Positions 1-64,000 of a DNA stretch of 64,000 nt are shown one piece after another (positions within the stretch are counted from its first letter, which is position 1; each line of letters starts with the position of its first letter). The translations under genes and the position numbers were made by a program. The DNA lies in the NCBI RefSeq assembly GCF_030811595.1, contig NZ_JAUSRB010000002.1:1426001-1490000 (forward strand), written 5' to 3'. Source of the stretch: Streptosporangium brasiliense. GTDB lineage: Bacteria; Actinomycetota; Actinomycetes; Streptosporangiales; Streptosporangiaceae. Under the pieces are notes generated by a model. It was given only the letters and a program-made list of their open reading frames with translations, did not search any database and was not told the origin of the DNA.

Positions 1-1
1 C

Positions 2-502
2 GACGCCGTGCTCGCGCCGACCGTCACGCCGCGACTGGTGAACCGTTTCGGCAACGTCCGGGTGATCTTCGGCGGCCTGGTCCTCGCCGCCGTGGCCTAC
101 GCGCTGTTCCTGCCGATCGGCCTCGACTGGACCTACGCGGCCATGTTCCCCACCATGATCATCCTTGGCCTCGCCTTCGCCCTGACCTACGGGCCGCTCA
201 CCATCGCCGCCACGGACGGCATCGCGGAGGAGGAGCAGGGGCTCGCCGGCGGCCTGCTGTACACCTCCTTCCAGTTCGGCTCGGCGCTCGGCCTGTCGGC
301 GGTGACCGCCGTCAGCGCCGCCGTCGCCGGGACCGGCGGCTCGCCCCAGGCCGGGCTCGACGGCTTCCGCGCGGCCCTGCTCGTGCCGCTCGTCGGGGTC
401 CTCCTCGCCGCGGCCGTCACCGCGGCCGGTCTCCGCAGGCGCACCGCGACGGCCGCCGAGCCCTCCCGCGAGACCCTTGAGGCGGCCGGGACATCCCGGT
501 AG
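2..502 (+). CDS. MFS transporter, C-terminal part (5' end outside window)
   Basis: The reading frame is open from the first bases of the window and ends at TAG 500-502, so this is the last ~166 residues of a longer protein. It shows alternating hydrophobic helices (about five membrane segments), a conserved Gly/Pro-rich stretch (LTYGPLTIAATDGI) and EEEQGLAGGL before a further helix, as in the last third of drug-efflux MFS transporters of the DHA2 type. It ends in a charged cytoplasmic tail. Export of a drug or metabolite is inferred from the family; the substrate cannot be read from this fragment. Confidence 0.8.
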   Translation, partial: DAVLAPTVTPRLVNRFGNVRVIFGGLVLAAVAYALFLPIGLDWTYAAMFPTMIILGLAFALTYGPLTIAATDGIAEEEQGLAGGLLYTSFQFGSALGLSAVTAVSAAVAGTGGSPQAGLDGFRAALLVPLVGVLLAAAVTAAGLRRRTATAAEPSRETLEAAGTSR

Positions 503-548
503 ACCGGGGCGGGCGGCGCCCCGGGGCCGCCGGGGTAGGTTCGCTCAC

Positions 549-962
549 GTGTCGTGGTGGAATGTCGTCTGGGGCGTCGCGGCCGGCCTGGCCGCCGTCT
601 GGCTGGCCCTGGCCGCCGCCCTGGTGATCATGCGGCCCCGGGGGGCGCTGCTGACCGAGGCCCTCCGGCTCCTGCCCGACCTCCTGCGTCTCCTGCGGCG
701 CCTGGCCGCCGACCGGACCCTCCCCCGTGGCATCCGCGTACTGCTCGGCCTGCTGCTCGTCTACCTGGCCCTGCCGATCGACCTGATCCCCGACTTCGTC
801 CCGGTGCTGGGCTACGCCGACGACGCCATCATCGTCACCGCCGTCCTGCGGAGCGTGGTCCGCAGGGCGGGGCTGGAGGCGGTGGAGCGCCACTGGCCGG
901 GGACCGCCGACGGCTTCGCCGTACTGTGCCGTCTCACGGGCCTGCGCCCGCCGCCGTCCTGA
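549..962 (+). CDS. DUF1232 (YkvA-like) small membrane protein
   Basis: The 137-residue protein has one N-terminal membrane helix (about residues 4-25), a basic linker, then the DUF1232 core, recognisable from YLALPIDLIPDFVPVLGYAD (roughly residues 73-92) followed by a second hydrophobic stretch. The GTG at 549 is preferred because it begins immediately before the first helix; a start at 477 would overlap the previous gene and add low-complexity sequence. The function of DUF1232 is unknown; it is widespread in bacteria and predicted to be membrane-associated. The gene stands alone, with a tandem repeat directly after its stop. Confidence 0.75.
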   Translation: MSWWNVVWGVAAGLAAVWLALAAALVIMRPRGALLTEALRLLPDLLRLLRRLAADRTLPRGIRVLLGLLLVYLALPIDLIPDFVPVLGYADDAIIVTAVLRSVVRRAGLEAVERHWPGTADGFAVLCRLTGLRPPPS

Positions 963-975
963 ACCTCCTCACCCC

Positions 976-1035
976 GGACCTCTCTACCTCGGACCTCTCT
1001 GCCTCGGACCTCTCTACCTCGGACCTCTCTACCTC
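976..1035. repeat. Tandem repeat, 4 x 15 bp
   Basis: Four consecutive copies of GGACCTCTCTACCTC (the second has one change, A to G) lie 14 bp after the stop of the DUF1232 gene. The repeat is in no gene that I can support. Confidence 0.9.
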
Positions 1036-1259
1036 GGGTCCGGCGGGCCCGGACCGCGTAACGAACGGGACGGTCATGGGACTGTGCAGGGAGAAGACTG
1101 CGGACATCCGGCGGTCAGGCCGGGGAGGAGAAGGTGTCGTCCCAGCTCAGGGCGGGAATCTTCTATCTCCGGGACTGGCCGCGCTCCGGAGCGCTTCAAC
1201 GGAGAGGACGCACCACGACGTCATGAATGTCCCAGCTGCCCGACCAGGAGGAGACAATC

Positions 1260-1910
1260 GTGGAGCCCTTCACGGGCGGTAGGCTCCCCCCGGACGATGT
1301 CGTCGTCGCGGCGCTGCGCGCCGGGGACGAGACGATGTTCGCGGCGCTGCTGGACACCTGGTCGCGGGGGATGCTGTGGCTGGCCCGCTCGCACGTGTCC
1401 ACCAACGACTCCGCCGAGGAGATCGTGCAGGACACCTGGCTGGCGGTGATCAGGGGGATCGAGGGCTTCGAAGGCCGCTCGTCCGTCAAGACGTGGGTCT
1501 ACCGGATCCTGGTCAACACGGCCAAGAAGCGGGGCGTGCGCGAGAACCGCACGGTCCCCTGGAGCAGCGTCTTCGAGCAGGAGCGGCCGACTGTCGACCG
1601 CTCGCGTTTCCAGGGCGTGGACGACCCCTTCCCCGGACACTGGAAGGAACTGCCCACCGCCTGGCCGACCCCTGAGGGCGAGGTGCTCGCCTCGGAGGTG
1701 CGCGGCCGGATCGCGGCGGCCCTGGCCGAGCTTCCCCCCAGGCAGCGGGCGGTCATCACACTCCGAGACGTCGAGGGGTGCACATCGGAGGAGGTCTGCG
1801 AGATCCTGGAGATCTCCGCGGCCAACCAGCGTGTCCTGCTGCACCGCGCCCGCGCTGCGGTGCGCGGGCGGCTGGAGGAGTATTTCGAGACGGCGAGGCG
1901 GTCGGCGTAG
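1260..1910 (+). CDS. ECF-type RNA polymerase sigma factor
   Basis: A 216-residue group-4 sigma factor. Region 2 contains SAEEIVQDTWLAVIRGIEGF and SSVKTWVYRILVN; region 4 contains ELPPRQRAVITLRDVEGCTS and the helix-turn-helix EVCEILEISAANQRVLLHRA. It would direct RNA polymerase to a small stress or envelope regulon. The GTG start at 1260 has AGGAGGAG seven bases upstream; an ATG at 1227 is in frame but lacks such a site. The next gene, a zinc-finger anti-sigma factor, starts on the last base of its stop codon (TAGTG), which implies translational coupling. Confidence 0.93.
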   Translation: MEPFTGGRLPPDDVVVAALRAGDETMFAALLDTWSRGMLWLARSHVSTNDSAEEIVQDTWLAVIRGIEGFEGRSSVKTWVYRILVNTAKKRGVRENRTVPWSSVFEQERPTVDRSRFQGVDDPFPGHWKELPTAWPTPEGEVLASEVRGRIAAALAELPPRQRAVITLRDVEGCTSEEVCEILEISAANQRVLLHRARAAVRGRLEEYFETARRSA

Positions 1911-2191
1911 TGGAATCGGTTCAGCATCGAGACGGTAAGGCGGTCAGCGTCGTGAAGCGGTTCAGCTGCGACGAGGTGGTGGAACTCGTGACCGTCTACC
2001 TGGAGGGTGAGCTCGACGCGCCCAGGGGAGGCCGGTTCGAGGAACATCTCGGCGGCTGTGAGGGCTGCGAGCGCTACCTCGGCCAGTTCCGCGCCACCAT
2101 CGGCGCCCTCGGCGAGCTGCCGCCCACGGCCCTGCCCGGCGAAGCGCGCGAGCGGCTGCTGGCCGCCTTCCGCGACCGGGGACGGCCCTGA
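1910..2191 (+). CDS. Zinc-finger anti-sigma factor
   Basis: A 93-residue protein with the zf-HC2 (ZAS-like) signature H-x3-C-x2-C in EEHLGGCEGCERYL, after a helix that begins with a conserved Cys (FSCDEVVELVTVYLEGELD). No membrane segment is seen, so it is a short soluble anti-sigma factor, as in RsrA-type proteins. It shares TAGTG with the stop of the sigma gene and is presumably its cognate inhibitor. The start is taken at GTG 1910; GTG 1951 is an alternative. Redox or zinc sensing is possible but cannot be judged from sequence. Confidence 0.85.
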   Translation: MESVQHRDGKAVSVVKRFSCDEVVELVTVYLEGELDAPRGGRFEEHLGGCEGCERYLGQFRATIGALGELPPTALPGEARERLLAAFRDRGRP

Positions 2192-2197
2192 CGCCGG

Positions 2198-2494
2198 CTA
2201 CCGCCCGCCTCCCACGGCCCGGGACGGCCCTGGCCCCGGGCCGGAGAAGGCCACGCGCAGCCTCCTGAGCACCCCGCCCGTGACGCCGTCGCCCCGGAGG
2301 CAGCCGAGGGCCTCGACCATCGCCCGGATCTGCTCCAGATGGACCGAGCAGCCGGCGCACCCGGCCAGATGGGCCTCCATGCGCCGCCGCCGCCCGGCGG
2401 GGAGCGCCCCGTCGAGGTAGTCGGTGACGAGCCCGACGGCCTCACGGCAGCCGACCGGGCGCCGGGACCGGGATCCGGCTCGCATCATTCTCAC
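2198..2494 (-). CDS. Second zinc-finger anti-sigma-like protein, orphan
   Basis: A 98-residue protein with the same architecture as the anti-sigma factor that converges on it: a first Cys in VGCREAVGLVTDYLDGALP, then the H-x3-C-x2-C finger in MEAHLAGCAGCSVHLEQI. Stops of the two genes are six bases apart. No sigma factor lies upstream on its own strand; its 5' end instead faces egtA. It may regulate a sigma factor encoded elsewhere, or be a diverged duplicate of its neighbour. The C-terminal tail is Gly/Pro-rich and short. Confidence 0.75.
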   Translation of the reverse strand: MRMMRAGSRSRRPVGCREAVGLVTDYLDGALPAGRRRRMEAHLAGCAGCSVHLEQIRAMVEALGCLRGDGVTGGVLRRLRVAFSGPGPGPSRAVGGGR

Positions 2495-2533
2495 CTGTGC
2501 CCCATGTGACCGTAGTGCCGCTCGCGGTCGATC

Positions 2534-2587
2534 CGTTACACCCCGGCCCGCTGTAACGCTTGCGCGCCTCGCGGGTCTATAGACCCG
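2534..2587. promoter_or_regulatory. Two inverted repeats upstream of egtA
   Basis: In the 117-bp gap between the orphan anti-sigma-like gene and egtA there is a 7-bp-arm inverted repeat (CGTTACA 2534-2540, TGTAACG 2552-2558) and a perfect 16-bp palindrome, CGGGTCTATAGACCCG, at 2572-2587. The second ends 25 bp before the egtA ATG. Their position suggests operators or a promoter-overlapping site for the ergothioneine operon; the binding protein is unknown. Confidence 0.5.
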
Positions 2588-2611
2588 TACACATCGGGCA
2601 AAGGGGGCACG

Positions 2612-3838
2612 ATGATCGATCTGGCCGCCGAGGGCGCGCTGGTCCGGGGCGCTTCGGATGTGGCGGACTTCGCGCGAGGCTGCTTCCGCGGCTCCACCGG
2701 GGACCAGGTGGGGATCGAGCTGGAATTCCTGGTCTTCGACCGGGCCGCCCCCGCCCGCCAGGTCCCGCTGGCCAGGATCGCCGACGCGCTGCCCCCGCTG
2801 CCCGGCGGGAGCCGGGTGACCTTCGAACCGGGCGGCCAGCTCGAACTCTCCGGCCCGGCGGGTCCGCTGCCGGAGGCGATCGCCCGCCTCGCCGCCGACG
2901 TGAACGCCGCGCGCGCGGCCCTGCGGGAGGCGGGCCTGGCGCTGGCCGGGGTGGGTCTCGACCCGGTACGGCCAGCCCGACGGCAGCTACGGCTGCCCCG
3001 CTACGAGGCGATGGCCGAGTTCCTCGGCACGCCGTACGGGTCCCTGATGATGTGCTCGACGGCGTCGATCCAGGTCAACCTGGACCTGGGCGGCAGGCCC
3101 GCGGTCCGGTGGGAGCGCACGCACCTGCTGGGGCCCGTCCTGACGGCGGCCTTCGCCAACTCACCACTCAGCGGGGGCCGGCCGTGCGGGTGGATGTCGG
3201 GACGCCAGGCGGTGTGGGAGAACCTGGACCGGACCCGGACGGCCCCCGTCCCCGCGACCGGCGACCCGGCCTCGGCCTGGGCGGAATACCTGCTCGACGC
3301 CCGGCTCATGCTCGTACGCGAGGACGGTGAGCGGTGCCGCACGGTCCGCGACGGCTCGACCTTCCGCGACTGGCTGTCGGCCCCCACCCGCCCGCCGACC
3401 CTGGCGGACCTGGCCTACCACGCCACGACGATCTTCCCTCCGGTGCGGCCGCGCGGCTGGCTGGAGATCCGCTACCTCGACGCCCAGGACCCGGCGAGCT
3501 GGCCGGTGTGCGTGGCGGTGACCCACGCCCTCGTGATGGACGACCGCGCGGCCGACACGGCGCTGGCCGCCGCCGAGCCGTACGCGGGGATGTGGCCGTG
3601 GGCGGCGCGCCTCGGCCTGGCGGAGCCACGGCTGAGGAGCGCCGCCGAGACCTGTTTCGAGGCCGCCCTCGCGGCGCTGCCCCGCCTGGGCGCGGCCCCG
3701 GACCTGGTCCGCGAGGTGGCCGCGTTCGCCGACCGCCACGTGACGACCGGCCGCCCGCCGGCCGCGGACCTGCTGGATCTGGTGAAAGGGCCGGCGCGGA
3801 GCCTGTCGGCCTGGCTGACCGAGGAAGGACAGGCATGA
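2612..3838 (+). CDS. egtA: Glutamate-cysteine ligase of ergothioneine biosynthesis
   Basis: 408 residues, the usual length of EgtA. It joins glutamate and cysteine to give gamma-glutamylcysteine, the sulfur donor used by EgtB in actinomycetes. Family marks include GIELEFLVFD near the N-terminus (Glu metal ligands), FEPGGQLELSGP, SIQVNLDLG and LEIRYLDAQD. The start ATG 2612 follows AAAGGGGG. The stop overlaps the egtB start as ATGA, so the two are translationally coupled. Assignment rests on both the family motifs and the egtBCD genes that follow. Confidence 0.93.
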   Translation: MIDLAAEGALVRGASDVADFARGCFRGSTGDQVGIELEFLVFDRAAPARQVPLARIADALPPLPGGSRVTFEPGGQLELSGPAGPLPEAIARLAADVNAARAALREAGLALAGVGLDPVRPARRQLRLPRYEAMAEFLGTPYGSLMMCSTASIQVNLDLGGRPAVRWERTHLLGPVLTAAFANSPLSGGRPCGWMSGRQAVWENLDRTRTAPVPATGDPASAWAEYLLDARLMLVREDGERCRTVRDGSTFRDWLSAPTRPPTLADLAYHATTIFPPVRPRGWLEIRYLDAQDPASWPVCVAVTHALVMDDRAADTALAAAEPYAGMWPWAARLGLAEPRLRSAAETCFEAALAALPRLGAAPDLVREVAAFADRHVTTGRPPAADLLDLVKGPARSLSAWLTEEGQA

Positions 3839-5136
3839 ACGACTTCAAGGAACGCATCGCCGCCGAGCTGGTCGCGGTGCGTAACCGGTCGCTGGCCTAT
3901 ACCGACACCGAGGACGACCTGCTGGTCAGACAGCACTCTCCGTTGATGTCGCCGCTGGTGTGGGATCTGGCGCACGTGGGCAACTACGAGGAGCTGTGGG
4001 TGCTGCGGGAGGCCGGCGGGATCACCCCGCTCCGCCCCGAGATCGACGACCTGTACGACGCGTTCAAGCACCCGCGCAAGGACCGCCCGAGCCTGCCCAT
4101 CCTGGGGCCGGGCGAGGCGCGCCACTACATCGAGGGCGTGCGCGGCCGGGTGCTGGACGTCCTCGACGCGATCGACCTGGAGGGCCCCGACCCCCTGCAC
4201 CGGGACGCCTTCGTCTTCGGCCTGGTGATCCAGCACGAGCACCAGCACGACGAGACCATGCTCGCCACCCTGCAACTGTCGGAGGAGCCGGGCCTGGTCC
4301 GCGACGGCGGCCTGCCGTCCGGCGGGCCCGCGGGCGCCGAGGAGGTGCTCGTCCCCGCCGGTCCCTTCCTGATGGGCACCGACACCCAGCCCTGGGCCTA
4401 CGACAACGAACGCCCCGCCCACCGGGTCGACCTGGCCGCCTACTGGATCGACAGGCTCCCCGTCGGCAACCGCGCCTACACCGCCTTCATCGAGGACGGC
4501 GGCTACGACGACCCCCGCTGGTGGACGCCGGAGGGCTGGGGCTGGCGCCGGCAGACCCGCGCCCACGCCCCGCTGTTCTGGACCAGGGACGGGGGCATCT
4601 GGTGGCGCACCCGTTTCGGCCGGCCCGAGCCCGTGCCCATGGACGAGCCCGTCCAGCACGTCTGCTGGTACGAGGCCGACGCCTACGCCCGCTGGGCCGG
4701 CAAGCGGCTGCCCACCGAGGCCGAGTGGGAGAAGGCCTGCGGCTGGGATCCCGCGGCGGAGCGGTCGCGGACCTACCCGTGGGGTGACGACGCCCCCGGA
4801 CCCGGCCGGGCCAACCTCGGGCACCGGGCGGCGCGGCCCGCGCCGCTGGGCGCCTTCCCCGCCGGGGCGAGCGCCTACGGCGCCGAGCAGATGGTCGGCG
4901 ACGTGTGGGAGTGGACCGCCTCCCGGTTCCTGCCCTACCCCGGCTTCCGCAGCTTCCCCTACCGCGAGTACAGCGAGGTCTTCTTCGGCAAGGACTACCG
5001 GGTGCTGCGCGGCGGATCCTGGGCGGCCGACCCGGCCGCGGTCCGCACGACGTTCCGGAACTGGGACCATCCGATCCGCAGGCAGATCTTCTCCGGTTTC
5101 CGCTGCGCCCGGTCGGCCTCCCCGGAGCAGGCGTAG
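3835..5136 (+). CDS. egtB: Iron-dependent sulfoxide synthase EgtB
   Basis: 433 residues. EgtB uses O2 and non-haem iron to couple gamma-glutamylcysteine to hercynine (N-alpha-trimethylhistidine). The N-terminal DinB-like domain holds the iron ligands: His in WDLAHVGNYEELW and the HX3HXE motif in HEHQHDETM (about residues 138-146). The C-terminal FGE-sulfatase domain shows VPAGPFLMGTD, RLPTEAEWEKAC, VGDVWEWTAS and VLRGGSWAADP. The ATG start overlaps the egtA stop by four bases, and egtC begins directly after its TAG. Confidence 0.96.
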   Translation: MNDFKERIAAELVAVRNRSLAYTDTEDDLLVRQHSPLMSPLVWDLAHVGNYEELWVLREAGGITPLRPEIDDLYDAFKHPRKDRPSLPILGPGEARHYIEGVRGRVLDVLDAIDLEGPDPLHRDAFVFGLVIQHEHQHDETMLATLQLSEEPGLVRDGGLPSGGPAGAEEVLVPAGPFLMGTDTQPWAYDNERPAHRVDLAAYWIDRLPVGNRAYTAFIEDGGYDDPRWWTPEGWGWRRQTRAHAPLFWTRDGGIWWRTRFGRPEPVPMDEPVQHVCWYEADAYARWAGKRLPTEAEWEKACGWDPAAERSRTYPWGDDAPGPGRANLGHRAARPAPLGAFPAGASAYGAEQMVGDVWEWTASRFLPYPGFRSFPYREYSEVFFGKDYRVLRGGSWAADPAAVRTTFRNWDHPIRRQIFSGFRCARSASPEQA

Positions 5137-5841
5137 ATGTGCCGCCACGCCGCCTGGCTGGGCGCTCCCCGGACCCTCGCCTCGCTGATCCACGGACCCG
5201 AGCACGGCCTGCTCCGGCAGTCCTACGCCCCGCGCCTGCAGCGCCACGGCACGGTCAACGCCGACGGTTTCGGCATGGGCTGGTACGACGCCGCCCGCCC
5301 GGAGCCGGTCCGCTACCGCCGCTCCGTCCCCATCTGGACGGACGCCAACCTGCCCGCCCTCGCCCAGATCGGCCGCTCGGGCTGCCTGCTGGCCGCCATC
5401 CGGTCGGCGACCGTCGGCATGCCGATCGAGGAGAGCGCGACCGCGCCCTTCGCCGACGGGCCGTGGCTGCTCAGCCACAACGGCAGGGTCGCGCGGGAGG
5501 TGGTCCGCGGGCTCGCCCGCGACGCGGAGAGCGCCTGCGACTCCGCGTGGCTCGCCGCCGCGGTCTTCACCCGGCGACGCGCCGGGCTGCCGCTCGGCGA
5601 CGCGCTGGCGGAGGTCGTCACCCGGGCCGGGGCGGAGGACCCCGGCGCCCGCCTGAACCTGCTCGCCTGCGACGGCGCGTCGATCGCCGCGACCGTCTGG
5701 GGCGACACCCTCCACCTCCACCTCGACGACGGCGTGCTCGTGGCGAGCGAGCCGCTGGACGACCGGTCCGGCTGGCAGGCCGTACCGGACCGGAAACTGG
5801 TCCTCGCCTCTCCCGACGGCGTGTGCATCCAGCCACTGTGA
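5137..5841 (+). CDS. egtC: Gamma-glutamyl hercynylcysteine sulfoxide amidohydrolase
   Basis: 234 residues, class-II glutamine-amidotransferase fold. EgtC removes the gamma-glutamyl group from the EgtB product. The N-terminal Cys2 nucleophile is present (MCRHAAWLG), followed by typical NADGFGMGWYD and WLLSHNGRV motifs. The ATG follows the egtB stop with no gap, so the start is unambiguous. The next enzyme of the pathway, the C-S lyase EgtE, is not encoded nearby and must come from another locus or from a generic PLP lyase. Confidence 0.95.
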   Translation: MCRHAAWLGAPRTLASLIHGPEHGLLRQSYAPRLQRHGTVNADGFGMGWYDAARPEPVRYRRSVPIWTDANLPALAQIGRSGCLLAAIRSATVGMPIEESATAPFADGPWLLSHNGRVAREVVRGLARDAESACDSAWLAAAVFTRRRAGLPLGDALAEVVTRAGAEDPGARLNLLACDGASIAATVWGDTLHLHLDDGVLVASEPLDDRSGWQAVPDRKLVLASPDGVCIQPL

Positions 5842-5996
5842 GCGGACGGAGCGAGATCACCGCGAGACATGGCATCTCGGTCACGGGCCGGCGGGCCGCC
5901 GGGCGAGGAGGGACGTGACCGGGCGGATCGAGATCACCGGTAACCACAGCACCCCGGTCACGGGCCGACCGGCCGCCAGGCGAGGACGCCCCTGAC
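5840..5996. repeat. Imperfect 77-bp tandem duplication between egtC and egtD
   Basis: The gap after egtC holds two imperfect copies of a 77-bp unit (about 5842-5918 and 5919-5995). Shared blocks include CGAGATCACCG, GGTCACGGGCCG and GGCGAGGA, each 77 bp apart. No open frame of note is present. egtD starts 20 bp after the second copy behind an AGGAGG-type ribosome site. Confidence 0.75.
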
Positions 5997-6016
5997 CCAT
6001 CGACCCAGGAGGCCCC

Positions 6017-6997
6017 GTGTCCGTCAGCCAGTCATCCATGAATCTGGTCAACCATCTCGGTGACGACTACCTGCGTCAGGCACTCGAACACGACGTCCGC
6101 ACCGGACTGTCGTCGACGCCCAAATGGCTGCCGCCCAAGTGGTTCTACGACGCGGCCGGCAGCGATCTGTTCTCCCAGATCACCCGGCTGCCGGAGTATT
6201 ACCCCACCCGCCGCGAGCTGGCCATCCTGCGCCGGCAGTCCGTCGACATCGCCGCGCGCAGCGGCGCGGACACCCTGGTCGAGCTCGGCTCGGGGACCAG
6301 CGAGAAGACCGTCCTGCTGCTCGACGCCCTGTCGGCGGCGGGGACGCTGCGCACCTACACGCCGGTGGACGTCGACGCGGTCACCCTCGGCGACGCCGCG
6401 CGGCGCCTCACCACCCGCTACCCCGGCCTGGCCGTACGGGCCGTCTGCGCCGACTTCGAGCACCATCTGGCGCTGCTGCCGCGCGAGGGGCGGCGGATGG
6501 TGGCCTTCCTCGGCGGCACCATCGGCAACCTCGATCCGGCGGCACGCGAGGTGTTCCTCAAGGAGCTGCGCACCACCCTCCGGCCCGGCGACACTTTCCT
6601 GCTCGGAGCCGACCTGGTCAAGGACACCGGGCGGCTGGTCGCCGCCTACGACGACGCGGCCGGGGTGACCGCCGCCTTCAACCGCAACGTCCTGCGCGTG
6701 GTCAACCGGGAGCTGGACGCCGACTTCGAACCGGACGCGTTCGAGCACGTCGCGCTCTATGACATGCAGCACGACTGGATCGAGATGCGGCTGCGGGCGG
6801 GCCGGGCCATGCGGGTGCGGGTCGGCGACCTCGGCCTGACCGTCTCCTTCACGGCCGGGGAGGAGATGCGCACCGAGATCAGCGCCAAGTTCCGCCCCGA
6901 GGGACTGCGGGCGGAGCTCGCCGCGGCCGGGTTCGCGGTGAGCCGCCACTACACCGATCCGACCGGTGACTTCAGCCTCGTCCTGGCCCGCGTGTGA
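6017..6997 (+). CDS. egtD: L-histidine N-alpha-methyltransferase
   Basis: 326 residues, matching EgtD. It trimethylates the alpha-amino group of histidine with S-adenosylmethionine to give hercynine, the first step of ergothioneine synthesis. The SAM-binding motif is LVELGSGTSEKTVLLLDAL; further family marks are KWFYDAAGSDLFSQI near the N-terminus, FLGGTIGNLDP and LGADLVKD. The GTG start lies behind CAGGAGGCCCC. A 175-bp gap with a duplication separates it from egtC, so it may have its own promoter or be read through. Confidence 0.96.
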   Translation: MSVSQSSMNLVNHLGDDYLRQALEHDVRTGLSSTPKWLPPKWFYDAAGSDLFSQITRLPEYYPTRRELAILRRQSVDIAARSGADTLVELGSGTSEKTVLLLDALSAAGTLRTYTPVDVDAVTLGDAARRLTTRYPGLAVRAVCADFEHHLALLPREGRRMVAFLGGTIGNLDPAAREVFLKELRTTLRPGDTFLLGADLVKDTGRLVAAYDDAAGVTAAFNRNVLRVVNRELDADFEPDAFEHVALYDMQHDWIEMRLRAGRAMRVRVGDLGLTVSFTAGEEMRTEISAKFRPEGLRAELAAAGFAVSRHYTDPTGDFSLVLARV

Positions 6998-7309
6998 CCA
7001 CCGGGAGCCGGCGGCCGGCCACTGGCCGCCGGCTGACGGCGGCCGGGGACCGGCGGCGGCCGGTCTGGGGTCCACGGCCGCCGGCGGGCAGCGGGCGGCG
7101 GGTGGCAGGCGGCGGGCGGCAGGCGGGCGGCGGGCGGAGGTTCCGTGAGAGGTGTCATGCTCCCGTGCCCGCCGGGCCGCTGACATCGCCGGTACGGGGG
7201 ATATCCGTTCCCCCTCACCGGTGAGACCGAGGATCGCTCCCACCGGCGATCACTTTCCGGCGGCGGAAAACCAGGATTGCCTTATCCGCCAACCGCCTGG
7301 AGCCCTGAC
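6998..7309. repeat. Gene-free gap; low-complexity GC tract after egtD
   Basis: From the egtD stop to about 7140 the sequence is almost pure G and C built from variants of GGCCGGCGG and GCGGGCGGC, giving many overlapping inverted repeats; it could terminate egtD transcription but has no U-tract. From 7150 to 7309 the sequence is ordinary and probably holds the promoter of the next gene. No gene was recognised. Confidence 0.6.
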
Positions 7310-7915
7310 ATGAACCCCCGCTTCGCATTCATCGCCACCCCCCTGCTCGTCCTCGCCTACGGGATCATCCGGATCCTCGACGGGCTCGACGGCAGCAGGG
7401 GCCCCGGCCTCGCCTGGACCACCGGCCACCTCGCCTTCCTCGCCGCCCTGGCCCTGTTCGTCCCCGTCTTCTGGGAGATGCGCCGGATGGCGGGCCGCGG
7501 TGTCGTGGCCACGGTGAGCGCCGGGCTCGGGACCGTCGGCATCCTGGCCGCCGCCACACAGTTCGTCATCGACATCGTGGTCGGGTTCCTCTCCGCCGAC
7601 CACGCGGCGATGGGCGTCCTGTTCGACCGGGTCCAGGCCGTCCCCGGCGTCTCCATCGCGATCTACGACGGCGGCCCCTACCTCTTCTACCTCGGTCAGC
7701 TCGCCCTCGTCGTCCAGCTCGCCGTCATCGGCCGCGTCAAGGTCTGGACGCCGCTGCTGGTCCTGATCGACCTCGTCCTCCCGATCGTCGACCGCGACCT
7801 CATCCCGGTGGGCGCGATCTTCCTGCTCGTCTCCTTCGTCCCCCTCGCCCGCGAGCTGGCCCCCGCCGCCAGGCCCGCCGCCCACTCCGCCCGGCGCGCC
7901 ACCACCCACGCGTGA
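7310..7915 (+). CDS. Hypothetical multi-pass membrane protein
   Basis: 201 residues with about six hydrophobic segments (FIATPLLVLAYGIIRILDGL, a second after WTTGHLAFL, then four more) and a short hydrophilic C-terminal tail. The compact helix pattern with a first-loop His (TTGHLAFLAAL) is like DUF4386-type or related small actinobacterial membrane proteins, but I cannot name it. ATG 7310 is chosen over an upstream in-frame start because the helix begins right after it. Its stop overlaps a possible GTG start of the following sensor kinase, so the two could be co-transcribed. Confidence 0.65.
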   Translation: MNPRFAFIATPLLVLAYGIIRILDGLDGSRGPGLAWTTGHLAFLAALALFVPVFWEMRRMAGRGVVATVSAGLGTVGILAAATQFVIDIVVGFLSADHAAMGVLFDRVQAVPGVSIAIYDGGPYLFYLGQLALVVQLAVIGRVKVWTPLLVLIDLVLPIVDRDLIPVGAIFLLVSFVPLARELAPAARPAAHSARRATTHA

Positions 7916-8055
7916 GCAGCCCGGAACGGGCCGACCGGCAGGCCGCGTCCCGGCCGCCGGTCGGCCGCGCGTGGTCGTGGTCCGGGCGGTGGTCCCGGCT
8001 ACGGCCCCGGCCGTGGTCCCCCCGCCGTACCGGCGCGCCGGGGGAGGAAGCAGGA

Positions 8056-9231
8056 TTGGACACCGTGCCCGATCTGCCGTTCATCGCCCTGTTACGCCGC
8101 CGGATACGGACCCTTCCTCCCCAGTGGGTGGACGTGGCGCTCACCGCCCTGGTGATGGTGGTGCAGCTGTGGCCGTTCGTGGGCCGCGACAACCCCCACG
8201 ACGTCCCCTGGCACTGGTGGGGATACGTGGTCGTGGTCGTGGCCGTGACGCCGCTGGCCTGGCGGCGCCGGATGCCGGTGCCCGTGCTGATCTTCACCCT
8301 CCTGGCGACCTCCCTGTACGACCTCGCCGAGAACCTGCCGTCACAGCCGATCTGGTACGGCGGGCTGGTCGCGATGTACACCGTCGCCATGCGGTCCTCC
8401 CGCTGGGCCCGCCTGTCCATGATCGTCCTGGCGACCTGCGGCGGGATGCTGCTGGTCGGCTCGTCCGACACCGCGCTGCGCGGCATCGTGCTGTTCGTCG
8501 CCGCGTACGCGATCGGCAGGGCCGCCGCCGTCTCCCGCGCCTACGCGGCGGCCCTGGAGGAGCGGGCCGCCCGCCTGGAGCACGAGCGCCAGGTCGAGGC
8601 GGAGCGGGCCGCCGAACGGGAACGGGCCAGGATCGCGCACGACATGCACGACATCCTGGCCCACGCGGTGAGCCTCATGGTGGTCCAGGCCGAGGCGGGG
8701 CCCGTGGTGGTCAGGAGCGATCCGGCCAGGGCCGAGGCGGCCTTCGACGCGATCGCCGCCGCCGGGCGCGACGCGATGCTCCAGCTCCGGCGGATGCTGG
8801 GCGTGCTCAAGGAGGGAGAGGGGCCCCGCGCGCCGCAGCCCACCATCGGTGACCTGCCCACGCTGGCGGGCCAGGTCACGGGCACCGGGCTCGACGTGGC
8901 CTACAGCACCTCGGGCGAGCCCCGGCCGCTCCCTCCCGACGTCGAGGTCGCCGCCTACCGGATCACCCAGGAAGCGCTCACCAACATCGTCAAACACGCC
9001 GGCGCCTCCCGCGCCGACATCCGGCTCCGCTGGGACGACGACGCTCTGACGATCGACGTCACCGACGACGGCCCCGGCTCGGGCCGTTCCCTCCCCTCGG
9101 GCGGCAACGGCCTGATCGGCATCCAGGAGCGCGCCACCGCCTGTGGCGGCACCGCGACCGCGGGCCGCCGCGCCGACGGACCGGGCTTCCAGGTGTCGGT
9201 ACGGCTGCCGCTGCCCGCCACGGCCGCCTGA
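8056..9231 (+). CDS. Sensor histidine kinase (NarL-partner type), orphan
   Basis: 391 residues: four or five N-terminal membrane helices (to about residue 150), a coiled charged linker, then a HisKA_3 dimerisation domain with the phospho-acceptor His in IAHDMHDILAHAVSLMVVQA, and a HATPase domain (EALTNIVKHAG, DDGPGSG, GLIGIQERA). TTG 8056 is preferred because GGAGGAAG lies seven bases upstream; GTG 7912, overlapping the previous stop, is in frame and possible. No response regulator is adjacent on either side, so its partner is elsewhere. Confidence 0.85.
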   Translation: MDTVPDLPFIALLRRRIRTLPPQWVDVALTALVMVVQLWPFVGRDNPHDVPWHWWGYVVVVVAVTPLAWRRRMPVPVLIFTLLATSLYDLAENLPSQPIWYGGLVAMYTVAMRSSRWARLSMIVLATCGGMLLVGSSDTALRGIVLFVAAYAIGRAAAVSRAYAAALEERAARLEHERQVEAERAAERERARIAHDMHDILAHAVSLMVVQAEAGPVVVRSDPARAEAAFDAIAAAGRDAMLQLRRMLGVLKEGEGPRAPQPTIGDLPTLAGQVTGTGLDVAYSTSGEPRPLPPDVEVAAYRITQEALTNIVKHAGASRADIRLRWDDDALTIDVTDDGPGSGRSLPSGGNGLIGIQERATACGGTATAGRRADGPGFQVSVRLPLPATAA

Positions 9232-9293
9232 CCGCCTCCGGCACGGGCCACCCGGGTCCGGACCGGCTCAGCCTCCGGCGCGGGCCGTCCGGA

Positions 9294-10022
9294 TCAGCTC
9301 AGCTCGCGGGCACGGGCACGTTGGCGGTGCGCCTTCTGGCGGCATGCCGTACCGCAGAACCGGGCGGGCCGGCCCGTGCGGGCGGAGTGGATGGGAGCGC
9401 CGCACGTCTCGCACCGCCCCCCGCTCGCCCTGGCCCGGCTCCCGTCGCGGACCGCGGCCGCCGTCTGGGTTCCGTCGCGGACCGCGGCCGCCGTCCGGGT
9501 TCCGTCGCGGACCGCGGCCGCCGTCCGGGTTCCGTCGCGTCCGCCGGCCCGGGTTACGTTACGGTCGGCCGCCGGTCTCCTGGGTTCCGTCACGGCCGGC
9601 GTGACGTCGGCACGGGCGTCGTAGTCGGCGCGGGCGGAGGCGATCTCGCTCTGGTGCTTCTCCGTCCACATGACGAGCGACTGGATGGTGTCGTGCAGGG
9701 TCACGCCCAGCGGCGTGAGCTCGTAGTCCACCCGGGGAGGCACGACGGGATGGACGGTGCGGCGCACCAGGCCATCGCGTTCGAGCTGGCGCAGGGTCAC
9801 GGTGAGCATGCGCTGGCTGATGCCGTCGATCTTACGGCTCAGCTCGGTGAAGCGCAGGACGCGCCGGTCCAGCAGGGCGATCACCAGCAGCGACCATTTG
9901 TCCGCCACCCGGTCGAGGATCTGGCGGACCTCGCAGTCCTCCCTGGTGTCCCACTGGCGGGCGTCGTAGTCGTCCTCGACGGCGGAGCAGTGCGCCGGCG
10001 ACTTCGGAGTGCTTTCTTCCAT
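9294..10022 (-). CDS. HxlR-family regulator with C-terminal zinc finger
   Basis: 242 residues. The N-terminal ~120 residues are a standard HxlR winged helix (DCEVRQILDRVADKWSLLVI, FTELSRKIDGISQRMLTVTL, RTVHPVVPPRVDYELTPLG). This is followed by three copies of the ten-residue repeat RDGTRTAAAV and a C-terminal zinc-finger-like module, CETCGAPI...RPARFCGTACRQKAHRQR, with four Cys and a basic tail. HxlR proteins are normally ~110-150 residues, so half of this protein is an addition. It is divergent from the ornithine-cyclodeaminase homologue and may control it. Confidence 0.85.
   Translation of the reverse strand: MEESTPKSPAHCSAVEDDYDARQWDTREDCEVRQILDRVADKWSLLVIALLDRRVLRFTELSRKIDGISQRMLTVTLRQLERDGLVRRTVHPVVPPRVDYELTPLGVTLHDTIQSLVMWTEKHQSEIASARADYDARADVTPAVTEPRRPAADRNVTRAGGRDGTRTAAAVRDGTRTAAAVRDGTQTAAAVRDGSRARASGGRCETCGAPIHSARTGRPARFCGTACRQKAHRQRARARELS
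9442..9540. repeat. In-frame 30-bp tandem repeat inside the HxlR-type gene
   Basis: Three full 30-bp units (9442-9471, 9472-9501, 9502-9531) and the start of a fourth, differing by one base or so. They encode the ten-residue repeat between the winged-helix domain and the zinc finger, so copy-number change would alter linker length without shifting frame. Confidence 0.9.
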
Positions 10023-10155
10023 CGCCGTCCATGGTGTCGCATGGCGCCTTCACTTACAAGAAGGAACCGAGGAACCGACCCGGCTCCGGCCGCCGTGCTC
10101 GGCCCGTTCCCCACCGGAGGGGATCAGCCGGCGGCGTGGATGACATGATCGTCCT

Positions 10156-11112
10156 GTGACGTTGCTTCTGTCCCGGTCCGATCTGGAACGCCTGCTGGAT
10201 GTGGAGGACTGCCTCAGCGCCCTGGAGCAGGGGTTCGTCGCCGGGGCCCCGGCCGTCGGGCCTCAGCGGATCCGCACAGACCTCCCCGGGCCGGGCACGG
10301 CCACCGCCCTCATCCCGGGACTGGTCGAGGGCATCCCCGCGTACACGGTCAAGGTCAACGCCAAGTTCCCGGACGCGCGGCCCGCACTGCGCGGTGTCGT
10401 CTGCCTGCACGATCTCGGGAGCGGCAAGCTGCTGGCACTGATGGACTCGGCGACGGTGACGGCGTGGCGGACGGGTCTCGCGGCGGCGCTCGGCACGCAC
10501 GCGCTCGCCCGCCCCGATGCCGCCACCGTCGCGGTCGTCGGCGCCGGCGCCCAGGCCGACCTCGTCGTCCGGGGCCTGGCGGCGCTGCGGCCGCTCGACC
10601 GCCTGGTGGTCGCCGATCTCGACGCCCGGCGGGCCGCCGACTTCGCCGGGCGCCATGCCGCCGCCTTCCGGAGCGCGGGCTGCGAGGTCGTCCCCGACGC
10701 GGCCACGGCGGCGGGGAGCGCGGAGATCTCCGTGCTCGCCACCTGGTCACGTGAGCCCCTCCTCGGGGCCTCGGACGTGGGGCCGGGCACCCATGTCACC
10801 TCCCTGGGCGCCGACGAACCCGGCAAGTCCGAGCTCGCCGCGTCCCTGCTACGGGCCGGCCGCGTCATCGTCGACGACGTGTCCCTGGCGGTCGCGATGG
10901 GCGCGCTGGGCAACGCGGGGCTCACCGCGGCCGACGCGGCGGGCACGCTGGCGCAGGTGCTGCGGGGTGAGGTGCCCGGCCGTCGCGGCGGCGACGAGGT
11001 CACCGTCTACGCGCCGGTCGGGCTGCCCTGGCAGGATCTGGCGCTCGCCTGGGTCGCCTACCGCCGCGCCCTGGACGGCGGCGCGGGCCTGGCGTTCGAC
11101 TTTCTCGGCTGA
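10156..11112 (+). CDS. Ornithine cyclodeaminase / mu-crystallin family protein
   Basis: 318 residues with the family's NAD(P)-binding Rossmann motif VAVVGAGAQADLVVRGLAAL (about residues 123-142) and the N-terminal substrate-domain region VKVNAKFPD...GVVCLHDLGSGKLLALMD. Members include ornithine cyclodeaminase, lysine cyclodeaminase, alanine dehydrogenase and ketimine reductases; the sequence alone does not fix which. GTG 10156 opens the frame. It stands alone and is divergent from the HxlR-type regulator. Confidence 0.85.
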   Translation: MTLLLSRSDLERLLDVEDCLSALEQGFVAGAPAVGPQRIRTDLPGPGTATALIPGLVEGIPAYTVKVNAKFPDARPALRGVVCLHDLGSGKLLALMDSATVTAWRTGLAAALGTHALARPDAATVAVVGAGAQADLVVRGLAALRPLDRLVVADLDARRAADFAGRHAAAFRSAGCEVVPDAATAAGSAEISVLATWSREPLLGASDVGPGTHVTSLGADEPGKSELAASLLRAGRVIVDDVSLAVAMGALGNAGLTAADAAGTLAQVLRGEVPGRRGGDEVTVYAPVGLPWQDLALAWVAYRRALDGGAGLAFDFLG

Positions 11113-11229
11113 CCTCCCGCCCGGCCTGCCCGCACCGCCCGTACGGCGGGCCCGCGCCGGTGCGAGCCGCGCGGATCGAGCACACGTGAAGATGCCAGGG
11201 CCATACCCCGCCGACGTACGCTGCTGCGC

Positions 11230-12603
11230 ATGGCACAGGCCGACAGCGCGATCGTCATCGGCGCCAGCATCGGCGGACTGCTGGTCGCCCGCGCACTCAG
11301 CGAAACGTACGCCAAGGTCACCGTCGTGGACCGCGACCTGCTGCCCGAGGACCCGGTCGGGCGGCGTGGCGTCCCGCAGGACCGGCAGTTGCACGTCCTG
11401 CTGGCGCGGGGCAGGGAGCTGTTCGAAGGGCTCTTCCCCGGCCTGTCGGACGAGCTGGCCTCGCTGGGGGCGCCGCTGATCGACCTCCAGCACCAGGTCC
11501 ACTGGTACAACGACGGATACCGGATGCGCCGGGCGCCCTCCCCACTGATGGCCTTCGGTGTCAGCAGGCCGCTCCTGGAGCACGTGGTGCGGGCCCGCGT
11601 CGCGGCGCTGCCCGGGGTGAGCGTCCTTCCCGCGTGCGAGGTGCTGGGAGTCACCGCGACCCCCGACTCCCGGCGGGTCACCGGCGTGCGGGTGCTGCCG
11701 CGCACCAGCGGCGCGGTGGAGTCGGCCATCGGCGCCGACCTGGTCGTCGACGCGGGCGGCCGGGCCTCCCGCACCCCGGTCTGGCTGGAACGGCTGGGCT
11801 ACGAGCGCGCCCCCGAGGAGCACGTGCGCGTCGGCGTCACCTACGTGACCCGCAGCTACCGGCGGGAGCCGCACCATCTCGACGGACTGCTGGGGGCGCT
11901 CACCAACGCCGTCCCCGGGCTGCCGCGCGCGGGGATCGTGGCCGCCCAGGAGGACGGCCGGATCAGCGTCGCCCTGTCCGGCATGCTGGGCGAGGAGCCG
12001 CCCACCGGCGACGAGGACATGGCGGAGTACGCCGGCACGCTCGCCGCACCGCAGATCGCCGAGATCCTCCGGTCGGCGGTGCCGCTGGACGCGCCGGTGA
12101 AGATGCGCTTCCCCGCGAGCCTGCGGCGGCGCTACGAGCGGCTGCGGCGCTTCCCCGAGGGCTATCTCGTGGTGGCCGACGCCCTGTGCAGCTTCAACCC
12201 CATCTACGGGCAGGGCATGACGGTCGCGGCGCTGGAGGCGCTGCTGCTGCGCCGCCTGATCGCGCAGGGGACCGACGGGCTGGCGCGGCGGTTCTTCCGC
12301 GGCGCGGCCAAGCTGATCGACACCCCCTGGTCGATCTCGGTGGGGACCGACCTGCGCTTCCCGGAGGTGGAGGGACGGCGGACGGTGGCCGTCCGCCTCA
12401 CCAACGCCTACGTCAACCGGCTGCACGCCGCGGCGACCACCGACCCCGTGCTCGGCGCCGCCTTCCTCCGCGTCCTCAACCTGATCGACCCGCCCGCCAG
12501 GCTCCTGTCCCCCGCCATCGTGCTCCGTGTCCTGCGCGGATCGCTGGGCCGTCCGGCGCCGGCCAGGGCGGACGCGACGCCGGTGGCCGACGTCCGGGCC
12601 TGA
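11230..12603 (+). CDS. FAD-dependent monooxygenase/reductase-like protein
   Basis: 457 residues. The N-terminus has the FAD dinucleotide fold in variant form (AIVIGASIGGLLVARALSET, then VVDRD), a middle DG-type motif (LVVDAGGRAS) and the C-terminal FAD contact NPIYGQGMTVAALEALLLRR. These define the p-hydroxybenzoate hydroxylase / geranylgeranyl reductase superfamily. Related actinobacterial proteins are annotated as FAD-binding monooxygenases, often in secondary metabolism; no substrate can be assigned. It forms a single transcription unit, convergent with the multicopper oxidase. Confidence 0.8.
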   Translation: MAQADSAIVIGASIGGLLVARALSETYAKVTVVDRDLLPEDPVGRRGVPQDRQLHVLLARGRELFEGLFPGLSDELASLGAPLIDLQHQVHWYNDGYRMRRAPSPLMAFGVSRPLLEHVVRARVAALPGVSVLPACEVLGVTATPDSRRVTGVRVLPRTSGAVESAIGADLVVDAGGRASRTPVWLERLGYERAPEEHVRVGVTYVTRSYRREPHHLDGLLGALTNAVPGLPRAGIVAAQEDGRISVALSGMLGEEPPTGDEDMAEYAGTLAAPQIAEILRSAVPLDAPVKMRFPASLRRRYERLRRFPEGYLVVADALCSFNPIYGQGMTVAALEALLLRRLIAQGTDGLARRFFRGAAKLIDTPWSISVGTDLRFPEVEGRRTVAVRLTNAYVNRLHAAATTDPVLGAAFLRVLNLIDPPARLLSPAIVLRVLRGSLGRPAPARADATPVADVRA

Positions 12604-12743
12604 CCCCGGTCTCCGGATCTCACATCGCCACAATTCCTGAGAAGTCGTGACATATCCCCCAGGGAGGTCCGTGGCAGGGCGGGGGGCGGCTCGGCCGGAC
12701 CCTGTCCGGTGGAACCGCCGTCCGGGGAAGCCGCCGCGGCCGG

Positions 12744-14270
12744 TCAGACCACCTCGAAGTCGGCCATCATCGCCATGTCCTCGTGTTCGAGGTTGTGGCA
12801 GTGCAGCATGTAGCGCCCCCGGTATCCCTCGAAGCGGACCAGGACGTCGACGACCTCGTAGGGCCGGACGTCGACGGTGTCCTTCCAGCCCGCGTCCGTC
12901 GGGGCGGGCGGCCTGCCGCCGCGTGACAGCACCTGGAAACGGGCCAGGTGCACGTGTACGGGGTGGTGGAAATCGCTGGTGAACCGCCAGACCTCGGTGG
13001 TGTTCAGCCGTGGCCTGGCCAGCGGGCTGCCCGGCCGGAACGGCCGCCCGTTGATCGTCCAGGCCGCTCCGCCGCCCTGTCCGGTCCTGCGGAAGTCGAA
13101 GGTCCGCGTGGCCACGGCTCCGGACCGGTCAGGGGGCTCGATCCGGGACAGCCGCCTGGGGACCGTGCTGTCGTCCTTCGCCTTCCGGGCGACGCGGAAG
13201 CGCATCACGTTCCGCGTCTGCCCGGTGCCCAGCGTGTTGACCAGCGTCACCTCGGCGCCGACGGGGTGGCCGGAGAAGTCCACGACCACGTCGAACCGTT
13301 CCGCCGGGGCGATAGTGATCGCGTCATGGGTCACCGGGGCGGCCAGCAGCCCAAGGTCGCTGCCGACCTGGACGAACCTGCCGCCGGGCGTCAGTTCGAG
13401 GCGGTAGCGGCGGGCGTTGGAGGCGTTGAGCAGCCGCAGCCGGTAGCGGGCGGCGTCCACCTCCAGAACCGGCCAGGGGGCGCCGTTGACCAGGATCACG
13501 TCGCCCTCCACGCCTTCCATGAAGTCGTCCTCCACCCCCGCCTTGACCAGCAGGCTCGGGTCCACCTCCGGATAGCGGAACGCGCCGTCCTCCTCGAAGG
13601 ACCGGTCACAGATCATCAGCGGCAGGTCCCGCGCGCCCTTCGGCAGCGGCAGCGCGTCGTCCTCGTCGTCGCGGACCAGCAGGAAGCCGGCCAGGCCCCG
13701 CCAGACCTGCGGAGCGGTGAAGTCCATCCGGTGGTCGTGGTACCAGAGCGTGGCCGCCCGCTGGTCCAGCGGGTAGAGGTAGTCCCTGGCCCCGGAGTGG
13801 AAGGTCCACAGCGACGGGTCGTGAGCGGCGTGCGCGCCGGGCGGCGGCCGGAACCCCCTGCCCTCGGCCACCACCAGGTCGGTGGGGTAGCCGTCGGAGC
13901 CGGGCGGGGTGACCCCGCCGTGCAGATGCGTGGAGGTGGGCACGGGCAGCTCGTTGCGGACCCGGATGACGGTGGGTTCGGCGCGGCGCAGGTCGAAGGT
14001 GGGACCGGGGAAGGTGCCGTCGTAGCCCCAGACCTCCGTCGTCGTGCCCGGGATGATCTCCACCCGGGCCGCCCGCTGGACCACCTCGTAGTGGCCCGGC
14101 CGTACGGGAACGGCGGTCCTGGGGACCGGGAGCGGCACGGTGAACGGCGTGGGCGGCGCCAGCGCGCTGGTCAGCGTCTGGCCGGCGGTCTCGGCGGTCG
14201 ACGTCCCGCAGCCGGCGACGGCGAGCCCGGTGCCGCCGAGCAGGCCGAGGAAGCCCCGTCGGGAGATCAC
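12744..14270 (-). CDS. Secreted multicopper oxidase
   Basis: 508 residues. The start GTG 14270 gives a twin-arginine signal with lipobox-like end, ISRRGFLGLLGGTGLAVAGC, so export in folded form and possible lipid attachment are predicted. The copper ligands are all visible: HLHGG, WYHDHRMD, HPVHVHL and HCHNLEHEDMAMM. It resembles bilirubin-oxidase/CotA-type enzymes that oxidise phenols or metals and reduce O2 to water. The start overlaps the stop of the upstream membrane-protein gene as GTGA. Confidence 0.92.
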   Translation of the reverse strand: MISRRGFLGLLGGTGLAVAGCGTSTAETAGQTLTSALAPPTPFTVPLPVPRTAVPVRPGHYEVVQRAARVEIIPGTTTEVWGYDGTFPGPTFDLRRAEPTVIRVRNELPVPTSTHLHGGVTPPGSDGYPTDLVVAEGRGFRPPPGAHAAHDPSLWTFHSGARDYLYPLDQRAATLWYHDHRMDFTAPQVWRGLAGFLLVRDDEDDALPLPKGARDLPLMICDRSFEEDGAFRYPEVDPSLLVKAGVEDDFMEGVEGDVILVNGAPWPVLEVDAARYRLRLLNASNARRYRLELTPGGRFVQVGSDLGLLAAPVTHDAITIAPAERFDVVVDFSGHPVGAEVTLVNTLGTGQTRNVMRFRVARKAKDDSTVPRRLSRIEPPDRSGAVATRTFDFRRTGQGGGAAWTINGRPFRPGSPLARPRLNTTEVWRFTSDFHHPVHVHLARFQVLSRGGRPPAPTDAGWKDTVDVRPYEVVDVLVRFEGYRGRYMLHCHNLEHEDMAMMADFEVV

Positions 14271-14674
14271 GCCGCCCCCCGCCAGGTCCAGGCGGTCATC
14301 ACCGCGGATGCGCCGAAGACGGCCATGCCGAGCGGGAAGTGCGCGGCGATGACACGCTCCTGTCCCAGCATGATCTGCAGCGTCTCGGCGGCCACGAGCG
14401 CCGCGCTCGCCCCGGCCGGCCACAGCGGGCCCCTTCCCGGCCGCCACAGCAGGATCGCGGACACGAGCTGCAGGTAGAGCATGGCGTGGGTGAACCCGCC
14501 GTTGCCGCGGTGCCAGGTGAGCATGTCCACGTCGCCGGTGACGAACAGTCCGGCCAGGGCCGCCTGTCCGAGCACGCCGAGAAGGTGCAGGGTGGCGCCG
14601 GCGCGTAACGACCAGACGGTCCAGCCGGGGGCGCGGGTGCGACGGGCGGTGGATGAGACGCTCATGAACGCCAT
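14267..14674 (-). CDS. Small membrane protein coupled to the multicopper oxidase
   Basis: 135 residues with four predicted membrane helices (one in LHLLGVLGQAALAGLFVTGD, two in the middle, one near LGMAVFGASAVMTAWTW). A conserved-looking HRGNGGFTHAMLYLQL loop and His residues in the membrane region (AAHFPLG) could bind haem or copper, but this is inference. Its stop overlaps the oxidase start by four bases, which suggests joint function. ATG 14674 or 14665 could be the start; neither has a strong ribosome site. Confidence 0.7.
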   Translation of the reverse strand: MAFMSVSSTARRTRAPGWTVWSLRAGATLHLLGVLGQAALAGLFVTGDVDMLTWHRGNGGFTHAMLYLQLVSAILLWRPGRGPLWPAGASAALVAAETLQIMLGQERVIAAHFPLGMAVFGASAVMTAWTWRGAA

Positions 14675-14696
14675 GCTGGCGTGCCCTGTCCGGGAG

Positions 14697-14762
14697 ATCG
14701 TCCCCCGTGGGCGGTGCTCCGCCGTACGTCCCGGGATGTACGGCGCGCCAGCGGGGGACGAT
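14697..14762. promoter_or_regulatory. Nested palindromes between oxidase operon and kinase operon
   Basis: An outer inverted repeat (ATCGTCCCCCG at 14697-14707 and CGGGGGACGAT at 14752-14762, perfect 11-bp arms) encloses a second near-perfect palindrome at 14721-14744, centred on CCCGGG with GCCGTAC/GTACGGC arms and one mismatched base pair. They lie in the divergent promoter region of the oxidase/membrane operon and the two-component pair, so they are good candidates for operators controlling one or both. Confidence 0.6.
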
Positions 14763-14840
14763 TGTACGACCACGGATGTACGCACGACCTCATCCGCCCG
14801 CCCGTCGGCCCCGCCGGTCCGGTGTCCTACCGTTTCGGGG

Positions 14841-15968
14841 ATGAAGAGCCGGAAGTTCGACGCGCTGATCACAGTGGCCGTGCTGACGTTGGGCGTCGCG
14901 GGCACCTACGGCAGGCTGTCCTCCTCGGGCATGCCCGAGCGCCCCCTGGACGCGCTCGGCCTGTCGTTGCTCGTGCTGCCGGCGCTCTCCCTCGCCTTCC
15001 GGCGTACCGCGCCGGTGTGGACCGGGGTGGTCGCGGTGGGGTGCGGCATCGCCTACTACGGCATGCGATATCCGGGGATCTTCGCCGCCGCGCCCGCCCT
15101 GATCGCGATCTACACGGCGGCGACCCTTGGGCGGCGGCGCCTGGCGGTCGTGCTCGCCGCGGCGCTGGCCGTGGGTGTCGGCGTCCTCGTCGCGCTGGCC
15201 GACACCGACCCGGAGCCCGGCGGCCTCAGCCTGCTCAGCGGCTGGCTGGTGGCGGTGGTGGTGGTCGGCGAGATGGTCCGCAACCGCCGCGCCTACCTGC
15301 ACGAGGTGGAGCAGCGGGCGGTCGAGGCCGAGCGCACCCGGGACGAGGCGGCGCTGCGCCGGGCGGGCGAGGAGCGGCTGTGGATCGCCCAGGAACTGCA
15401 TGACACGCTCACCCACGCCATCTCGGTCATCAACATCCAGGCCGCGGCGGCGACGCATCTGCTGGACCGCAGGCCGGAGCAGGCACGTGAGGCACTGGCC
15501 GCGATCAGGGATTCCGGCCACGAGGCCATGCGGGAGCTCCGCGCCACACTGGGCGTGCTCCGGCAGGTGGACGCCGAGGACCCCGGGACGGGGCTGGCCC
15601 GACTGCCCCGGCTGGTGGCCAGGGCGGAGGCGGTGGGCCTGCCGGTGAAGGTCACCGTGGTGGGCGAGGCCGGCATGCTCGCACCGGACGTCGATCGGGC
15701 GGCCTACCGCATCGCGCAGGAGGCGTTCACCAACGTGCTGCGCCACGCCGGCCCCGCGTCGATCACGTTGACGACCGAGTACCGTCCTGGAACGATCGTG
15801 CTCCGGGTGGCGGACGACGGGCGGTCGGACGCGACGGCCGCGGGGCAGGGGATGGGGATCATCGGCATGCGGGAGCGCGCGCTGGCCGTGGGCGGGTCCT
15901 TGACGGCGGGACCGCGCCCGGAGGGCGGGTTCGAGGTCCGGGCCGAGCTGCCGCTGGTGAGCTCATGA
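14841..15968 (+). CDS. Sensor histidine kinase
   Basis: 375 residues: four to five membrane helices in the first ~145 residues, a coiled linker (EVEQRAVEAERTRDEAALRR), HisKA_3 with the acceptor His in IAQELHDTLTHAISVINIQA, and a HATPase domain (AYRIAQEAFTNVLRHAG, VADDG, GMGIIGMRERA). It is the DesK/NarX-like class that pairs with NarL regulators. ATG 14841 is the first start just before the first helix. Its stop overlaps the regulator start as ATGA. Confidence 0.9.
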   Translation: MKSRKFDALITVAVLTLGVAGTYGRLSSSGMPERPLDALGLSLLVLPALSLAFRRTAPVWTGVVAVGCGIAYYGMRYPGIFAAAPALIAIYTAATLGRRRLAVVLAAALAVGVGVLVALADTDPEPGGLSLLSGWLVAVVVVGEMVRNRRAYLHEVEQRAVEAERTRDEAALRRAGEERLWIAQELHDTLTHAISVINIQAAAATHLLDRRPEQAREALAAIRDSGHEAMRELRATLGVLRQVDAEDPGTGLARLPRLVARAEAVGLPVKVTVVGEAGMLAPDVDRAAYRIAQEAFTNVLRHAGPASITLTTEYRPGTIVLRVADDGRSDATAAGQGMGIIGMRERALAVGGSLTAGPRPEGGFEVRAELPLVSS

Positions 15969-16627
15969 TCCGAGTGCTGCTGGCCGACGACCAGCCGTTG
16001 ATCCGCGCGGGCTTCCGGGCCCTGCTCGACTACGAGGACGACATCGAGGTGATCGGCGAGGCCGGGAACGGCGGCGAGGCCGTCGAGCTCTGCCGGGCGC
16101 TGCGGCCGGACGTGGCGCTGCTGGACGTCAGGATGCCCCTGCTCGACGGGATCCAGGCCACCCGGATGATCGGCTCGGACCCCGAGCTGAACGCGGTGCG
16201 CGTGGTGATCCTGACCAACTACGCCCTTGACGAATACGTCTTCGCCGCGCTCCGGGCCGGGGCCGGCGGCTTCCTGGTCAAGGACATCGAGCCTGTCGAA
16301 CTGCTGCAGGCGGTGCGCGTGGCGGCCCGCGGCGACGCGCTGCTGTCGCCCTCGGTCACCCGGCGGCTGATCGAGGAATACGTCTCCGCCCCGCCCAGGC
16401 CGGTGGCCGGCCCCGGCCTGGAACGGCTGACCGGGCGGGAGCGCGAGGTGCTGGCCCTGGTGGCGGCCGGCATGTCCAACGAGGAGATCGCCGGGCAGCT
16501 GGTCATCAGCCACGCCACCGCCAAGACCCACGTCAGCCGTACGATGACCAAGCTCGGCGCCCGCGACCGGGCCCAGCTCGTCGTCTTCGCCTACGAGTCG
16601 GGGCTGGTCACTCCGGGAGGCCGCTGA
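15965..16627 (+). CDS. NarL/FixJ-family response regulator
   Basis: 220 residues. The receiver domain has the acidic pair in LLADDQ, the phospho-acceptor Asp in VALLDVRMP and the conserved Lys in FLVKDIEP. The C-terminal LuxR-type helix-turn-helix is LTGREREVLALVAAGMSNEE followed by ATAKTHVSRTMTKL. It is translationally coupled to the kinase before it. The natural target nearest at hand is the palindrome-rich promoter region at 14.7 kb, which serves the multicopper oxidase operon; that link is inference. Confidence 0.92.
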   Translation: MIRVLLADDQPLIRAGFRALLDYEDDIEVIGEAGNGGEAVELCRALRPDVALLDVRMPLLDGIQATRMIGSDPELNAVRVVILTNYALDEYVFAALRAGAGGFLVKDIEPVELLQAVRVAARGDALLSPSVTRRLIEEYVSAPPRPVAGPGLERLTGREREVLALVAAGMSNEEIAGQLVISHATAKTHVSRTMTKLGARDRAQLVVFAYESGLVTPGGR

Positions 16628-16877
16628 GCCCAGTCGCCCGGATCCCGCCGGAGCGGTCCCGCGTCCCCCGCGAGGCCGGGCCGTCGGGAAGGGCAATGTG
16701 GCCCGCGCCGCCAGGGCGGGGAAGACACCCCGCGGTTAAACTCGCGGAAACTCACGGAAAACCCGCGGAGGACGGCGACGTCTCCCGACGAACGGTCTCC
16801 GTCACCGCCGGGATTCCGACTCCGTCCCGCTGGCCGGCGGCCGCCTTGCCGGTGCGCGCTGACCGTCCGGGGGAGCC

Positions 16878-17954
16878 GTGCACAGAATACTCACCCCTTC
16901 ACAGTGCGACATGAGCGATTACGTGGAGGCGTGCGGCGCTTTTGCCGCGGAAGGCGCGCGGCGTTTCCTCGTCGTAGGTGACAGGGCGCCGGCCGACGCG
17001 CTGCGGACCGCGCTCCGTTCCGGGCACCCGCCCGGCCGTGTCGTGGTCCACCACGCCGCTCCGGGCGCCGGGTCCGGCCCGGCCGCCGACGTGGTGGTCG
17101 GGCTGGCGGGCTGCGACCGCGGGCGCCTGCAGCGGGCGGTCGGGCGGAATCCACGGGCGCACGTCCTGCACGCCGCCCGGCGTGAGCCCTTCCTCGGCGT
17201 GGTCGCCCTGCACAAGAGCGGGACGAACCTGGTCGCCGAACTCGTGCGCGCCATGGGCTACGACGTCTCAGGAGAGGGCACGGGGCCCGCGCCCTACGAG
17301 GACGGGCTCTGGGAGAAGCACGAGGAGGACCATCTCGCGACCCTGGGGCCGGGCTCGGCGTATGTCGTCCATTCTCTCCCCATGCCCGCGGTGGGCGGCC
17401 CTGCGCAATATCCGCGCCCCCTCTTCTACGCGTGGTGCGAGAGAGAGTTCCCCGTCGTGTTCCACTATCGGGACCCGCGGGCCGTCGTGCTCTCCCTGAT
17501 CCGATATCTCCTGAGGCAGGGGGCCGGGAAGAGTTTCACCCGCCTGCCGTTCCACATGATGAACGCCAGGATGTTCGAGCGTCTCCCCACGCCCGAGCGG
17601 CGGCTGTCGCACGCGATCCGGAACCTGGGCCCCTATCTGGAGTGGTCGTTCACCGACAACGCGTGGCTGCTCGACCACCCCGACGTCTTCACCACCTCCT
17701 ACGAAGAGCTCGTGGGCGGCAGGGGCGGCGGTGACGACGGTCTCCGCGAGAACGCCGTCGCCCGGCTGATGGTCCTTCTCGGGGTCTGCGGCGATCCGTC
17801 CGCGATAGGGGAGCGGGCCTACAACCCGTCGGCGAGGACGTTCGTCCTGGGCCAGGCCCACCGGTGGAGGGACGAGTTCCCGGAGGAGCTCCTCGGCGAG
17901 TTCCAGGAGAGATACTCCACCATTCTCGACCGGTACGGATACGCGGGCCGGTGA
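16878..17954 (+). CDS. Sulfotransferase-like protein
   Basis: 358 residues. After an N-terminal ~100-residue region with a Rossmann-like beginning (RRFLVVGDRAPADALRTAL), a sulfotransferase core begins at VVALHKSGTNLVAELVRAMG, which matches the PAPS 5'-phosphosulfate loop (K-S-G-T-N). FHYRDPRAVVLSLIRYLL matches the 3'-phosphate-binding R..P...S region. GTG 16878 follows GGGGGAG; ATG 16911 is an alternative. The gene is followed 24 bp later by the dikinase gene on the same strand, so an operon is likely. The acceptor is unknown, and the N-terminal addition is unusual. Confidence 0.75.
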   Translation: MHRILTPSQCDMSDYVEACGAFAAEGARRFLVVGDRAPADALRTALRSGHPPGRVVVHHAAPGAGSGPAADVVVGLAGCDRGRLQRAVGRNPRAHVLHAARREPFLGVVALHKSGTNLVAELVRAMGYDVSGEGTGPAPYEDGLWEKHEEDHLATLGPGSAYVVHSLPMPAVGGPAQYPRPLFYAWCEREFPVVFHYRDPRAVVLSLIRYLLRQGAGKSFTRLPFHMMNARMFERLPTPERRLSHAIRNLGPYLEWSFTDNAWLLDHPDVFTTSYEELVGGRGGGDDGLRENAVARLMVLLGVCGDPSAIGERAYNPSARTFVLGQAHRWRDEFPEELLGEFQERYSTILDRYGYAGR

Positions 17955-17978
17955 GCGGAGGCGAGGGAGGGACCGACC

Positions 17979-20333
17979 GTGGAGCTCGGATCGAAGGCGG
18001 AGACGCTCGAATGTCTGGCCTCGGCGCTGCGGACGGCCCGGGTGCTGCCGCAGGTCCGCTTCACCGTGGCCGAATGGGAGAGGTCCCCCCATAGCGTGCT
18101 CGACCGTATCTTCGAGACCCCCTGGTCGGCCGCTCCCGTGATCGTCCGGAGCAGTTCGCTCGCGGAGGACCGCGAGGACGTCTCCCACGCCGGCGAGTTC
18201 CTGTCCGAGCTGGACGTCCTCGGCAGGAGCGCCGTACGCCGGTCGATCACGCGGGTGGCCTGCTCCTACGGCGGCGGCAGCCCGGACGACCAGATCTTCG
18301 TCCAGCCCATGCTGCGGGATGTGGCGCTCAGCGGTGTGGCCTTCACCGCCGACCCCACCACGGGCAGCCCGTATTTCGTGATCAACTACGACGACGCCTC
18401 GGGGACCACCGACTCGATCACGGCGGGGCGCTCCTGCGAGCCGAAGATCTACCTCCGGCACCGGGAGGCGCCCTCGGCCGCCCCCGTGCCGGAGCTCGCG
18501 GGGCTGTTCGAGGCGCTGGGTGAGCTGGAGGGCGTCCTCGGCCCCGACGTCCCGCTGGACGTCGAATTCGCGGTGGACACCGGGGGGCAGGTGTTCGTCC
18601 TTCAGGTGCGCAGGCTGGTCTGCGATGTCCTGCCCCCGCCCCGGCGGGCCCGGCTGGCCCGGGAGATCACCGAGGTCGAGTCGGCGATCCGTCGGCTGAG
18701 CGGGCCGCACCCCTACCTGTACGGTGACCGCACCCTGCTGGGCGTGATGCCGGACTGGAACCCGGCGGAGGTCGTCGGCGTACGGCCCCGCCCGCTGGCG
18801 CTGTCGCTGTACCGGCGGCTGCTGACCGACTCGGTCTGGAGCGCCAGCCGGGACGGCTACGGATACCGCGATCTGTCTGGGTTCCCGCTCCTGATCAGCC
18901 TGGCCGGCCAGCCCTACGTCGACGTGCGGGTGAGCCTCAACTCCTTCCTGCCCAAGGATGTCGAGGGGGAGCTGGCCGAGCGCCTGGTCAACCACTACCT
19001 GCGGCGGCTTGAGACCGAACCCGAGAACCACGACAAGATCGAGTTCGAGATCCTGCTGAGCTGCTACTCGCTGGACCTGCCGGACAGGCTCATGCGGCTG
19101 CGGGAGGAAGGGTTCAGCGCGCAGGAGTGCGGACGGCTCCTGTCCAGCCTGAGGACGTTGACCAACCGCGCCATCGGACCGGACGGCCCCTGGGCCAGGG
19201 ACCTCGCGCGCCTGTCCGAGCTGGGCCGGCGCTTCCACACCGTGACCGGCTCCGGACTCTCCGACATCGGCAAGATGCACTGGCTCATGGAGGACTGCAG
19301 GCGCTACGGGACGCTCCCGTTCGCCGGGTTGGCGAGGGTGGGATTCATCGCCGTGGAGCTGATGAGGTCACTGCGGACGCTCGACCCGCCGCTGCTCGAC
19401 GACGCGGAGTTCGAGGCGTTCATGCGGGGGGCGGCCAGCGTGACCTCGGAGCTGAACGCCGATCTCGCGACACTCGACCGGCGGGACTTCCTGCTGCGCC
19501 ACGGGCATCTCCGCCCCGGGACCTACGACATCCTCTCCCCCCGTTACGACGAGGCGCCGGACCACTATTTCGACTGGGACGCCGAGTGGGGCCGGCCCCA
19601 CCGCCCTCCCCCGGACCCGGTGCTCTCCGGTGCCCGGGCCGACCGCCTCGACCTGCTCCTGCGGCAGCACGGGATCCGCCTGGGAGCCTACGAGCTGCTG
19701 GATTTCGTGCGCGCCGCCATCGACGGCCGCGAGAGGGCGAAATACCTGTTCACCCGGAACCTGAGCGAGATGCTCCGCATCCTCGGCGGCTTCGCCCGGA
19801 AGTACGGATACACGCTGGAGGACTGCTCCTACGTCGACGCGGCCGTGATCGGTGATCTCTACGCGTCGAGCGGGGACCCCGGCCGTGTCATCGAGAGCGC
19901 CGTCGCGCGTGGGCGCGGATCATACGAGTCGACGCGCGCGATGACACTGCCCTCCCTGATCAGACGCCCCTGCGACGTGTGGGCCTTCGGCCGGGAGCGG
20001 GCCGAACCGAATTTCGTGACGCAGAAGAGGGCCTCGGGCCGGGTGGTCACACCGGATGACGATCCGCGGGACTTCAGGGGCGGAATATTGCTGATCACCG
20101 CGGCCGACCCCGGCTACGACTACATCTTCTCCCACGGGATCCAGGCTTTCGTCACGATGTACGGAGGGGCGAACTCCCACATGGCCATCCGCGCGGGGGA
20201 GCTGGGCGTGCCCGCGGTGATCGGCGCGGGAGAGGTGCTTTTCCGGAAATGGTCGCGCGCGACCGGACTGGAGATCGACTGCGCCGCCCGGCAGGTGCGG
20301 TGCACGGGGCTGCGGAACAGGTCAGGGCTCTGA
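17979..20333 (+). CDS. PEP-synthase/rifampin-phosphotransferase-like dikinase
   Basis: 784 residues in three parts. Residues ~1-215 form the PPDK/PEP-synthase ATP-grasp domain (LGSKAETL, VIVRSSSLAEDREDVSHAGE, FVQPMLRDVALSGVAFTADP, DVEFAVDTGGQVFVLQVRRL). Residues ~230-690 are a long helical domain with no similarity that I recognise. Residues ~700-775 are the swivelling phosphohistidine domain with the catalytic His at about 734 (YGGANSHMAIRAGELGVPAV). There is no PEP-binding TIM barrel, so, as in rifampin phosphotransferase, ATP would charge the His and the phosphate would pass to another substrate. GTG 17979 is the start. Confidence 0.8.
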   Translation: MELGSKAETLECLASALRTARVLPQVRFTVAEWERSPHSVLDRIFETPWSAAPVIVRSSSLAEDREDVSHAGEFLSELDVLGRSAVRRSITRVACSYGGGSPDDQIFVQPMLRDVALSGVAFTADPTTGSPYFVINYDDASGTTDSITAGRSCEPKIYLRHREAPSAAPVPELAGLFEALGELEGVLGPDVPLDVEFAVDTGGQVFVLQVRRLVCDVLPPPRRARLAREITEVESAIRRLSGPHPYLYGDRTLLGVMPDWNPAEVVGVRPRPLALSLYRRLLTDSVWSASRDGYGYRDLSGFPLLISLAGQPYVDVRVSLNSFLPKDVEGELAERLVNHYLRRLETEPENHDKIEFEILLSCYSLDLPDRLMRLREEGFSAQECGRLLSSLRTLTNRAIGPDGPWARDLARLSELGRRFHTVTGSGLSDIGKMHWLMEDCRRYGTLPFAGLARVGFIAVELMRSLRTLDPPLLDDAEFEAFMRGAASVTSELNADLATLDRRDFLLRHGHLRPGTYDILSPRYDEAPDHYFDWDAEWGRPHRPPPDPVLSGARADRLDLLLRQHGIRLGAYELLDFVRAAIDGRERAKYLFTRNLSEMLRILGGFARKYGYTLEDCSYVDAAVIGDLYASSGDPGRVIESAVARGRGSYESTRAMTLPSLIRRPCDVWAFGRERAEPNFVTQKRASGRVVTPDDDPRDFRGGILLITAADPGYDYIFSHGIQAFVTMYGGANSHMAIRAGELGVPAVIGAGEVLFRKWSRATGLEIDCAARQVRCTGLRNRSGL

Positions 20334-20397
20334 GGCCGGCCGCGGACCGGCTCCGGGAGCGCCATGCTCGCAGGCATCGGGAATCGAGGGGATCGCC

Positions 20398-20991
20398 GTG
20401 GCCCACGCCGTCACCATCGCCACCCTGGGACATCTGCCGTCCCGGGACAACCGGCTCGGTCTCCGGTCGCGCGACCAGGAGGTCCTCCCGGAGGCGCTGC
20501 GCCGCTTCAGGGACGGGCTCGGCCCGGCGCTGCAGATCCTCAGATCCCTGGCTCCCGTATACCGCGCGGTCTACTGCCCCACCACGCTCAGGCACCTGAC
20601 CAGCGCCAGAGTGGTCTCCGACCTCTTCGGGATCCCCGCCCCGGTCCCGGACGCCCGGATCAACAACGTCGACTACGGGATCCACAAGGGCAGGCCCCTG
20701 GAGGAGACGCCACGCAGGTCCGCCGCCGTCGACGGCCCCTACGAGGGCGGCACGTCCTGGACGCACGTGGCGGGACAGTGGCGTTCCTTCTTCGAGGACC
20801 GGCTCAGGAGGCACGACGGGCAGGCCGTGCTCCTGGCCGGCCAGTCGGGGGCATGCCCGGTGATGATGGCCCACATCTGTGACGACGTGCCGCTGGCCGC
20901 CGCCCTGAGCGACCCCCGGCTCGACATCCCGCTCCTCGACGCCCGCGGTCCGGCGCCCTCCGTCTCGGTGTGGACCTACCGGTGGCGCTGA
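20398..20991 (+). CDS. Histidine-phosphatase-like protein lacking catalytic residues
   Basis: 197 residues. The layout follows the phosphoglycerate-mutase/histidine-phosphatase fold: an N-terminal strand and loop (IATLGHLPSRDNRLG), a VYCPTTLRHLTSARVVSDLF segment equal to the usual SS.L.RA..TA helix, INNVDYGIHKGRPLEE in the E-x-x-[FY]-G-x-x-x-G position, and GGTSWTHVAGQWRSFFEDRL. The RHG triad reads GHL and the second catalytic His (normally SHGG) reads QSGA, so phosphatase activity is doubtful. GTG 20398 start; it follows the dikinase by 64 bp and probably belongs to its operon. Confidence 0.65.
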   Translation: MAHAVTIATLGHLPSRDNRLGLRSRDQEVLPEALRRFRDGLGPALQILRSLAPVYRAVYCPTTLRHLTSARVVSDLFGIPAPVPDARINNVDYGIHKGRPLEETPRRSAAVDGPYEGGTSWTHVAGQWRSFFEDRLRRHDGQAVLLAGQSGACPVMMAHICDDVPLAAALSDPRLDIPLLDARGPAPSVSVWTYRWR

Positions 20992-21277
20992 TTCCCCGCC
21001 GCCGGGGGGTCGATCAGCGGCGGACCCGCTGCTTCAGGGGCGGACCCGCTGGTAGGGGAGGTCCCCCGCGTACCGCCGCCACTCCTCGGCGCTGATGGGA
21101 CGGCCCGCCGCCGCGCCTTCTCCCGCCGGACGGCACCGGGGGGACACAGCTGAGCAATCTCGGAGAAAAAGGCTCTGTCCACGGACGGATTGATCGTTCA
21201 TCGTAGGAGTCGGTCGGCGACGGCGGGCACCGCGTGGGTGCCGTGAGCGTGCGGAGGCAGGCGTGGAGGACTCAGGC

Positions 21278-21784
21278 ATGGCGGACTACGGCGTGACCGG
21301 AGCGCGGGTGGACCTGGAGACCACCGTCGACATGCCGCCCGAGCGGCTGTGGGAGCTCATCACGGCCGTGCACCGCATCGGCGAGTGGAGCCCGGAGTGC
21401 GAGGAGGGCTCCTGGCTCGGCGACGACGCCCCGGAGCCGCGGGAGGGGGTGCGCTTCCAGGGCCGCAACCGCCGGGAGGGGAGGGTCTGGACGGTGACCG
21501 GCGTGGTCACCGAGGTGGAGCGCCCGCGCACGTTCGCGTGGGTGATGCTCGACCGCGACGGCGACCCGGAGCGCCCGTCGTCGAGGTGGCGCTACGAGCT
21601 GGAGCCGGGCGACTCCCCGGACCGGACCCTGGTCCGTCACAGCTTCGTCCACGGCCCCGGGCAGAGCGGCCTGCGCGAGATGATCCAGAGCAACCCCGAG
21701 ATCGCCGAGCTCATTCTCGACGTGCGCCTGGGCGAGCTGCGCAAGCACATGACCGAGACCCTCGGCGCGATGACGCGCCAGTGA
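21278..21784 (+). CDS. SRPBCC (START-like) family protein
   Basis: 168 residues with the polyketide-cyclase/dehydrase pattern: VDLETTVDMPPERLWELITA at the start, IGEWSPECEEGSWL, a central FQGRNRR...VWTVTGVVTEVE and a C-terminal long helix. These proteins bind hydrophobic ligands in a helix-grip cavity; the ligand is unknown. ATG 21278 has GGAGGA seven bases upstream; GTG 21263 is an alternative. The preceding 286-bp gap holds a small direct repeat (GCGGACCCGCTG at 21020 and 21040) and nothing else that I could support. Confidence 0.8.
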   Translation: MADYGVTGARVDLETTVDMPPERLWELITAVHRIGEWSPECEEGSWLGDDAPEPREGVRFQGRNRREGRVWTVTGVVTEVERPRTFAWVMLDRDGDPERPSSRWRYELEPGDSPDRTLVRHSFVHGPGQSGLREMIQSNPEIAELILDVRLGELRKHMTETLGAMTRQ

Positions 21785-21920
21785 TCACGGCGCCGGCCTG
21801 ACCGGTGCGGACGCGGACGGCCGCCGGCCGGGTCGGCGGCGCCCGTCGCCGGCCCGGCCTCCGCCGCCGGCGCGGTGCCCGGGCGGGCGCCGCGCCCTGG
21901 TCCCGCCCGGCCCGCCGACG

Positions 21921-22379
21921 TCAGGCGCCGCCGACGAGCTCGCGGAAGTCGATGATGTACGGCGGCGGCAGCGGGTCGTCCTCGGTGCCCGGCGCCGGGC
22001 TCCGCTCCAGCAGCCGGGTGCCGACCACGCGCCCGGCGAACACCGCGTGCAGCCTGACCCTGCTGCCCGACCGGTTACGGAACCCGTGGGGCACGCCCGG
22101 GGGCACCAGGATCACCGCCCCGGGCCCCACCGGCACCCATTCACCGTCGTAGAACGCCTCCGCCTCGCCCTCGTCGATGATGAGAACCTCCTCGTTGGTG
22201 TGCACATGCACCGGGATGATCTCCTCCGCCGCGAGATGCTCGAAGTTCAGCACCAGGTCCTTGACGTATCTGCCGTCGGCGCGGACCGGGTCGAGCACCA
22301 GGGAGTGGCGGGAGCCCGGCTTGTGGTTGTGTGGATCCTCGGGGAACGGGACGTAGTCGAGACGATCGATGACGGTCAT
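21921..22379 (-). CDS. Cupin-domain protein
   Basis: 152 residues with both cupin motifs: HVHTNEEVLIIDEGEAEAFY with metal-type ligands (H-x-H-x4-E form, motif 1) and PPGVPHGFRNRSG (motif 2, His). A single six-stranded barrel is expected, binding a metal ion. The ATG start at 22379 precedes TVIDRLDYVPF; longer upstream frames are low-complexity. It may be an isomerase, dioxygenase or sugar-binding protein; nothing in the context decides. It is the only gene on its strand here and convergent with the SRPBCC gene. Confidence 0.8.
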   Translation of the reverse strand: MTVIDRLDYVPFPEDPHNHKPGSRHSLVLDPVRADGRYVKDLVLNFEHLAAEEIIPVHVHTNEEVLIIDEGEAEAFYDGEWVPVGPGAVILVPPGVPHGFRNRSGSRVRLHAVFAGRVVGTRLLERSPAPGTEDDPLPPPYIIDFRELVGGA

Positions 22380-22640
22380 GCGTAGAGCATGGCCTCTGAC
22401 GCTCCGCGCAGGTAGAAGGCACTTTTCCGGAACCGCGTGACCGCGGGGTAACCACCGCCGTGACCGGTGGCGGCGTCGAGGGCCCGCTGCGGCTGCCGGG
22501 CCGCGGTCGCATGGGAAAAGGCATCCGCCCCTTTGATCCGCTTCCCATGAGGTGATCCGCCTCCCATGAGGTTCGCAGGAGGCGATCGAGAGCGGCGAGC
22601 TCCGACCCGTCGCCGGCGACGGTACGGCGGGACCGTGCGG
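22380..22640. other. Gene-free upstream region of the cupin gene
   Basis: Part of a 414-bp gap without a gene. It probably contains the cupin promoter. A short direct repeat (GATCCGCYTCCCATGAGG, at about 22535-22552 and 22553-22569 with one base indel) is present. Nothing else was recognised. Confidence 0.4.
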
Positions 22641-22650
22641 CCGCCCGGCG

Positions 22651-22754
22651 CCATCCGGTCGAGGCCCCCGGCACCATCCGGTCAGGGCCGCCCGACGCCA
22701 TCCGGTCGGGATCATTCGGCACCATCCGGTCGAGGCCCCCGGCACCATCCGGTC
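22651..22754. repeat. Array of five CCATCCGGTC boxes spaced 23-24 bp
   Basis: The 10-mer CCATCCGGTC occurs exactly at 22651, 22674, 22698, 22722 and 22745. Starts are 23, 24, 24 and 23 bp apart, a near-constant spacing of a little over two helical turns. Spacers are partly related (CGAGGCCCCCGGCA twice). It lies between the stop of the ABC permease gene and the cupin gene and reads like an iteron or operator array. Confidence 0.85.
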
Positions 22755-22793
22755 GGGACCACCCGGCTCCGCGGACGGCCCCGACCGGCGGGC

Positions 22794-23999
22794 CTACGTC
22801 GTGGCGAGCGCCTCGGTGGGGGCGAGGCGGGAGGCGCGGATCGCCGGGTAGAGGCCGGCCAGGGTGCCGATGGCCAGGGTGGCGGCGAGGCCGCCGAGCA
22901 CCGCCCAGGGCGGGACGACCGTCGGCCAGCCCCGGTAGACGGCGTAGCCGGAGGTGACCACGGTGCCCAGCAGCGCGCCGCCGGCCCCGCCGAGAGCGGA
23001 CAGCAGAAGGGACTCGGCGAGGAACTGGGTGCGGATCTGGCCCCGGGTCGCGCCCAGCGAGCGGCGCAGGCCGATCTCCGCCCGCCGTTCCAGCACCGAG
23101 ATGACCATGGTGTTGGCCACCCCGACGCCACCGACGAGCAGGGCCACCGCGCCCAGGCCGAGCAGCAGCCCGGTGAACGCCTCGTCGGTGGCCTGCTTGG
23201 CGGCGAGCGCGTCCGAGGGACGGGAGACCTGGACCTCGTTGGGCGCCTCCGGGTTGGCGGTGGCGCCGAGCACCGAGCGGACCGACTCCACCTGGGATTC
23301 CTCGGAACGGGTGTAGACGGTGGTCGGATGCCCGTCGAAGCCGAGTACGGACTCGGCCGCCGGCCAGCCCACCAGCGCCGCGGTGTCCAGCTCGGGGGCG
23401 AGCTGGGCCGGGGCGAGGACGCCGACCACGGTGAACCACTCTCCGCCGATCAGCACCTGCGTGCCGGGCCTGGCCTGGCCGATCCCGAGCCGTTCGGCGG
23501 CGGTCGCGCCGAGCACCGTCGCCGGGTAGGCGGCCGTGGCGGCGTTGAGCCAAGTGCCGCTCCTGACCTGCGCGCCGACGGCGGCGCTCAGATCGATGCG
23601 GGTGGCGTAGACCGCGATCCCCTTGGTCTCCGCCGTGGGGACCCTGTCCGTGCGATAGACCTTCGCGTCGTCGACGCGGCCGATGGCCGAGACCGACTCC
23701 ACCGGCCCGATCCGGCCCACCATCGCCTCGGCCTCGACGGGCAGCTGGGCCTGCTCGCCGGACATGGTCGTACCGGGCGTGACGGTGAGCAGGTTGGTGC
23801 CGAGCGACGCGAGGGCGCGGTCGAGGTCGGCACGGGAGGAGGCGGAGATGCCGACGACGGCGACCATCGCGGCGATGCCGATGGCGATGCCCAGTGCGGA
23901 GAGGAAGGCCCGCATCGGGCGGGTGCGCAGGCCCACCGCGCCGACCTTGACCACGTCGCGCGGCCGCATCCGGGCCGGCTGCAGCACGTCGGCGGCCAT
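22794..23999 (-). CDS. ABC transporter permease, MacB/FtsX type
   Basis: 401 residues. One N-terminal membrane helix (MRAFLSALGIAIGIAAMVAV), a large extracytoplasmic MacB-PCD-like domain (~residues 50-270), then three helices forming the FtsX domain (FTGLLLGLGAVALLVGGVGV, ISVLERRAEIGLRRSLGATR, LAGLYPAIRASRLAPTEAL). It is the membrane half of a MacAB-type mechanotransmission transporter. It starts on the last base of the ATPase stop, in an operon with ATPase, adaptor and lipoprotein upstream. Confidence 0.93.
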   Translation of the reverse strand: MAADVLQPARMRPRDVVKVGAVGLRTRPMRAFLSALGIAIGIAAMVAVVGISASSRADLDRALASLGTNLLTVTPGTTMSGEQAQLPVEAEAMVGRIGPVESVSAIGRVDDAKVYRTDRVPTAETKGIAVYATRIDLSAAVGAQVRSGTWLNAATAAYPATVLGATAAERLGIGQARPGTQVLIGGEWFTVVGVLAPAQLAPELDTAALVGWPAAESVLGFDGHPTTVYTRSEESQVESVRSVLGATANPEAPNEVQVSRPSDALAAKQATDEAFTGLLLGLGAVALLVGGVGVANTMVISVLERRAEIGLRRSLGATRGQIRTQFLAESLLLSALGGAGGALLGTVVTSGYAVYRGWPTVVPPWAVLGGLAATLAIGTLAGLYPAIRASRLAPTEALATT

Positions 24000-24691
24000 C
24001 AGCCCACCCCTGACGCGGCGGTGTCGCGCCGCACGGAGTCGGCCACCACCCGGCCGTCGCGCATCCGCACCTGGCGGGGCAGGGACGCGGCGATCTCCCG
24101 GTCGTGCGTGATGATCACGACGGTGGTGCCTGCGGCGTGCAGCTCCCGCAGGAGCCGCATCACCCCGGCCCCGGAGGCGGAGTCGAGAGCGCCGGTCGGC
24201 TCGTCGGCGAGCAGCAGCGGAGGGTCGCCGGCCACGGCCCGCGCGACGGCGACGCGCTGGCGTTCGCCGCCGGACAGCTCGTGCGGCTCGTGGTCCATGC
24301 GGTGACCGAGGCCGACCCGCTCCAGCGCCGCCGCGGCGCGACGGCGCCGCTCACCGGCCCGCAGCCCGGAGTACAGGAGCCCGTCGGCCACGTTGTCCAG
24401 CGCCGCGGTGCCCGCGGCCAGGTGGAACTGCTGGAAGACGAAGCCGATGTGACCGGCCCGCAGCGCGGACAGCTTGGCGTCGGAGAGCCGGCCCACGTCG
24501 TGTCCGCCGATGCGCACGGTGCCCGAGGTGGGCCGGTCGAGGGTGCCGAGCACGTTCAGCATGGTCGACTTGCCGGAGCCGGACGGCCCCACGATGGCGA
24601 CCAGCTCGCCGCCGCCGATGTGCAGCGAGACACCGGCGAGCGCGGTGACACCGCCGGGATAGACCTTCGTCACGTCCGTCAGGGAGATCAT
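23999..24691 (-). CDS. ABC transporter ATP-binding protein, MacB/LolD type
   Basis: 230 residues. Walker [11 protein letters not shown]-loop FVFQQFHL, signature [15 protein letters not shown], Walker [14 protein letters not shown] and the switch His in [10 protein letters not shown] are all present. It powers the adjacent FtsX-type permease. Its start overlaps the adaptor stop by four bases and its stop overlaps the permease start, so the three products are made together. The substrate of the efflux system is unknown; antibiotics, peptides or envelope lipids are typical for the family. Confidence 0.95.
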
Positions 24692-25839
24692 TTCGGCATC
24701 CCCACAGCCGTGCCCTCGGTGATCCCGTCCCCGGATATCTCCACCCGGCCACCGCTGAAGAGGCCGGTCCGGACGGGGACGTACGTCGACGTGGAGCCCT
24801 TGACGACCTCCACCCCGAAGCCGCCCTCCTGCAGCGCCAGCAGCGCGGCGACCGGGACGGTGAGCACGTTCTTCCGCGTGCCGGCGGTGAAGGAGACGTC
24901 CACCGAGGCCAGCGCGTAGGCGCCGACGGCCTTCCGGGCGTTCCGGCCCGTGAGCCCGACGACCACCTCGACCTTGGTCTGCGCGTCTCCGCCCTGGCCG
25001 TCACCCGGCTCGATCACCGTGGTGACCTCGTCGACGCGGCCCCTGACCGTCGTGTCGTCGGGGAGCGTGACGGTGACCTTGGCCCCCTTCTTGGCCAGCC
25101 GCTGGTCGGCGGTGTCGAGCTCCACGGTGACGGCCCTGGTGGTGCCGGTGTAGGCCAGCACCTTGCCACCGGGGGCCGTCAGGTCGCCTTCCCCGGTCTG
25201 GAGGCTCTCCACGCGGACGGCGTGGGGAGCGAAGACCACCCGCCCGAGCTCGACGGTGCCCGTCTCCTCCAGCCCCCGGTCCTCCTGCCACCGCATGACC
25301 GCCTCCGCCGTGGCGTAGGTGTACTCCTCGTCCACCGTGAACCCGCGGTAGCCGAGCGCCTTCAGGTTCCTCTCCAGCTGTTCGACGTCCGGCCCCTCGA
25401 CGCCCTGCGACAGCGCGCGGTAGGCGGGCAGCGCGCCGTACATCAGCGTCACCGGCCTGTCGTCCACCTCGTACAGCGCCCTGCCGCGGGTGATCCGGTC
25501 CCCGGTGTCGGGCAGGCGGGTGAGCGTGCCCGACAGCCGGCTGGTCGCGGTGGTGGCCGGGCCGTAGCCGAGCTCCCCGTCGGCGCTCTGGGTGTCGACG
25601 AGCGTCTGCCGGGTCACCCCGGCGGTCTTCGGCGGCAGCCCGCTCTCCACCGTGCCGCCCGCCGGGCTGCCACCGCCGAGGCCCAGCGTGGCCGTGACCG
25701 CCGCGCCCGCCGCGGCCGCCGCGACGGCCGCGACGGCGATCCGCCTGCCGCGGCGCCCGCGCCGGCGCGGGCGCGCCTCCCCCGCGACCGCCCGGCCCGG
25801 CCGGTCCTCCGGGTTCTCCACGGCGGCTTCACCCGTCAC
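24688..25839 (-). CDS. Efflux adaptor (HlyD/MacA-like) with peptidoglycan-binding domain
   Basis: 383 residues. A basic N-terminal tail, one membrane helix ([20 protein letters not shown]), a lipoyl/barrel domain, an inserted peptidoglycan-binding type-1 segment ([19 protein letters not shown]...MRWQEDRGL) and a beta-barrel end. In actinomycetes such proteins stand in for MacA and link the transporter to the cell wall. GTG 25839 overlaps the lipoprotein stop as GTGA and fixes the start. It is the second gene of the four-gene efflux operon. Confidence 0.9.
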
Positions 25840-26396
25840 TGGTCCGCTCCGCCGCCCGGACCGCCCGGACCGCCCGGACCGCCGCTGAAGATGCTCTCGC
25901 ACTGCTTCTGGGCCTGGGGGAAGTCCGGGTCCTCACCGATCTCTCTGTCGATCCTGATCCCGCGCTGGCCCGCCGGCGGGTCGGCGAACTTCTCCACGCC
26001 GTTCTCGCGCATGCACGCGGCGAACTTGCGGCCTCTCTCCTCCATCTCGGGGTCGGCCTGCGCGGAGCCGTCCGCCTGCGGGTTGTACTGCCGGCAGGCC
26101 TCCATGGCCTTGTCCATGGTCGCCTTGTCGACGTCCTTGCCCACCTTGAGCATGATGCCCTTGCCCGGCACCGGGTCCTCCATGTCGATGCCGTTCTCAC
26201 GCATGCACTGCGCGAACTTCACCCCCATCTCGTCCCGGTCCAGGTCCGTGGCGGCGGCGGCGCCGCTGTCGCCTTTCTTCGCACCGCCGGCCGAGGCCAC
26301 CTTGCCGCCGCCGTCGTCGGCCGAGCCGCATCCGGTCAGGGGCAGGGTCAGCGCCAGCAGCAGTGCCGCCAGCGTGTCGCGGGTCCGTGGTCGCAT
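25836..26396 (-). CDS. Lipoprotein with two CMRENG motifs, first gene of efflux operon
   Basis: 186 residues. A lipobox (LLLALTLPLTGCGSADD) predicts membrane anchoring outside the cell. The mature part contains two related halves, one with KFAQCMRENGIDMEDP and one with KFAACMRENGVEKFADPP, each followed later by another Cys (EACRQYN, KQCESIF), suggesting two disulfide-linked repeats. The tail is Gly/Pro-rich. This lipoprotein type is often found with actinobacterial MacAB-like operons; its role, perhaps sensing or substrate delivery, is not established. ATG 26396. Confidence 0.85.
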   Translation of the reverse strand: MRPRTRDTLAALLLALTLPLTGCGSADDGGGKVASAGGAKKGDSGAAAATDLDRDEMGVKFAQCMRENGIDMEDPVPGKGIMLKVGKDVDKATMDKAMEACRQYNPQADGSAQADPEMEERGRKFAACMRENGVEKFADPPAGQRGIRIDREIGEDPDFPQAQKQCESIFSGGPGGPGGPGGGADQ

Positions 26397-26607
26397 CGCG
26401 TCGTCTCCTCCGTCCGTGGCCGGACCGCTTCCGGCCCGACGGGAGGTGATACAACGCGACACCGTGTTTCCCCGGCGTTTCCGCCCTCACCGGAAATGAT
26501 CACTAACGGCGAGGAAACACCCCGATCGGCGACCATTGCCCGGGGACCACCCCGCGCCGATCCGCGGGGCGGCCCCGCCCATGGAGCCATGAAGAGGGGG
26601 ACGGCAG

Positions 26608-27264
26608 ATGCGGGTGCTGGTGGTGGAGGACGAGCCGCTGCTCGCCGGGGCGATCGCGGAGTGGCTGCGGGAGGAGGTCCACGCGGTCGACGTGGCGTAC
26701 GACGGCGCGGCGGCGCTGGAGCGGGCGGGCGTCAACGACTACGACGTGGTCGTCCTCGACCGGGACCTGCCCGCCGTACACGGCGACGAGGTCTGCCGCG
26801 AGCTGGTCGAGGCCGGGTCGGCGGCGCGGGTGCTGATGCTCACCGCCGCCGCCGAGGTCACCGACCGCGTGAGCGGCCTGTCGCTCGGCGCCGACGACTA
26901 TCTCACCAAGCCCTTCGCCTTCCCCGAGCTGGCCGCCCGCGTCCAGGCGCTGGGGCGGCGCTCGCGCCCGGCCGCGCCGCCGGTGCTGCGCCGCGCGGGC
27001 ATCACCCTGGACCCGGCACGCCGCGAGGTGTTCCGCGACGGCCGCTACGTGCCGCTGTCGAAGAAGGAGTTCGCCGTCCTCGCCGAGCTGCTGCGCGCCG
27101 ACGGGGCCGTGGTCCCCACCGAGCGCCTACTGGAGAAGGCGTGGGACGAGCACGCCGACCCGTTCACCGGAGCCGTCCGGCTCGCCGTCCTCAAGCTGCG
27201 CCGCAAGCTCGGCGCCCCGCCGGTCGTCGAGACCGTCACGGGAGTGGGATACCGGATCCCGTGA
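26608..27264 (+). CDS. OmpR/PhoB-family response regulator
   Basis: 218 residues. The receiver domain has VVEDEP, the phospho-acceptor Asp in DVVVLDRDLPAVHG and the Lys in LTKPFAFPEL. The C-terminal winged helix ends in GAVRLAVLKLRRKL and VETVTGVGYRIP. It is divergent from the efflux operon (212-bp gap) and coupled by a GTGA overlap to its kinase. Control of the MacAB-like operon is the natural inference from this arrangement. Confidence 0.94.
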   Translation: MRVLVVEDEPLLAGAIAEWLREEVHAVDVAYDGAAALERAGVNDYDVVVLDRDLPAVHGDEVCRELVEAGSAARVLMLTAAAEVTDRVSGLSLGADDYLTKPFAFPELAARVQALGRRSRPAAPPVLRRAGITLDPARREVFRDGRYVPLSKKEFAVLAELLRADGAVVPTERLLEKAWDEHADPFTGAVRLAVLKLRRKLGAPPVVETVTGVGYRIP

Positions 27265-28517
27265 ACGTGCCGAGGCTGTTGCCGCACCGCATCACCCTGC
27301 GGGCCCGGCTGACCCTGCTCTACGGCGGCCTGTTCATCGTCGCCGGGCTGGTGCTGCTCGGCACCACGTACGCGCTGTTCAACCAGCAGCTCACCCGCTC
27401 GGGGCTGAAGCTCATCACCCGTGAGGCGCCTGTCGGCATCTCCCTTCCGGCCGGCACGCCGCCGAGGGACCAGACGTACGCCCTCGGTGACGACGGCAAC
27501 ATGCTCACCGGGGCCGACGCCGAGAGCTGGATGAGGAAGCAGCAGGACACCCTGCACGAGGCCGCGACCACCTCGCTGCTCACCCTGGGCGGGATCGTCT
27601 TCGTCATCGTCGGCGGCGCCGCGACCGGCTTCGGCTGGCTGGTCGCCGGCCGGGTGCTGGCCCCGCTGCACCGGGTCACCGACACCGCCCGGCGGATCGC
27701 CGCGGCCCCGGCGGCCGGCCGGGGACTGCACGAGCGCATCGCGCTGCGCGGCCCGGACGACGAGGTCAAGGATCTCGCCGACACCTTCGACATCATGGTC
27801 GAGCGGCTCGACGGGTCCTTCGACGGGCAGCGCCGCTTCGTCGCCAACGCCTCCCACGAGCTGCGCACCCCGCTGACCGTGGGCCGTGCGCTGGTCGAGC
27901 TGGCCATGCACCGCCGGTCGGCCTCCGAGGACGTCAAACAGCTGGGCGAGAGCCTGCTGGAGATCAACTCCCGGCACGAGCGGCTGATCGCCGGGCTGCT
28001 GCTGCTGGCCGGGTCGGAGAACGAGATCACCGAGCGGCTCCCGGTCGACCTGGCCGACGTGGTCGGTCATGTGGTCGCGCAGACCGCCCCGGAGGCGGAG
28101 CGGGCCGGGGTCACCGTGCACGAGCGGGCGGGCGAGGCGCTCACCTCCGGTGACGCGCTCCTGCTGGAGAGGCTGGTGCACAACCTGGTGGAGAACGGCG
28201 TCCGGCACAACACCGGCGGCGGCTGGGTGCGCGTCGCCAGCCGTACCCGGGACGACGGCCGGGCCGAGGTGGAGGTGGGCAACACCGGGCCGGTGGTGCC
28301 GCCGTACGAGATCCCGGCGCTCTTCGAGCCGTTCCGCCGGCTGGGGGCCGACCGCCTGGTCACCGCCAAGGGCGCCGGACTCGGCCTGTCCATCGCACGC
28401 TCCGTCGCCCAGGCCCACGGCGGCGAGGTCACCGCCCGCCCGCGCGACGGCGGTGGCCTGACGGTGACCGTCACCCTGCCCGCCTGCCCCGACGAGGCCC
28501 CGGCGGGGTGGGCGTGA
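27261..28517 (+). CDS. Sensor histidine kinase, OmpR-partner type
   Basis: 418 residues. Two membrane helices (LLYGGLFIVAGLVLLGTTYA and one near LLTLGGIVFVIVGGAATGFG) flank a short extracellular sensor of about 70 residues. HAMP follows, then HisKA with the acceptor His in ANASHELRTPLTVGRALVEL and HATPase with HNLVENGVRHN and GAGLGLSIARSVAQAHGG. The GTG start at 27261 overlaps the regulator stop. It likely senses a cell-envelope signal or drug and controls the divergent efflux operon. Confidence 0.94.
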   Translation: MNVPRLLPHRITLRARLTLLYGGLFIVAGLVLLGTTYALFNQQLTRSGLKLITREAPVGISLPAGTPPRDQTYALGDDGNMLTGADAESWMRKQQDTLHEAATTSLLTLGGIVFVIVGGAATGFGWLVAGRVLAPLHRVTDTARRIAAAPAAGRGLHERIALRGPDDEVKDLADTFDIMVERLDGSFDGQRRFVANASHELRTPLTVGRALVELAMHRRSASEDVKQLGESLLEINSRHERLIAGLLLLAGSENEITERLPVDLADVVGHVVAQTAPEAERAGVTVHERAGEALTSGDALLLERLVHNLVENGVRHNTGGGWVRVASRTRDDGRAEVEVGNTGPVVPPYEIPALFEPFRRLGADRLVTAKGAGLGLSIARSVAQAHGGEVTARPRDGGGLTVTVTLPACPDEAPAGWA

Positions 28518-28536
28518 GACGGCCAGGTGGTCGCCC

Positions 28537-29709
28537 TCACCCGGAGGTCCCGTCCGGCGCGGACTCCCGCACGGCGGACCCCGGCGCGGACTCCCGCACG
28601 GGAGACCTGGCCAGCCGCCTGCCGAGGCGCTGGGCGGGGGCCTCGATCAGGCGGTGGGTCAGGTAGCCGAGCGGCACCAGGATGAGGAAGTACAGCGGAA
28701 GGCCGGGACTCACCCGCAGCAGGAGCGGGTGCAGCAGGTAGAGGGAGAAGCTGATCACCCCGAGGTGGGCGAGCCCGCGCGGGAACGACCTGTGCCGCAG
28801 CGCGAACGCCGCCGCGAAGAAACCGGCGGCCAACAGGATCGCCGGCGCCCAGCCGGGGTCGTCCTTGGCGAAGACCCCGCAGGCCAGGACCGTCAGCACG
28901 GCGGCGACGGCGGTGCGCCACCGGACCGTCCCCTGCTCGGCGCGGTACACGGCCGTGCCGGCGAACATCGTGGCCAGGATGATCAGCCCCTGCCACGCCC
29001 CGATCCGGCTGCCCAGGATCACCAGCGCCAGGCCGAGGAGGCCGCCCGCCACCGCGGCGGCCGCGCGCACCCCGCCACGCGCCCACGCCGACACGGCGAT
29101 GACCACGACGACCGCGACACCGAGGAGCGCGGCGGCCAGGTCGGCGCGGCCGCCGATCACCGGGCCCGGCGCCAGGAGGCCGAGGAGCACGGCCAGCAGC
29201 GCCAGGACGACCGCGGTCGTGGCCGACCGGTGCGCCTGCCGTACGGTGAACAGCCCGGCCGCCAGCAGGTAGAACGCCATCTCGTAGGAGAGCGTCCACA
29301 TCACGTTGATGACGGCGGGCACGCCGAGCAGCTCCTGCAGCATCGTCACGTTCCCGAGCACGGCCAGGGGCAGGGGACGCAGGCCCAGACCGGGATGGAG
29401 GGCGAACACGCCGACGTACGCGAGCAGGAGCGCCAGGCCGAGCGCGGCCAGCAGCAGGGGGAGGAGGCGGAAGGCCCGGCCGATCCAGAAGGCCCGCAGG
29501 TCACCGCGCCGCTCCAGGGAGGCGGGGATGATATAGCCGCTGACCAGGAAGAACACGAAGACGCCCCAGGTGCCGACGTCGATCCTGCGGTCCACCTCGG
29601 CCCAGATGCCGGGGATGAAGGTCCAGGCGGAATGGTGCAGCGCGACGGCCAGCGCGGCGGGTCCGCGCAGGGCGTCCAGCCAGGCCAGCCGGGAGGGAGT
29701 CGGGGCCAT
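28537..29709 (-). CDS. Integral membrane acyltransferase (OafA/acyltransferase-3)
   Basis: 390 residues with about ten membrane helices. Family marks are RLAWLDALRGPAALAVALHH at the start (catalytic His region), FFLVSGYIIPASLERR, and ISFSLYLLHPLLLR near the C-terminus. Members transfer acyl groups to sugars, lipids or antibiotics at the membrane. The C-terminal tail has a nine-residue repeat encoded by a 27-bp direct duplication (copies at 28555 and 28582). It is convergent with the kinase gene and stands alone. The acceptor is unknown. Confidence 0.88.
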   Translation of the reverse strand: MAPTPSRLAWLDALRGPAALAVALHHSAWTFIPGIWAEVDRRIDVGTWGVFVFFLVSGYIIPASLERRGDLRAFWIGRAFRLLPLLLAALGLALLLAYVGVFALHPGLGLRPLPLAVLGNVTMLQELLGVPAVINVMWTLSYEMAFYLLAAGLFTVRQAHRSATTAVVLALLAVLLGLLAPGPVIGGRADLAAALLGVAVVVVIAVSAWARGGVRAAAAVAGGLLGLALVILGSRIGAWQGLIILATMFAGTAVYRAEQGTVRWRTAVAAVLTVLACGVFAKDDPGWAPAILLAAGFFAAAFALRHRSFPRGLAHLGVISFSLYLLHPLLLRVSPGLPLYFLILVPLGYLTHRLIEAPAQRLGRRLARSPVRESAPGSAVRESAPDGTSG

Positions 29710-29833
29710 TCGCCCGACTTTAGGGGATGTGCACCGGTCCCCGGACCTCACCTCGCCTGCGACACCGCCGTCGCCGTCGGCCGCATGGAGCGCGGCCGGC
29801 GACCGCGCCGCCGTCGAGAGTCCTCAGCGGGTC

Positions 29834-30736
29834 TTAGGCCAGATAGCGGCCGTACCAGTCGAGGACACGCCGGTAGGCCTGGGCGGCGGCCGCGGCGTTG
29901 TACCGCTGGCCGGTGTCGTTGAAGAAGGCGTGGTCGACGCCGGGGAAGGTGACGATCTCATACTTCAGACCCGCCTTTCTCAGCCCGGCCTCCGCTCTGG
30001 CGCGGGTGGCGTTGACACGGTCGTCCTGTCCGGCGTAGATCCCGAGGACGGCGGCCCTGGCACCGGTGAAGTCGGCGTTCTCCGGGAGCGGGCCGTAGAA
30101 CGGAACGGCCGCCGCCAGGCGCGGCTCGTCCGAGGAGAGCAGCAGCCAGACCATGCCTCCGCCGAAGCAGAAGCCGACGGCGCCGAGCTTCCTGCCGGGG
30201 GCGCGCCGCTCCAGCTCGTCCAGGGCGGCCTTCATGTCCGCGGCGAAACGGTCCTCCGGGACGCGGCCCAGGGCCGCGATGGCCTGCGCCGGGTCACCGA
30301 AGGACGCGGTCCCGCCCTCCCGGGAGAGCAGGTCGGGGGCGAGCGAGGAGTAACCACTGGCCGCCAGGCGCCCGGCCACCGATCTGATGTGGTCGTTGAG
30401 CCCGCGGTTCTCGTGGATGACCAGCACCGCGCCCCGTGGGTCCGCAGCCGCCGCCCAGGCGCCCTGGAGAGTGACCCCCGCCTCGGGCCCCGGAAAGGTG
30501 ATCGCCTCGGTGGCCGGCGGGGAGGGACCGGCGGGAGAGGCGGGGGCTGATGACGTGGCGACGGCGGTCGCGGCGCTCTCCCGGCCGGCTCCGCAGGCCG
30601 CGAGCAGGGCGCTGGCCGCGGGCAGCGCCAGCCCCAGAAGGGTCAGGCGGCGCAGCGCCTCGCGACGCGGGATGAGTCCGTCGGCGTGGTCGACCGCGAC
30701 CTCTTCCGCGAGATATCGGTGGAAGGGTGTCATCAC
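29834..30736 (-). CDS. Dienelactone-hydrolase-family lipoprotein
   Basis: 300 residues. An N-terminal cytoplasmic stretch, an RR-containing hydrophobic signal and lipobox (LLAACGAG, Cys ~48) predict export. The alpha/beta-hydrolase domain has the nucleophile elbow GAVGFCFGGG (Cys nucleophile, as in dienelactone hydrolase), the Asp in YAGQDDRVN and the His in PGVDHAFFND. The oxyanion-type HENRGLNDHIR motif is also present. It probably hydrolyses an ester or lactone outside the cell; the substrate is unknown. It is followed downstream by a gap to the acyltransferase. Confidence 0.9.
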   Translation of the reverse strand: MMTPFHRYLAEEVAVDHADGLIPRREALRRLTLLGLALPAASALLAACGAGRESAATAVATSSAPASPAGPSPPATEAITFPGPEAGVTLQGAWAAAADPRGAVLVIHENRGLNDHIRSVAGRLAASGYSSLAPDLLSREGGTASFGDPAQAIAALGRVPEDRFAADMKAALDELERRAPGRKLGAVGFCFGGGMVWLLLSSDEPRLAAAVPFYGPLPENADFTGARAAVLGIYAGQDDRVNATRARAEAGLRKAGLKYEIVTFPGVDHAFFNDTGQRYNAAAAAQAYRRVLDWYGRYLA

Positions 30737-30920
30737 TCCACGGTAGGAAGCGGCGATGAAAGGCAGGGCAAACCCGAGTGCCGTCCGTGCTTCCGAGACC
30801 CGCCGGCGGCCGGGGCCGCCTGCCGCCCGGAACGGTGTCAGCGCACGTCAGCCCCGGCTTCAGCGCGGCGAGGAATGACCTGGCACGCGCCGGACGGGGT
30901 CCGAAGGACCACCCACCGTC

Positions 30921-32018
30921 TCACGCGCCGGGCGGTGGGGCGACCGAGGAGCGCACGACGAGGCGTGAGCGGAGCGTGTGCATCTCGCGGCGGGGCTCGG
31001 CCCCCTCGAAGGTGTCGAGGAGCACCTCCGCCGCCTTCGCGCCGAGCTGGTGCACGGGTTGTTCGATCATCGTCAGGGGCGGCTCCATGACCGCCGCCCA
31101 CGAGCTGTCGTCGAAACCGATCAGCGCGATGTCGCGCGGGCAGGAGAGCCCCGCCGCCCGCAGGGCGCGCAGGGCTCCCGTCACCGCGTCGGTCTCGGTG
31201 CAGAACACCGCGGTCATCCGGTCGGGGAGGGCGAGCATGCGGGCGACCTCCTGGGTCGCCCGCTCCTCGGTCTTGCGTCCGACCATCACCAGCTCGGGAT
31301 CGAAGGGGATGCGCGCGTCGTCGAGCGCGTCGAGATATCCGCGCAGCCGCTCTCCGTCGGTCCACAGGTTGCGGGACGCCTCCGTCAGCAGTCCGCGCCG
31401 GGTCGCGGGCGCCTCCGCCGCGGGCGGCCCCCACACGAACCCGACGCGGCGGTGCCCGGCCGCGATGAGCATCTCGACCGCTTCCCGCGCCGCGTCGCGG
31501 TTGTCGATGACGACCGCGTCGAGATCGAGCGACGCGATCGCGCGGTCGACGAGCACGACGGGGATGCCCCGGTCCATCGCCGCCCTGATGTGCGCGACCT
31601 CGCCGCGGTCGACCGCGGCCGAGGCGATGATGACACCGTCGACGCGCTTGTCGATGAGCACGTTCGTCGCCGCGACCTCCTCGTCGAGATCCTCGTACGT
31701 GCTCAGCACGATCGTGTCGAAGCCCCGGGCACGGGAGGTGTCGGAGATGCCGCGCACCACGCCGGCGAAGAAGGGGTTGCCGATGTCGGCGACGATCACC
31801 CCCAGGGTGTGGCTCACCCCCGTCGACATGCTGCGGGCCAGCGCGTTCGTGCGGTAGCCGAGCTTCGCGGCCGCCGCGAGCACCCGCTCCCGCAGCTCCG
31901 GACTGACGTACCCATACCCGCCGAGCGTGCGGGCCGCGGTCGCGCGGCCGACACCGGCCTCGGCGGCCACCTCGGAGATCGTCGGCCGCCCCGCCGCCTG
32001 GCCCCGGTCAGCTGGCAT
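30921..32018 (-). CDS. LacI-family repressor of the fructosamine locus
   Basis: 365 residues. The N-terminal LacI helix-turn-helix reads TISEVAAEAGVGRATAARTL with the hinge NALARSMSTG; the rest is a periplasmic-binding-protein fold for a sugar effector (LGVIVADIGNPFFAGVV). It is 12 bp downstream of the kinase gene and co-directional with it. Two CCGG-centred palindromes in the divergent promoter region at 34.27 and 34.43 kb are of the LacI-operator kind and are its likely targets. Confidence 0.92.
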   Translation of the reverse strand: MPADRGQAAGRPTISEVAAEAGVGRATAARTLGGYGYVSPELRERVLAAAAKLGYRTNALARSMSTGVSHTLGVIVADIGNPFFAGVVRGISDTSRARGFDTIVLSTYEDLDEEVAATNVLIDKRVDGVIIASAAVDRGEVAHIRAAMDRGIPVVLVDRAIASLDLDAVVIDNRDAAREAVEMLIAAGHRRVGFVWGPPAAEAPATRRGLLTEASRNLWTDGERLRGYLDALDDARIPFDPELVMVGRKTEERATQEVARMLALPDRMTAVFCTETDAVTGALRALRAAGLSCPRDIALIGFDDSSWAAVMEPPLTMIEQPVHQLGAKAAEVLLDTFEGAEPRREMHTLRSRLVVRSSVAPPPGA

Positions 32019-32030
32019 GGATCGCGTCCC

Positions 32031-32942
32031 TCATTTCTCGCGTTCGGAGGCTCGCCACATGCTAGCCACGGCAGGCCGCCCGGCGGGTCGGCCGTGGCCG
32101 AACGCGCCCTCGACGAAGCACTGCCCGTAGGCCGCCTCCGCGCCCTCGTGCAGAGCACGCTCGATCATGTGATGCCCCGGCGGGCTGTCGGCGGACCAGC
32201 CGTCGCGCAGCAGCGAGACCACGAACCCGGTGAGGAAGGCGTCACCGCAGCCCATCGTGTCGATGATCTCCTGTGGGTCCTCCACCCGGCGCGCCGGGGT
32301 CGTGACGGTGACGCGGCCGTCGTGGGCGATCGCTCCGTCCACGCCACGGGTGGCGAGCGCGAGCCGCGCGCCCCGCCGTACGGCCTCCGCCAGGAGCGCG
32401 CGCGTGGCGGTCGCGTCGAGGTGGGAGCAGGACAGCAGCACCAGGTCGGCGTGCGGGCAGACGCGGTCGAGGTAGGAGGGGGTGCGGAACTCCTCCTCGC
32501 TGGAGAGGTCGAAGCTCACCAGCGTGTCGAGCGCGGCGAGCTTCGGCAGTTCGCCCTCGCTGCCGGAGTACACGCTCGAATGCACCAGATCGAAGGACGA
32601 CACGTACCCGAGCAGCCCGACGTCGAGCACGAGCGGCTCCCGCACCGTGACCCCGCCGCCGTTCCAGCCGAGGAAGACGCGGTCGCCGTCGTCGACGCGC
32701 AGAGTGGAGACGCCGCTCTCCCCGGCCCGCACGGCGCAGCGGTCGACGGCGACCCCCTGGGCGGCGATCGACTCCCTCAGGAAGCGGCCGAGGTCGTCGT
32801 CGCCGAAGACCCCCAGGTAGCCGGCTCCGAGACCGAGGCGGCGGGCGTAGACGGCGACGTTCACGCTGTTGCCGCCCGGGTAGTCGACGCCGCGGTCGAC
32901 GAACCGGTCGACGATGTTGTCGCCGAAGCCGAGGACTCTCAT
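32031..32942 (-). CDS. frlD: PfkB-family sugar kinase, fructoselysine 6-kinase-like
   Basis: 303 residues. The PfkB/ribokinase family marks are GDNIVDRFVDRGVDYPGGNS at the N-terminus and DTMGCGDAFLTGFV (anion hole and catalytic Asp) at the C-terminus. The first motif and the RVFLGWNGGG segment resemble FrlD, which phosphorylates fructoselysine at C6. The neighbouring FrlB-like deglycase supports this. AGGAGAAATCT before ATG 32942 fixes the start. Other fructosamines or glucosamine-type Amadori products are possible substrates. Confidence 0.8.
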   Translation of the reverse strand: MRVLGFGDNIVDRFVDRGVDYPGGNSVNVAVYARRLGLGAGYLGVFGDDDLGRFLRESIAAQGVAVDRCAVRAGESGVSTLRVDDGDRVFLGWNGGGVTVREPLVLDVGLLGYVSSFDLVHSSVYSGSEGELPKLAALDTLVSFDLSSEEEFRTPSYLDRVCPHADLVLLSCSHLDATATRALLAEAVRRGARLALATRGVDGAIAHDGRVTVTTPARRVEDPQEIIDTMGCGDAFLTGFVVSLLRDGWSADSPPGHHMIERALHEGAEAAYGQCFVEGAFGHGRPAGRPAVASMWRASEREK

Positions 32943-33040
32943 AGATTTCTCCTGTGCGCGGGCCCGTGGTTTCTCCTGGGCGCGGGGCGCCACGGAGCGG
33001 GGCCGGGGAGGGCGCGCGGGCGCCGGGCGTGGCACACCGG

Positions 33041-33152
33041 CGTACGCGGACGGTCGATCTGTGGCATGCGTGACGGCACCGCCGTACGCGGACGGTCGAT
33101 CTGTGGCATGCGTGACGGCACCGCCGTACGCGGGCGGCCGGTTGCGGCACGT
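33041..33152. repeat. 42-bp tandem repeat between frlB-like and frlD-like genes
   Basis: Two 42-bp units, identical or nearly so (33041-33082 and 33083-33124), and a degraded third, containing CGTACGCGGACGGTCGATCT and GGCATGCGTGACGG. The 282-bp gap between the deglycase stop and the kinase start holds no gene. GCATGC and GTACGC blocks give small palindromes that could form RNA hairpins in the operon transcript. Confidence 0.85.
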
Positions 33153-33224
33153 GCGAGGGGTGGCCGCCGGAGGCCGCACGTGGGGCGCCCCCGCCCGGGC
33201 GACCGTCCGGGCGGGGGCCGGGAC

Positions 33225-34226
33225 TCAGTAGTCCATGACGCGGTAGTAGCGGCGCAGGTCGAGCGAGTGGTCGCGCACCCTCTCAAGGTGCTTGCTGACG
33301 CGGCCCATCACGGTGTCGAGCACGAGCGGCGCGAGGAGGCCACGGAACTCCGGGCTGATCCCCTTGAGCGGGTAGTCGCGCGTGTCGAAGACGGTGACGT
33401 CCTTCGAGACGCGCCTGGCGAAGGCCTCGGCGCGGTCGGTGAGGGGGCGCGTCTCGTCCTCACCCTGGAAGACGATCACGCTCGTGTCCTCTTCGAGCAG
33501 TTCGAGGGAGCCGTGGAAGAACTCGGCGCTGTGCACCCTGGTGGTGCGCAGCCACTGCATCTCCTCAAGGATGCACATGGAGTACAGGTAGGTGAACCCC
33601 CACAGGTTCCCGCCGCCGATGAGGAAGTGGTAGTCGGTGTCCTTGTGGGCCTCGGCGAAGGCGGCCGCCACGGGCTCGGCCTGCTCGGCCACCTCGACGA
33701 GGATCCGCGGGAGGTCGGCGGCCTCGTCGGCGAATTTCTCGTAGCCGTCGAACTCGCCCCTCCGCCAGAGCAGCCGGCCCATGAAGAGCAGTAGCTGCGG
33801 GTCGAAGGGCCAGGTCTTCGGCTCCGTGATGAGCGCGGCGTCGACGTTCTGGGCGATGGGCGAGTCGGGGTAGCCGGTGAAGCCGATCGTGTAGGCGCCC
33901 TTGGACCTGCAGTAGTCGATGGCGCGGATGCTGTCGTCGGTGGTGCCCGAGACCGAGGTGAAGACCGCCACCGAGCGTCCGCCGAGGGCCGCGTCGCCCG
34001 AGACGAGCAGCTCCGCCGCGATCGCGGCGCGCACGTCGAGGGTGGAGCCGCGCCGGGCGAGGTGCTCGTACGGCCACATCTGGGCGTAGGTGCCGCCGGC
34101 ACCGATGAGGAAGAGGTTGTCGAACCCCTCGTCCACGAGCCGATCGACGAGCTCCTCGATCTGGGGGCGCAATGCCACCGCGCTCGCCATCTGCGAGAGG
34201 AATTCCGGCTCGTTGAATCCGAGCAT
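33225..34226 (-). CDS. frlB: SIS-domain deglycase, FrlB-like
   Basis: 333 residues with two SIS (sugar isomerase) domains: FLIGAGGTYAQMWPYEHLAR and VFTSVSGTTDDSIRAIDYCR in the first, HSAEFFHGSLELLEEDTSVI in the second (the E..HG motif of sugar-binding catalysis). The C-terminal RRYYRVMDY is like the end of FrlB. FrlB splits fructoselysine 6-phosphate to glucose 6-phosphate and lysine. It heads the minus-strand operon with the kinase and LacI regulator, divergent from the sugar ABC transporter. Confidence 0.8.
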   Translation of the reverse strand: MLGFNEPEFLSQMASAVALRPQIEELVDRLVDEGFDNLFLIGAGGTYAQMWPYEHLARRGSTLDVRAAIAAELLVSGDAALGGRSVAVFTSVSGTTDDSIRAIDYCRSKGAYTIGFTGYPDSPIAQNVDAALITEPKTWPFDPQLLLFMGRLLWRRGEFDGYEKFADEAADLPRILVEVAEQAEPVAAAFAEAHKDTDYHFLIGGGNLWGFTYLYSMCILEEMQWLRTTRVHSAEFFHGSLELLEEDTSVIVFQGEDETRPLTDRAEAFARRVSKDVTVFDTRDYPLKGISPEFRGLLAPLVLDTVMGRVSKHLERVRDHSLDLRRYYRVMDY

Positions 34227-34273
34227 CTTCGCGTCCTTTCGGGAATGCTTGCGGCCGGCGCCGCCCTGCGGCC

Positions 34274-34287
34274 TGATACCGGTATCA
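34274..34287. promoter_or_regulatory. Operator palindrome 1 of the fructosamine locus
   Basis: TGATACCGGTATCA, a perfect 14-bp palindrome centred on CCGG, 48 bp upstream of the deglycase start. Its central CG and length match LacI-family operators. A nearly identical copy lies 155 bp away near the transporter promoter. Confidence 0.75.
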
Positions 34288-34293
34288 CGCGGG

Positions 34294-34320
34294 GATCACG
34301 CTGGCACAGAGAGCGTGATC
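34294..34320. promoter_or_regulatory. Inverted repeat between the two operators
   Basis: GATCACGCT (34294-34302) and AGCGTGATC (34312-34320) are perfect 9-bp inverted arms around a 9-bp spacer. It sits between the divergent promoters. It may be a second regulator site or an RNA hairpin in the minus-strand leader. Confidence 0.5.
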
Positions 34321-34428
34321 CCGTCAACACCGCAGCCGACAACGGCCGGTCAACACGCTCTGACTTGGTTCTATGTAACAGGACGGCGTCATGTCCGGGC
34401 ACGGAAAATAAGATCTTGATTTCAGGTC

Positions 34429-34442
34429 TGGTACCGGTATCA
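34429..34442. promoter_or_regulatory. Operator palindrome 2 of the fructosamine locus
   Basis: TGGTACCGGTATCA differs from operator 1 at a single base and is palindromic apart from that. It lies 114 bp before the binding-protein ATG, where the plus-strand promoter should be. Two copies flanking a divergent promoter region would allow repression of both arms, perhaps with looping. Confidence 0.75.
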
Positions 34443-34555
34443 GTTCATCTGTACAGTCAGCCGACACCAAGCGGTTCGTGTCGGAGACACCCCCACGGCG
34501 GATCTGAGGTGCCACAGCACCGGCGGTCCCCTCTCCCCCGAGAGAAAGGAAGCCC

Positions 34556-35875
34556 ATGCGCCCTCGCGCACTGACGACGTTCGCGGCACTCGCCGGGGCC
34601 CCCGTGCTCGCCCTCGCCGGCTGTTCCGGCGGGACGGCGACCGCCCCCGCGGCCGACGTCACCGCCGGAGTGGAGTTCTCCGGAACTCTGAGCATCCTCA
34701 CCAAGTTCGCCGGCGACCCCCTCAGCCCCTACTTCGAAGGTCTGGCCGCCGACTACGAGCGGATGCACCCGGGGGTGAAGGTCGAGCTCATCCAGGAGAC
34801 CGACCAGAGCATCAAGGACAAGACCAAGACCCTGACCGCCTCGGACGCCCTCCCCGACATCTACTTCACCTGGACCGGCAACTGGGCGGAGAACTTCGTA
34901 CGCGGTGGCCGCGCGGCCGACCTCACCAAGGTGATCGGCCCCGACACCCCGTGGGGGAAGACCTTCAGCAAGGCGTCGCTGTCCGCCTTCGCCTACGACG
35001 GCAAGTACTACGGGATCCCCCTCTACAACAACGGCAAGTTCATGGGCTACAACAAGGCCGCGTTCGCCAAGGCCGGGGTCAAGGCGCCCACCACCTTCGA
35101 GGAGCTCATCGGCAGCTGCACCGCGCTGCGCAAGGCGGGGTACGAGCCCGTCGCCTTCGGCAACAAGGACGGCTGGCCCGCCCTGCACTACCTGCAGCAG
35201 CTGTCGGCCTACAACGTGCCGGGCGCCACCCTCCAGGCCGACTTCCACCCCGCGACGGCCAAGCTCGACCATCCCGGCTACCTCACCGCGCTCAAGCAGT
35301 TCAAGACCCTCGTCGACGAGTGCACCGACACCGGCAGCGGCACCAACGGCGTGCTCTACACCTCGGCGCAGGAGGCGTTCGCCAGCGGCAAGGCGGCGAT
35401 GTACTACCAGGAGGTCCTCGAATTCGACAACGCGACCGCCGGCCGGGGACTCACCGCCGAGAACTTCGGCATCTTCCCGCTGCCGGTCCCCGCGGCCGCC
35501 GGCGGCGACCCCAAGGTGATCGAGGGGGCGCCCGAGGGATACCTCGTCAACGCCAGGTCGCCACGCGCGGCGCTCGCCGTCGACTTCATGAAGTTCGCCA
35601 CGGGCCTGGAGAACGCCAAGAAGCTCTCCGCGCCGCCGTACGGCCAGCCCAGCACGGTCATCGGCGCCGTCACGCCCGAGACGTCGAGCAAGGCCGTGTT
35701 CGAGGGCATCGAGGCGGTCAACCGCGCGCCGCAGCTGGCCAGCTGGCTCGACATGGTGACGGTGCCCGAGGTCGCCGACGCCTGGCTGGCCGGTGGGGAG
35801 GCCCTCATCAGCGGTGGCATGACCCCCGAGAAGGTGCTCGAAAGCGTGCGCCGGGCCTCGGCATCGGCCAAGTAG
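34556..35875 (+). CDS. ABC sugar-binding lipoprotein (CUT1 type)
   Basis: 439 residues with a lipobox (VLALAGCSGG, Cys23) and the extracellular solute-binding family 1 fold: TKTLTASDALPDIYFTWTGN, YGIPLYNNGKFMGYNKAAFA and EVLEFDNATAG. It captures a sugar or glycated amino acid outside the cell and delivers it to the two permeases that follow. AAAGGAAG precedes ATG 34556. No ATPase gene is present, so the system probably uses a shared MsiK-like ATPase, as is usual for actinobacterial CUT1 transporters. Confidence 0.93.
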   Translation: MRPRALTTFAALAGAPVLALAGCSGGTATAPAADVTAGVEFSGTLSILTKFAGDPLSPYFEGLAADYERMHPGVKVELIQETDQSIKDKTKTLTASDALPDIYFTWTGNWAENFVRGGRAADLTKVIGPDTPWGKTFSKASLSAFAYDGKYYGIPLYNNGKFMGYNKAAFAKAGVKAPTTFEELIGSCTALRKAGYEPVAFGNKDGWPALHYLQQLSAYNVPGATLQADFHPATAKLDHPGYLTALKQFKTLVDECTDTGSGTNGVLYTSAQEAFASGKAAMYYQEVLEFDNATAGRGLTAENFGIFPLPVPAAAGGDPKVIEGAPEGYLVNARSPRAALAVDFMKFATGLENAKKLSAPPYGQPSTVIGAVTPETSSKAVFEGIEAVNRAPQLASWLDMVTVPEVADAWLAGGEALISGGMTPEKVLESVRRASASAK

Positions 35876-35896
35876 CCCGCGCGGCCGAAGGAGAGC

Positions 35897-36790
35897 ATGC
35901 CGGTGCGCACCATCTTTCACAGGGCACTCGGGCTCGCGTGGGTGATCCCCGCACTCGCGCTGGTCGGGGTGTTCGTCTACCTGCCGCTCGTGCAGAACTT
36001 CGGGTTCAGCACGCTCAAGTGGGACATCTACAGCGGGAGCCAGGAATACATCGGGCTTGAGAACTACCGCAAGCTCCTCGACGACCCGGTCTTCTGGTCG
36101 TCGTTCGGCAACAACCTGCTGTACGCGGTGGTCTCGATCGTGTTCCAGGTGTTCGGCGCGCTCCTGCTCGCCGCGCTCATCGAGAGCATCCGCAGCGAGC
36201 GGTGGCGGCGCGGTCTCCGGGCGGTCTACTTCATCCCTTCGGCGATCTCGCTGACCGTCGCGGGCCTGCTCTTCTACTTCATCTACGAGCCCAACCTGGG
36301 CCTGCTCAACCACGCGCTCGAAGCGGTGGGGCTCGGGCAGTTCGGCCAGTCATGGCTGGGCCAGGAGAGCACCGCGATGTTCGCGATCATCGCGATGAGC
36401 CAGTGGCAGGGCTTCGGCTACTCCACCCTGCTGTTCGCCGTCGCGATCCAGCGCATCCCCTCGGAGATCTACGGCGCGGCGGCCATCGACGGCACCGGAC
36501 CGGTCCGCCGCTTCGTCCATGTGACCCTCCCCCTGGTGCGCGAGATGACCGGCCTCATGACGATGGTCACCATCTCGGGCGCGTTCCAGGTGTTCAACGA
36601 GGTCATGGTGATGACCAGCGGCGGGCCCGACAACTCGACCCAGGTGCTGGGGACCTGGCTGTACCGCAGCGGTTTCGTACGCAACAACTTCGGCTACGCC
36701 GCCGCGATCGCGACAGTGCTCTTCGTGATCACGCTCGGCGTCGCCATGGCGCAGCTGTGGGTCACCCGCAGGAGAAGGGTGGAATGGTGA
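35897..36790 (+). CDS. ABC sugar permease, MalF/UgpA type
   Basis: 297 residues with six membrane helices. The first begins at LGLAWVIPALALVGVFVYLP. The cytoplasmic EAA loop reads YGAAAIDGTGPVRRFVHVTL (the ATPase-contact motif). It forms a heterodimeric pore with the next permease. ATG 35897 has GAAGGAGAGC just upstream and begins 21 bp after the binding-protein stop. The end overlaps the following start. Confidence 0.93.
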   Translation: MPVRTIFHRALGLAWVIPALALVGVFVYLPLVQNFGFSTLKWDIYSGSQEYIGLENYRKLLDDPVFWSSFGNNLLYAVVSIVFQVFGALLLAALIESIRSERWRRGLRAVYFIPSAISLTVAGLLFYFIYEPNLGLLNHALEAVGLGQFGQSWLGQESTAMFAIIAMSQWQGFGYSTLLFAVAIQRIPSEIYGAAAIDGTGPVRRFVHVTLPLVREMTGLMTMVTISGAFQVFNEVMVMTSGGPDNSTQVLGTWLYRSGFVRNNFGYAAAIATVLFVITLGVAMAQLWVTRRRRVEW

Positions 36791-37620
36791 GTCGCCTGGG
36801 CTTTCTCGGCGTGATCGCGCGCCTGTTCATGTGGGCCTTCCTCCTCGGCCTCGCGGTGGTCGTGCTCTACCCGCTGCTGTGGATGGCGCTCAACGGGTTC
36901 AAGACCAACGCCGAGCTCTTCGGCAACCCCTTCGCCCTCCCCGTCGACTGGAGTTTCGACAACTACCGCAAGGCGTGGAACCGCGGGGTGAGCGACTATC
37001 TCACCACCAGCGTGCTCGTCACCGTGACGTCGACGGTCGCCACCGTGTTCGTCAGCGCCTGGGCCGCCTACGGCCTCACCCGCGTGAACATCCCGCTCAA
37101 CAAGGTGATCACCGCGGTGATCCTCGGCGGGCTCATGCTCGCCCCCACCGTGGCGCTCGTGCCCCTGGTGAAGATGTTCCAGGCGATGGGCCTGTACAAC
37201 AGCTTCTGGGCGCTGCTCATCCTGTACACGGCCTTCCGCGTCCCCTTCACCACCTTCCTCATCCGCGCCTACATGCTCGATCTCCCCCGCGAGGTCGACG
37301 AGGCCGCCGATGTGGACGGCGCCGGCCGCTGGACGGCGTTCTGGCGGATCATCCTCCCCATGTGCAAGCCGATCATCACCTCGACGGTCCTGCTGCACAT
37401 CCTCTTCGCCTGGAACGAATACCTCTTCGCGATGGTCTTCACCAGCGGCAGCGGCGTGCAGACCCTCCCGGTGGGCCTGACGAGCCTGATGAGCAAGCAC
37501 GGCACCGAGTTCCCCGTCGTCTTCGCCGGCATGGTGATCGCGGCCGTCCCGGTGGTGGCGCTGTTCTTCTTCGGCCAGCGCTACATCGTCAAGGGCCTGG
37601 CCGACGGGATCGGGAAGTGA
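36784..37620 (+). CDS. ABC sugar permease, MalG/UgpE type
   Basis: 278 residues with six membrane helices, first at FMWAFLLGLAVVVLYPLLWM. The EAA loop is EVDEAADVDGAGRWTAFWRI. The second permease of a CUT1 importer. ATG 36784 (AGGAGAAGGGTGGA just before) and GTG 36787 both overlap the previous gene by a few bases. Last gene of the transporter operon, which is closed 150 bp later by a strong hairpin. Confidence 0.93.
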   Translation: MVSRLGFLGVIARLFMWAFLLGLAVVVLYPLLWMALNGFKTNAELFGNPFALPVDWSFDNYRKAWNRGVSDYLTTSVLVTVTSTVATVFVSAWAAYGLTRVNIPLNKVITAVILGGLMLAPTVALVPLVKMFQAMGLYNSFWALLILYTAFRVPFTTFLIRAYMLDLPREVDEAADVDGAGRWTAFWRIILPMCKPIITSTVLLHILFAWNEYLFAMVFTSGSGVQTLPVGLTSLMSKHGTEFPVVFAGMVIAAVPVVALFFFGQRYIVKGLADGIGK

Positions 37621-37770
37621 CGGCGGCGCGGCGCGTACGGCGGGCAGCCCGATGACCCGCTCCACCGGCGGCCGGCCCGCGGGACGCCCGGCATAGCGCG
37701 GCGGGAGGCCGCCGTACGGCGGTCGCCCTCCGGGGCGCGCCGGCCGCCTCCCCCGCCGCACGGCCCACCT

Positions 37771-37807
37771 GGCGTGGACCACCTCGGAGACCGAGGTGGT
37801 CCACGCC
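37771..37807 (+). terminator. Hairpin terminator after the transporter operon
   Basis: A perfect 17-bp stem (37771-37787 with 37791-37807, beginning GGCGTGGACC) closes on a 3-base loop, AGA, and is followed by GTTTCC. The stability of the stem and position after the last permease suggest a bidirectional terminator, although the U-tract is short. Confidence 0.75.
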
Positions 37808-38008
37808 GTTTCCATGACCGGGCGCCGCCCTGACAGGGCGGCGCCCTCTGCGGGTTGGCCCCCGAGTAGGAGCGGTACGGCGAACTGGGCTTACTGTCAC
37901 ATTTGTTGACAGTGCTCCATGATGGAGGCCGACGCACCGCCGAACCCGACGATGTCGGGAGGGGGACAACCGATGTTGGAGGCCCATCGATGGCGGGACA
38001 GGTGTTGA

Positions 38009-38188
38009 CCGCACGATGATCTCGTCAAGAGGACGAGGGTCTCTCAGGTGCTGCGGGCGGTGCCCGGTTATGGCCCGGCCAGGGTCGCCGCAGTGATGGC
38101 GACGTGCGGGGTCGGGGTGAAGCGACGTGCCGGTGACCTGGGGGAAGCGCAGCGCGAGCGGCTGCTCGCCGCGCTCGCGCACTGGTGA
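38009..38188 (+). pseudogene. Remnant of an actinobacterial integration host factor (mIHF) gene
   Basis: The frame read from 38009 gives DDLVKRTRVSQVL, then AVPGYGPARVAAVMATCGVG and RRAGDLGEAQRERL, ending at TGA 38186-38188. This follows the C-terminal two-thirds of mIHF (helix-two-turn-helix with PGVGKVRAKQIM and GLGxxQ motifs). A stop lies just upstream in frame (38006-38008) and no start with a ribosome site is present; residues like the mIHF middle (GGPSMAGQVL) are seen just upstream in another frame. It therefore looks like a frameshifted, decaying extra copy. mIHF is a nucleoid protein that also serves phage integration. Confidence 0.55.
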
Positions 38189-38325
38189 AGAACGTGTCCC
38201 TCGGGGAATGGCGCTGGCCTGCTGGGGTGAATCGCTCTAGGCCGAAGCTGAGAGCCGATCGGCGGTCCGACGAGCCTTCGCCACCGCTTTTGATCTTGAC
38301 CTGGGAATGGATCGTTTATGAGAAC

Positions 38326-38359
38326 GGCCTCGGGGAACATCGGTACAGCGGTTGGCGCT
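38326..38359 (+). repeat. Left copy of a 34-bp inverted repeat
   Basis: 30 of 34 bases match the reverse complement of 43615-43648. The copy ends exactly where the nested insertion sequences begin. It is probably the end of an older mobile element. Confidence 0.7.
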
Positions 38360-38361
38360 TA

Positions 38362-39868
38362 GCTTCGCTTTTAACCCGGTGATGAGTGTCAGGCCGCCTG
38401 GTTGGTCATTTTGATGGCCGGATGGCGGGGAGCAGGGCCACGGGGAGTGTCACGTGGGCGGCCCGGGGAGTGCCCGCAGGGTTGTGGCGCGCTGGCGGGA
38501 GTGCCAACCTCCGCGTGAACGGAGCGAAATGCGCGCCGTACCCGCCCGGGGGTCAATCGGCGGGCGGGCAGGGGTTTCTCCCAGGGCAGGTGTAGGTCGG
38601 TGACAAGGGTGCGGGCCAGGCGCAGCTGGGTGTAGGCGGCGATGACGAGCCAGGTCCACCGGTCGGCTTGTTCGGGGGTGCGGGGCCGGGGCAGGGTCCA
38701 GTTCAGGGTCTGCTTGCAAAAGCGGAAGGTGTGCTCGATGTCGAACCTTCGCACGTAGGAGCGCCACAGCAACTCCAGGTCCAGGAGGCGATACCCAGTG
38801 GGGCCGTGCCACCACAGCCACAGGGTTGCGGGTTTACGGGTGCGGCCGGGCAGCGCGGTCACGGTGAGCCGGACTACGGTGCCGACCACGATCGGGCGCG
38901 GACCGCGACTACCGTGCCCGTCATGCTGCTGGGTCTTGGCGTGCAGGCCGCTCCAGGCGCACACGGTGACGGTGCCGTATTGCGGGTCTGCTGTCGACAG
39001 GGTGGCGCTCGGGGCGGGCCAGGTGTTCTCATCGGCGCAGACGAATTTGGCGCCGTGCCGACGTGGCCGGCCGCGGGCGTCTGGTTCGGCGGGCGGCGGG
39101 TCGGCGTAAAGGCAGCGATCGGAGCGGATTCGCACCAGCAACTGTGCCGGTGCGCCCTGCAGGGCAAGGGCCAGCCGCACCGCGTCGTAGCCGCCGTCGA
39201 AGACGAACAGCGGCAGATGGCCATCGGCGTCGGGCAGGCGCGGCAGGAAGCCGAGGATCTGGGTGGCCGCGGCGTCGTTGATGTTGGTGCCGGGCGGCAG
39301 GCGCGTCACATCCAGCGGGGCGGTCCAGGAGTTGGTTGTCAACTCCAGGCCGGCCAGCCAGGAGAACGCCCACCCGGCGATGATCGGTTTACCGGCCGAG
39401 TGCCGGGTGGGGTGGTAGTAGAACCCGCGGCCGGGTGAGCATTCGGCATCGTTGCGCGCCCAGCAGCTGACATCAACGGCGAACACCGCAGGTTGCCGGC
39501 GCAGTTGGCGGGCGAGCAGATCCCGCAGCGCGCCGGTGTTGATGCCTCCCTTGGCGAGCGCGGCATACACGCTGCCGTGCCCGCGCCGGTGCAGGGGATC
39601 CAGCGACAGGTGCGGCAGCGAGGTTATCGGTCCGGCGGCCAGGACGGCGTCGGTGAGTTCGAACAGCGCATCTCGGCGCCGGGTGAAACAGCTCATCAAC
39701 TGCTGCCGGAATGCCGCTAAATCGGCGGGCCGGGGGCGGGCCAGGTCTGGCGGGAGGACACTGGAAACGACGGCCACCACACACCTCCGGGCACTTGGTC
39801 GTACTCGGAGCATCGCGCGGTGGCCGTCCTACGTCGAGAACCATCCGTCACCGGGTTAAAAGCGAAGC
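38362..39868 (-). mobile_element. Complete insertion sequence with 3-bp target duplication
   Basis: 1,507 bp bounded by matching terminal inverted repeats, GCTTCGCTTTTAACCCGGTG A-type (38362-38382 and 39848-39868, perfect over 21 bp), and flanked on both sides by TTA (38359-38361 and 39869-39871), the likely target duplication. One transposase gene fills the element. The perfect ends suggest recent insertion. It sits exactly beside the left tip of the IS5-family element. Confidence 0.85.
38389..39777 (-). CDS. Transposase of the 38.4-39.9 kb insertion sequence
   Basis: 462 residues. It belongs to the actinobacterial group whose N-terminus reads VLPPDLARPRPADLAAFR, with HRRGHGSVYAAL, a DDE-type first Asp in FAVDVSCWARNDA, a second in FVFDGGYDAVRLAL, and a C-terminal Glu region YVRRFDIEHTFRFCKQTLNW followed by Y..L...R. 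This is a DDE transposase of an unclassified or IS701-like type. GTG 39777 lies behind CGGAGG; ATG 39813 is in frame upstream. The last ~50 residues are Pro/Arg-rich and run close to the left inverted repeat. Confidence 0.85.
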   Translation of the reverse strand: MAVVSSVLPPDLARPRPADLAAFRQQLMSCFTRRRDALFELTDAVLAAGPITSLPHLSLDPLHRRGHGSVYAALAKGGINTGALRDLLARQLRRQPAVFAVDVSCWARNDAECSPGRGFYYHPTRHSAGKPIIAGWAFSWLAGLELTTNSWTAPLDVTRLPPGTNINDAAATQILGFLPRLPDADGHLPLFVFDGGYDAVRLALALQGAPAQLLVRIRSDRCLYADPPPAEPDARGRPRRHGAKFVCADENTWPAPSATLSTADPQYGTVTVCAWSGLHAKTQQHDGHGSRGPRPIVVGTVVRLTVTALPGRTRKPATLWLWWHGPTGYRLLDLELLWRSYVRRFDIEHTFRFCKQTLNWTLPRPRTPEQADRWTWLVIAAYTQLRLARTLVTDLHLPWEKPLPARRLTPGRVRRAFRSVHAEVGTPASAPQPCGHSPGRPRDTPRGPAPRHPAIKMTNQAA

Positions 39869-39940
39869 TTAGAGCGCCTAACAGAATGAGCTCTGCTGTG
39901 TTTTGATCTCTCGCTGTAGCGACGGCGAGAGGGGTGGCGG

Positions 39941-40755
39941 GTGACGCGGCTAAAGCCGTGGGAGGTCAGCGACGAGTTGTGGGCGGTCATCGAGCCATTG
40001 CTGCCCAAATACAAGCGGCGAGCCCGCTGGCCAGGGCGAAAGCGCCTGGATGACCGCCTTGCCCTACAGGGCGTCTTGTTCGTGCTGCACACCGGCATCG
40101 CCTGGGAGCATCTACCGCAGGAACTCGGGTACGGCTCGGGCATGACGTGCTGGCGGCGGCTGAACAAGTGGCACAAGATCGGCGTCTGGCAGCGCCTGCA
40201 CGAGGTGCTCCTGGCCAGACTACGAGCGGCCGATGCCCTCGACCTCTCCCGGGCCGCGGTGGACTCCTCCCACATCAGGGCCCTAAAAGGGGGGCGCAGA
40301 CCGGGCCGTCCCCGGTCGATCGAGGACGGGCCGGCAGCAAACACCACCTGATCACCGACGCCACCGGCATCCCGCTCGCCGTGATCCTCACCGGCGGCAA
40401 CCGCAACGACGTCACCCAGTTGGTGCCGCTGCTGGAGGCGATCCCACCGTTGCGCGGCAAGCGCGGACGGCCCCGACGGCGACCTGAGGTCGTCCTGGCC
40501 GATCGCGGCTACGACCACGACAAGTACCGCCGGCAGGTTCGCGCCCTGGGCGTTCGCCCGCTCATCGCACGACGCGGCACCGAACACGGCTCCGGCCTGG
40601 GCAAACACCGCTGGGTCGTCGAACAAACCTTCGCCTTGCTCCATCACTCCCGCCGACTGCGCATCCGCTGGGAAGTTCGTGACGACATCCACGAAGCCTT
40701 CCTCAGCCTTGGCTGCGCCCTGATCTGCTGGCGCCGTCTCAGCTCATTGTGTTAG
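39941..40755 (+). CDS. IS5-family transposase, two frames joined by -1 frameshift
   Basis: The first frame (39941-40351) gives the N-terminal domain typical of this group (LKPWEVSDELWAVIEPLLP, ALQGVLFVLHTGIAWEHLPQ) and the first Asp in AVDSSHIRALKGG. The second frame (used up to 40755) gives HHLITDATGIPLAVILTGGN, the second Asp in VVLADRGYDHDKYR and the Glu in RWVVEQTFALLHHSRRLRIR. The frames meet at a slippery AAAAGGGGGG, 40285-40294, where a -1 shift joins them. This is the usual expression mode of these elements, so the gene is probably intact rather than broken. Confidence 0.9.
40285..40294 (+). promoter_or_regulatory. Programmed -1 frameshift site
   Basis: AAAAGGGGGG within the overlap of the two transposase frames. 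Read in the first frame as AAA-GGG-GGG, it allows both decoding tRNAs to re-pair one base back, giving the fused DDE transposase. Confidence 0.7.
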
Positions 40756-40872
40756 CAGTTCTAAGCCCTCGTCCTCCCTGGCCGGTGGCCGGCGGGCCGG
40801 CGGACCGACACCTTGACGAGGCCGTACGTGTTCATGGAGCCGACGGTCCGTGACGCGTATCGGAGGAACCGG

Positions 40873-42405
40873 TCAGGGGTGGGTGCGGGGCCGCCGCAGC
40901 ACTGTGGCCACCAGGAGTGCGCCCGCCGCTGCCAGTGCCGCGCAGACGACGGCCGCGATACGGGTCTCGTGTGCGAAGGCGGCGAAGGCGCTGTCGCGCA
41001 TGGCCGCCGCGATCGAGAGCGGGAGATCCGCAGCGAGGTCGACGGCTCCGCCCAGGGTGGCAGCTGCCGCCTCCAGTTGTTGCGGGTCGAGTGAGCCGGG
41101 GGCCGTCGCCGTGATGTCGGCCCGGTAGAGGGCGGCGCCGATGCTGCCGAGGATCGCGATGCCGAGGGCCCCGCCGAACTCGGCGGAGGTTTCGGCCATC
41201 GCCGAGGCGGCTCCGGCCCGTTCGGGCGGAGCGGCGGAGACGATCACCTCGGTGACGACGGCGGAGACGGCGGCGATGCCGATCGAGACGATCCCCATGC
41301 CTATGACGATGTGCAGGGAGCCGCTATGTGCGCCGGTGAAGGCGAGCTGGATGAACCCGGCGACGGCGATGGTCAGTCCGGCGGTGATCACCCGGTCTTT
41401 TCCGAGGCGTGGAGCGGCCATGGTGGCAAGTGCGATGCCGACCGGCATGACGAGGAAGGTGGGCAGTGTCCACAGGGCTGCCGTGAACGGCTCCATGCCG
41501 AGGACCAGTTGCAGGAACTGCCAGCTGAACAGGGAGAAGCCGACCATGCCGAAGGTGGCGAGTGCGTCGATGCCGAGAGCCACGCTGAAGCGGCGCTCGC
41601 GGAAGAGCCCCAGGTCGAGCATCGGGTGGGGACTCCGGCGCTGGTGGCGCAGGAAGACGTAACCGAAGGCGAGCCCGGCGGCCAGGGACAGCAGTGCCGG
41701 AGCGCCGAAGCCGTGTTCCGCACCCGACTTGATGCCGTAGATCACGCCCAGGACCGCAAGGAGGGAGAGGATGGCGCCGGCGAGGTCGAAGCGGCCGGGA
41801 GCGGGGACGCGGAACTCGGGCAGCAGAAGCGGGCCGAGGGCGAGCAGCAGTGCCATCACGGGGATGTTCACCAGGAATACCGAGCCCCACCAGAAGTGCT
41901 CCAGGAGAAGGCCGCCGATGATCGGGCCGAGTACCGCGCCGCCGGCGAAGCCGGCCGTCCACACGCCGACGGCGGTGGTGCGCTGCTTCTCATCGTTGAA
42001 CATGGCGCGGATCAGGGAGAGGGTGGACGGGGCCAGCGTGGCACCCGCGACGCCGAGCAGCATCCGGGCGACGATGAGCGTCTGCGGGGTGGTGGAGAAC
42101 GCGGCGAGGGCGGAGGCGAGACCGAATGCCACTGCTCCGCCGAGCAGGACGCGGCGGCGGCCGAAGCGGTCACCGAGGGTGCCCATGGTGATCAGCAGGC
42201 CGGCCAGCATGAAGCCGTAGCCGTCCATGATCCAGAGCAGTTCGGAGCTGCTCGGCCGGAGGTCGGCGGTCAGGGTCGGAAGCGTGGTGAACATGATGGA
42301 CATGTCCATCGACACCAGTACGCAGGGCAGGACGAGGACGGCCAGGCCCGCCCACTGTCTGCGTCCGGCGCGTTCGGTCACGCGGTCCTTCACTGTTCCG
42401 TTCAT
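40873..42405 (-). CDS. MFS drug exporter, DHA2 family (14 helices)
   Basis: 510 residues with about fourteen membrane helices. Motif A is MGTLGDRFGRRRVLLGG, motif C is AGGAVLGPIIGGLLLEHFWW, and motif D1-like VSMDMSIMFTTLPTLTADL opens the first helix. These fit proton-driven multidrug exporters such as SmvA/EmrB/LfrA. It is divergent from a TetR gene, the standard arrangement for an inducible efflux pump. ATG 42405 is preferred; 42432 is possible. The pair lies inside a region bracketed by inverted repeats and beside insertion sequences, consistent with mobilised resistance. Confidence 0.92.
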   Translation of the reverse strand: MNGTVKDRVTERAGRRQWAGLAVLVLPCVLVSMDMSIMFTTLPTLTADLRPSSSELLWIMDGYGFMLAGLLITMGTLGDRFGRRRVLLGGAVAFGLASALAAFSTTPQTLIVARMLLGVAGATLAPSTLSLIRAMFNDEKQRTTAVGVWTAGFAGGAVLGPIIGGLLLEHFWWGSVFLVNIPVMALLLALGPLLLPEFRVPAPGRFDLAGAILSLLAVLGVIYGIKSGAEHGFGAPALLSLAAGLAFGYVFLRHQRRSPHPMLDLGLFRERRFSVALGIDALATFGMVGFSLFSWQFLQLVLGMEPFTAALWTLPTFLVMPVGIALATMAAPRLGKDRVITAGLTIAVAGFIQLAFTGAHSGSLHIVIGMGIVSIGIAAVSAVVTEVIVSAAPPERAGAASAMAETSAEFGGALGIAILGSIGAALYRADITATAPGSLDPQQLEAAAATLGGAVDLAADLPLSIAAAMRDSAFAAFAHETRIAAVVCAALAAAGALLVATVLRRPRTHP

Positions 42406-42577
42406 CGGTTCTGCCTCGTTCTCTCTGCTCATGAATCTGTGCGTCGGCCGGGGATTCCACCGCATGCGAAGGGCTCATTCCGAAACCGACGCGTACAGCA
42501 TACGCACGAGTGCAGGAAATCAAAAAAGGCTTTAAAACCCCGAGATGGTCGCCATGACTTCCGTTGCGTTAGAATTT

Positions 42578-42600
42578 CGTCACGGTCCGGCGGTGTGACG
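42578..42600. promoter_or_regulatory. Imperfect operator-like palindrome before the TetR gene
   Basis: CGTCAC (42578-42583) and GTGACG (42595-42600) flank a CCGG-centred spacer, 15 bp before the TetR start. It lies in the shared MFS/TetR promoter region and is a plausible autorepression site. Confidence 0.4.
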
Positions 42601-42615
42601 AAAAGGGAGGTCGGA

Positions 42616-43473
42616 ATGGTGGTGGAGGGAGGCAGCGGTACGGCGGGCGATGCGCGATGCGCGTACTGCGGCACGCCGTTCGAACACGCGGAGCGGGGAC
42701 GCCCGCGCCAGTACTGCTCGCGCGCCTGCCAGGCACGCGCGTACCGGGCCCGCCGCGCGGGGCACGACGAACTGGACGGGCGCTCCGGCCTTCCGGGGCC
42801 GGACGCCGGCCCGCCCTCTCACACCGAGTCCCCCCTCTCCGTGGACCGGATCGTGAGCGCCGGGATCGGGATCGTGGACGTCGAGGGGCTGGACGCGCTG
42901 TCGATGCGCCGGGTCGCAGAGGCTCTGGGGGCAGCGACCATGTCCCTCTACCGGCACGTCCCGTCCAAGGACGAACTGCTCGCACTCATGGTGGAGGCCG
43001 CACAGAACGAGGTGCCTCCGCCGCAGACCCCGGCGGACGGCTGGCGGGAAGGGCTGAGGCGGGCGGCCCGGCGCGACTGGGAGCTCTACCTCCGCCACCC
43101 CTGGATCCTGCCGCAGGTCATGATCTCCACCCGTGGGCGGCTCGGTCGGGGAGTGGCCGCCGACAGCGAGAGCGCGCTCGCCTCCTTCGACGGACTCGGC
43201 CTGGAACCGGCGGAAGCTTTCCGCCACATGTTCACCTTCGCCTCCTACGTACAGGGTGTGGCACTCACTCTGGTCGCGGGTAAAGCCTCCACCGGGCCCG
43301 CCACATCCCTTGGCCCTCCGGACGACTTCTCCGACTTCCCCCGCCTCGCCCGGGCCATGGCCGCAGGTACCCAGCCCTGGGATCTGGAGGCCCAGTTCAC
43401 CGCGGGCCTGGAAACCGTCCTGGACGGCATTGCCGCCGCCCTGGCGCGCAGAGGCGGGCACGGCGATTCCTGA
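42616..43473 (+). CDS. TetR-family repressor with N-terminal zinc finger
   Basis: 285 residues. The first ~50 hold a zinc-finger-like module with four Cys, CAYCGTPF...RPRQYCSRACQARAYRAR, ending in a basic helix. The TetR DNA-binding domain starts at about residue 77 (VDRIVSAGIGIVDVEGLDAL, SMRRVAEALGAATMSLYRHV, SKDELL), and the ligand domain is TetR_C (~residues 130-285), as in tetracycline-type repressors. AGGGAGG lies five bases before ATG 42616. It is divergent from the MFS pump and probably represses it. The added finger is the same type as in the HxlR-like protein at 9.3 kb. Confidence 0.92.
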   Translation: MVVEGGSGTAGDARCAYCGTPFEHAERGRPRQYCSRACQARAYRARRAGHDELDGRSGLPGPDAGPPSHTESPLSVDRIVSAGIGIVDVEGLDALSMRRVAEALGAATMSLYRHVPSKDELLALMVEAAQNEVPPPQTPADGWREGLRRAARRDWELYLRHPWILPQVMISTRGRLGRGVAADSESALASFDGLGLEPAEAFRHMFTFASYVQGVALTLVAGKASTGPATSLGPPDDFSDFPRLARAMAAGTQPWDLEAQFTAGLETVLDGIAAALARRGGHGDS

Positions 43474-43614
43474 CCGGCTTCTGCCGTGACGCCGAGCAGG
43501 CCGGCGCCGGTCACCGGCTCAGCGTTAACCGCCGTACTGGTGTTCCACATGGCCAGAGTTACGAGAACCGCGTCACGCTCTTCCCGGCACTACAGCCGGA
43601 CCATGATCGATCTC

Positions 43615-43648
43615 AGCGCCAACGGCTGTACCGGTGTTCCCCAAAGCC
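43615..43648 (-). repeat. Right copy of the 34-bp inverted repeat
   Basis: AGCGCCAACGGCTGTACCGG and the following 14 bases match the reverse complement of 38326-38359 at 30 of 34 positions. Together they bracket 5.3 kb with two insertion sequences and the MFS/TetR pair. Confidence 0.7.
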
Positions 43649-43876
43649 GGAGAACGCCGACAGCAGTCGTCGTCGCCCGCCGTTGCCGGAGGAGTGGCTA
43701 GGCGCCGTGCCCTGGGCGATGCTCTCCGGTGCCTCGGCGGGAGCTCGGTGCACGGCAGGGGCGTGACGGTCGGGGCGGCGTTGTTCCGCTGTTGGCTGGC
43801 CGTTCTTGCGGCTGCGCCGTGTTCTGGCTCCGGCCCCGGATCTTGCGCGATCTTCACGACGTCGAGCCCGGCGGCA

Positions 43877-44008
43877 CGGGCCTGCGTGGACATCCGCGCC
43901 TGGATGGACCAGTGGAACGAGGCCCCCAAGCCGTTCGCGTGGACCAAGAAAGCCGAGGAGATCCTCGGATCCCTCGCTCAATATCGCCGACGAATTTCGG
44001 GTGGATGA
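43877..44008 (+). pseudogene. Fragment of an IS630-family transposase (C-terminus)
   Basis: Translation ends DIRAWMDQWNEAPKPFAWTK followed by KAEEILGSLAQY and RRISGG, which is the C-terminal tail of IS630-type transposases (W....PKPF.WTK.A..I). Upstream sequence in this frame (from 43634) has no similarity that I recognise, so only ~43 codons remain. Confidence 0.7.
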
Positions 44009-44055
44009 CACTATCCCCAGCTCAGGGCGGTATCCGACGGTAATCCCGCCAGTGC

Positions 44056-44163
44056 GGGACCCCGGAGGACCTCGCGGGCGCCGCCGTCTTCCTGGCCTCA
44101 GCGGAGTCGGTCTGGGTGACGGGCGGTGACCTGGTCGTGGACGGTGGCGACGCGGTGGTGTGA
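44056..44163 (+). pseudogene. Fragment of a short-chain dehydrogenase (C-terminus)
   Basis: The 36-codon frame reads GTPEDLAGAAVFLASAESVW then VTGGDLVVDGGDAVV and a TGA. This is the end of a classical SDR (TPE(D/E)(I/V)A..V.FLAS....(I/V)TG..L.VDGG). The catalytic YxxxK part is missing, and the fragment directly follows the IS630 remnant, so the gene was probably cut by transposition. Confidence 0.75.
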
Positions 44164-44187
44164 AAGCATCCGCACCGGCAGGCCGCG

Positions 44188-44880
44188 CTATCCGGTGGGC
44201 GGGTTCCCGGTTACCTGGCGGGCGGTGACCAGGCCCGATTCGTAGGCCGCGATGACCGCCTGGGCGCGGTCGCGCACGGAGAGCTTGTCGAAGATGCTGG
44301 TGATGTAGTTCTTGACGGTAGAGAGGCTGAGGCCAAGGGCGCGGGAGATCTCGGTGTTGTCGAGGCCCGTGGCCATCAGCCGCCATACCTCGACCTCGCG
44401 GGGTGTGAGTTCGTCCAGGCCCGTGGGTGTCGGCCGGGTGCCGTGAGGCGCCCGTACGTAGGTGGAGATCAGCCGGGTGAGCAGGCGTGGCGCGACGGCG
44501 GCGTCGCCGGCGTGGACGGTGCGGATCGCCGCGCTCAGGTCCTCAGGTGAGCTGTCCTTGGGCAGAAACCCGTAGGCTCCGGCGCGCAGGGCGCCCACGA
44601 GATACTCGTCCATGTCGAAGGTGCTGAGGGCCAGGACCCGGCTGCCGGGCACGGTGGAGGCGAGTTCCCTGGTCGCGCCGACTCCGTCGAGGACGGGCAT
44701 CCTGATGTCCATCACCACGACGTCGGGGCGTAGTTGGCGGGCAAGGGTGACGGCCTGCGCGCCGTTCTCGGCCTCTCCCACGACCTCGAAGGACGGGTCG
44801 GGGGAAAGGATCAGCGACAGGCCGCGCCGTACCAGCAACTGATCGTCCACGATCAGCACCCTGATCGGCGGCGCGGTCAT
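44188..44880 (-). CDS. NarL/FixJ-family response regulator
   Basis: 230 residues. Receiver domain with LIVDDQ, phospho-acceptor Asp in DVVVMDIRMP and the Lys in FLPKDSSPE. The LuxR-type helix-turn-helix reads LTPREVEVWRLMATGLDNTE then LSLSTVKNYITSIFDKL. Its start overlaps the kinase stop (ATGA). It is probably the regulator of the divergent hydrolase-MMPL operon. Confidence 0.93.
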   Translation of the reverse strand: MTAPPIRVLIVDDQLLVRRGLSLILSPDPSFEVVGEAENGAQAVTLARQLRPDVVVMDIRMPVLDGVGATRELASTVPGSRVLALSTFDMDEYLVGALRAGAYGFLPKDSSPEDLSAAIRTVHAGDAAVAPRLLTRLISTYVRAPHGTRPTPTGLDELTPREVEVWRLMATGLDNTEISRALGLSLSTVKNYITSIFDKLSVRDRAQAVIAAYESGLVTARQVTGNPPTG

Positions 44881-46058
44881 CGGTGCGCCCCTTCGTGCTG
44901 GACGGCCTCGTCCGTGGTCAGCGGCAGGTCGGCCACCACGGCGAACCCCCCGTCGGCCTGCGGGCCCGCGGTGAGGGTGCCGCCGTGCAGGACGACGCGT
45001 TCGCGCATGCCGATCAGGCCGTATCCGCCGGCGCGCGCCCCCTCCTGTGGCGGGCCGTCCCCGCCGTCGTCACGTACTTCGACGATGACTCGATCCTGAC
45101 GGTAGATCAGCTCCACGGACGCGCGGGCGGCCCCCGCGTGCTTGCGGGTGTTGGTGAGGGCCTCCTGAGCGATCCTGAACACCGTGAGGCCGACGGTCGG
45201 CGGCAACGGGCGCCGCTGCCCGTGGACACTGAACTCGGTCGGCACTCCGGCGAAGCGGGATTCGGCCACCAGGCGGTCGAGGTCGTCGATACCAGGCTGG
45301 GGCTGGGACGGCGCGACCTCGGGTTCGTCGCCGTCCCGCAGTACGTCCAGGAGCTGGCGCATCTCGCGCAACGCGAGCCGCCCGGAGGACTCCAGGGTGA
45401 CCAGGGCTTCCTTGACCACCTCCGGTTCTGCGAGGTTGGCCCGCGCTCCGCCGGCCATCAGCTGCATGGTGGTGATGTGGTGGGCCACGATGTCGTGCAA
45501 CTCCCGTGCGATGCGGCGGCGTTCGTCGGCCACCGCACGGTCGGCGAGGAGCCTGCGGTTGGCGTCCACCTCCCGCTGCCAGCGGTTCATCACCATGGCG
45601 GCGCCGACGACGATCAGGATGGTGAGCGGCGGGGTGATCGCGTCCTGCCAGGGCGGAATGCGGCCGTTGCTCTGGCTCAGCAGCGTCACCGCTACCGTGA
45701 CGACGGCCGCGAGCGCCGTCACGCGGCCGGGGCAGGCCCTGGCCGCCGAGTACAGGGCGACCACCAGCACGGCGCCGAAGTGCCGGGGCAGCGGCACGGT
45801 CAGGGTGGCCGTCGCGTCGAGTGCCAGGACGGCGGCGAGCGCCGCCACCGGGTGGCGGCGCCGGGCCAGCAGCGGCAGTGCTGTCAGCGCGACGAAGAGG
45901 AACCCGGTCACGCTCACGGTGTGCAGGCCGTCGGAGGCGTTGAAGAACACGTAGCTGAGCAGGTTCATCACGCAGGCGCCGCCGGTCACGAGGGCGTCGT
46001 TACGGCTCCACGGCAGCTCCCGGGCATCGCCGGACCCGACGTATCGGCTCCTGGACAT
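44877..46058 (-). CDS. Sensor histidine kinase, NarL-partner type
   Basis: 393 residues. Five or so membrane helices (up to about residue 145) without a large external domain, HisKA_3 with the acceptor His in IARELHDIVAHHITTMQLMA, and HATPase with AQEALTNTRKHAG, DDGGDG and GYGLIGMRERV. ATG 46058 starts the two-gene operon, which is divergent from the serine hydrolase. A signal in or near the membrane is likely. Confidence 0.93.
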   Translation of the reverse strand: MSRSRYVGSGDARELPWSRNDALVTGGACVMNLLSYVFFNASDGLHTVSVTGFLFVALTALPLLARRRHPVAALAAVLALDATATLTVPLPRHFGAVLVVALYSAARACPGRVTALAAVVTVAVTLLSQSNGRIPPWQDAITPPLTILIVVGAAMVMNRWQREVDANRRLLADRAVADERRRIARELHDIVAHHITTMQLMAGGARANLAEPEVVKEALVTLESSGRLALREMRQLLDVLRDGDEPEVAPSQPQPGIDDLDRLVAESRFAGVPTEFSVHGQRRPLPPTVGLTVFRIAQEALTNTRKHAGAARASVELIYRQDRVIVEVRDDGGDGPPQEGARAGGYGLIGMRERVVLHGGTLTAGPQADGGFAVVADLPLTTDEAVQHEGAHR

Positions 46059-46147
46059 GTCTGACTTCCCCCTGTATCAGGCCTCTTGGCCCCCGAAACA
46101 GGGTTGCACAGCAGTCGCGATGCTCTCACCGCGCGGACCTGGACTAG

Positions 46148-46163
46148 GACCAGGGTCCTGGTC
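46148..46163. promoter_or_regulatory. Operator-like palindrome in the divergent kinase/hydrolase promoter
   Basis: GACCAGGGTCCTGGTC has 7-bp perfect arms around a two-base centre. It lies in the 236-bp gap between the kinase and hydrolase starts. It is a plausible binding site for the NarL-type regulator. A short hairpin, GGCCTT...AAGGCC (46166-46181), follows. Confidence 0.5.
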
Positions 46164-46294
46164 GCGGCCTTGGGGAAGGCCTCAGGGCCCCGGTCAGGAT
46201 CATCCGCTGCCAGGAGGTTTGCCGCTCTTCTGACTGATGGTCTGGATACCGGCCGGGAACCCCCGGCACCAGGTACATCTGCCAGGAGGCAAAA

Positions 46295-47470
46295 ATGAGT
46301 GTTGGCCAGCGTCGATTCCATGCGGTCGTGGCGACAGCGGCCGTGGCCGTGTCGGCCGGTGTGCTGGCGGTGAGCCCGGCGCACGCGTCTTCCCCCGGTT
46401 ACGACCGGGCGGCCCTGCAAGCGGACCTGGACGCGATCCGCGACGCCGGCACGCTGGGCGTGCAGGCTCGGGTGCGTTCGCCCCGCGCCGATCTGGCCGC
46501 ATCCAGTGGTACGGCGGTGCTGGGCCGCCAGGTGCCGGTCCCGAGCGGCGGGCATTTCCGGATGGGCAGCAACACCAAGACCTTTGTCGCCGCCGTGATC
46601 CTGCAGCTCGAGGCGGAAGGGCGGCTCTCCGTCAACGACAGCGTCGAGCGGTGGCTTCCCGGGCTGGTGCGCGGCAACGGCAACGACGGACGCGCGATCA
46701 CCGTCAAGCACCTGCTCCAGCACACCAGCGGCCTGCACGACTCCGTGGGCGACATCGAGAAGAAGATGCACACGGAGCGGGGTTACCGCACCTACCGGTT
46801 CCTGCGCATGAGCCCGCGGCGGCTGGTGGCGCTCAGCATCGGCCATCGACCGCTGTTCGCCCCCGGCTCCCGCTGGAGCTATTCCAACATCAACTACACC
46901 TTGGCCGGAATGATCATCGAGAAGGCCGCCAGGAACTCCTGGCGCGAGGAGGTGACGCGCCGGATCATCAAGCCGCTGAAGCTGCGGAACACGACCCTGC
47001 CCGGCGACTCCCCGCTCCTGCCCAAGCCGCACGTGCAGTCCTACACCGAGGACGCCGAAACCGCGCGCCCGTTCCGCTCCACCTTGCTCAGCCTCGGCTG
47101 GGCCGGCGCGGCGGGCGAGGCCGTCACCACCACGGAAGATCTGGTCAGGTTCTGGCGTGCACTGCTGGGCGAGCAGGTGCTGTCGCAGCAACAACTGAAG
47201 AAGATGATGACCACGGTCCCTGTCGGCGTGCCCGGCAGGGAGTTCGGGCTGGGTATGGCCAAGCAGCGACTGAGCTGCGGGGTCACGGCCTGGTCGCACC
47301 CCGGCGGCACCCCCGGGTTCATCACCGACAACGCCGTCACCCAGGACGGCCGTACCAGCGTGATCGTCTCCCGGAGCACCTACCCCGGCACGCGAGAGCA
47401 GGGCCAGGCCACGGCCCGCCTGATCGACAACGCACTCTGCGCCGCTTCCGTCCGCCGGAGCACGTCGTGA
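46295..47470 (+). CDS. Secreted serine hydrolase, DD-carboxypeptidase/beta-lactamase class C fold
   Basis: 391 residues with a signal peptide (AVVATAAVAVSAGVLAVSPAHAS) and the three penicillin-recognition motifs: S-x-x-K in RMGSNTKTFVAAVIL, Y-x-N in WSYSNINY and an H-x-G variant in WSHPGGTPGF. The overall pattern is that of Streptomyces R61-type DD-peptidases and related esterases. AGGAGGCAAAA before ATG 46295 is a strong ribosome site. Its stop overlaps the MMPL transporter start as GTGA, so the hydrolase and exporter are made together. Confidence 0.9.
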   Translation: MSVGQRRFHAVVATAAVAVSAGVLAVSPAHASSPGYDRAALQADLDAIRDAGTLGVQARVRSPRADLAASSGTAVLGRQVPVPSGGHFRMGSNTKTFVAAVILQLEAEGRLSVNDSVERWLPGLVRGNGNDGRAITVKHLLQHTSGLHDSVGDIEKKMHTERGYRTYRFLRMSPRRLVALSIGHRPLFAPGSRWSYSNINYTLAGMIIEKAARNSWREEVTRRIIKPLKLRNTTLPGDSPLLPKPHVQSYTEDAETARPFRSTLLSLGWAGAAGEAVTTTEDLVRFWRALLGEQVLSQQQLKKMMTTVPVGVPGREFGLGMAKQRLSCGVTAWSHPGGTPGFITDNAVTQDGRTSVIVSRSTYPGTREQGQATARLIDNALCAASVRRSTS

Positions 47471-49689
47471 TCCGCGCCTTGACCGGATACTCCACCAGAC
47501 ACCCATGGAAGGTCATCGCCCTCTGGGCGGTGCTGGGCGTCGCGTTGAGCGCCCTGATCCCGACCCTGTTCGACCGGGTCACCCAGAACCAGACCGGGGA
47601 CTTCCTGCCCCGTAGCTACGACTCGGCCGCCGCCCTGAACATCGCCGAGGAGCGGTTCGGGGTGAATCCCGACGCGACCACGGTGACGGTGCTGGTCGCC
47701 CGCTCCGACGGCAAGGCCCTCAGCGCCGCTGACCAGGAGCGGATCGAGGCCGAGGCGGCGAAGCTGGCCAAGCGCCGGGTGATCATGCCGAGGGAGGACG
47801 ACGGTCCGCAGCAGTACCTGCTCCCCGACCGCTCCCAGACCCCCACGATCGCCCCGGCGATGACGGCACCCGACCGGAGTTTCGAGCTGCTCTCCGTCGA
47901 GCTGATCGGCAATCGTGCGGATAGGGGCGTCCAGGGCGTCTACCGGACCTTCAGGGACGCCGCCCGGACGCAGTTCTCAGAGGCGGGGATGCGTACCGGT
48001 TTCACCGGGCCTCTCGCCGACGCCGTCGACACCGTCGATTCCCGCAAGATCGCCACGACGGTCGGGGGCGGGCTCATCATGGGGCTCATCATCCTGCTCA
48101 ACGTGCTGGTGTTTCGCAGCGTGCTGGCGGCCCTGCTGCCGTTGCTCGCGGTCGCCCTGATCGGCTTCGTGGCCGCGGGTGCCGTCGCGGGCGCCGCGAT
48201 GATCACCGGGCTCAAGCTCGACGCGAGCACCCCCGGACTGATCAACGTGGTCTTGTTCGGCATTGGCATCGACTACCTGTTGTTCCTGCTGTTCCGCTTC
48301 CGCGAGGCACTGCGGGCCAGGCCCGAGCAGTCAGCCCGCGAGGTGGCCGGGCAGGTCTCCGGCCGGGTGGGCACCGCGATCACCTCGGCGGCGCTGACCA
48401 TCGTGGCCGCCTTCGCCACGCTGGGACTGGCGACCTTCGGGCAGTTTCGCTCGATGGGCCCCGCGATCGCCGTCGCGATCCTGGTGATGCTGCTCGGCAG
48501 CCTCACCCTGCTGCCGGCGCTGCTCGCGGCCACCGGCCGCAAGATGTTCTGGCCCTCCAGCACGGCCTTGCACCGCGAGACGCGCGAGGGCCGTGCCGCC
48601 CGCTTGGGTGAGCTGGTCACGCGACGCCCGCTGATGATGCTGACCGCCTCTGTCGCCCTGCTCGCCGCACTGGCCGCCGGGCTGATCGGCATCCGCATGG
48701 ACTACGGCCAGGGCAGCCCCGGCACCCAGACCCCCGCCGCAGCCACCGCGGCCGAGATCTCCCGTACGCTGCCGGCCGGCGTGTCGGACCCGACGAGCGT
48801 CTTTGTTACCGCCAAGGACGACGGCGCCCTCACCGCAGACCGGCTGGACGGTCTATCGCGAGCGCTCACCCAGGTTAAGGGTGTGGGCCAGGTCGCGCGG
48901 ACCGTCCTGAACAAGGACCACCGCGCCGCCAGGATCGACCTCTATCCGACCGCGGACCCGCAGAGCCAGCAGGCCCGCGACCTGGCCTCCGGACCGATCA
49001 GGGCCGCGGTCGCCCAGCACACGCCCGCCGGGACGACGGCACACGTGGGCGGGACCCCGGCGATCATCGCCGACATCTCGACGGCTGTCGAGCACGACCT
49101 CACGATCGTGTTCCCGGTCGCGGCCGCGCTGATCGCGCTGATTCTCCTGCTGCTCCTGCGCAGCCTGCTCGCGCCGGTGATCCTGATGCTCTCCGTCGGG
49201 CTCGGCTTCGCCGCCACCCTCGGCGCCGCCACCCTGTTGTTCCAGCACATACTCGGCAAGCCGGGCGTCAGCTTCACCCTCCCGCTCGTGTTGTTCCTGT
49301 TCGTCGTCGCCCTGGGCACCGACTACAACATCCTGATCACCGACCGGATCCGGGAGGAGATGCGGCGACCAGGTCCGGCCCGCGCCGCCGTGGCCCGTGC
49401 CGTACGGCACACGACACCGGCCATCACGACGGCCGGCGTGGTGCTAGCCGCTTCCTTCGCCAGCCTCGCCACATCCTCGGGCAACGAACAGATCGCCTTC
49501 GCGATGACGCTGGGCATCATGGTTTCCGCGCTTGTGGTGTCGCTGGTGCTGGTCCCCGCACTCACCGCACTGCTCGGTCGGGCCGTCTGGTGGCCGGTCC
49601 GCCCTCGACCTACCACGAACCCGCAGGACCGTGCGCCCGAACCCGCCCCGGCACCCGACCGGGCCCCAGCCTCTTGGGGCTCGCCATAG
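47467..49689 (+). CDS. MMPL-family transporter
   Basis: 740 residues. An RND-like protein with two halves: a first helix (HPWKVIALWAVLGVALSALI), an extracytoplasmic loop and five helices, then the same again. The conserved membrane motifs are GIGIDYLLFLLFRFREAL in the first half and LGTDYNILITDRIREE in the second, with the proton-relay Asp/Tyr. MMPL proteins export lipids, siderophores or drugs in actinobacteria. GTG 47467 overlaps the hydrolase stop. The two-component system divergent from this operon probably controls it. Confidence 0.93.
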   Translation: MIRALTGYSTRHPWKVIALWAVLGVALSALIPTLFDRVTQNQTGDFLPRSYDSAAALNIAEERFGVNPDATTVTVLVARSDGKALSAADQERIEAEAAKLAKRRVIMPREDDGPQQYLLPDRSQTPTIAPAMTAPDRSFELLSVELIGNRADRGVQGVYRTFRDAARTQFSEAGMRTGFTGPLADAVDTVDSRKIATTVGGGLIMGLIILLNVLVFRSVLAALLPLLAVALIGFVAAGAVAGAAMITGLKLDASTPGLINVVLFGIGIDYLLFLLFRFREALRARPEQSAREVAGQVSGRVGTAITSAALTIVAAFATLGLATFGQFRSMGPAIAVAILVMLLGSLTLLPALLAATGRKMFWPSSTALHRETREGRAARLGELVTRRPLMMLTASVALLAALAAGLIGIRMDYGQGSPGTQTPAAATAAEISRTLPAGVSDPTSVFVTAKDDGALTADRLDGLSRALTQVKGVGQVARTVLNKDHRAARIDLYPTADPQSQQARDLASGPIRAAVAQHTPAGTTAHVGGTPAIIADISTAVEHDLTIVFPVAAALIALILLLLLRSLLAPVILMLSVGLGFAATLGAATLLFQHILGKPGVSFTLPLVLFLFVVALGTDYNILITDRIREEMRRPGPARAAVARAVRHTTPAITTAGVVLAASFASLATSSGNEQIAFAMTLGIMVSALVVSLVLVPALTALLGRAVWWPVRPRPTTNPQDRAPEPAPAPDRAPASWGSP

Positions 49690-49870
49690 CCGCCGCCCCT
49701 GACGGCATGGAAGGGGTACGGCCGGAGTACGCCAGAAACACACCGCTTGGTGCAGGTATCTCGCCTGGTGTCAGCAGCCGTGTCGTCGTGCTCGGAGGTG
49801 ATGCGGGCAGAGGTCTCCCGCCGAGACTGTTCCGACCCGAGAGAAAGCGCTTACGGTACAAACGGTTCCG

Positions 49871-51115
49871 GTGCAGGTTCACCCCCGATTACCGCTGACC
49901 GGGGGTGCGCAGCGGCCGGAAGTTGCCCTCGCGCACAGCCTCGGGCAGGGAGAAGTTGTAGTGGCCCAGGAAGTTGAGCCACTCGAAGCCGACACGATCA
50001 GAACCGTCCTCAACCTCGCCGGGCACCTCGCGCGGACGCACGACGTCGAGATCGTGAGCGTGGTCAGGGAGCGCGAGCGGCCCTTCTTCCCCGTGCCCGC
50101 CGGCGTCCGCGTCCGCTACCTCGACGAGCGGCTGCATCGGCGCAGGGGCCTGCTGTCACGCCTGCCCAGCGTGCTGGTGCCCAAGGACGAGGCCGCCTAC
50201 CACCGGTTCACCCTCCGGACCGGCCTCGAACTTCTCCGCTACATCCGCTCCCGCCGCCGGGGCGTCCTCATCGGCACCCGGCCGGGCCTGAATCTGATCG
50301 TCGCCCGCGCCGCCCCGCCCGAGGTCATCACGGTCGCCCAGGAGCACGCGAACCTCTCGGGCCACCGGCCGGCGGTCCGCAGGCAGATCCTCCGCCGGTA
50401 CGGCAGGCTCGACGCCCTCGTCACACTCACCCGGACCGACCTCCTCGCCTACCAGCGCGCCTACCGGCGGGCGGGCAAGAGCGCCCCGCGGACCCTGACC
50501 CGGATCCCGAACGCCGTCACCCGGCTGGAGGGCGGCGTCTCCCCCCTCACCGCCAGGACCGCGGTCACCGTGGGCCGCCTCACCCACGTCAAGGGCCACG
50601 ACCTGCTGATCCGTGCCTGGGCCCAGGTCCACGCCAGGCATCCGGACTGGACCCTGTGCGTCTTCGGCGGCGGCCCGCGCCGGGAGAAGCTCCAGGCGTC
50701 GATCGACAGCCACGGGCTGACCGGGCACGTGCTCCTCGGAGGCTCCGTCAAGGACGTCGGCGCGGAGCTCGGCGCCGCCTCGATGTTCGTGCTCAGCTCC
50801 CGCCGCGAGGGCATGCCGATGGTCATCCTGGAGGCGATGAGCAAGGGACTGCCGGTGGTCAGCTACGACTGCCCCACCGGACCTGCCGAGCTGATCACCC
50901 ACGGCTCCGACGGGCTGCTGGTCAGGCCGGGGAAGATCCAGGCGCTGGCCGACGCGATCTGCGCGCTCATCGAGGACGAGGAGCTGCGCCGCGAGATCGG
51001 AGCCCGCGCCCTGGAGACCGCGGCCGGCTACCGGCTCGCCACCATCGGGGCCAGGTGGGAGGCGCTCCTGTCCGACCTGGTGGACCGCCACCCCCACCAC
51101 CGGCGCGAGAGGTGA
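49871..51115 (+). CDS. GT4-type glycosyltransferase with replaced N-terminus, possibly inactive
   Basis: The frame encodes 414 residues, but glycosyltransferase similarity starts only at about residue 42 (TIRTVLNLAGHLARTHDVEI). A normal protein of this group begins with a strand and a Gly-rich loop (...GGTIRTVLNLA), which is missing here; the first 41 codons instead run antisense through the Tn3 transposase remnant. The rest is a complete GT-B enzyme: VTVGRLTHVKGHDLLIRAWA, FVLSSRREGMPMVILEAMSK with the E-x7-E motif, and PTGPAELITHGSDGLLV. Without the Gly-rich loop acceptor binding and folding may fail, so a pseudogene is possible. The start is uncertain. Confidence 0.7.
   Translation: MQVHPRLPLTGGAQRPEVALAHSLGQGEVVVAQEVEPLEADTIRTVLNLAGHLARTHDVEIVSVVRERERPFFPVPAGVRVRYLDERLHRRRGLLSRLPSVLVPKDEAAYHRFTLRTGLELLRYIRSRRRGVLIGTRPGLNLIVARAAPPEVITVAQEHANLSGHRPAVRRQILRRYGRLDALVTLTRTDLLAYQRAYRRAGKSAPRTLTRIPNAVTRLEGGVSPLTARTAVTVGRLTHVKGHDLLIRAWAQVHARHPDWTLCVFGGGPRREKLQASIDSHGLTGHVLLGGSVKDVGAELGAASMFVLSSRREGMPMVILEAMSKGLPVVSYDCPTGPAELITHGSDGLLVRPGKIQALADAICALIEDEELRREIGARALETAAGYRLATIGARWEALLSDLVDRHPHHRRER
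49889..49990 (-). pseudogene. 3' end of a Tn3-family transposase
   Basis: The minus-strand frame reads GFEWLNFLGHYNFSLPEAVR then EGNFRPLRTPGQR and TAA at 49889-49891. The H/LNFLG-Y-F-LP and LRPLRDP-like ending is that of Tn3-type TnpA C-termini. Only ~33 codons remain, and they end where the glycosyltransferase similarity begins, so this marks an old insertion or deletion junction. Confidence 0.5.
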
Positions 51116-51142
51116 ACACCGCCGGCTCCACCTCCGCCGGAG

Positions 51143-51195
51143 GCACCTGTCCGGCCCGGACCGGCCGGAGCACCTGTCCGGCCCGGACCGGCCGG
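51143..51195. repeat. 27-bp tandem duplication after the glycosyltransferase gene
   Basis: GCACCTGTCCGGCCCGGACC and six more bases occur at 51143 and again at 51170. The repeat begins 28 bp after the stop. Confidence 0.9.
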
Positions 51196-51267
51196 CTGAG
51201 TCCGCGGGAGCCGCCCCGGCCGAAATCACGGTGCGCTCTCATCTCCGCTGGGGTAGCGTCGGCGTTC

Positions 51268-51780
51268 ATGACTCCTCCTCGTAATCGTCCTCCTTTCGAG
51301 GCGGACGAGCGGACCCAGCTCGTCGGCTGGCTCGACATGCAGCGCGCGATAATTCACTGGAAATGCGAAGGCCTGTCCGACGCGGACGCGCATCGATCCG
51401 TCCTTCCCGCCTCTCCCCTCATGACGATGGCGGGTGTCGTCTCCCATATGCGCTGGGTGGAGAACACCTGGTTCGAGGTCATGCTGCTGGGCCGGCCGGC
51501 CAGGGGACCGCAGTTCGACGACGGGCCCGAGGATGCCGACATGATGGTCGAAGGCATCCCGCTCGCGCAGCTCCTCGAGGAGTACGACAGGCAGTGCGCG
51601 GTGTCGAACGAGATCATCGCGGCCCATTCGCTGGATGACGTGGGCAAGCACCCGGACTTCCGGGTGGCCGGCGCGTCCCTGCGCTGGATCCTGCTCCACA
51701 TGATCGAGGAGACCGCCCGGCACGCCGGCCACGTGGACGTCATCCGGGAGCTCCTCGACGGCGGGAAGGGCTACTACTAG
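51268..51780 (+). CDS. DinB-family protein (DUF664)
   Basis: 170 residues, the usual length for DUF664. The four-helix DinB fold is indicated by LVGWLDMQRAIIHWKCEGLS, LMTMAGVVSHMRWVENTWFE (metal His in helix 2) and LHMIEETARHAGHVDVIREL (H...H metal pair near the C-terminus). Such proteins include mycothiol-dependent enzymes of actinobacteria, but here no partner gene is adjacent. ATG 51268 is preceded by ordinary sequence; no strong ribosome site was seen. Confidence 0.9.
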   Translation: MTPPRNRPPFEADERTQLVGWLDMQRAIIHWKCEGLSDADAHRSVLPASPLMTMAGVVSHMRWVENTWFEVMLLGRPARGPQFDDGPEDADMMVEGIPLAQLLEEYDRQCAVSNEIIAAHSLDDVGKHPDFRVAGASLRWILLHMIEETARHAGHVDVIRELLDGGKGYY

Positions 51781-51886
51781 CGTCACGTTCCGTGTGGTGG
51801 AAGGACCGCGAACGACCCTCCGCAGGTATGCCGATCTCCCCGTGAGGAGACGGATCACCCGGGCTTTCCGGACGTACGATCCGGGC

Positions 51887-52159
51887 ATGACCCGCCGGAG
51901 CGCCACAGCATGGTGCGCAGGACTCGGAGCGGCCGCACTGGCTCTGACGGGATGCGCCGCCGACGACGAGATCTTCGTCTCCAACTTCAGCGACTCGCAC
52001 GGCAGAGCCTGCACGTTCGTCTACACCGCCCGGGAGGGCGAGAGCTGGAACAGCAGCAGGGACGTGGATGTCAGCCAGCTCGACTGCGAGTATCCCCCCG
52101 TGGGCCGCACCCCGGGACCGCCCGTGACGACGCATCTGGAGACCGGCCCCACGGAGTGA
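51887..52159 (+). CDS. Small lipoprotein, function unknown
   Basis: 90 residues. Signal with lipobox ALALTGCAAD (Cys ~23), then a short mature domain with two Cys (GRACTFVYT, LDCEYPP) that could form a disulfide, and a Pro-rich end. No family was recognised. ATG 51887 is the only start giving a signal peptide. It is co-directional with the DinB gene, 106 bp away. Confidence 0.6.
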   Translation: MTRRSATAWCAGLGAAALALTGCAADDEIFVSNFSDSHGRACTFVYTAREGESWNSSRDVDVSQLDCEYPPVGRTPGPPVTTHLETGPTE

Positions 52160-52234
52160 CCGATGAGGTGGCACTCCGCGGGCGGGCCGTCCCCCCGGCC
52201 CTGATCCGGACCCGGCGCGGCGGCGTCGCCGCCT

Positions 52235-52272
52235 GACTCTCGGCAAGCCATCCGACTTGCTGAGAGTCATTT
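52235..52272 (+). terminator. Rho-independent-type terminator
   Basis: GACTCTCGGCAAG (52235-52247) pairs with CTTGCTGAGAGTC (52256-52268), one G-T pair, and is followed by ATTTTG. It closes the transcript of the preceding small lipoprotein gene. Confidence 0.75.
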
Positions 52273-52326
52273 TGCCGTCAGCAGGAACGCCCGGTGCGAG
52301 CATCGCCGAAGAAGTCAGAAGCGATC

Positions 52327-52923
52327 ATGACAACTGGGGGAAAAATGCTCCGAAAACTGATCCCTGTCCTGGCTGTGGTCATCGCGGCCGGATCACCGGC
52401 CGCGACGACCACAGCGTGGGCGGACGGGTCGTCGGCCACCGCGGCGGTACGGACGGTCGCCGCCGCCGCGCCGGCCGTGCAGGCGGCCGGTTCGTGCAGT
52501 CCCGGATCTCCGTGCGCGGCGGTCAACTGCGGTCCGGGCCGCGTCTGCGTGCCCTCGCCCAAGCAGTGCTTCACCACGCCCTGCCCGCAGTACGACTGCG
52601 TGCCCGCGTCGTCGGTGCCCGGCCAGGGCCACTGGCCTCCCTACCCGGGCCAGTGGCGGCCACCCTACCCGGGCTGGCATCCGCCCTACCCGGGCTGGCG
52701 GCCCCCCTATCCGGGCTGGCGGCCCCCTTACCCGGGCGGCTACCCCGGCCAGTGGCGGCCCCCCTACCACCCGGGAGGTTACCCGGGGCAGTGGCGGCCC
52801 CCCTACCCGGTGCAGCAGCCTTACCCGGTGCAGCAGCCCTATCCGGTGCAGCAGCAGCCGCCCTACCCGCACCACTGGCAGTCGACGGACCGCTCAGGGA
52901 GCACTCCCGCTAGCGGCGCCTAG
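52327..52923 (+). CDS. Secreted Cys-rich protein with WRPPYPG repeats
   Basis: 198 residues. Signal peptide (LIPVLAVVIAAGSPAATTTA), an Ala-rich linker, a compact region with seven Cys (CSPGSPCAAVNCGPGRVC, CFTTPC, YDC) and a C-terminal half made of repeats: W(R/H)PPYPG in about seven tandem copies, then three YPVQQP units. The repeats recall cell-wall or spore-coat proteins rich in Tyr/Pro, which can be cross-linked through Tyr. ATG 52345 with GGGGG before it is an alternative start. No homologue is claimed. Confidence 0.7.
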   Translation: MTTGGKMLRKLIPVLAVVIAAGSPAATTTAWADGSSATAAVRTVAAAAPAVQAAGSCSPGSPCAAVNCGPGRVCVPSPKQCFTTPCPQYDCVPASSVPGQGHWPPYPGQWRPPYPGWHPPYPGWRPPYPGWRPPYPGGYPGQWRPPYHPGGYPGQWRPPYPVQQPYPVQQPYPVQQQPPYPHHWQSTDRSGSTPASGA

Positions 52924-53093
52924 CCCCTGACGGTGGCGGGCGCTGCGCCGGGTGGGACCGAGCAGGCCGGAGGCCGCGCCGCGGACACCGGGGAAGCCCA
53001 GGCCGTCGTGATGACGACCTGGGCTTGCGCCCTGTGCGGTCGAGAAGATCCTGCACACGCCCGGCGCGCGTCCGGAGGAGGCAGGCGCCGGGA

Positions 53094-53552
53094 TCAGTCC
53101 GCGACGAGGCGCGCCCGGCGCCCTTCGTACTCGCGCTGCCGCCGGACGGCATAGGCGCCCGGTGTGCAGCCCGTGGCTCCGTGCTCGGGATGCAGCAGGT
53201 AGGCGACGGCCGAGGTCTCGAAGATGCCGATCGCCAGCCCGTCGGAGTCCAGCACGTCGGTCGTCCACCGGCAGGTGCCGGGGTCGGCGACGAGCGTGTG
53301 CGGGTTGCCCCCGGCCGCGCCGCGGAGCAGTTCGACCCCCTCGGGAGGCACGTCCGTCCAGCCGGCGGCACGCCAGGGCCGGTCGGCGTCGCACCAGGGC
53401 CGCACGGACGGTGCGACGACGGGGAGCGGGATGACGATGAGGTCGCCCTGGGCCTGGAGCCCGTCGACGACGGGGATGCTCACCGACTGCTCAAGGTGGT
53501 CGAGCACGGCGAGTCCGGTCTGCCGGGAGAGCGAAGCGAGAGTCACAGTCAT
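53094..53552 (-). CDS. Hypothetical protein, partner of the DUF6745-type gene
   Basis: 152 residues, soluble. I do not recognise a named family. Visible features are an N-terminal helical segment (LSRQTGLAVLDHLEQ), VDGLQAQGDLIVIPLP, WTDVPPEGVELLRG and a C-terminal FETSAVAYLLHPEHGATGCT. It starts ten bases after the stop of the larger upstream gene, so the two are co-transcribed and perhaps work together. ATG 53552 has GAGG upstream; GTG 53561 is possible. Confidence 0.65.
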   Translation of the reverse strand: MTVTLASLSRQTGLAVLDHLEQSVSIPVVDGLQAQGDLIVIPLPVVAPSVRPWCDADRPWRAAGWTDVPPEGVELLRGAAGGNPHTLVADPGTCRWTTDVLDSDGLAIGIFETSAVAYLLHPEHGATGCTPGAYAVRRQREYEGRRARLVAD

Positions 53553-53562
53553 GGAGGTCACC

Positions 53563-54642
53563 TCAGGTTCGGCGGACGAGAAGGGAGTACTGCTCGGCGG
53601 ACAGCCCGTAGGTCCAGCCGGCGGCGGCGATCGGATCGTCGAGGGAGCCCGGCACGGTCAGCCCGTACCGGCGGCGGTGTCCGTCGCGTTCGACGGACCC
53701 GTTGACCGCGAGGAGCACCCTGGTCTCCTTCCGCATGTCGTAGAGCCGCAGTTCCGAGCCGGGGTTGCCGGGGTCAGGCGCGGAGGCGACCAGCCGCAGC
53801 CCGGCCCGGTCGATGTAGGACGCCCAGCCGATGTGCTCGATCGCGCACCGCCTGACCTCGACGTTGGCCTCCCGCGCGATCCGCGGGACGCTCGGATCCG
53901 TGATCACCCAGGAGGGCACCTGCGTCCCGTGCCAGGCGTACACCTCCCACCCGTCCGCGTAACGTGCCGCGGGGCCGTCCGCGCGGTGCAGCCGCACTTC
54001 GCCGTCATCGCCCCACACCTCCGTGTGCATGGCGACGGGCCGCTCGGAGACGACGCACACGCCTTCGCGGGGCCACCACCAGCCGCATGACCGGGCCACC
54101 GCCGCCCACAGGTCGAACTGCCGGGTCTGCTCGGGGGTGAAGACCACGCCGGCCGCCCGGCGGAGGGCGTCGTAGTGGGCGACCCAGGAGACGCACCGCA
54201 CGTCGTGCCAGCCGCTCCCCGGATGGGGCTGCGAGCCGTGCGCCGCCTGGAGCGGCATGCGGAGCGATCTGGTGGACTGCGAGAGCGAGCCGCGGACCTC
54301 CCGGCGGATCAGCTGGTCCATCGGCTGATGAACCCATCTGACCTGGGCGTCGAGTCCGCGGCACAGCTCTCTCATCACAGCGGCGAGCCGCGGTGGCAGT
54401 GGCCATTCGGACATGCGCTCGACGGCCTCCGAAGGCCGTAGGCGCACGCCGGGGGGGACGGTGGCCAGGGCCGCGGCCGGCGAGGAGACCCAGTGGAAAC
54501 GTGGCGGAGGGAGCCCGATCAGGCGGTAGAGCCCGGAGATGGCGGCCTCTGCGGCCGGACGGTCGGCGGGCAGCGTCGACGACGCCCAGCCCAGCCATTC
54601 TTCGCGGATTTCGGCAGCTTCCCGCTGCACGAGAACGCTCAC
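53563..54642 (-). CDS. Large uncharacterised protein, DUF6745-like
   Basis: About 359 residues with many Trp. An N-terminal helical part (REAAEIREEWLGWASSTLPA) precedes a C-terminal beta-rich part: CVSWVAHYDALRRAAGVVF, VRLHRADGPAARYADGWEVY, AWHGTQVPSWVITDPS and REANVEVRRCAIEHIGWASY. This pattern (HR.DGPA..W.DG...Y.WHG..VP) is typical of DUF6745, widespread in actinobacteria and of unknown function. GTG 54642 is assumed as the start. The smaller gene at 53094 follows directly. Confidence 0.75.
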   Translation of the reverse strand: MSVLVQREAAEIREEWLGWASSTLPADRPAAEAAISGLYRLIGLPPPRFHWVSSPAAALATVPPGVRLRPSEAVERMSEWPLPPRLAAVMRELCRGLDAQVRWVHQPMDQLIRREVRGSLSQSTRSLRMPLQAAHGSQPHPGSGWHDVRCVSWVAHYDALRRAAGVVFTPEQTRQFDLWAAVARSCGWWWPREGVCVVSERPVAMHTEVWGDDGEVRLHRADGPAARYADGWEVYAWHGTQVPSWVITDPSVPRIAREANVEVRRCAIEHIGWASYIDRAGLRLVASAPDPGNPGSELRLYDMRKETRVLLAVNGSVERDGHRRRYGLTVPGSLDDPIAAAGWTYGLSAEQYSLLVRRT

Positions 54643-54771
54643 CGGATGAAGGTGGCGCTGTCCTTTCCTACGATCATGTCCGGAATAGTGACAGATCGAC
54701 GCGACGGATGTCCACCATGTGCCCTGGCTATCCTCGAAAGTGATGCTGATCGCGGCATGGGAGGTGAAAGT

Positions 54772-55248
54772 GTGACGGAACGCAAACCACCCGGAGTCAG
54801 CTTCGAGACGTGGATCGACCGGCAGATCCGTGAGGCCACCGAGCGCGGGGAGTTCGACGACCTGCCGGGCGCGGGCAGACCCCTCCCCGGCGAGGGCAGG
54901 CCGTACGACGAGATGTGGTGGATCAGGCAGAAGATGCAGGCGGAGAACCTGTCGTTCCCGCTGCCGGGGACGCTCGCGCTGCGCAAGGAGGCCGAGGAGT
55001 CCCGGGCGGTGGCGGTGGGCGCGCGGACGGAGGCCGAGGCCCGCAGGATCATCGGCGCCATCAACGACAAGATCCGTGAGAGCTACGGGAAGCCCCTGTC
55101 CGGCCCGCCGCTCCTCCAACCGCTCATCGACGTGGAGGAGGTCGTCGGCGACTGGCGGGCCCGCCATCCCGCCGAGGAGAAGCCCGCCGCCGCCGGGCCG
55201 CCGCCCCGCGAGAAGCGCTCGTTCTTCCAGCGGCTCAGACGCGGCTGA
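54772..55248 (+). CDS. DUF1992 (DnaJ homologue subfamily C member 28-like)
   Basis: 158 residues with the conserved DUF1992 opening SFETWIDRQIREATERGEFD followed by DLPGAGRPLP and the DEMWWIRQKMQAENLSFPLP segment. The family name comes from a mitochondrial homologue; its role in bacteria is unknown. GTG 54772 lies behind GGGAGGTG. The last codons and stop are duplicated in a 28-bp tandem repeat directly after the gene (units at 55226 and 55254). Confidence 0.85.
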   Translation: MTERKPPGVSFETWIDRQIREATERGEFDDLPGAGRPLPGEGRPYDEMWWIRQKMQAENLSFPLPGTLALRKEAEESRAVAVGARTEAEARRIIGAINDKIRESYGKPLSGPPLLQPLIDVEEVVGDWRARHPAEEKPAAAGPPPREKRSFFQRLRRG

Positions 55249-55281
55249 CCCCCTCCAGCGGCTCGGACACGGCTGAACCGT
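55226..55281. repeat. 28-bp tandem duplication of the 3' end of the DUF1992 gene
   Basis: TCCAGCGGCTCAGACGCGGC and eight more bases including the stop codon (55226-55253) recur with four to five changes at 55254-55281. The second copy is outside the gene. Confidence 0.8.
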
Positions 55282-55499
55282 CACGGGAGAACCCGGGGTT
55301 CCCCCGTGGCGCCGCCCGGCCCGGGAATCTTGATCGCGGGTCTTCTCCCAGCGTCTGGGGGGTGAGAGGCTGGGGTTGTATAGGGCGGACCAGACGCGTC
55401 CGCGGTGCGGTCCGGGGCCGTGTCCCGGTCCACCGCGGCGTGCGGAGCCGGGAGCTCCCGGCTGTCTGCGACGCCCGGCCGTCTGCAGGGGAGCGGACG

Positions 55500-55733
55500 A
55501 TGGTTGGCACGAAGATCCGTTTCACAGGTGCGAAGGCCCCGTGCGGGAGGACCGTGGACGGCGAGCACTACCTGGACGACGACGGACAGGGCCTGGTCAT
55601 CAGGGACGAATACTTTTCCTGCGGCTGCCGCCGGATCCGTCATGAATATCACGACGGCAGCATCCAGGTGACGGCCGTCCGGCACGACGGGAAGGTGGTC
55701 CGGGAGGAGTTCGGAGCCGACCATGGGACCTGA
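55500..55733 (+). CDS. Small hypothetical protein with CxC motif
   Basis: 77 residues, soluble, no family recognised. It contains Cys15 ([17 protein letters not shown]) and a CGC motif ([17 protein letters not shown]), which might bind a metal. The codon usage is typical of the window. ATG 55500 has GGGGAGCGG just upstream. It precedes the sdhA gene by 66 bp and may be co-transcribed. The preceding 251-bp gap has no other gene. Confidence 0.6.
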
Positions 55734-55798
55734 GGGCGTGGACCCGCGGCCGGCGCACGGAGCCGGGGACGGCGTCGCCCGTGAGTTGGCCGCGCGGC

Positions 55799-57550
55799 AT
55801 GACGCTCCCGCATGACGTCCTGATCGTGGGCGGCGGTGGCGCCGGGGTGCGCGCCGCGATCGCCGTCGCGGAGCGCGATCCACGGCTGAGCGTGGCGATC
55901 GTCTCCAAGGTGTATCCGATGCGCAGCCACACGGTCTCGGCCGAGGGTGGGGCCGCGGGGGTCGTCCGGTCCGATGACAGCTTCGACGAGCACGCCTACG
56001 ACACCGTCTCCGGCGGGGACTGGCTGTGCGCCCAGGACGCCGTCGAGGTCTTCGTCAAGGAGGCCCCCGAGGAGCTGCTCCGGCTGGAGCACTGGGGCTG
56101 CCCGTGGAGCCGCGAGCCCGACGGGCGCGTGGCCGTGCGGCCGTTCGGCGGGATGAAGAAGATGCGCACGTGGTTCGCCGCCGACAAGACGGGCTTCCAC
56201 CTGCTCCACACGCTGTTCCAGACCTCCCTCCGATACGGACGCATCATCCGCTACGACGAGTGGTACGTGACGAAGCTGCTGGTCGACGACGGCCGGGTGG
56301 CCGGCGTCGTCGCCATCGAGCTGATGTCGGGCCGGATCGAGGCCATCACCGCCAGGGCGGTCGTCCTGTGCACCGGCGGGTGCGGCCAGGTCTACCCGTT
56401 CACCACCAACGCCGCCATCAAGACCGGCGACGGCATGGGCCTGGCCTACCGGGCGGGGGCTCCGCTCAAGGACATGGAGTTCGTCCAGTACCACCCGACC
56501 GGCCTGCCGTTCACCGGCATCCTCATCACCGAGGCGGCCCGGGCCGAGGGCGGCTGGCTGGTCAACAAGGACGGCTACCGCTACCTGCAGGACTACGACC
56601 TCGGCACGCCCTCGCCCGGGCCCGTGCTGCGCAGCATGGAGCTGGGGCCACGTGACCGCCTGTCGCAGGCGTTCGTCAAGGAGGTCGACAAGGGCCGGAC
56701 CGTCGACACCCCGTACGGGCCCATCGTGCACCTGGACCTGCGCCACCTCGGGAAGGCGGTCATCGACGCCAGGCTCCCCTTCGTGCGCGAGCTCTGCCGG
56801 AGCTACGAGAACATCGACCCGGTCCGCGAGCTGATCCCGGTGCGGCCGGTCGTGCACTACATGATGGGCGGGATCCACACCGACATCCACGGCGCCACCC
56901 CCCTGGAGGGGCTGTTCGCCGCCGGCGAGGCCGCCTGCGTCAGCATCAACGGCGCGAACCGCCTGGGTTCCAACTCGCTGCCCGAGCTGCTCGTGTTCGG
57001 CGCCCGCGCCGGGCGGGCCGCCGCCTCGTTCGCCTCAGGCGCGCAAGACGCCCGCACCGCCGTACGGCCGGCCGTACGGGCGCAGGTGGAGGACGAGCGG
57101 CGGCGGCTGGAACACGGGCTGCTCAACCGCGACGACGGGAAGGAACCGATCTCCGCCATCCGCGAGGAGATGCGGGCGACCATGGAGGAGAGCACGGGGA
57201 TCTACCGTTCGGGCGGCTCGCTGGCCAGGGCCGCCGACCGGCTGAGCGTCCTGCAGGACCGCTTCCGCTCCGCCCGCCTCGAGGACCGCAGCCGGACCTT
57301 CAACACCGAGCTGGTCGCCGCCCTCGAACTGTCGTTCATGCTGGACGTGGCCGAGAGCATCGTCCACTGCGCGCTGCGGCGTGAGGAGTCGCGTGGAGCG
57401 CACCAGCGCGTCGACTTCCCGGCCCGCGACGACCACAGGTTCCTCGCCAACACGCTGATCTACCGCGACGCCGACGGGACACGGCGGGTGGAGTATCTAC
57501 CGGTGACGATCACCCGGTGGCCCCCGGGGGAGCGGGTGTACGGGAGGTGA
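55799..57550 (+). CDS. Succinate dehydrogenase/fumarate reductase flavoprotein subunit
   Basis: 583 residues. The FAD-binding N-terminus is [20 protein letters not shown], the flavinylation region [13 protein letters not shown] holds the covalent-FAD His, and the active site shows [11 protein letters not shown] and [11 protein letters not shown] with conserved Arg downstream. It oxidises succinate or reduces fumarate with electrons passed to the iron-sulfur subunit. ATG 55799 precedes the FAD motif; GTG 55781 is possible. First of four co-transcribed genes (frdABCD-type order). Confidence 0.94.
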
Positions 57551-57555
57551 CGCTC

Positions 57556-58296
57556 ATGGCGGATCACATCACCCTGCGGGTGACCCGCTACCGGCCGGAG
57601 AGCGACACCGAGCCGGTGGCTCAGGAGTACGAGATACCGCTGCGCAAGGAGTGGTCGGTCCTCGACGGCCTGAACCACATCAAGGACCACCTGGACGGCA
57701 CGCTCTCCTACCGCTGGTCCTGCCGGATGGGCGTCTGCGGGAGCTGCGGCATGACCGTCAACAGCGAGCCGAAGCTGACCTGCGCCACCTTCCTGGAGGA
57801 CTACGCGCCGGGCCCGGTACGCGTCGAGCCGCTGTCCAACTTCCCCGTCGTGCGCGATCTCGTTGTGGACATCGGCGACTTCATGCGCAAGCTGCCGCAG
57901 GTCAGACCGTGGCTCATCCGCTCGGAGCAGGAACCGCCGGCCGAGGGAGAGTATCCCCAGCTACCGGCGGAGCGCGCGGAGTACGAGCAGTTCAGCATGT
58001 GCATCAACTGCATGCTCTGTTACGCCGCCTGCCCCGTCTACGGGCTCGACCAGGAGTTCCTCGGCCCGGCGGCCATCGCCCTCGCCCAGCGCTACAACCT
58101 CGACTCGCGTGACCAAGGCGCCTCGGAACGGATGGACGTCCTGTCGGCGGCCGAAGGCATCTGGGCCTGCACTTTCGTGGGCGAGTGCAGCGCGGTCTGC
58201 CCGAAGGACGTCGATCCGGCGGGGGCCATCCAGCGCTACAAGTTCACGGCGGCCATGGAGTCGCTCAGGTCCTTCCTCTTACCACGGGGGGCGTGA
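57556..58296 (+). CDS. Succinate dehydrogenase/fumarate reductase iron-sulfur subunit
   Basis: 246 residues with Cys motifs for all three clusters: [15 protein letters not shown] and a later Cys (KLTCATF) for [2Fe-2S], [16 protein letters not shown] for [4Fe-4S], and [19 protein letters not shown] for the last cluster. ATG 57556 follows GGGAGGTGA; GTG 57547 overlapping the flavoprotein stop is an alternative. It links the flavoprotein to the two membrane subunits. Confidence 0.95.
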
Positions 58297-58712
58297 TGAG
58301 CGAGAAGGTCCACTACACGCGGTTCCACCCCCGGTGGTACCGGCCCCGCGTGCCGGTCTTCTGGTGGCTGCGACGCCGCTCGTATCTGCTGTTCGTGCTC
58401 CGCGAGCTGAGCAGCGTCTGGGTGGCGTGGTCGGTGGTGTTCCTGTTGCTGCTGGTGAACGCGGTCGCCCAGGGGCCGGAGCGCTACGGGCGGTTCCTGG
58501 CCTGGAGCGCCGCACCGGGGATGGTCCTGCTGAACGTGGTCGCGCTGTGCTTCGTCCTGCTCCACGCCGTCACCTGGCTGTTCACGCTCTCGCCGCACGC
58601 GATGGCCGTACGGCTGCGCGGCAGGCGCCTGCCGCCGGCCGTGATCGGCGTGGGCAACCTCGTGGCGTGGATGCTCGCGTCGGCGCTCGTGGCTCTCCTG
58701 GTCCTGGGGTGA
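58296..58712 (+). CDS. Fumarate reductase membrane subunit C-like
   Basis: 138 residues with three membrane helices (WVAWSVVFLLLLVNAVAQGP, MVLLNVVALCFVLLHAVTWL, AVIGVGNLVAWMLASALVAL) and FLAWSAAPG; His in the second helix could ligate haem or quinone. The size and number of helices match FrdC of separate-subunit fumarate reductases. ATG 58296 overlaps the previous stop (TGATG). It anchors the soluble domain with the next protein. Confidence 0.88.
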   Translation: MSEKVHYTRFHPRWYRPRVPVFWWLRRRSYLLFVLRELSSVWVAWSVVFLLLLVNAVAQGPERYGRFLAWSAAPGMVLLNVVALCFVLLHAVTWLFTLSPHAMAVRLRGRRLPPAVIGVGNLVAWMLASALVALLVLG

Positions 58713-58715
58713 ACG

Positions 58716-59069
58716 ATGGCCAGGCGTCCGGTGGAGCCGTTCCTGTGGCTGCTGTTCAGCGCCGGCGGCGTGCTGTCGGCGCTGCTGATCCCGGCCCTGC
58801 TGTTCCTCTTCGGCGTCGCGTTCCCGCTGGGCTGGATGTCGCCGCCCGATCACGGACGGCTGACCGCCGTGCTGGGCCATCCGGTCACGCGGGTCGTTCT
58901 TCTCGGTCTCTGCGTGCTCGCGCTCTTCCACTGGGCCCACCGCTTCCGCTACGCCCTCCATCACGGGCTGCAGCTCAGGCACCTCGAAAGGGCGATCAGC
59001 CTGGCCTGCTACGGCGGAGCGCTGGCCGGGTCGGCGGTGGCCGGCTATCTCCTGCTGTCCGCCTGGTGA
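58716..59069 (+). CDS. Fumarate reductase membrane subunit D-like
   Basis: 117 residues with three membrane helices (FLWLLFSAGGVLSALLIPAL, VTRVVLLGLCVLALFHWAHR, SLACYGGALAGSAVAGYLLL). HWAHRFRYALHHG after the second helix is like FrdD. It completes the quinone-reactive membrane anchor. It starts three bases after FrdC. Its final codons and stop are part of a 27-bp tandem repeat. Confidence 0.88.
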   Translation: MARRPVEPFLWLLFSAGGVLSALLIPALLFLFGVAFPLGWMSPPDHGRLTAVLGHPVTRVVLLGLCVLALFHWAHRFRYALHHGLQLRHLERAISLACYGGALAGSAVAGYLLLSAW

Positions 59070-59137
59070 GAGCTGCACGGCAGGTCCGCCTGCTGAGAGC
59101 TGCACGGCCTGTCCACCTGGTGAGAGCTGCGCGGCGG
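59057..59137. repeat. 27-bp tandem repeat, three copies, covering the frdD-like stop codon
   Basis: Units at 59057, 59084 and 59111 (GTCCGCCTGGTGAGAGCTGC and seven more). The first unit includes the last two codons and the TGA; the second and third copies follow with few changes. Confidence 0.9.
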
Positions 59138-59300
59138 ACGCCTACGACGGCCCGCGGGCCCGTCCAGCCGGGGTCATCCGGGTCACATGTTTGAATCTTT
59201 CTGACAGTTCTCCGGTCCACGTCCATAGGATTTCCACCTGCCGTTCAGATCGACACGGAGACGCACGTGGTGGACCACGTCGCCGAGGCGGGGATTTTCG

Positions 59301-61013
59301 ATGTCCGGTGAAATTGACACGGTCGACGGCGGGATCCAGCCGCTCCTTCCGCACGATCCGCAGCAGATCGGCCCCTACCGGCTGGCGGGCCGGCTGGGAG
59401 TCGGCGGGATGGGGATCGTCTACGCGGGCACCGACAAGAGCAACCATCGAGTCGCGGTAAAAACAGTTCATCCCGAACTCGCCCACGATCCAGAATTCAT
59501 CGTGCGATTCGCCCGGGAAGTAAAGCTGCTTTCGCGGATACAGGGCCGGGGCACCGTGAAAATCCTCGGCGCGGACACCGATGACGCCCGGCCCTGGCTC
59601 GCGACCGAGTATGTTCCCGGTCCGACGCTGGAACAGCGGATCAGTGCCGGAGGGCCGCTGTCCGGAGGCGGACTGATCGGTCTCGCGGCGGGACTCGCCG
59701 AAGGCATTCACGCCATGCACCGCGCCGGAGTGGTCCATCGAGACCTGAAGCCCGGCAACATCATCCTGTCTCCGCTGGGGCCACGGATAGTGGACCTGGG
59801 CATAGCCCGCGCCGTGGACGGCACCAAATTGACGCGCAGCGGGGTGCTGATCGGTTCCCCGATGTGGATGAGCCCCGAGCAGTATGGGGGAGGCGAGGCG
59901 GGACCGGCCACCGATGTTTATGCCTGGGGGCTGATAGTGATATACGCCTCTTCGGGAGAGCTCCCTTTCGGGAATGCGCGTCCCGAGCTCCTGGCCCACC
60001 GCATACTAAACAATCGAGTAAATACGGAATCGGTTCCACGGAGCCTGGCGGGCCTGGTGGGGCGCGCGGTCTCCAAGAACCCGGAAGAGCGCCCGCCGGT
60101 GGACCAGATCATCGGATCGGTGCTACGCGGTACCACCGACGGGGAATCGGCAGGATCGCCTTCGGAGGCCGATGCCGTCTCATCGATAACCTCGTTCATC
60201 GATGGCACCTGGCGGATGCCGGTCGGAGAAGATCCGGCGTGGAAGCGACACGATGAATCACTGGCCAGAACCCGCCGGAAACGCATATCGGCCATCGCTG
60301 CTTTCGGCGTGGCGACGCTGGGGGCGGCGGCCGCACTGTGGTTGAACTATTTCCAGTCCACCTCCTCGCCTGCGCAGGGGCTGCCGGACGGATCATCAAC
60401 GATGAAGCAGGCCGTGCCTTCGGTGAGCGACCGTCCGGAGTCTCCGCCGCAGACCTCTCCAACCCCTGCTCCAAAACCGACCCCGACCCCGACCCCGGAG
60501 CCGGAGCCGGCGGCCCTCAAAGGTAAGCTCATCACGCTGAAAAGCGGACTCCGTTTCACACTTCCCGCCGGATGGCAGGTCTCATATGACGAGTCCGACA
60601 GTTCGGGCAGCACCTGCGTACAGCCGAAATCGCTGGGCAATGCGACCTGCATGGAGTCCGGGATAGCCATCATCCAGGGCCTGGGGGAAGACGCCCAGAA
60701 CTTTGGAAGCACCTGGGCGCTTTACGGGGACATGGGGCAGCTGGAGGCATGCTTCACATCGACCCAGGGGGGAGAGGACGATGTCACAACCAGGACGGTC
60801 AGCACCGCTACCCGGAGTTTCGGAAACAAGACCGCCCTGTATCGCGAATTCAGCGTCCGTTGCCCGACCGGCTACACATTCAGTCCCCGCGTCTGGTGGC
60901 TCCCCCGGACGAGCGTCGCCCTGACGACGACGGCGATTCCTCGCAGTCACAACTCGACGGTCGATCAGATCTCTCGATCTTTCGATTTCCGCCACTACCG
61001 AGCACCTGGATAA
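59301..61013 (+). CDS. Receptor-type Ser/Thr protein kinase
   Basis: 570 residues. The kinase domain (about residues 26-275) has the Gly loop GRLGVGGMGIVYAG, Lys in VAVKTV, catalytic HRDLKPGNI, metal-binding DLG (in place of DFG) and SPEQYGG. A membrane helix lies at about residues 332-352 (AIAAFGVATLGAAAALWLNY), followed by a Pro/Thr-rich linker (SPTPAPKPTPTPTPEPEP) and an external ~175-residue domain with three or four Cys. This is the Hanks-type PknB-like arrangement with a non-PASTA sensor. The activation loop is present. ATG 59301; no phosphatase gene is adjacent. Confidence 0.93.
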   Translation: MSGEIDTVDGGIQPLLPHDPQQIGPYRLAGRLGVGGMGIVYAGTDKSNHRVAVKTVHPELAHDPEFIVRFAREVKLLSRIQGRGTVKILGADTDDARPWLATEYVPGPTLEQRISAGGPLSGGGLIGLAAGLAEGIHAMHRAGVVHRDLKPGNIILSPLGPRIVDLGIARAVDGTKLTRSGVLIGSPMWMSPEQYGGGEAGPATDVYAWGLIVIYASSGELPFGNARPELLAHRILNNRVNTESVPRSLAGLVGRAVSKNPEERPPVDQIIGSVLRGTTDGESAGSPSEADAVSSITSFIDGTWRMPVGEDPAWKRHDESLARTRRKRISAIAAFGVATLGAAAALWLNYFQSTSSPAQGLPDGSSTMKQAVPSVSDRPESPPQTSPTPAPKPTPTPTPEPEPAALKGKLITLKSGLRFTLPAGWQVSYDESDSSGSTCVQPKSLGNATCMESGIAIIQGLGEDAQNFGSTWALYGDMGQLEACFTSTQGGEDDVTTRTVSTATRSFGNKTALYREFSVRCPTGYTFSPRVWWLPRTSVALTTTAIPRSHNSTVDQISRSFDFRHYRAPG

Positions 61014-61371
61014 CCTTCCGCCCAGGTCCGCTCGGCGGCAGGATCCAGCCGGTGTCGCCGGACGGCGCTGCTGTACGGCACTCCCCTTGCGAGCCGCGGC
61101 GCGGCCTCTCGATCAGCGCTCGCCGTTCGGCGCTGTTCGGCGCCGTTCGGGACCGTGCGACACTGTTCGAACCCCTTATACATGCACGCCGTAATCCCCT
61201 TAAATGGGAGACGCGGCGGAAAGTTCTCAGGGGTGAAAAAAGCTCACCGCCCGGACGCCGGCACGTCCGCTTCCGACGCCGTCCCGGCCTGCGTCAAGGC
61301 CTGCCCGCCCCGGCCCGCGGAACCATCTGCATCCGCCGACCGCCGGCTCATTTAAACGGAAGGCCCAAAAG
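61014..61371. other. Gene-free gap before the TetR gene
   Basis: A 358-bp gap without a supported gene. It holds GTTCGGCGC direct repeats around 61132-61148 and, nearer the TetR gene, AT-richer patches (CCTTATACATGCA, TTTAAAC) that could belong to a promoter. Nothing else was recognised. Confidence 0.4.
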
Positions 61372-62016
61372 TTGACGCTGGATTCCAGTCGATCAGACGT
61401 TGAGATTCGATACTCTCGCGATCGTCGGACCAACCGCTCCTTGAGAGCTCTTCATATGTCACTTGAGCAGCTCAGCTGCTCCGTAGGATTCGACATGATC
61501 ACGGTGTCGGACATCACGAAACTAGCCGATGTCCACCGCTCCACCTTCTACCGGCACTATCGCGACAAGTTCCATATGATCGAGACTCTTCATGCGGACG
61601 GCACCCGAAAGGGCCTGAGTTCGCTTCTCGTGGCCACAGGCCATCCGGTCGCCCCCTACCGGTACGTAGCGGCCCTCGTCGAGATACTGGAGCACTTCGC
61701 CGCGTACAAGCGTCTTTATCATGCGCTCCTGGTGCACAGGAGAAGCACCTGGTTCGAACAGTGGCTCCATGCACGCTGGACCGAATCGATCCACCAGCTG
61801 TACAACGGCCCGTCCCCGTCGGCCCCGCCCGGGACCAGCGGCGCCCTCGTCGAGCTCAGGACCCGGATCACCGTTGAGACCTCCCTGGCCACACTGAAGT
61901 GGTGGGTTCAGGGTGACTGCTCGCTGACCGCCGAGCAGCTGGCGTGCTGGTACGCGAGACACATGCTGAACGGGTTCGCCCGGACCACCATGTCCTGCCC
62001 GTCCGGCGCCCACTAG
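61372..62016 (+). CDS. TetR/AcrR-family regulator
   Basis: 214 residues. The N-terminal helix-turn-helix is MITVSDITKLADVHRSTFYR followed by HYRDKFHMI, characteristic of TetR proteins; the C-terminal part resembles the TetR_C_7-like ligand domain with an Arg-rich helix (YHALLVHRRSTWFEQWLHAR). TTG 61372 has GGAAGG upstream and no better ATG is available. Codon use is somewhat less GC-extreme in the N-terminal half than in the neighbours. It may regulate the convergent minus-strand operon or act elsewhere. Confidence 0.85.
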   Translation: MTLDSSRSDVEIRYSRDRRTNRSLRALHMSLEQLSCSVGFDMITVSDITKLADVHRSTFYRHYRDKFHMIETLHADGTRKGLSSLLVATGHPVAPYRYVAALVEILEHFAAYKRLYHALLVHRRSTWFEQWLHARWTESIHQLYNGPSPSAPPGTSGALVELRTRITVETSLATLKWWVQGDCSLTAEQLACWYARHMLNGFARTTMSCPSGAH

Positions 62017-62062
62017 CGTCACGCCGGATCCTCGATCGCGGCCGGTCCGCCGGCGGGACGGG

Positions 62063-62133
62063 CTGGTCACGGCCGGCGGACCGGAGACGGCCCCGGAGCT
62101 GGTCACGGCCGGCGGGCCGGAGACGGCCCCGGA
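62063..62133. repeat. 36-bp tandem duplication between TetR and MoaD-like genes
   Basis: CTGGTCACGGCCGGCGGACC and 16 more bases at 62063-62098 recur at 62099-62133 with one change. The repeat lies between the convergent stops. Confidence 0.85.
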
Positions 62134-62137
62134 ACCC

Positions 62138-62440
62138 CTAGAACTCGGGGTGGGGGCTCCCGTCATCGGTCGATCCTCCGGCCACGGCGGGGATGACCAT
62201 CAGAACGTCGTCCTCCCCCACCTCGGTCGCCAGGCCACTGATCGACCTGATGTCCTCATCATTGAGGTAGATGTTCACGAACCTCCTGACCCCGGCCGAG
62301 TCCACGATCCGCTCGTAGAGCTGAGGGTAGGTCGCCCCGACTTCCGAGAGGACCTCCTCCAGCGTGCCCGGGGAAACCTGAATCTCTTTCGCATCAGCCG
62401 CCACCGGCCGCAGGGCGGTGGCGAGGACCACGCGTGCCAT
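62138..62440 (-). CDS. MoaD/ThiS (ubiquitin-like) protein with C-terminal extension
   Basis: 100 residues. The beta-grasp pattern of MoaD is clear: VVLATALRPVAADAKEIQVS, LEEVLSEVGATYPQLYERIV, FVNIYLNDEDIRSISGLATE and VGEDDVLMVIPAVAGG. The diglycine at residues 88-89 is normally terminal so it can be activated; here 11 more residues (STDDGSPHPEF) follow, so proteolysis would be needed before activation, as with CysO or ThiS-type precursors. It is last in an operon with a membrane protein and a papain-like protease. No E1-like enzyme is nearby. Confidence 0.9.
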   Translation of the reverse strand: MARVVLATALRPVAADAKEIQVSPGTLEEVLSEVGATYPQLYERIVDSAGVRRFVNIYLNDEDIRSISGLATEVGEDDVLMVIPAVAGGSTDDGSPHPEF

Positions 62441-62456
62441 GTGCTGTCCTCCTCTG

Positions 62457-63335
62457 TCAGACGCCCATGGACGCCGAGTCGTTCGGTCTCCCGATGAAGC
62501 TGCGGACGAGCTCGACCGCTTGAGCGGGTTCGTCCGCGTACCAGTGGATCGTCGTGATCGGGTGCTCGGCCCTCCGCAGCTTCACACTGTGCGTCTCGCT
62601 GAGTTCGACGATCACGTTCGTGGAGCTGGAGACCTCCATCACCAGGTTGTCCCCGACCACCTCTGCCGACCTGCGCATCCCTCTGCTCTTCTTCTCGATC
62701 CGCGCGGATTTGATGAGGGAGGTCGGTATGGAGATGTCGTAGAACGAAGCGAAGCGCAGCCGGAGCCTCCGCGGGCTGACGCAGTGGGGGTAGACGTAGA
62801 GCGTCGCCACGAAGCCGGCCAGCCAGAGCACCCCGAGGACGCCCAGGACCAACATGACCGTCCGGGCCGTGGGCCAGGGCAGCGCGGCGTGGACGACCAC
62901 CAGCAGCACACCGTCGGCGATGAGGACCAGCCACATGGTCAGCCGGACATCCTTGCCGTAGGCGATGGCGGCCTCGTCCGCGCTGGCGTCCTTCTTACGG
63001 CGGACTGCCAGGAAAAGCGCACGCCACAGGAGCAGGTCCTGCTTGAAGACGGCGGCGGCCGGCGCGGGGAGGACCGCGTCCAGGGCGGTTCCGGCCGCGC
63101 TGACCTCGTCGTCACCGTCCGCGCGTGCGTCACGGTAGGTGGCCCATGCCGCTCTCGCCTGCACGAGCACGAGCACGAAGAGCAGCAGCTCGATGACCAG
63201 CACGATCTGAACGCCGGTGCCGAGATCGATGACGCCGGTCGCCAGAAGCGCCAGTTCGAGCACGATGACGGCCGGGATCAGCCATCTCCCCACTGAAGCG
63301 ATCCTTCTGGCGAAGGGCTTACCCCCGGGGCTCAA
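62457..63335 (-). CDS. Multi-pass membrane protein of unknown function
   Basis: 292 residues. Four membrane helices (VGRWLIPAVIVLELALLATG, VQIVLVIELLLFVLVLVQAR, MWLVLIADGVLLVVVHAALP, VMLVLGVLGVLWLAGFVATL) and a C-terminal soluble domain of about 100 residues rich in beta-type sequence (LVMEVSSSTNVIVELSETHS). TTG 63335 has GGAAGGAG seven bases upstream. It overlaps the end of the protease gene by 17 bases and precedes the MoaD-like gene by 16. No family was recognised. Confidence 0.75.
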   Translation of the reverse strand: MSPGGKPFARRIASVGRWLIPAVIVLELALLATGVIDLGTGVQIVLVIELLLFVLVLVQARAAWATYRDARADGDDEVSAAGTALDAVLPAPAAAVFKQDLLLWRALFLAVRRKKDASADEAAIAYGKDVRLTMWLVLIADGVLLVVVHAALPWPTARTVMLVLGVLGVLWLAGFVATLYVYPHCVSPRRLRLRFASFYDISIPTSLIKSARIEKKSRGMRRSAEVVGDNLVMEVSSSTNVIVELSETHSVKLRRAEHPITTIHWYADEPAQAVELVRSFIGRPNDSASMGV

Positions 63336-64000
63336 GGGCCCGCTCCTTCCATTTTTTCTCGAACACGATCCAGGCCTCCCGGATCAGGCGGTTCTCAAAA
63401 TAGGAGTACGGCAACCACCCGTAACCCTGCGCGGCCCACCTGGATCCCCAGCTGTTGCGCACCAGAAACGCGCCGGCCGCCTGCCCTTCACCGCATGTCC
63501 GATCATCGTCGTATCCGGCGATGATCACCACATGCCGTCCGAATGTCGCCGCACCGACCGGCGGGAGGGAGAGGACATGACTCCGGAACGAGGACAGCTG
63601 AACGGGGTGGAGCGGTATGTCGACGGCCACCGGAATTCCATTGAGAATGTGCTGCCGTAGTGCACGGAGGCGGGCTGCGATGTTACCTTCCCCGCGCATT
63701 ATACGGCCGTAGATTATCCCTTTGCGGTCCGCCGCCCGAGCGAAACAGAAAGGCGGCGGATCTCTGTTCTCCCGGCCTGCCGTAAACGGCCAGTCCTCCT
63801 CTCCGACCATCCCGTAGGTGTCCCAGGCCTCGAAGCTCCGGAACAGGTTTGATCCGGCCCTGTCCCTTTCCCCGGCTATCAGGCGGGAGGTGCGGTAGTT
63901 GAAGAGAACGGAGGCGGCGAAATCATCTTCCCCACCCCGGCGCGCGTAGTAGCCGGCGATGCCGGCGACGACGGCGGCCGTACACAGCGGAATGTTTCCC
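63319..64000 (-). CDS. Papain-like (C1-family) cysteine protease, 5' end beyond window
   Basis: The open frame continues to the window edge; ~226 residues are visible. The active-site His is in FGRHVVIIAGYDDD and the Asn in GAFLVRNSWGSRWAAQGYGW, both canonical for C1 peptidases. The catalytic Cys would lie upstream of the window. An ATG exists at 63810, but similarity (IAGYYARRGGEDDFAASVLF) continues upstream, so it is internal. It is the first visible gene of the operon with the membrane protein and the MoaD-like protein, overlapping the former. No signal peptide can be judged. Confidence 0.85.
   Translation of the reverse strand, partial: GNIPLCTAAVVAGIAGYYARRGGEDDFAASVLFNYRTSRLIAGERDRAGSNLFRSFEAWDTYGMVGEEDWPFTAGRENRDPPPFCFARAADRKGIIYGRIMRGEGNIAARLRALRQHILNGIPVAVDIPLHPVQLSSFRSHVLSLPPVGAATFGRHVVIIAGYDDDRTCGEGQAAGAFLVRNSWGSRWAAQGYGWLPYSYFENRLIREAWIVFEKKWKERALEPRG

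What the first reader, a model, noticed from the sequence alone, without database searches (positions are those of the whole stretch)
16878..20991. Undescribed-looking trio: sulfotransferase-like, ATP-grasp/phosphohistidine dikinase, inactive histidine phosphatase
Seen: three co-directional genes with gaps of 24 and 64 bp. The dikinase has the rifampin-phosphotransferase plan (ATP-grasp, long middle domain, His swivel, no PEP barrel) but an unrelated middle domain, which in Rph holds the substrate. The first protein has a PAPS-type loop behind an unusual N-terminal domain. Inference: they may phosphorylate and sulfate, or phospho-activate, a small molecule or glycan, with the third protein as a binding or scaffold subunit.
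Basis: partly seen in the sequence, partly recalled or inferred. Interest (0 to 1): 0.8.

Follow-up and report, generated by a model that had tools for sequence, protein, structure and literature searches.

The report
Phosphoramidate-type kinase, sulfotransferase, pseudophosphatase trio
Three adjacent actinomycete genes pair an enzyme of the family that puts phosphate onto the nitrogen of glutamine (known from Campylobacter's capsule) with a sulfotransferase and a crippled phosphatase, and lack the usual next steps, so they probably make an unusual small molecule with a phosphorus-nitrogen bond by a route not yet described.

Summary
In detail: three intact co-directional genes at the stated coordinates. 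The 'dikinase' is not an orphan Rph relative. It is a full-length member of NCBIfam NF004508 (847 bits). In 85 of 91 loci examined its relatives stand beside a gamma-glutamyl-CDP-amidate-hydrolase-like gene, in 85 beside a cytidylyltransferase, and in 73 beside an APS-kinase-like gene. That is the gene set which in Campylobacter turns L-glutamine into 3'-phospho-CDP-phosphoramidate, so the protein is very probably an L-glutamine N-kinase. Our genome lacks orthologues of those partners. A second genome of another genus (G202) carries the same cassette, in the order kinase-sulfotransferase-phosphatase. There the sulfotransferase and phosphatase-like proteins are 65% identical to ours but the kinase only 35%, and the two kinases do not form one clade (AU p 3e-5). 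The pair has thus been joined to glutamine kinases of two lineages, which argues for a shared product pathway. Protein 1 is a PAPS-type sulfotransferase. Protein 3 keeps the nucleophilic histidine but lost the other catalytic residues. The predicted product is a phosphoramidate metabolite, perhaps sulfonated as in phaseolotoxin, made without CDP activation. No biochemistry is known. New variant of a known kind.

The parts
16878..17954 (+). Protein 1 (P0001, 358 aa): sulfotransferase-superfamily protein with a ~105-residue N-terminal domain
   Evidence: PF00685 matches 6 of 6 family members, best 3.7e-10, P0001 itself only 13.4 bits; PDB profile hits are mostly sulfotransferases; Foldseek top 14 all sulfotransferase-fold structures, the best ones with PAP bound, on a low-confidence model
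16878..17192 (+). N-terminal domain of protein 1 (residues 1-105), probably half-Rossmann; found otherwise only in the G202 orthologue
   Evidence: HMM of this part hits only the two orthologues; aligned by MAFFT with the N-terminal part of the L111 sulfotransferase (weak)
17208..17231 (+). PAPS 5'-phosphosulfate-binding loop LHKSGTNL (residues 111-118)
   Evidence: K113 S114 G115 T116 L118 invariant in 6 relatives
17370..17372 (+). H165, candidate catalytic base (position of the THLP motif of SULTs)
   Evidence: VHSLPMP conserved in both trio members; assignment from knowledge of SULTs
17466..17495 (+). 3'-phosphate-binding motif YRDPRAVVLS (residues 197-206)
   Evidence: Y197 R198 D199 P200 R201 S206 invariant
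17979..20333 (+). Protein 2 (784 aa): L-glutamine-kinase-family ATP-grasp / His-swivel kinase
   Evidence: NF004508 847 bits, full length; 80 relatives at 41-51% identity; keeps 122 of 128 family-conserved residues; AlphaFold pLDDT 88.5
20178..20180 (+). H734, phospho-carrier histidine of the swivel domain
   Evidence: invariant in A9; GGANSHMAI
20398..20991 (+). Protein 3 (P0003, 197 aa): degenerate histidine-phosphatase-superfamily protein
   Evidence: PF00300; 65% identical orthologue in G202
20431..20433 (+). H12 of protein 3, aligned with the nucleophilic His of the superfamily
   Evidence: alignment A8; conserved in G202
20842..20844 (+). Q149 of protein 3, replaces the second catalytic His
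   Evidence: alignment A8; conserved in G202

Best explanation
The three genes form a compact cassette for a phosphoramidate (P-N bond) metabolite. [quoted passage not shown] Step 2 (shown by absence, in this genome): the usual continuation through CDP-glutamine, CDP-amidate and 3'-phospho-CDP-amidate is missing. Step 3 (inference): protein 1 binds a 3'-phosphonucleotide, most likely PAPS, and sulfonates the phosphoramidate or its acceptor. Step 4 (weak inference): protein 3, which keeps its nucleophilic His but lost the groups needed to hydrolyse a phospho-His, handles or transfers the N-phosphoryl group instead of hydrolysing it, taking the place of the missing hydrolase and cytidylyltransferase. 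The nearest chemical precedent is the N-sulfo-diaminophosphinyl group of phaseolotoxin, whose cluster also pairs a dikinase-like protein with a sulfotransferase and a phosphatase-like protein.
For: Kinase family. Partner genes in 85, 85 and 73 of 91 loci; the hydrolase neighbours' best NCBIfam model is gamma-glutamyl-CDP-amidate hydrolase NF045546 in 8 of 8 tested. Campylobacter Cj1418 = L-glutamine kinase; Cj1415-1418 make CDP-phosphoramidate 3'-phosphate (PMC10971088, PMC11800397). Conserved substrate domain. Trio recurs in G202 with another gene order and another kinase lineage. No partner orthologues in G000 (59.6, 81.1, 98.5 bits against at least 146, 218, 153 for genuine neighbours). G202 likewise for hydrolase and cytidylyltransferase (74.5 and 86.1 bits). 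Sulfotransferase features. Phaseolotoxin parallel.
Against: No biochemistry, and the Cj1418 sequence itself could not be fetched for direct comparison. Kinase, hydrolase and sulfotransferase scores are family-level: NF045546 hits are below its equivalog cut-off, and P0001 alone is below the Pfam cut-off. Only two examples of the trio. The roles of proteins 1 and 3 rest on residues and context. Tyr508, present in all 88 CDP-type kinases, is His in both trio kinases, so substrate specificity may have shifted.
Confidence: 0.5

Rival explanations
1. The trio is the transferase end of an ordinary CDP-phosphoramidate pathway. Protein 1 is the phosphoramidate transferase using 3'-phospho-CDP-amidate (a PAPS look-alike), and the middle enzymes are supplied by distant paralogues elsewhere in the genome.
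For: Sulfotransferase-fold genes stand in 40 of 74 kinase loci over 15 kb, 38 of them with the APS-kinase-like gene (Fisher p 0.009); 10 of 10 tested are Pfam sulfotransferases, some with an N-terminal PglD-like domain. G000 has distant relatives of all three enzymes.
Against: The paralogues in G000 score at the background seen in every relative examined, far below genuine neighbours; both trio genomes lack hydrolase and cytidylyltransferase orthologues.
Confidence: 0.15
2. The kinase has changed substrate and phosphorylates something other than glutamine (an alcohol or another amide). The trio phosphorylates and sulfonates that molecule.
For: Rph is the nearest solved structure and is an O-kinase; Tyr508 to His in both trio kinases; no CDP partners.
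Against: The window kinase keeps 122 of 128 family-conserved residues; two separate kinase lineages of the same family were recruited, which is expected if the common product matters.
Confidence: 0.25
3. A drug-modifying cassette: Rph-like phosphorylation and sulfonation of an antibiotic for self-resistance.
For: Rph-like architecture.
Against: Family and relatives' context are biosynthetic; NCBIfam Rph models match only the shared ATP-grasp and swivel regions at 19-33 bits; no biosynthetic cluster adjoins.
Confidence: 0.05

Closest known systems
L-glutamine kinase (Cj1418, EC 2.7.3.13) and the O-methyl phosphoramidate capsule pathway of Campylobacter jejuni (Cj1415-Cj1418)
   Same: ATP-grasp / middle / His-swivel kinase family; relatives at 41-51% identity stand beside the same set of partner gene families
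   Different: Here the CDP-glutamine hydrolase, cytidylyltransferase and 3'-kinase are absent and replaced by a sulfotransferase and a degenerate histidine phosphatase; no capsule genes around
Rifampin phosphotransferase (Rph)
   Same: Domain order and nearest solved fold over the full length
   Different: No Rph-specific sequence match outside the shared domains; different family and context
Phaseolotoxin (Pht) cluster: PhtL dikinase-like protein proposed for N-P bond formation, sulfotransferase-like and CYTH-phosphatase-like products among PhtABC, PhtS APS kinase (PMC11278893, PMC3927611)
   Same: Combination of dikinase-like protein, sulfotransferase and phosphatase-like protein; product has N-P and N-S bonds
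   Different: Sequence relation not tested; the phosphatase-like protein there is CYTH-like, not histidine phosphatase; no peptide-assembly genes here
Sulfotransferases of actinomycete natural-product loci (FDLD class I lanthipeptide loci on Streptomyces plasmids; NRPS and N-hydroxylase loci in G003 and G038)
   Same: Closest homologues of the catalytic part of protein 1 outside the trio (31-33% identity)
   Different: They lack the N-terminal domain and are not linked to a glutamine kinase

Membership tests
L-glutamine kinase family (NF004508 / Cj1418-like) | Full-length match to the family model above its curated cut-off | tested here: met
   847 bits against cut-off 501, residues 8-783
L-glutamine kinase family (NF004508 / Cj1418-like) | Conserved ATP-grasp, middle-domain and swivel-His residues | tested here: met
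   122 of 128 columns kept; H734 invariant
L-glutamine kinase family (NF004508 / Cj1418-like) | Direct homology to biochemically proven Cj1418 | not tested
   Cj1418 sequence was not in any collection reachable after the single genome scan
L-glutamine kinase family (NF004508 / Cj1418-like) | ATP-dependent N-phosphorylation of L-Gln, AMP and Pi release | not testable with these tools
   needs assay
CDP-phosphoramidate (MeOPN-type) pathway | Gamma-glutamyl-CDP-amidate hydrolase and phosphoglutamine cytidylyltransferase orthologues in the genome | tested here: not met
   Best 59.6 and 81.1 bits in G000; genuine neighbours at least 146 and 218
CDP-phosphoramidate (MeOPN-type) pathway | CDP-amidate 3'-kinase (APS-kinase-like) orthologue | tested here: not met
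   Best 98.5 bits in a 421-aa frame that reads as ATP sulfurylase/APS kinase; genuine neighbours at least 153
Sulfotransferase superfamily | 5'-PSB loop, 3'-PB motif and C-terminal GxxxxW motif | tested here: met
   Invariant in six relatives; PF00685 in 6 of 6; Foldseek
Sulfotransferase superfamily | PAPS as donor | not testable with these tools
   3'-phospho-CDP-amidate is an alternative donor in this gene family's context
Histidine phosphatase superfamily, active | Two catalytic His and acid Glu | tested here: not met
   First His kept (H12), second His is Gln149, Glu is Asn
Rifampin phosphotransferase | Match to Rph family model across the rifampin-binding domain | tested here: not met
   NF041857 32.9 bits against cut-off 999, best stretch 696-758 only

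The most novel reading that the evidence does not exclude
A CDP-independent phosphoramidate pathway: N-phospho-glutamine made by a glutamine kinase is converted by a repurposed histidine phosphatase (covalent N-phosphohistidine chemistry without hydrolysis) and a PAPS-dependent sulfotransferase into a sulfonated phosphoramidate natural product. The sulfotransferase/phosphatase module has been joined to glutamine kinases of two lineages.
Probability: 0.25. Interest if true: 0.82.

Novelty: new variant of a known kind. Interest (0 to 1): 0.62.

Why it matters
P-N bonds are rare in natural products and very few enzymes that make them are known. The trio gives a minimal, three-gene actinomycete system with a predicted first step that can be assayed at once. 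The survey suggests that glutamine kinases are far more widespread than Campylobacter capsules (over 500 candidate stretches in one scan), and that sulfotransferase-fold proteins may be the missing phosphoramidate transferases, because the activated donor mimics PAPS. The change of kinase lineage beside a conserved sulfotransferase/phosphatase pair is a clean evolutionary sign that phospho-glutamine is what the pair needs.

Tried and rejected
Anti-phage defence: no PADLOC match. Homologues of the A. lipoferum sulfotransferase and histidine phosphatase as orthologues of ours: no significant match. Histidine phosphatase as a regular part of CDP-type clusters: seen beside only one or two of 91 kinases. 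Own-genome hydrolase, cytidylyltransferase and APS-kinase hits as pathway members: background level and unrelated contexts. Horizontal acquisition by composition: GC3 of the three genes 0.88-0.93 against a window mean of 0.92, not informative. AU test on all 92 kinases did not finish; repeated on 26 rows. P0001 structure: poor model (pLDDT 55.8), used only as support. Papers PMC6643271 and PMC5629633 are not held. No paper names PRK05849 or links phosphoramidate, sulfotransferase and actinomycete clusters in the sense sought.

Full report
Observation. They sit between a histidine kinase/response regulator pair (14592-16627) and a polyketide-cyclase-like SRPBCC gene (21278-21784). The window is C2:1426001-1490000 of a 10.5 Mb genome.

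What the dikinase is. It matches NCBIfam NF004508 (PRK05849, 'hypothetical protein') over its whole length with 847 bits, cut-off 501; Rph and PEP-synthase models match only the shared ATP-grasp and swivel regions. Plasmid relatives (33-48% identity) lie beside genes annotated as gamma-glutamyl-gamma-aminobutyrate hydrolase family, phosphocholine cytidylyltransferase family, adenylyl-sulfate kinase and SAM methyltransferases. Of 91 kinase loci, 85 have the hydrolase, 85 the cytidylyltransferase and 73 the APS-kinase-like gene. Of the few that lack both hydrolase and cytidylyltransferase, one is a disrupted plasmid copy, one an orphan in Clostridium, one a contig end, and one is the second trio. 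All eight hydrolases tested hit NF045546, gamma-glutamyl-CDP-amidate hydrolase, first, though below its equivalog cut-off. [quoted passage not shown] The gene set is the same, so I assign the family to glutamine kinase; direct comparison with Cj1418 was not possible. The window protein keeps 122 of the 128 residues conserved in 95% of 88 CDP-type kinases, including H734.

Middle domain. The AlphaFold model is good (pLDDT 88.5). Its best solved matches over the full length are Rph structures (Foldseek E 3e-19, 15% identity; VIA Z 15-18 with 513-617 residues aligned at 10-11 A, as expected for moving domains).

The trio is real but rare. Searching the host's family (343 genomes) found six kinases above the family cut-off. 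Four are CDP-type, with hydrolase and cytidylyltransferase adjoining (G529, which carries the same sequence as Actinoallomurus iriomotensis, G636, G676, G573). Two are trio-type: the window and G202. G202 has kinase (893 aa, N-terminal extension), sulfotransferase (344 aa) and phosphatase-like protein (197 aa) in that order, with a gap of 25 bp and then none, in an unrelated neighbourhood. Protein 1 and protein 3 are each 65% identical between the two genomes, protein 1 including the N-terminal domain, whereas the kinases are 35% identical. In trees G202's kinase is sister to the CDP-type kinase of G573 (100/100), while the window kinase falls in the main clade; one clade for the two trio kinases is rejected (AU p 3e-5; p 0.009 with G573 added). 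The conserved pair has therefore been joined to kinases of two lineages.

What is missing. Profiles of the three partner enzymes find in G000 nothing above 59.6, 81.1 and 98.5 bits. Genuine neighbours score at least 146, 218 and 153, and every related genome searched has background hits of the size seen in G000. G202 likewise lacks hydrolase (74.5) and cytidylyltransferase (86.1) orthologues; its APS-kinase complement was not searched. The window itself has none.

Protein 1. All six relatives match PF00685, profile hits in the PDB are mostly sulfotransferases, and even a poor model returns 14 sulfotransferase-fold structures first. The 5'-loop (KSGT), the 3'-phosphate site (YRDPR....S) and the C-terminal G....W are invariant. 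Its nearest relatives outside the trio lie in natural-product loci: class I lanthipeptides, NRPS/halogenase and hydroxylase loci. A wider point emerged: sulfotransferase-fold genes stand in 40 of 74 kinase loci over 15 kb, 38 with the APS-kinase-like gene (Fisher p 0.009), 10 of 10 tested confirmed by Pfam, several with an N-terminal PglD-like domain. Since the CDP pathway ends in a 3'-phospho-nucleoside donor, a PAPS look-alike, these are candidate phosphoramidate transferases (inference). In the trio that donor cannot be made by known enzymes, so PAPS is the likelier donor (inference).

Protein 3. It belongs to the histidine-phosphatase superfamily. Aligned with its nearest relatives (an 'ETHS' subfamily), H12 occupies the nucleophile position, Q149 the second His, and Asn the acid Glu; all are the same in G202. 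It is probably not a phosphatase, but a phospho-His or phosphoramidate-handling role is possible. Histidine phosphatases are not a regular part of CDP-type loci.

Mechanism and confidence. Kinase acts on the nitrogen of glutamine or a near analogue: about 0.8. The trio serves a phosphoramidate metabolite: about 0.6. PAPS donor for protein 1: about 0.5. Phosphoryl handling by protein 3: about 0.25. [quoted passage not shown] PMC3927611). Whether those proteins are homologous to ours was not tested.

Caution. Tyr508, present in all 88 CDP-type kinases, is His in both trio kinases. This could mark altered specificity or be chance, given 6 and 22 changed positions.

Noticed in passing
L043:8386-10014, L086:7523-9199, L111:8066-9715, L115:5987-6871 and about 36 more loci: Sulfotransferase-fold proteins recur in glutamine-kinase/CDP-amidate clusters, mostly together with the APS-kinase-like 3'-kinase; candidate phosphoramidate transferases using a PAPS look-alike donor.
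   Followed up: partly
L146:9499-9987 (G048) and L147 near 4426-4674 (G010): C-terminal fragments of a glutamine-kinase-like gene (model positions 611-788 and 686-769) in two relatives, probably decayed or displaced copies.
   Followed up: no
L145 (G038), 907-8790: Cluster with a methionyl-tRNA-synthetase-like protein, a cupin, a lysine-N-hydroxylase-like protein and a protein-1-like sulfotransferase; resembles hydrazine-forming natural-product loci.
   Followed up: no
L170:9620-10597, L171:9473-10507: Sulfotransferase genes inside FDLD-type class I lanthipeptide loci on Streptomyces plasmids, suggesting sulfonated lanthipeptides.
   Followed up: no
L041:9998-12325: Orphan glutamine kinase in Clostridium guangxiense, with no hydrolase, cytidylyltransferase, APS-kinase-like gene or sulfotransferase detected nearby; another possible CDP-independent use of phospho-glutamine.
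   Followed up: partly
L152:8372-8795 and L169:8619-8873: N-terminal extension of roughly 85-140 residues on the G202/G573 kinase lineage, function unknown.
   Followed up: no
window 5137-6997: Two genes that read as EgtC- and EgtD-like (ergothioneine biosynthesis), judged from sequence only.
   Followed up: no
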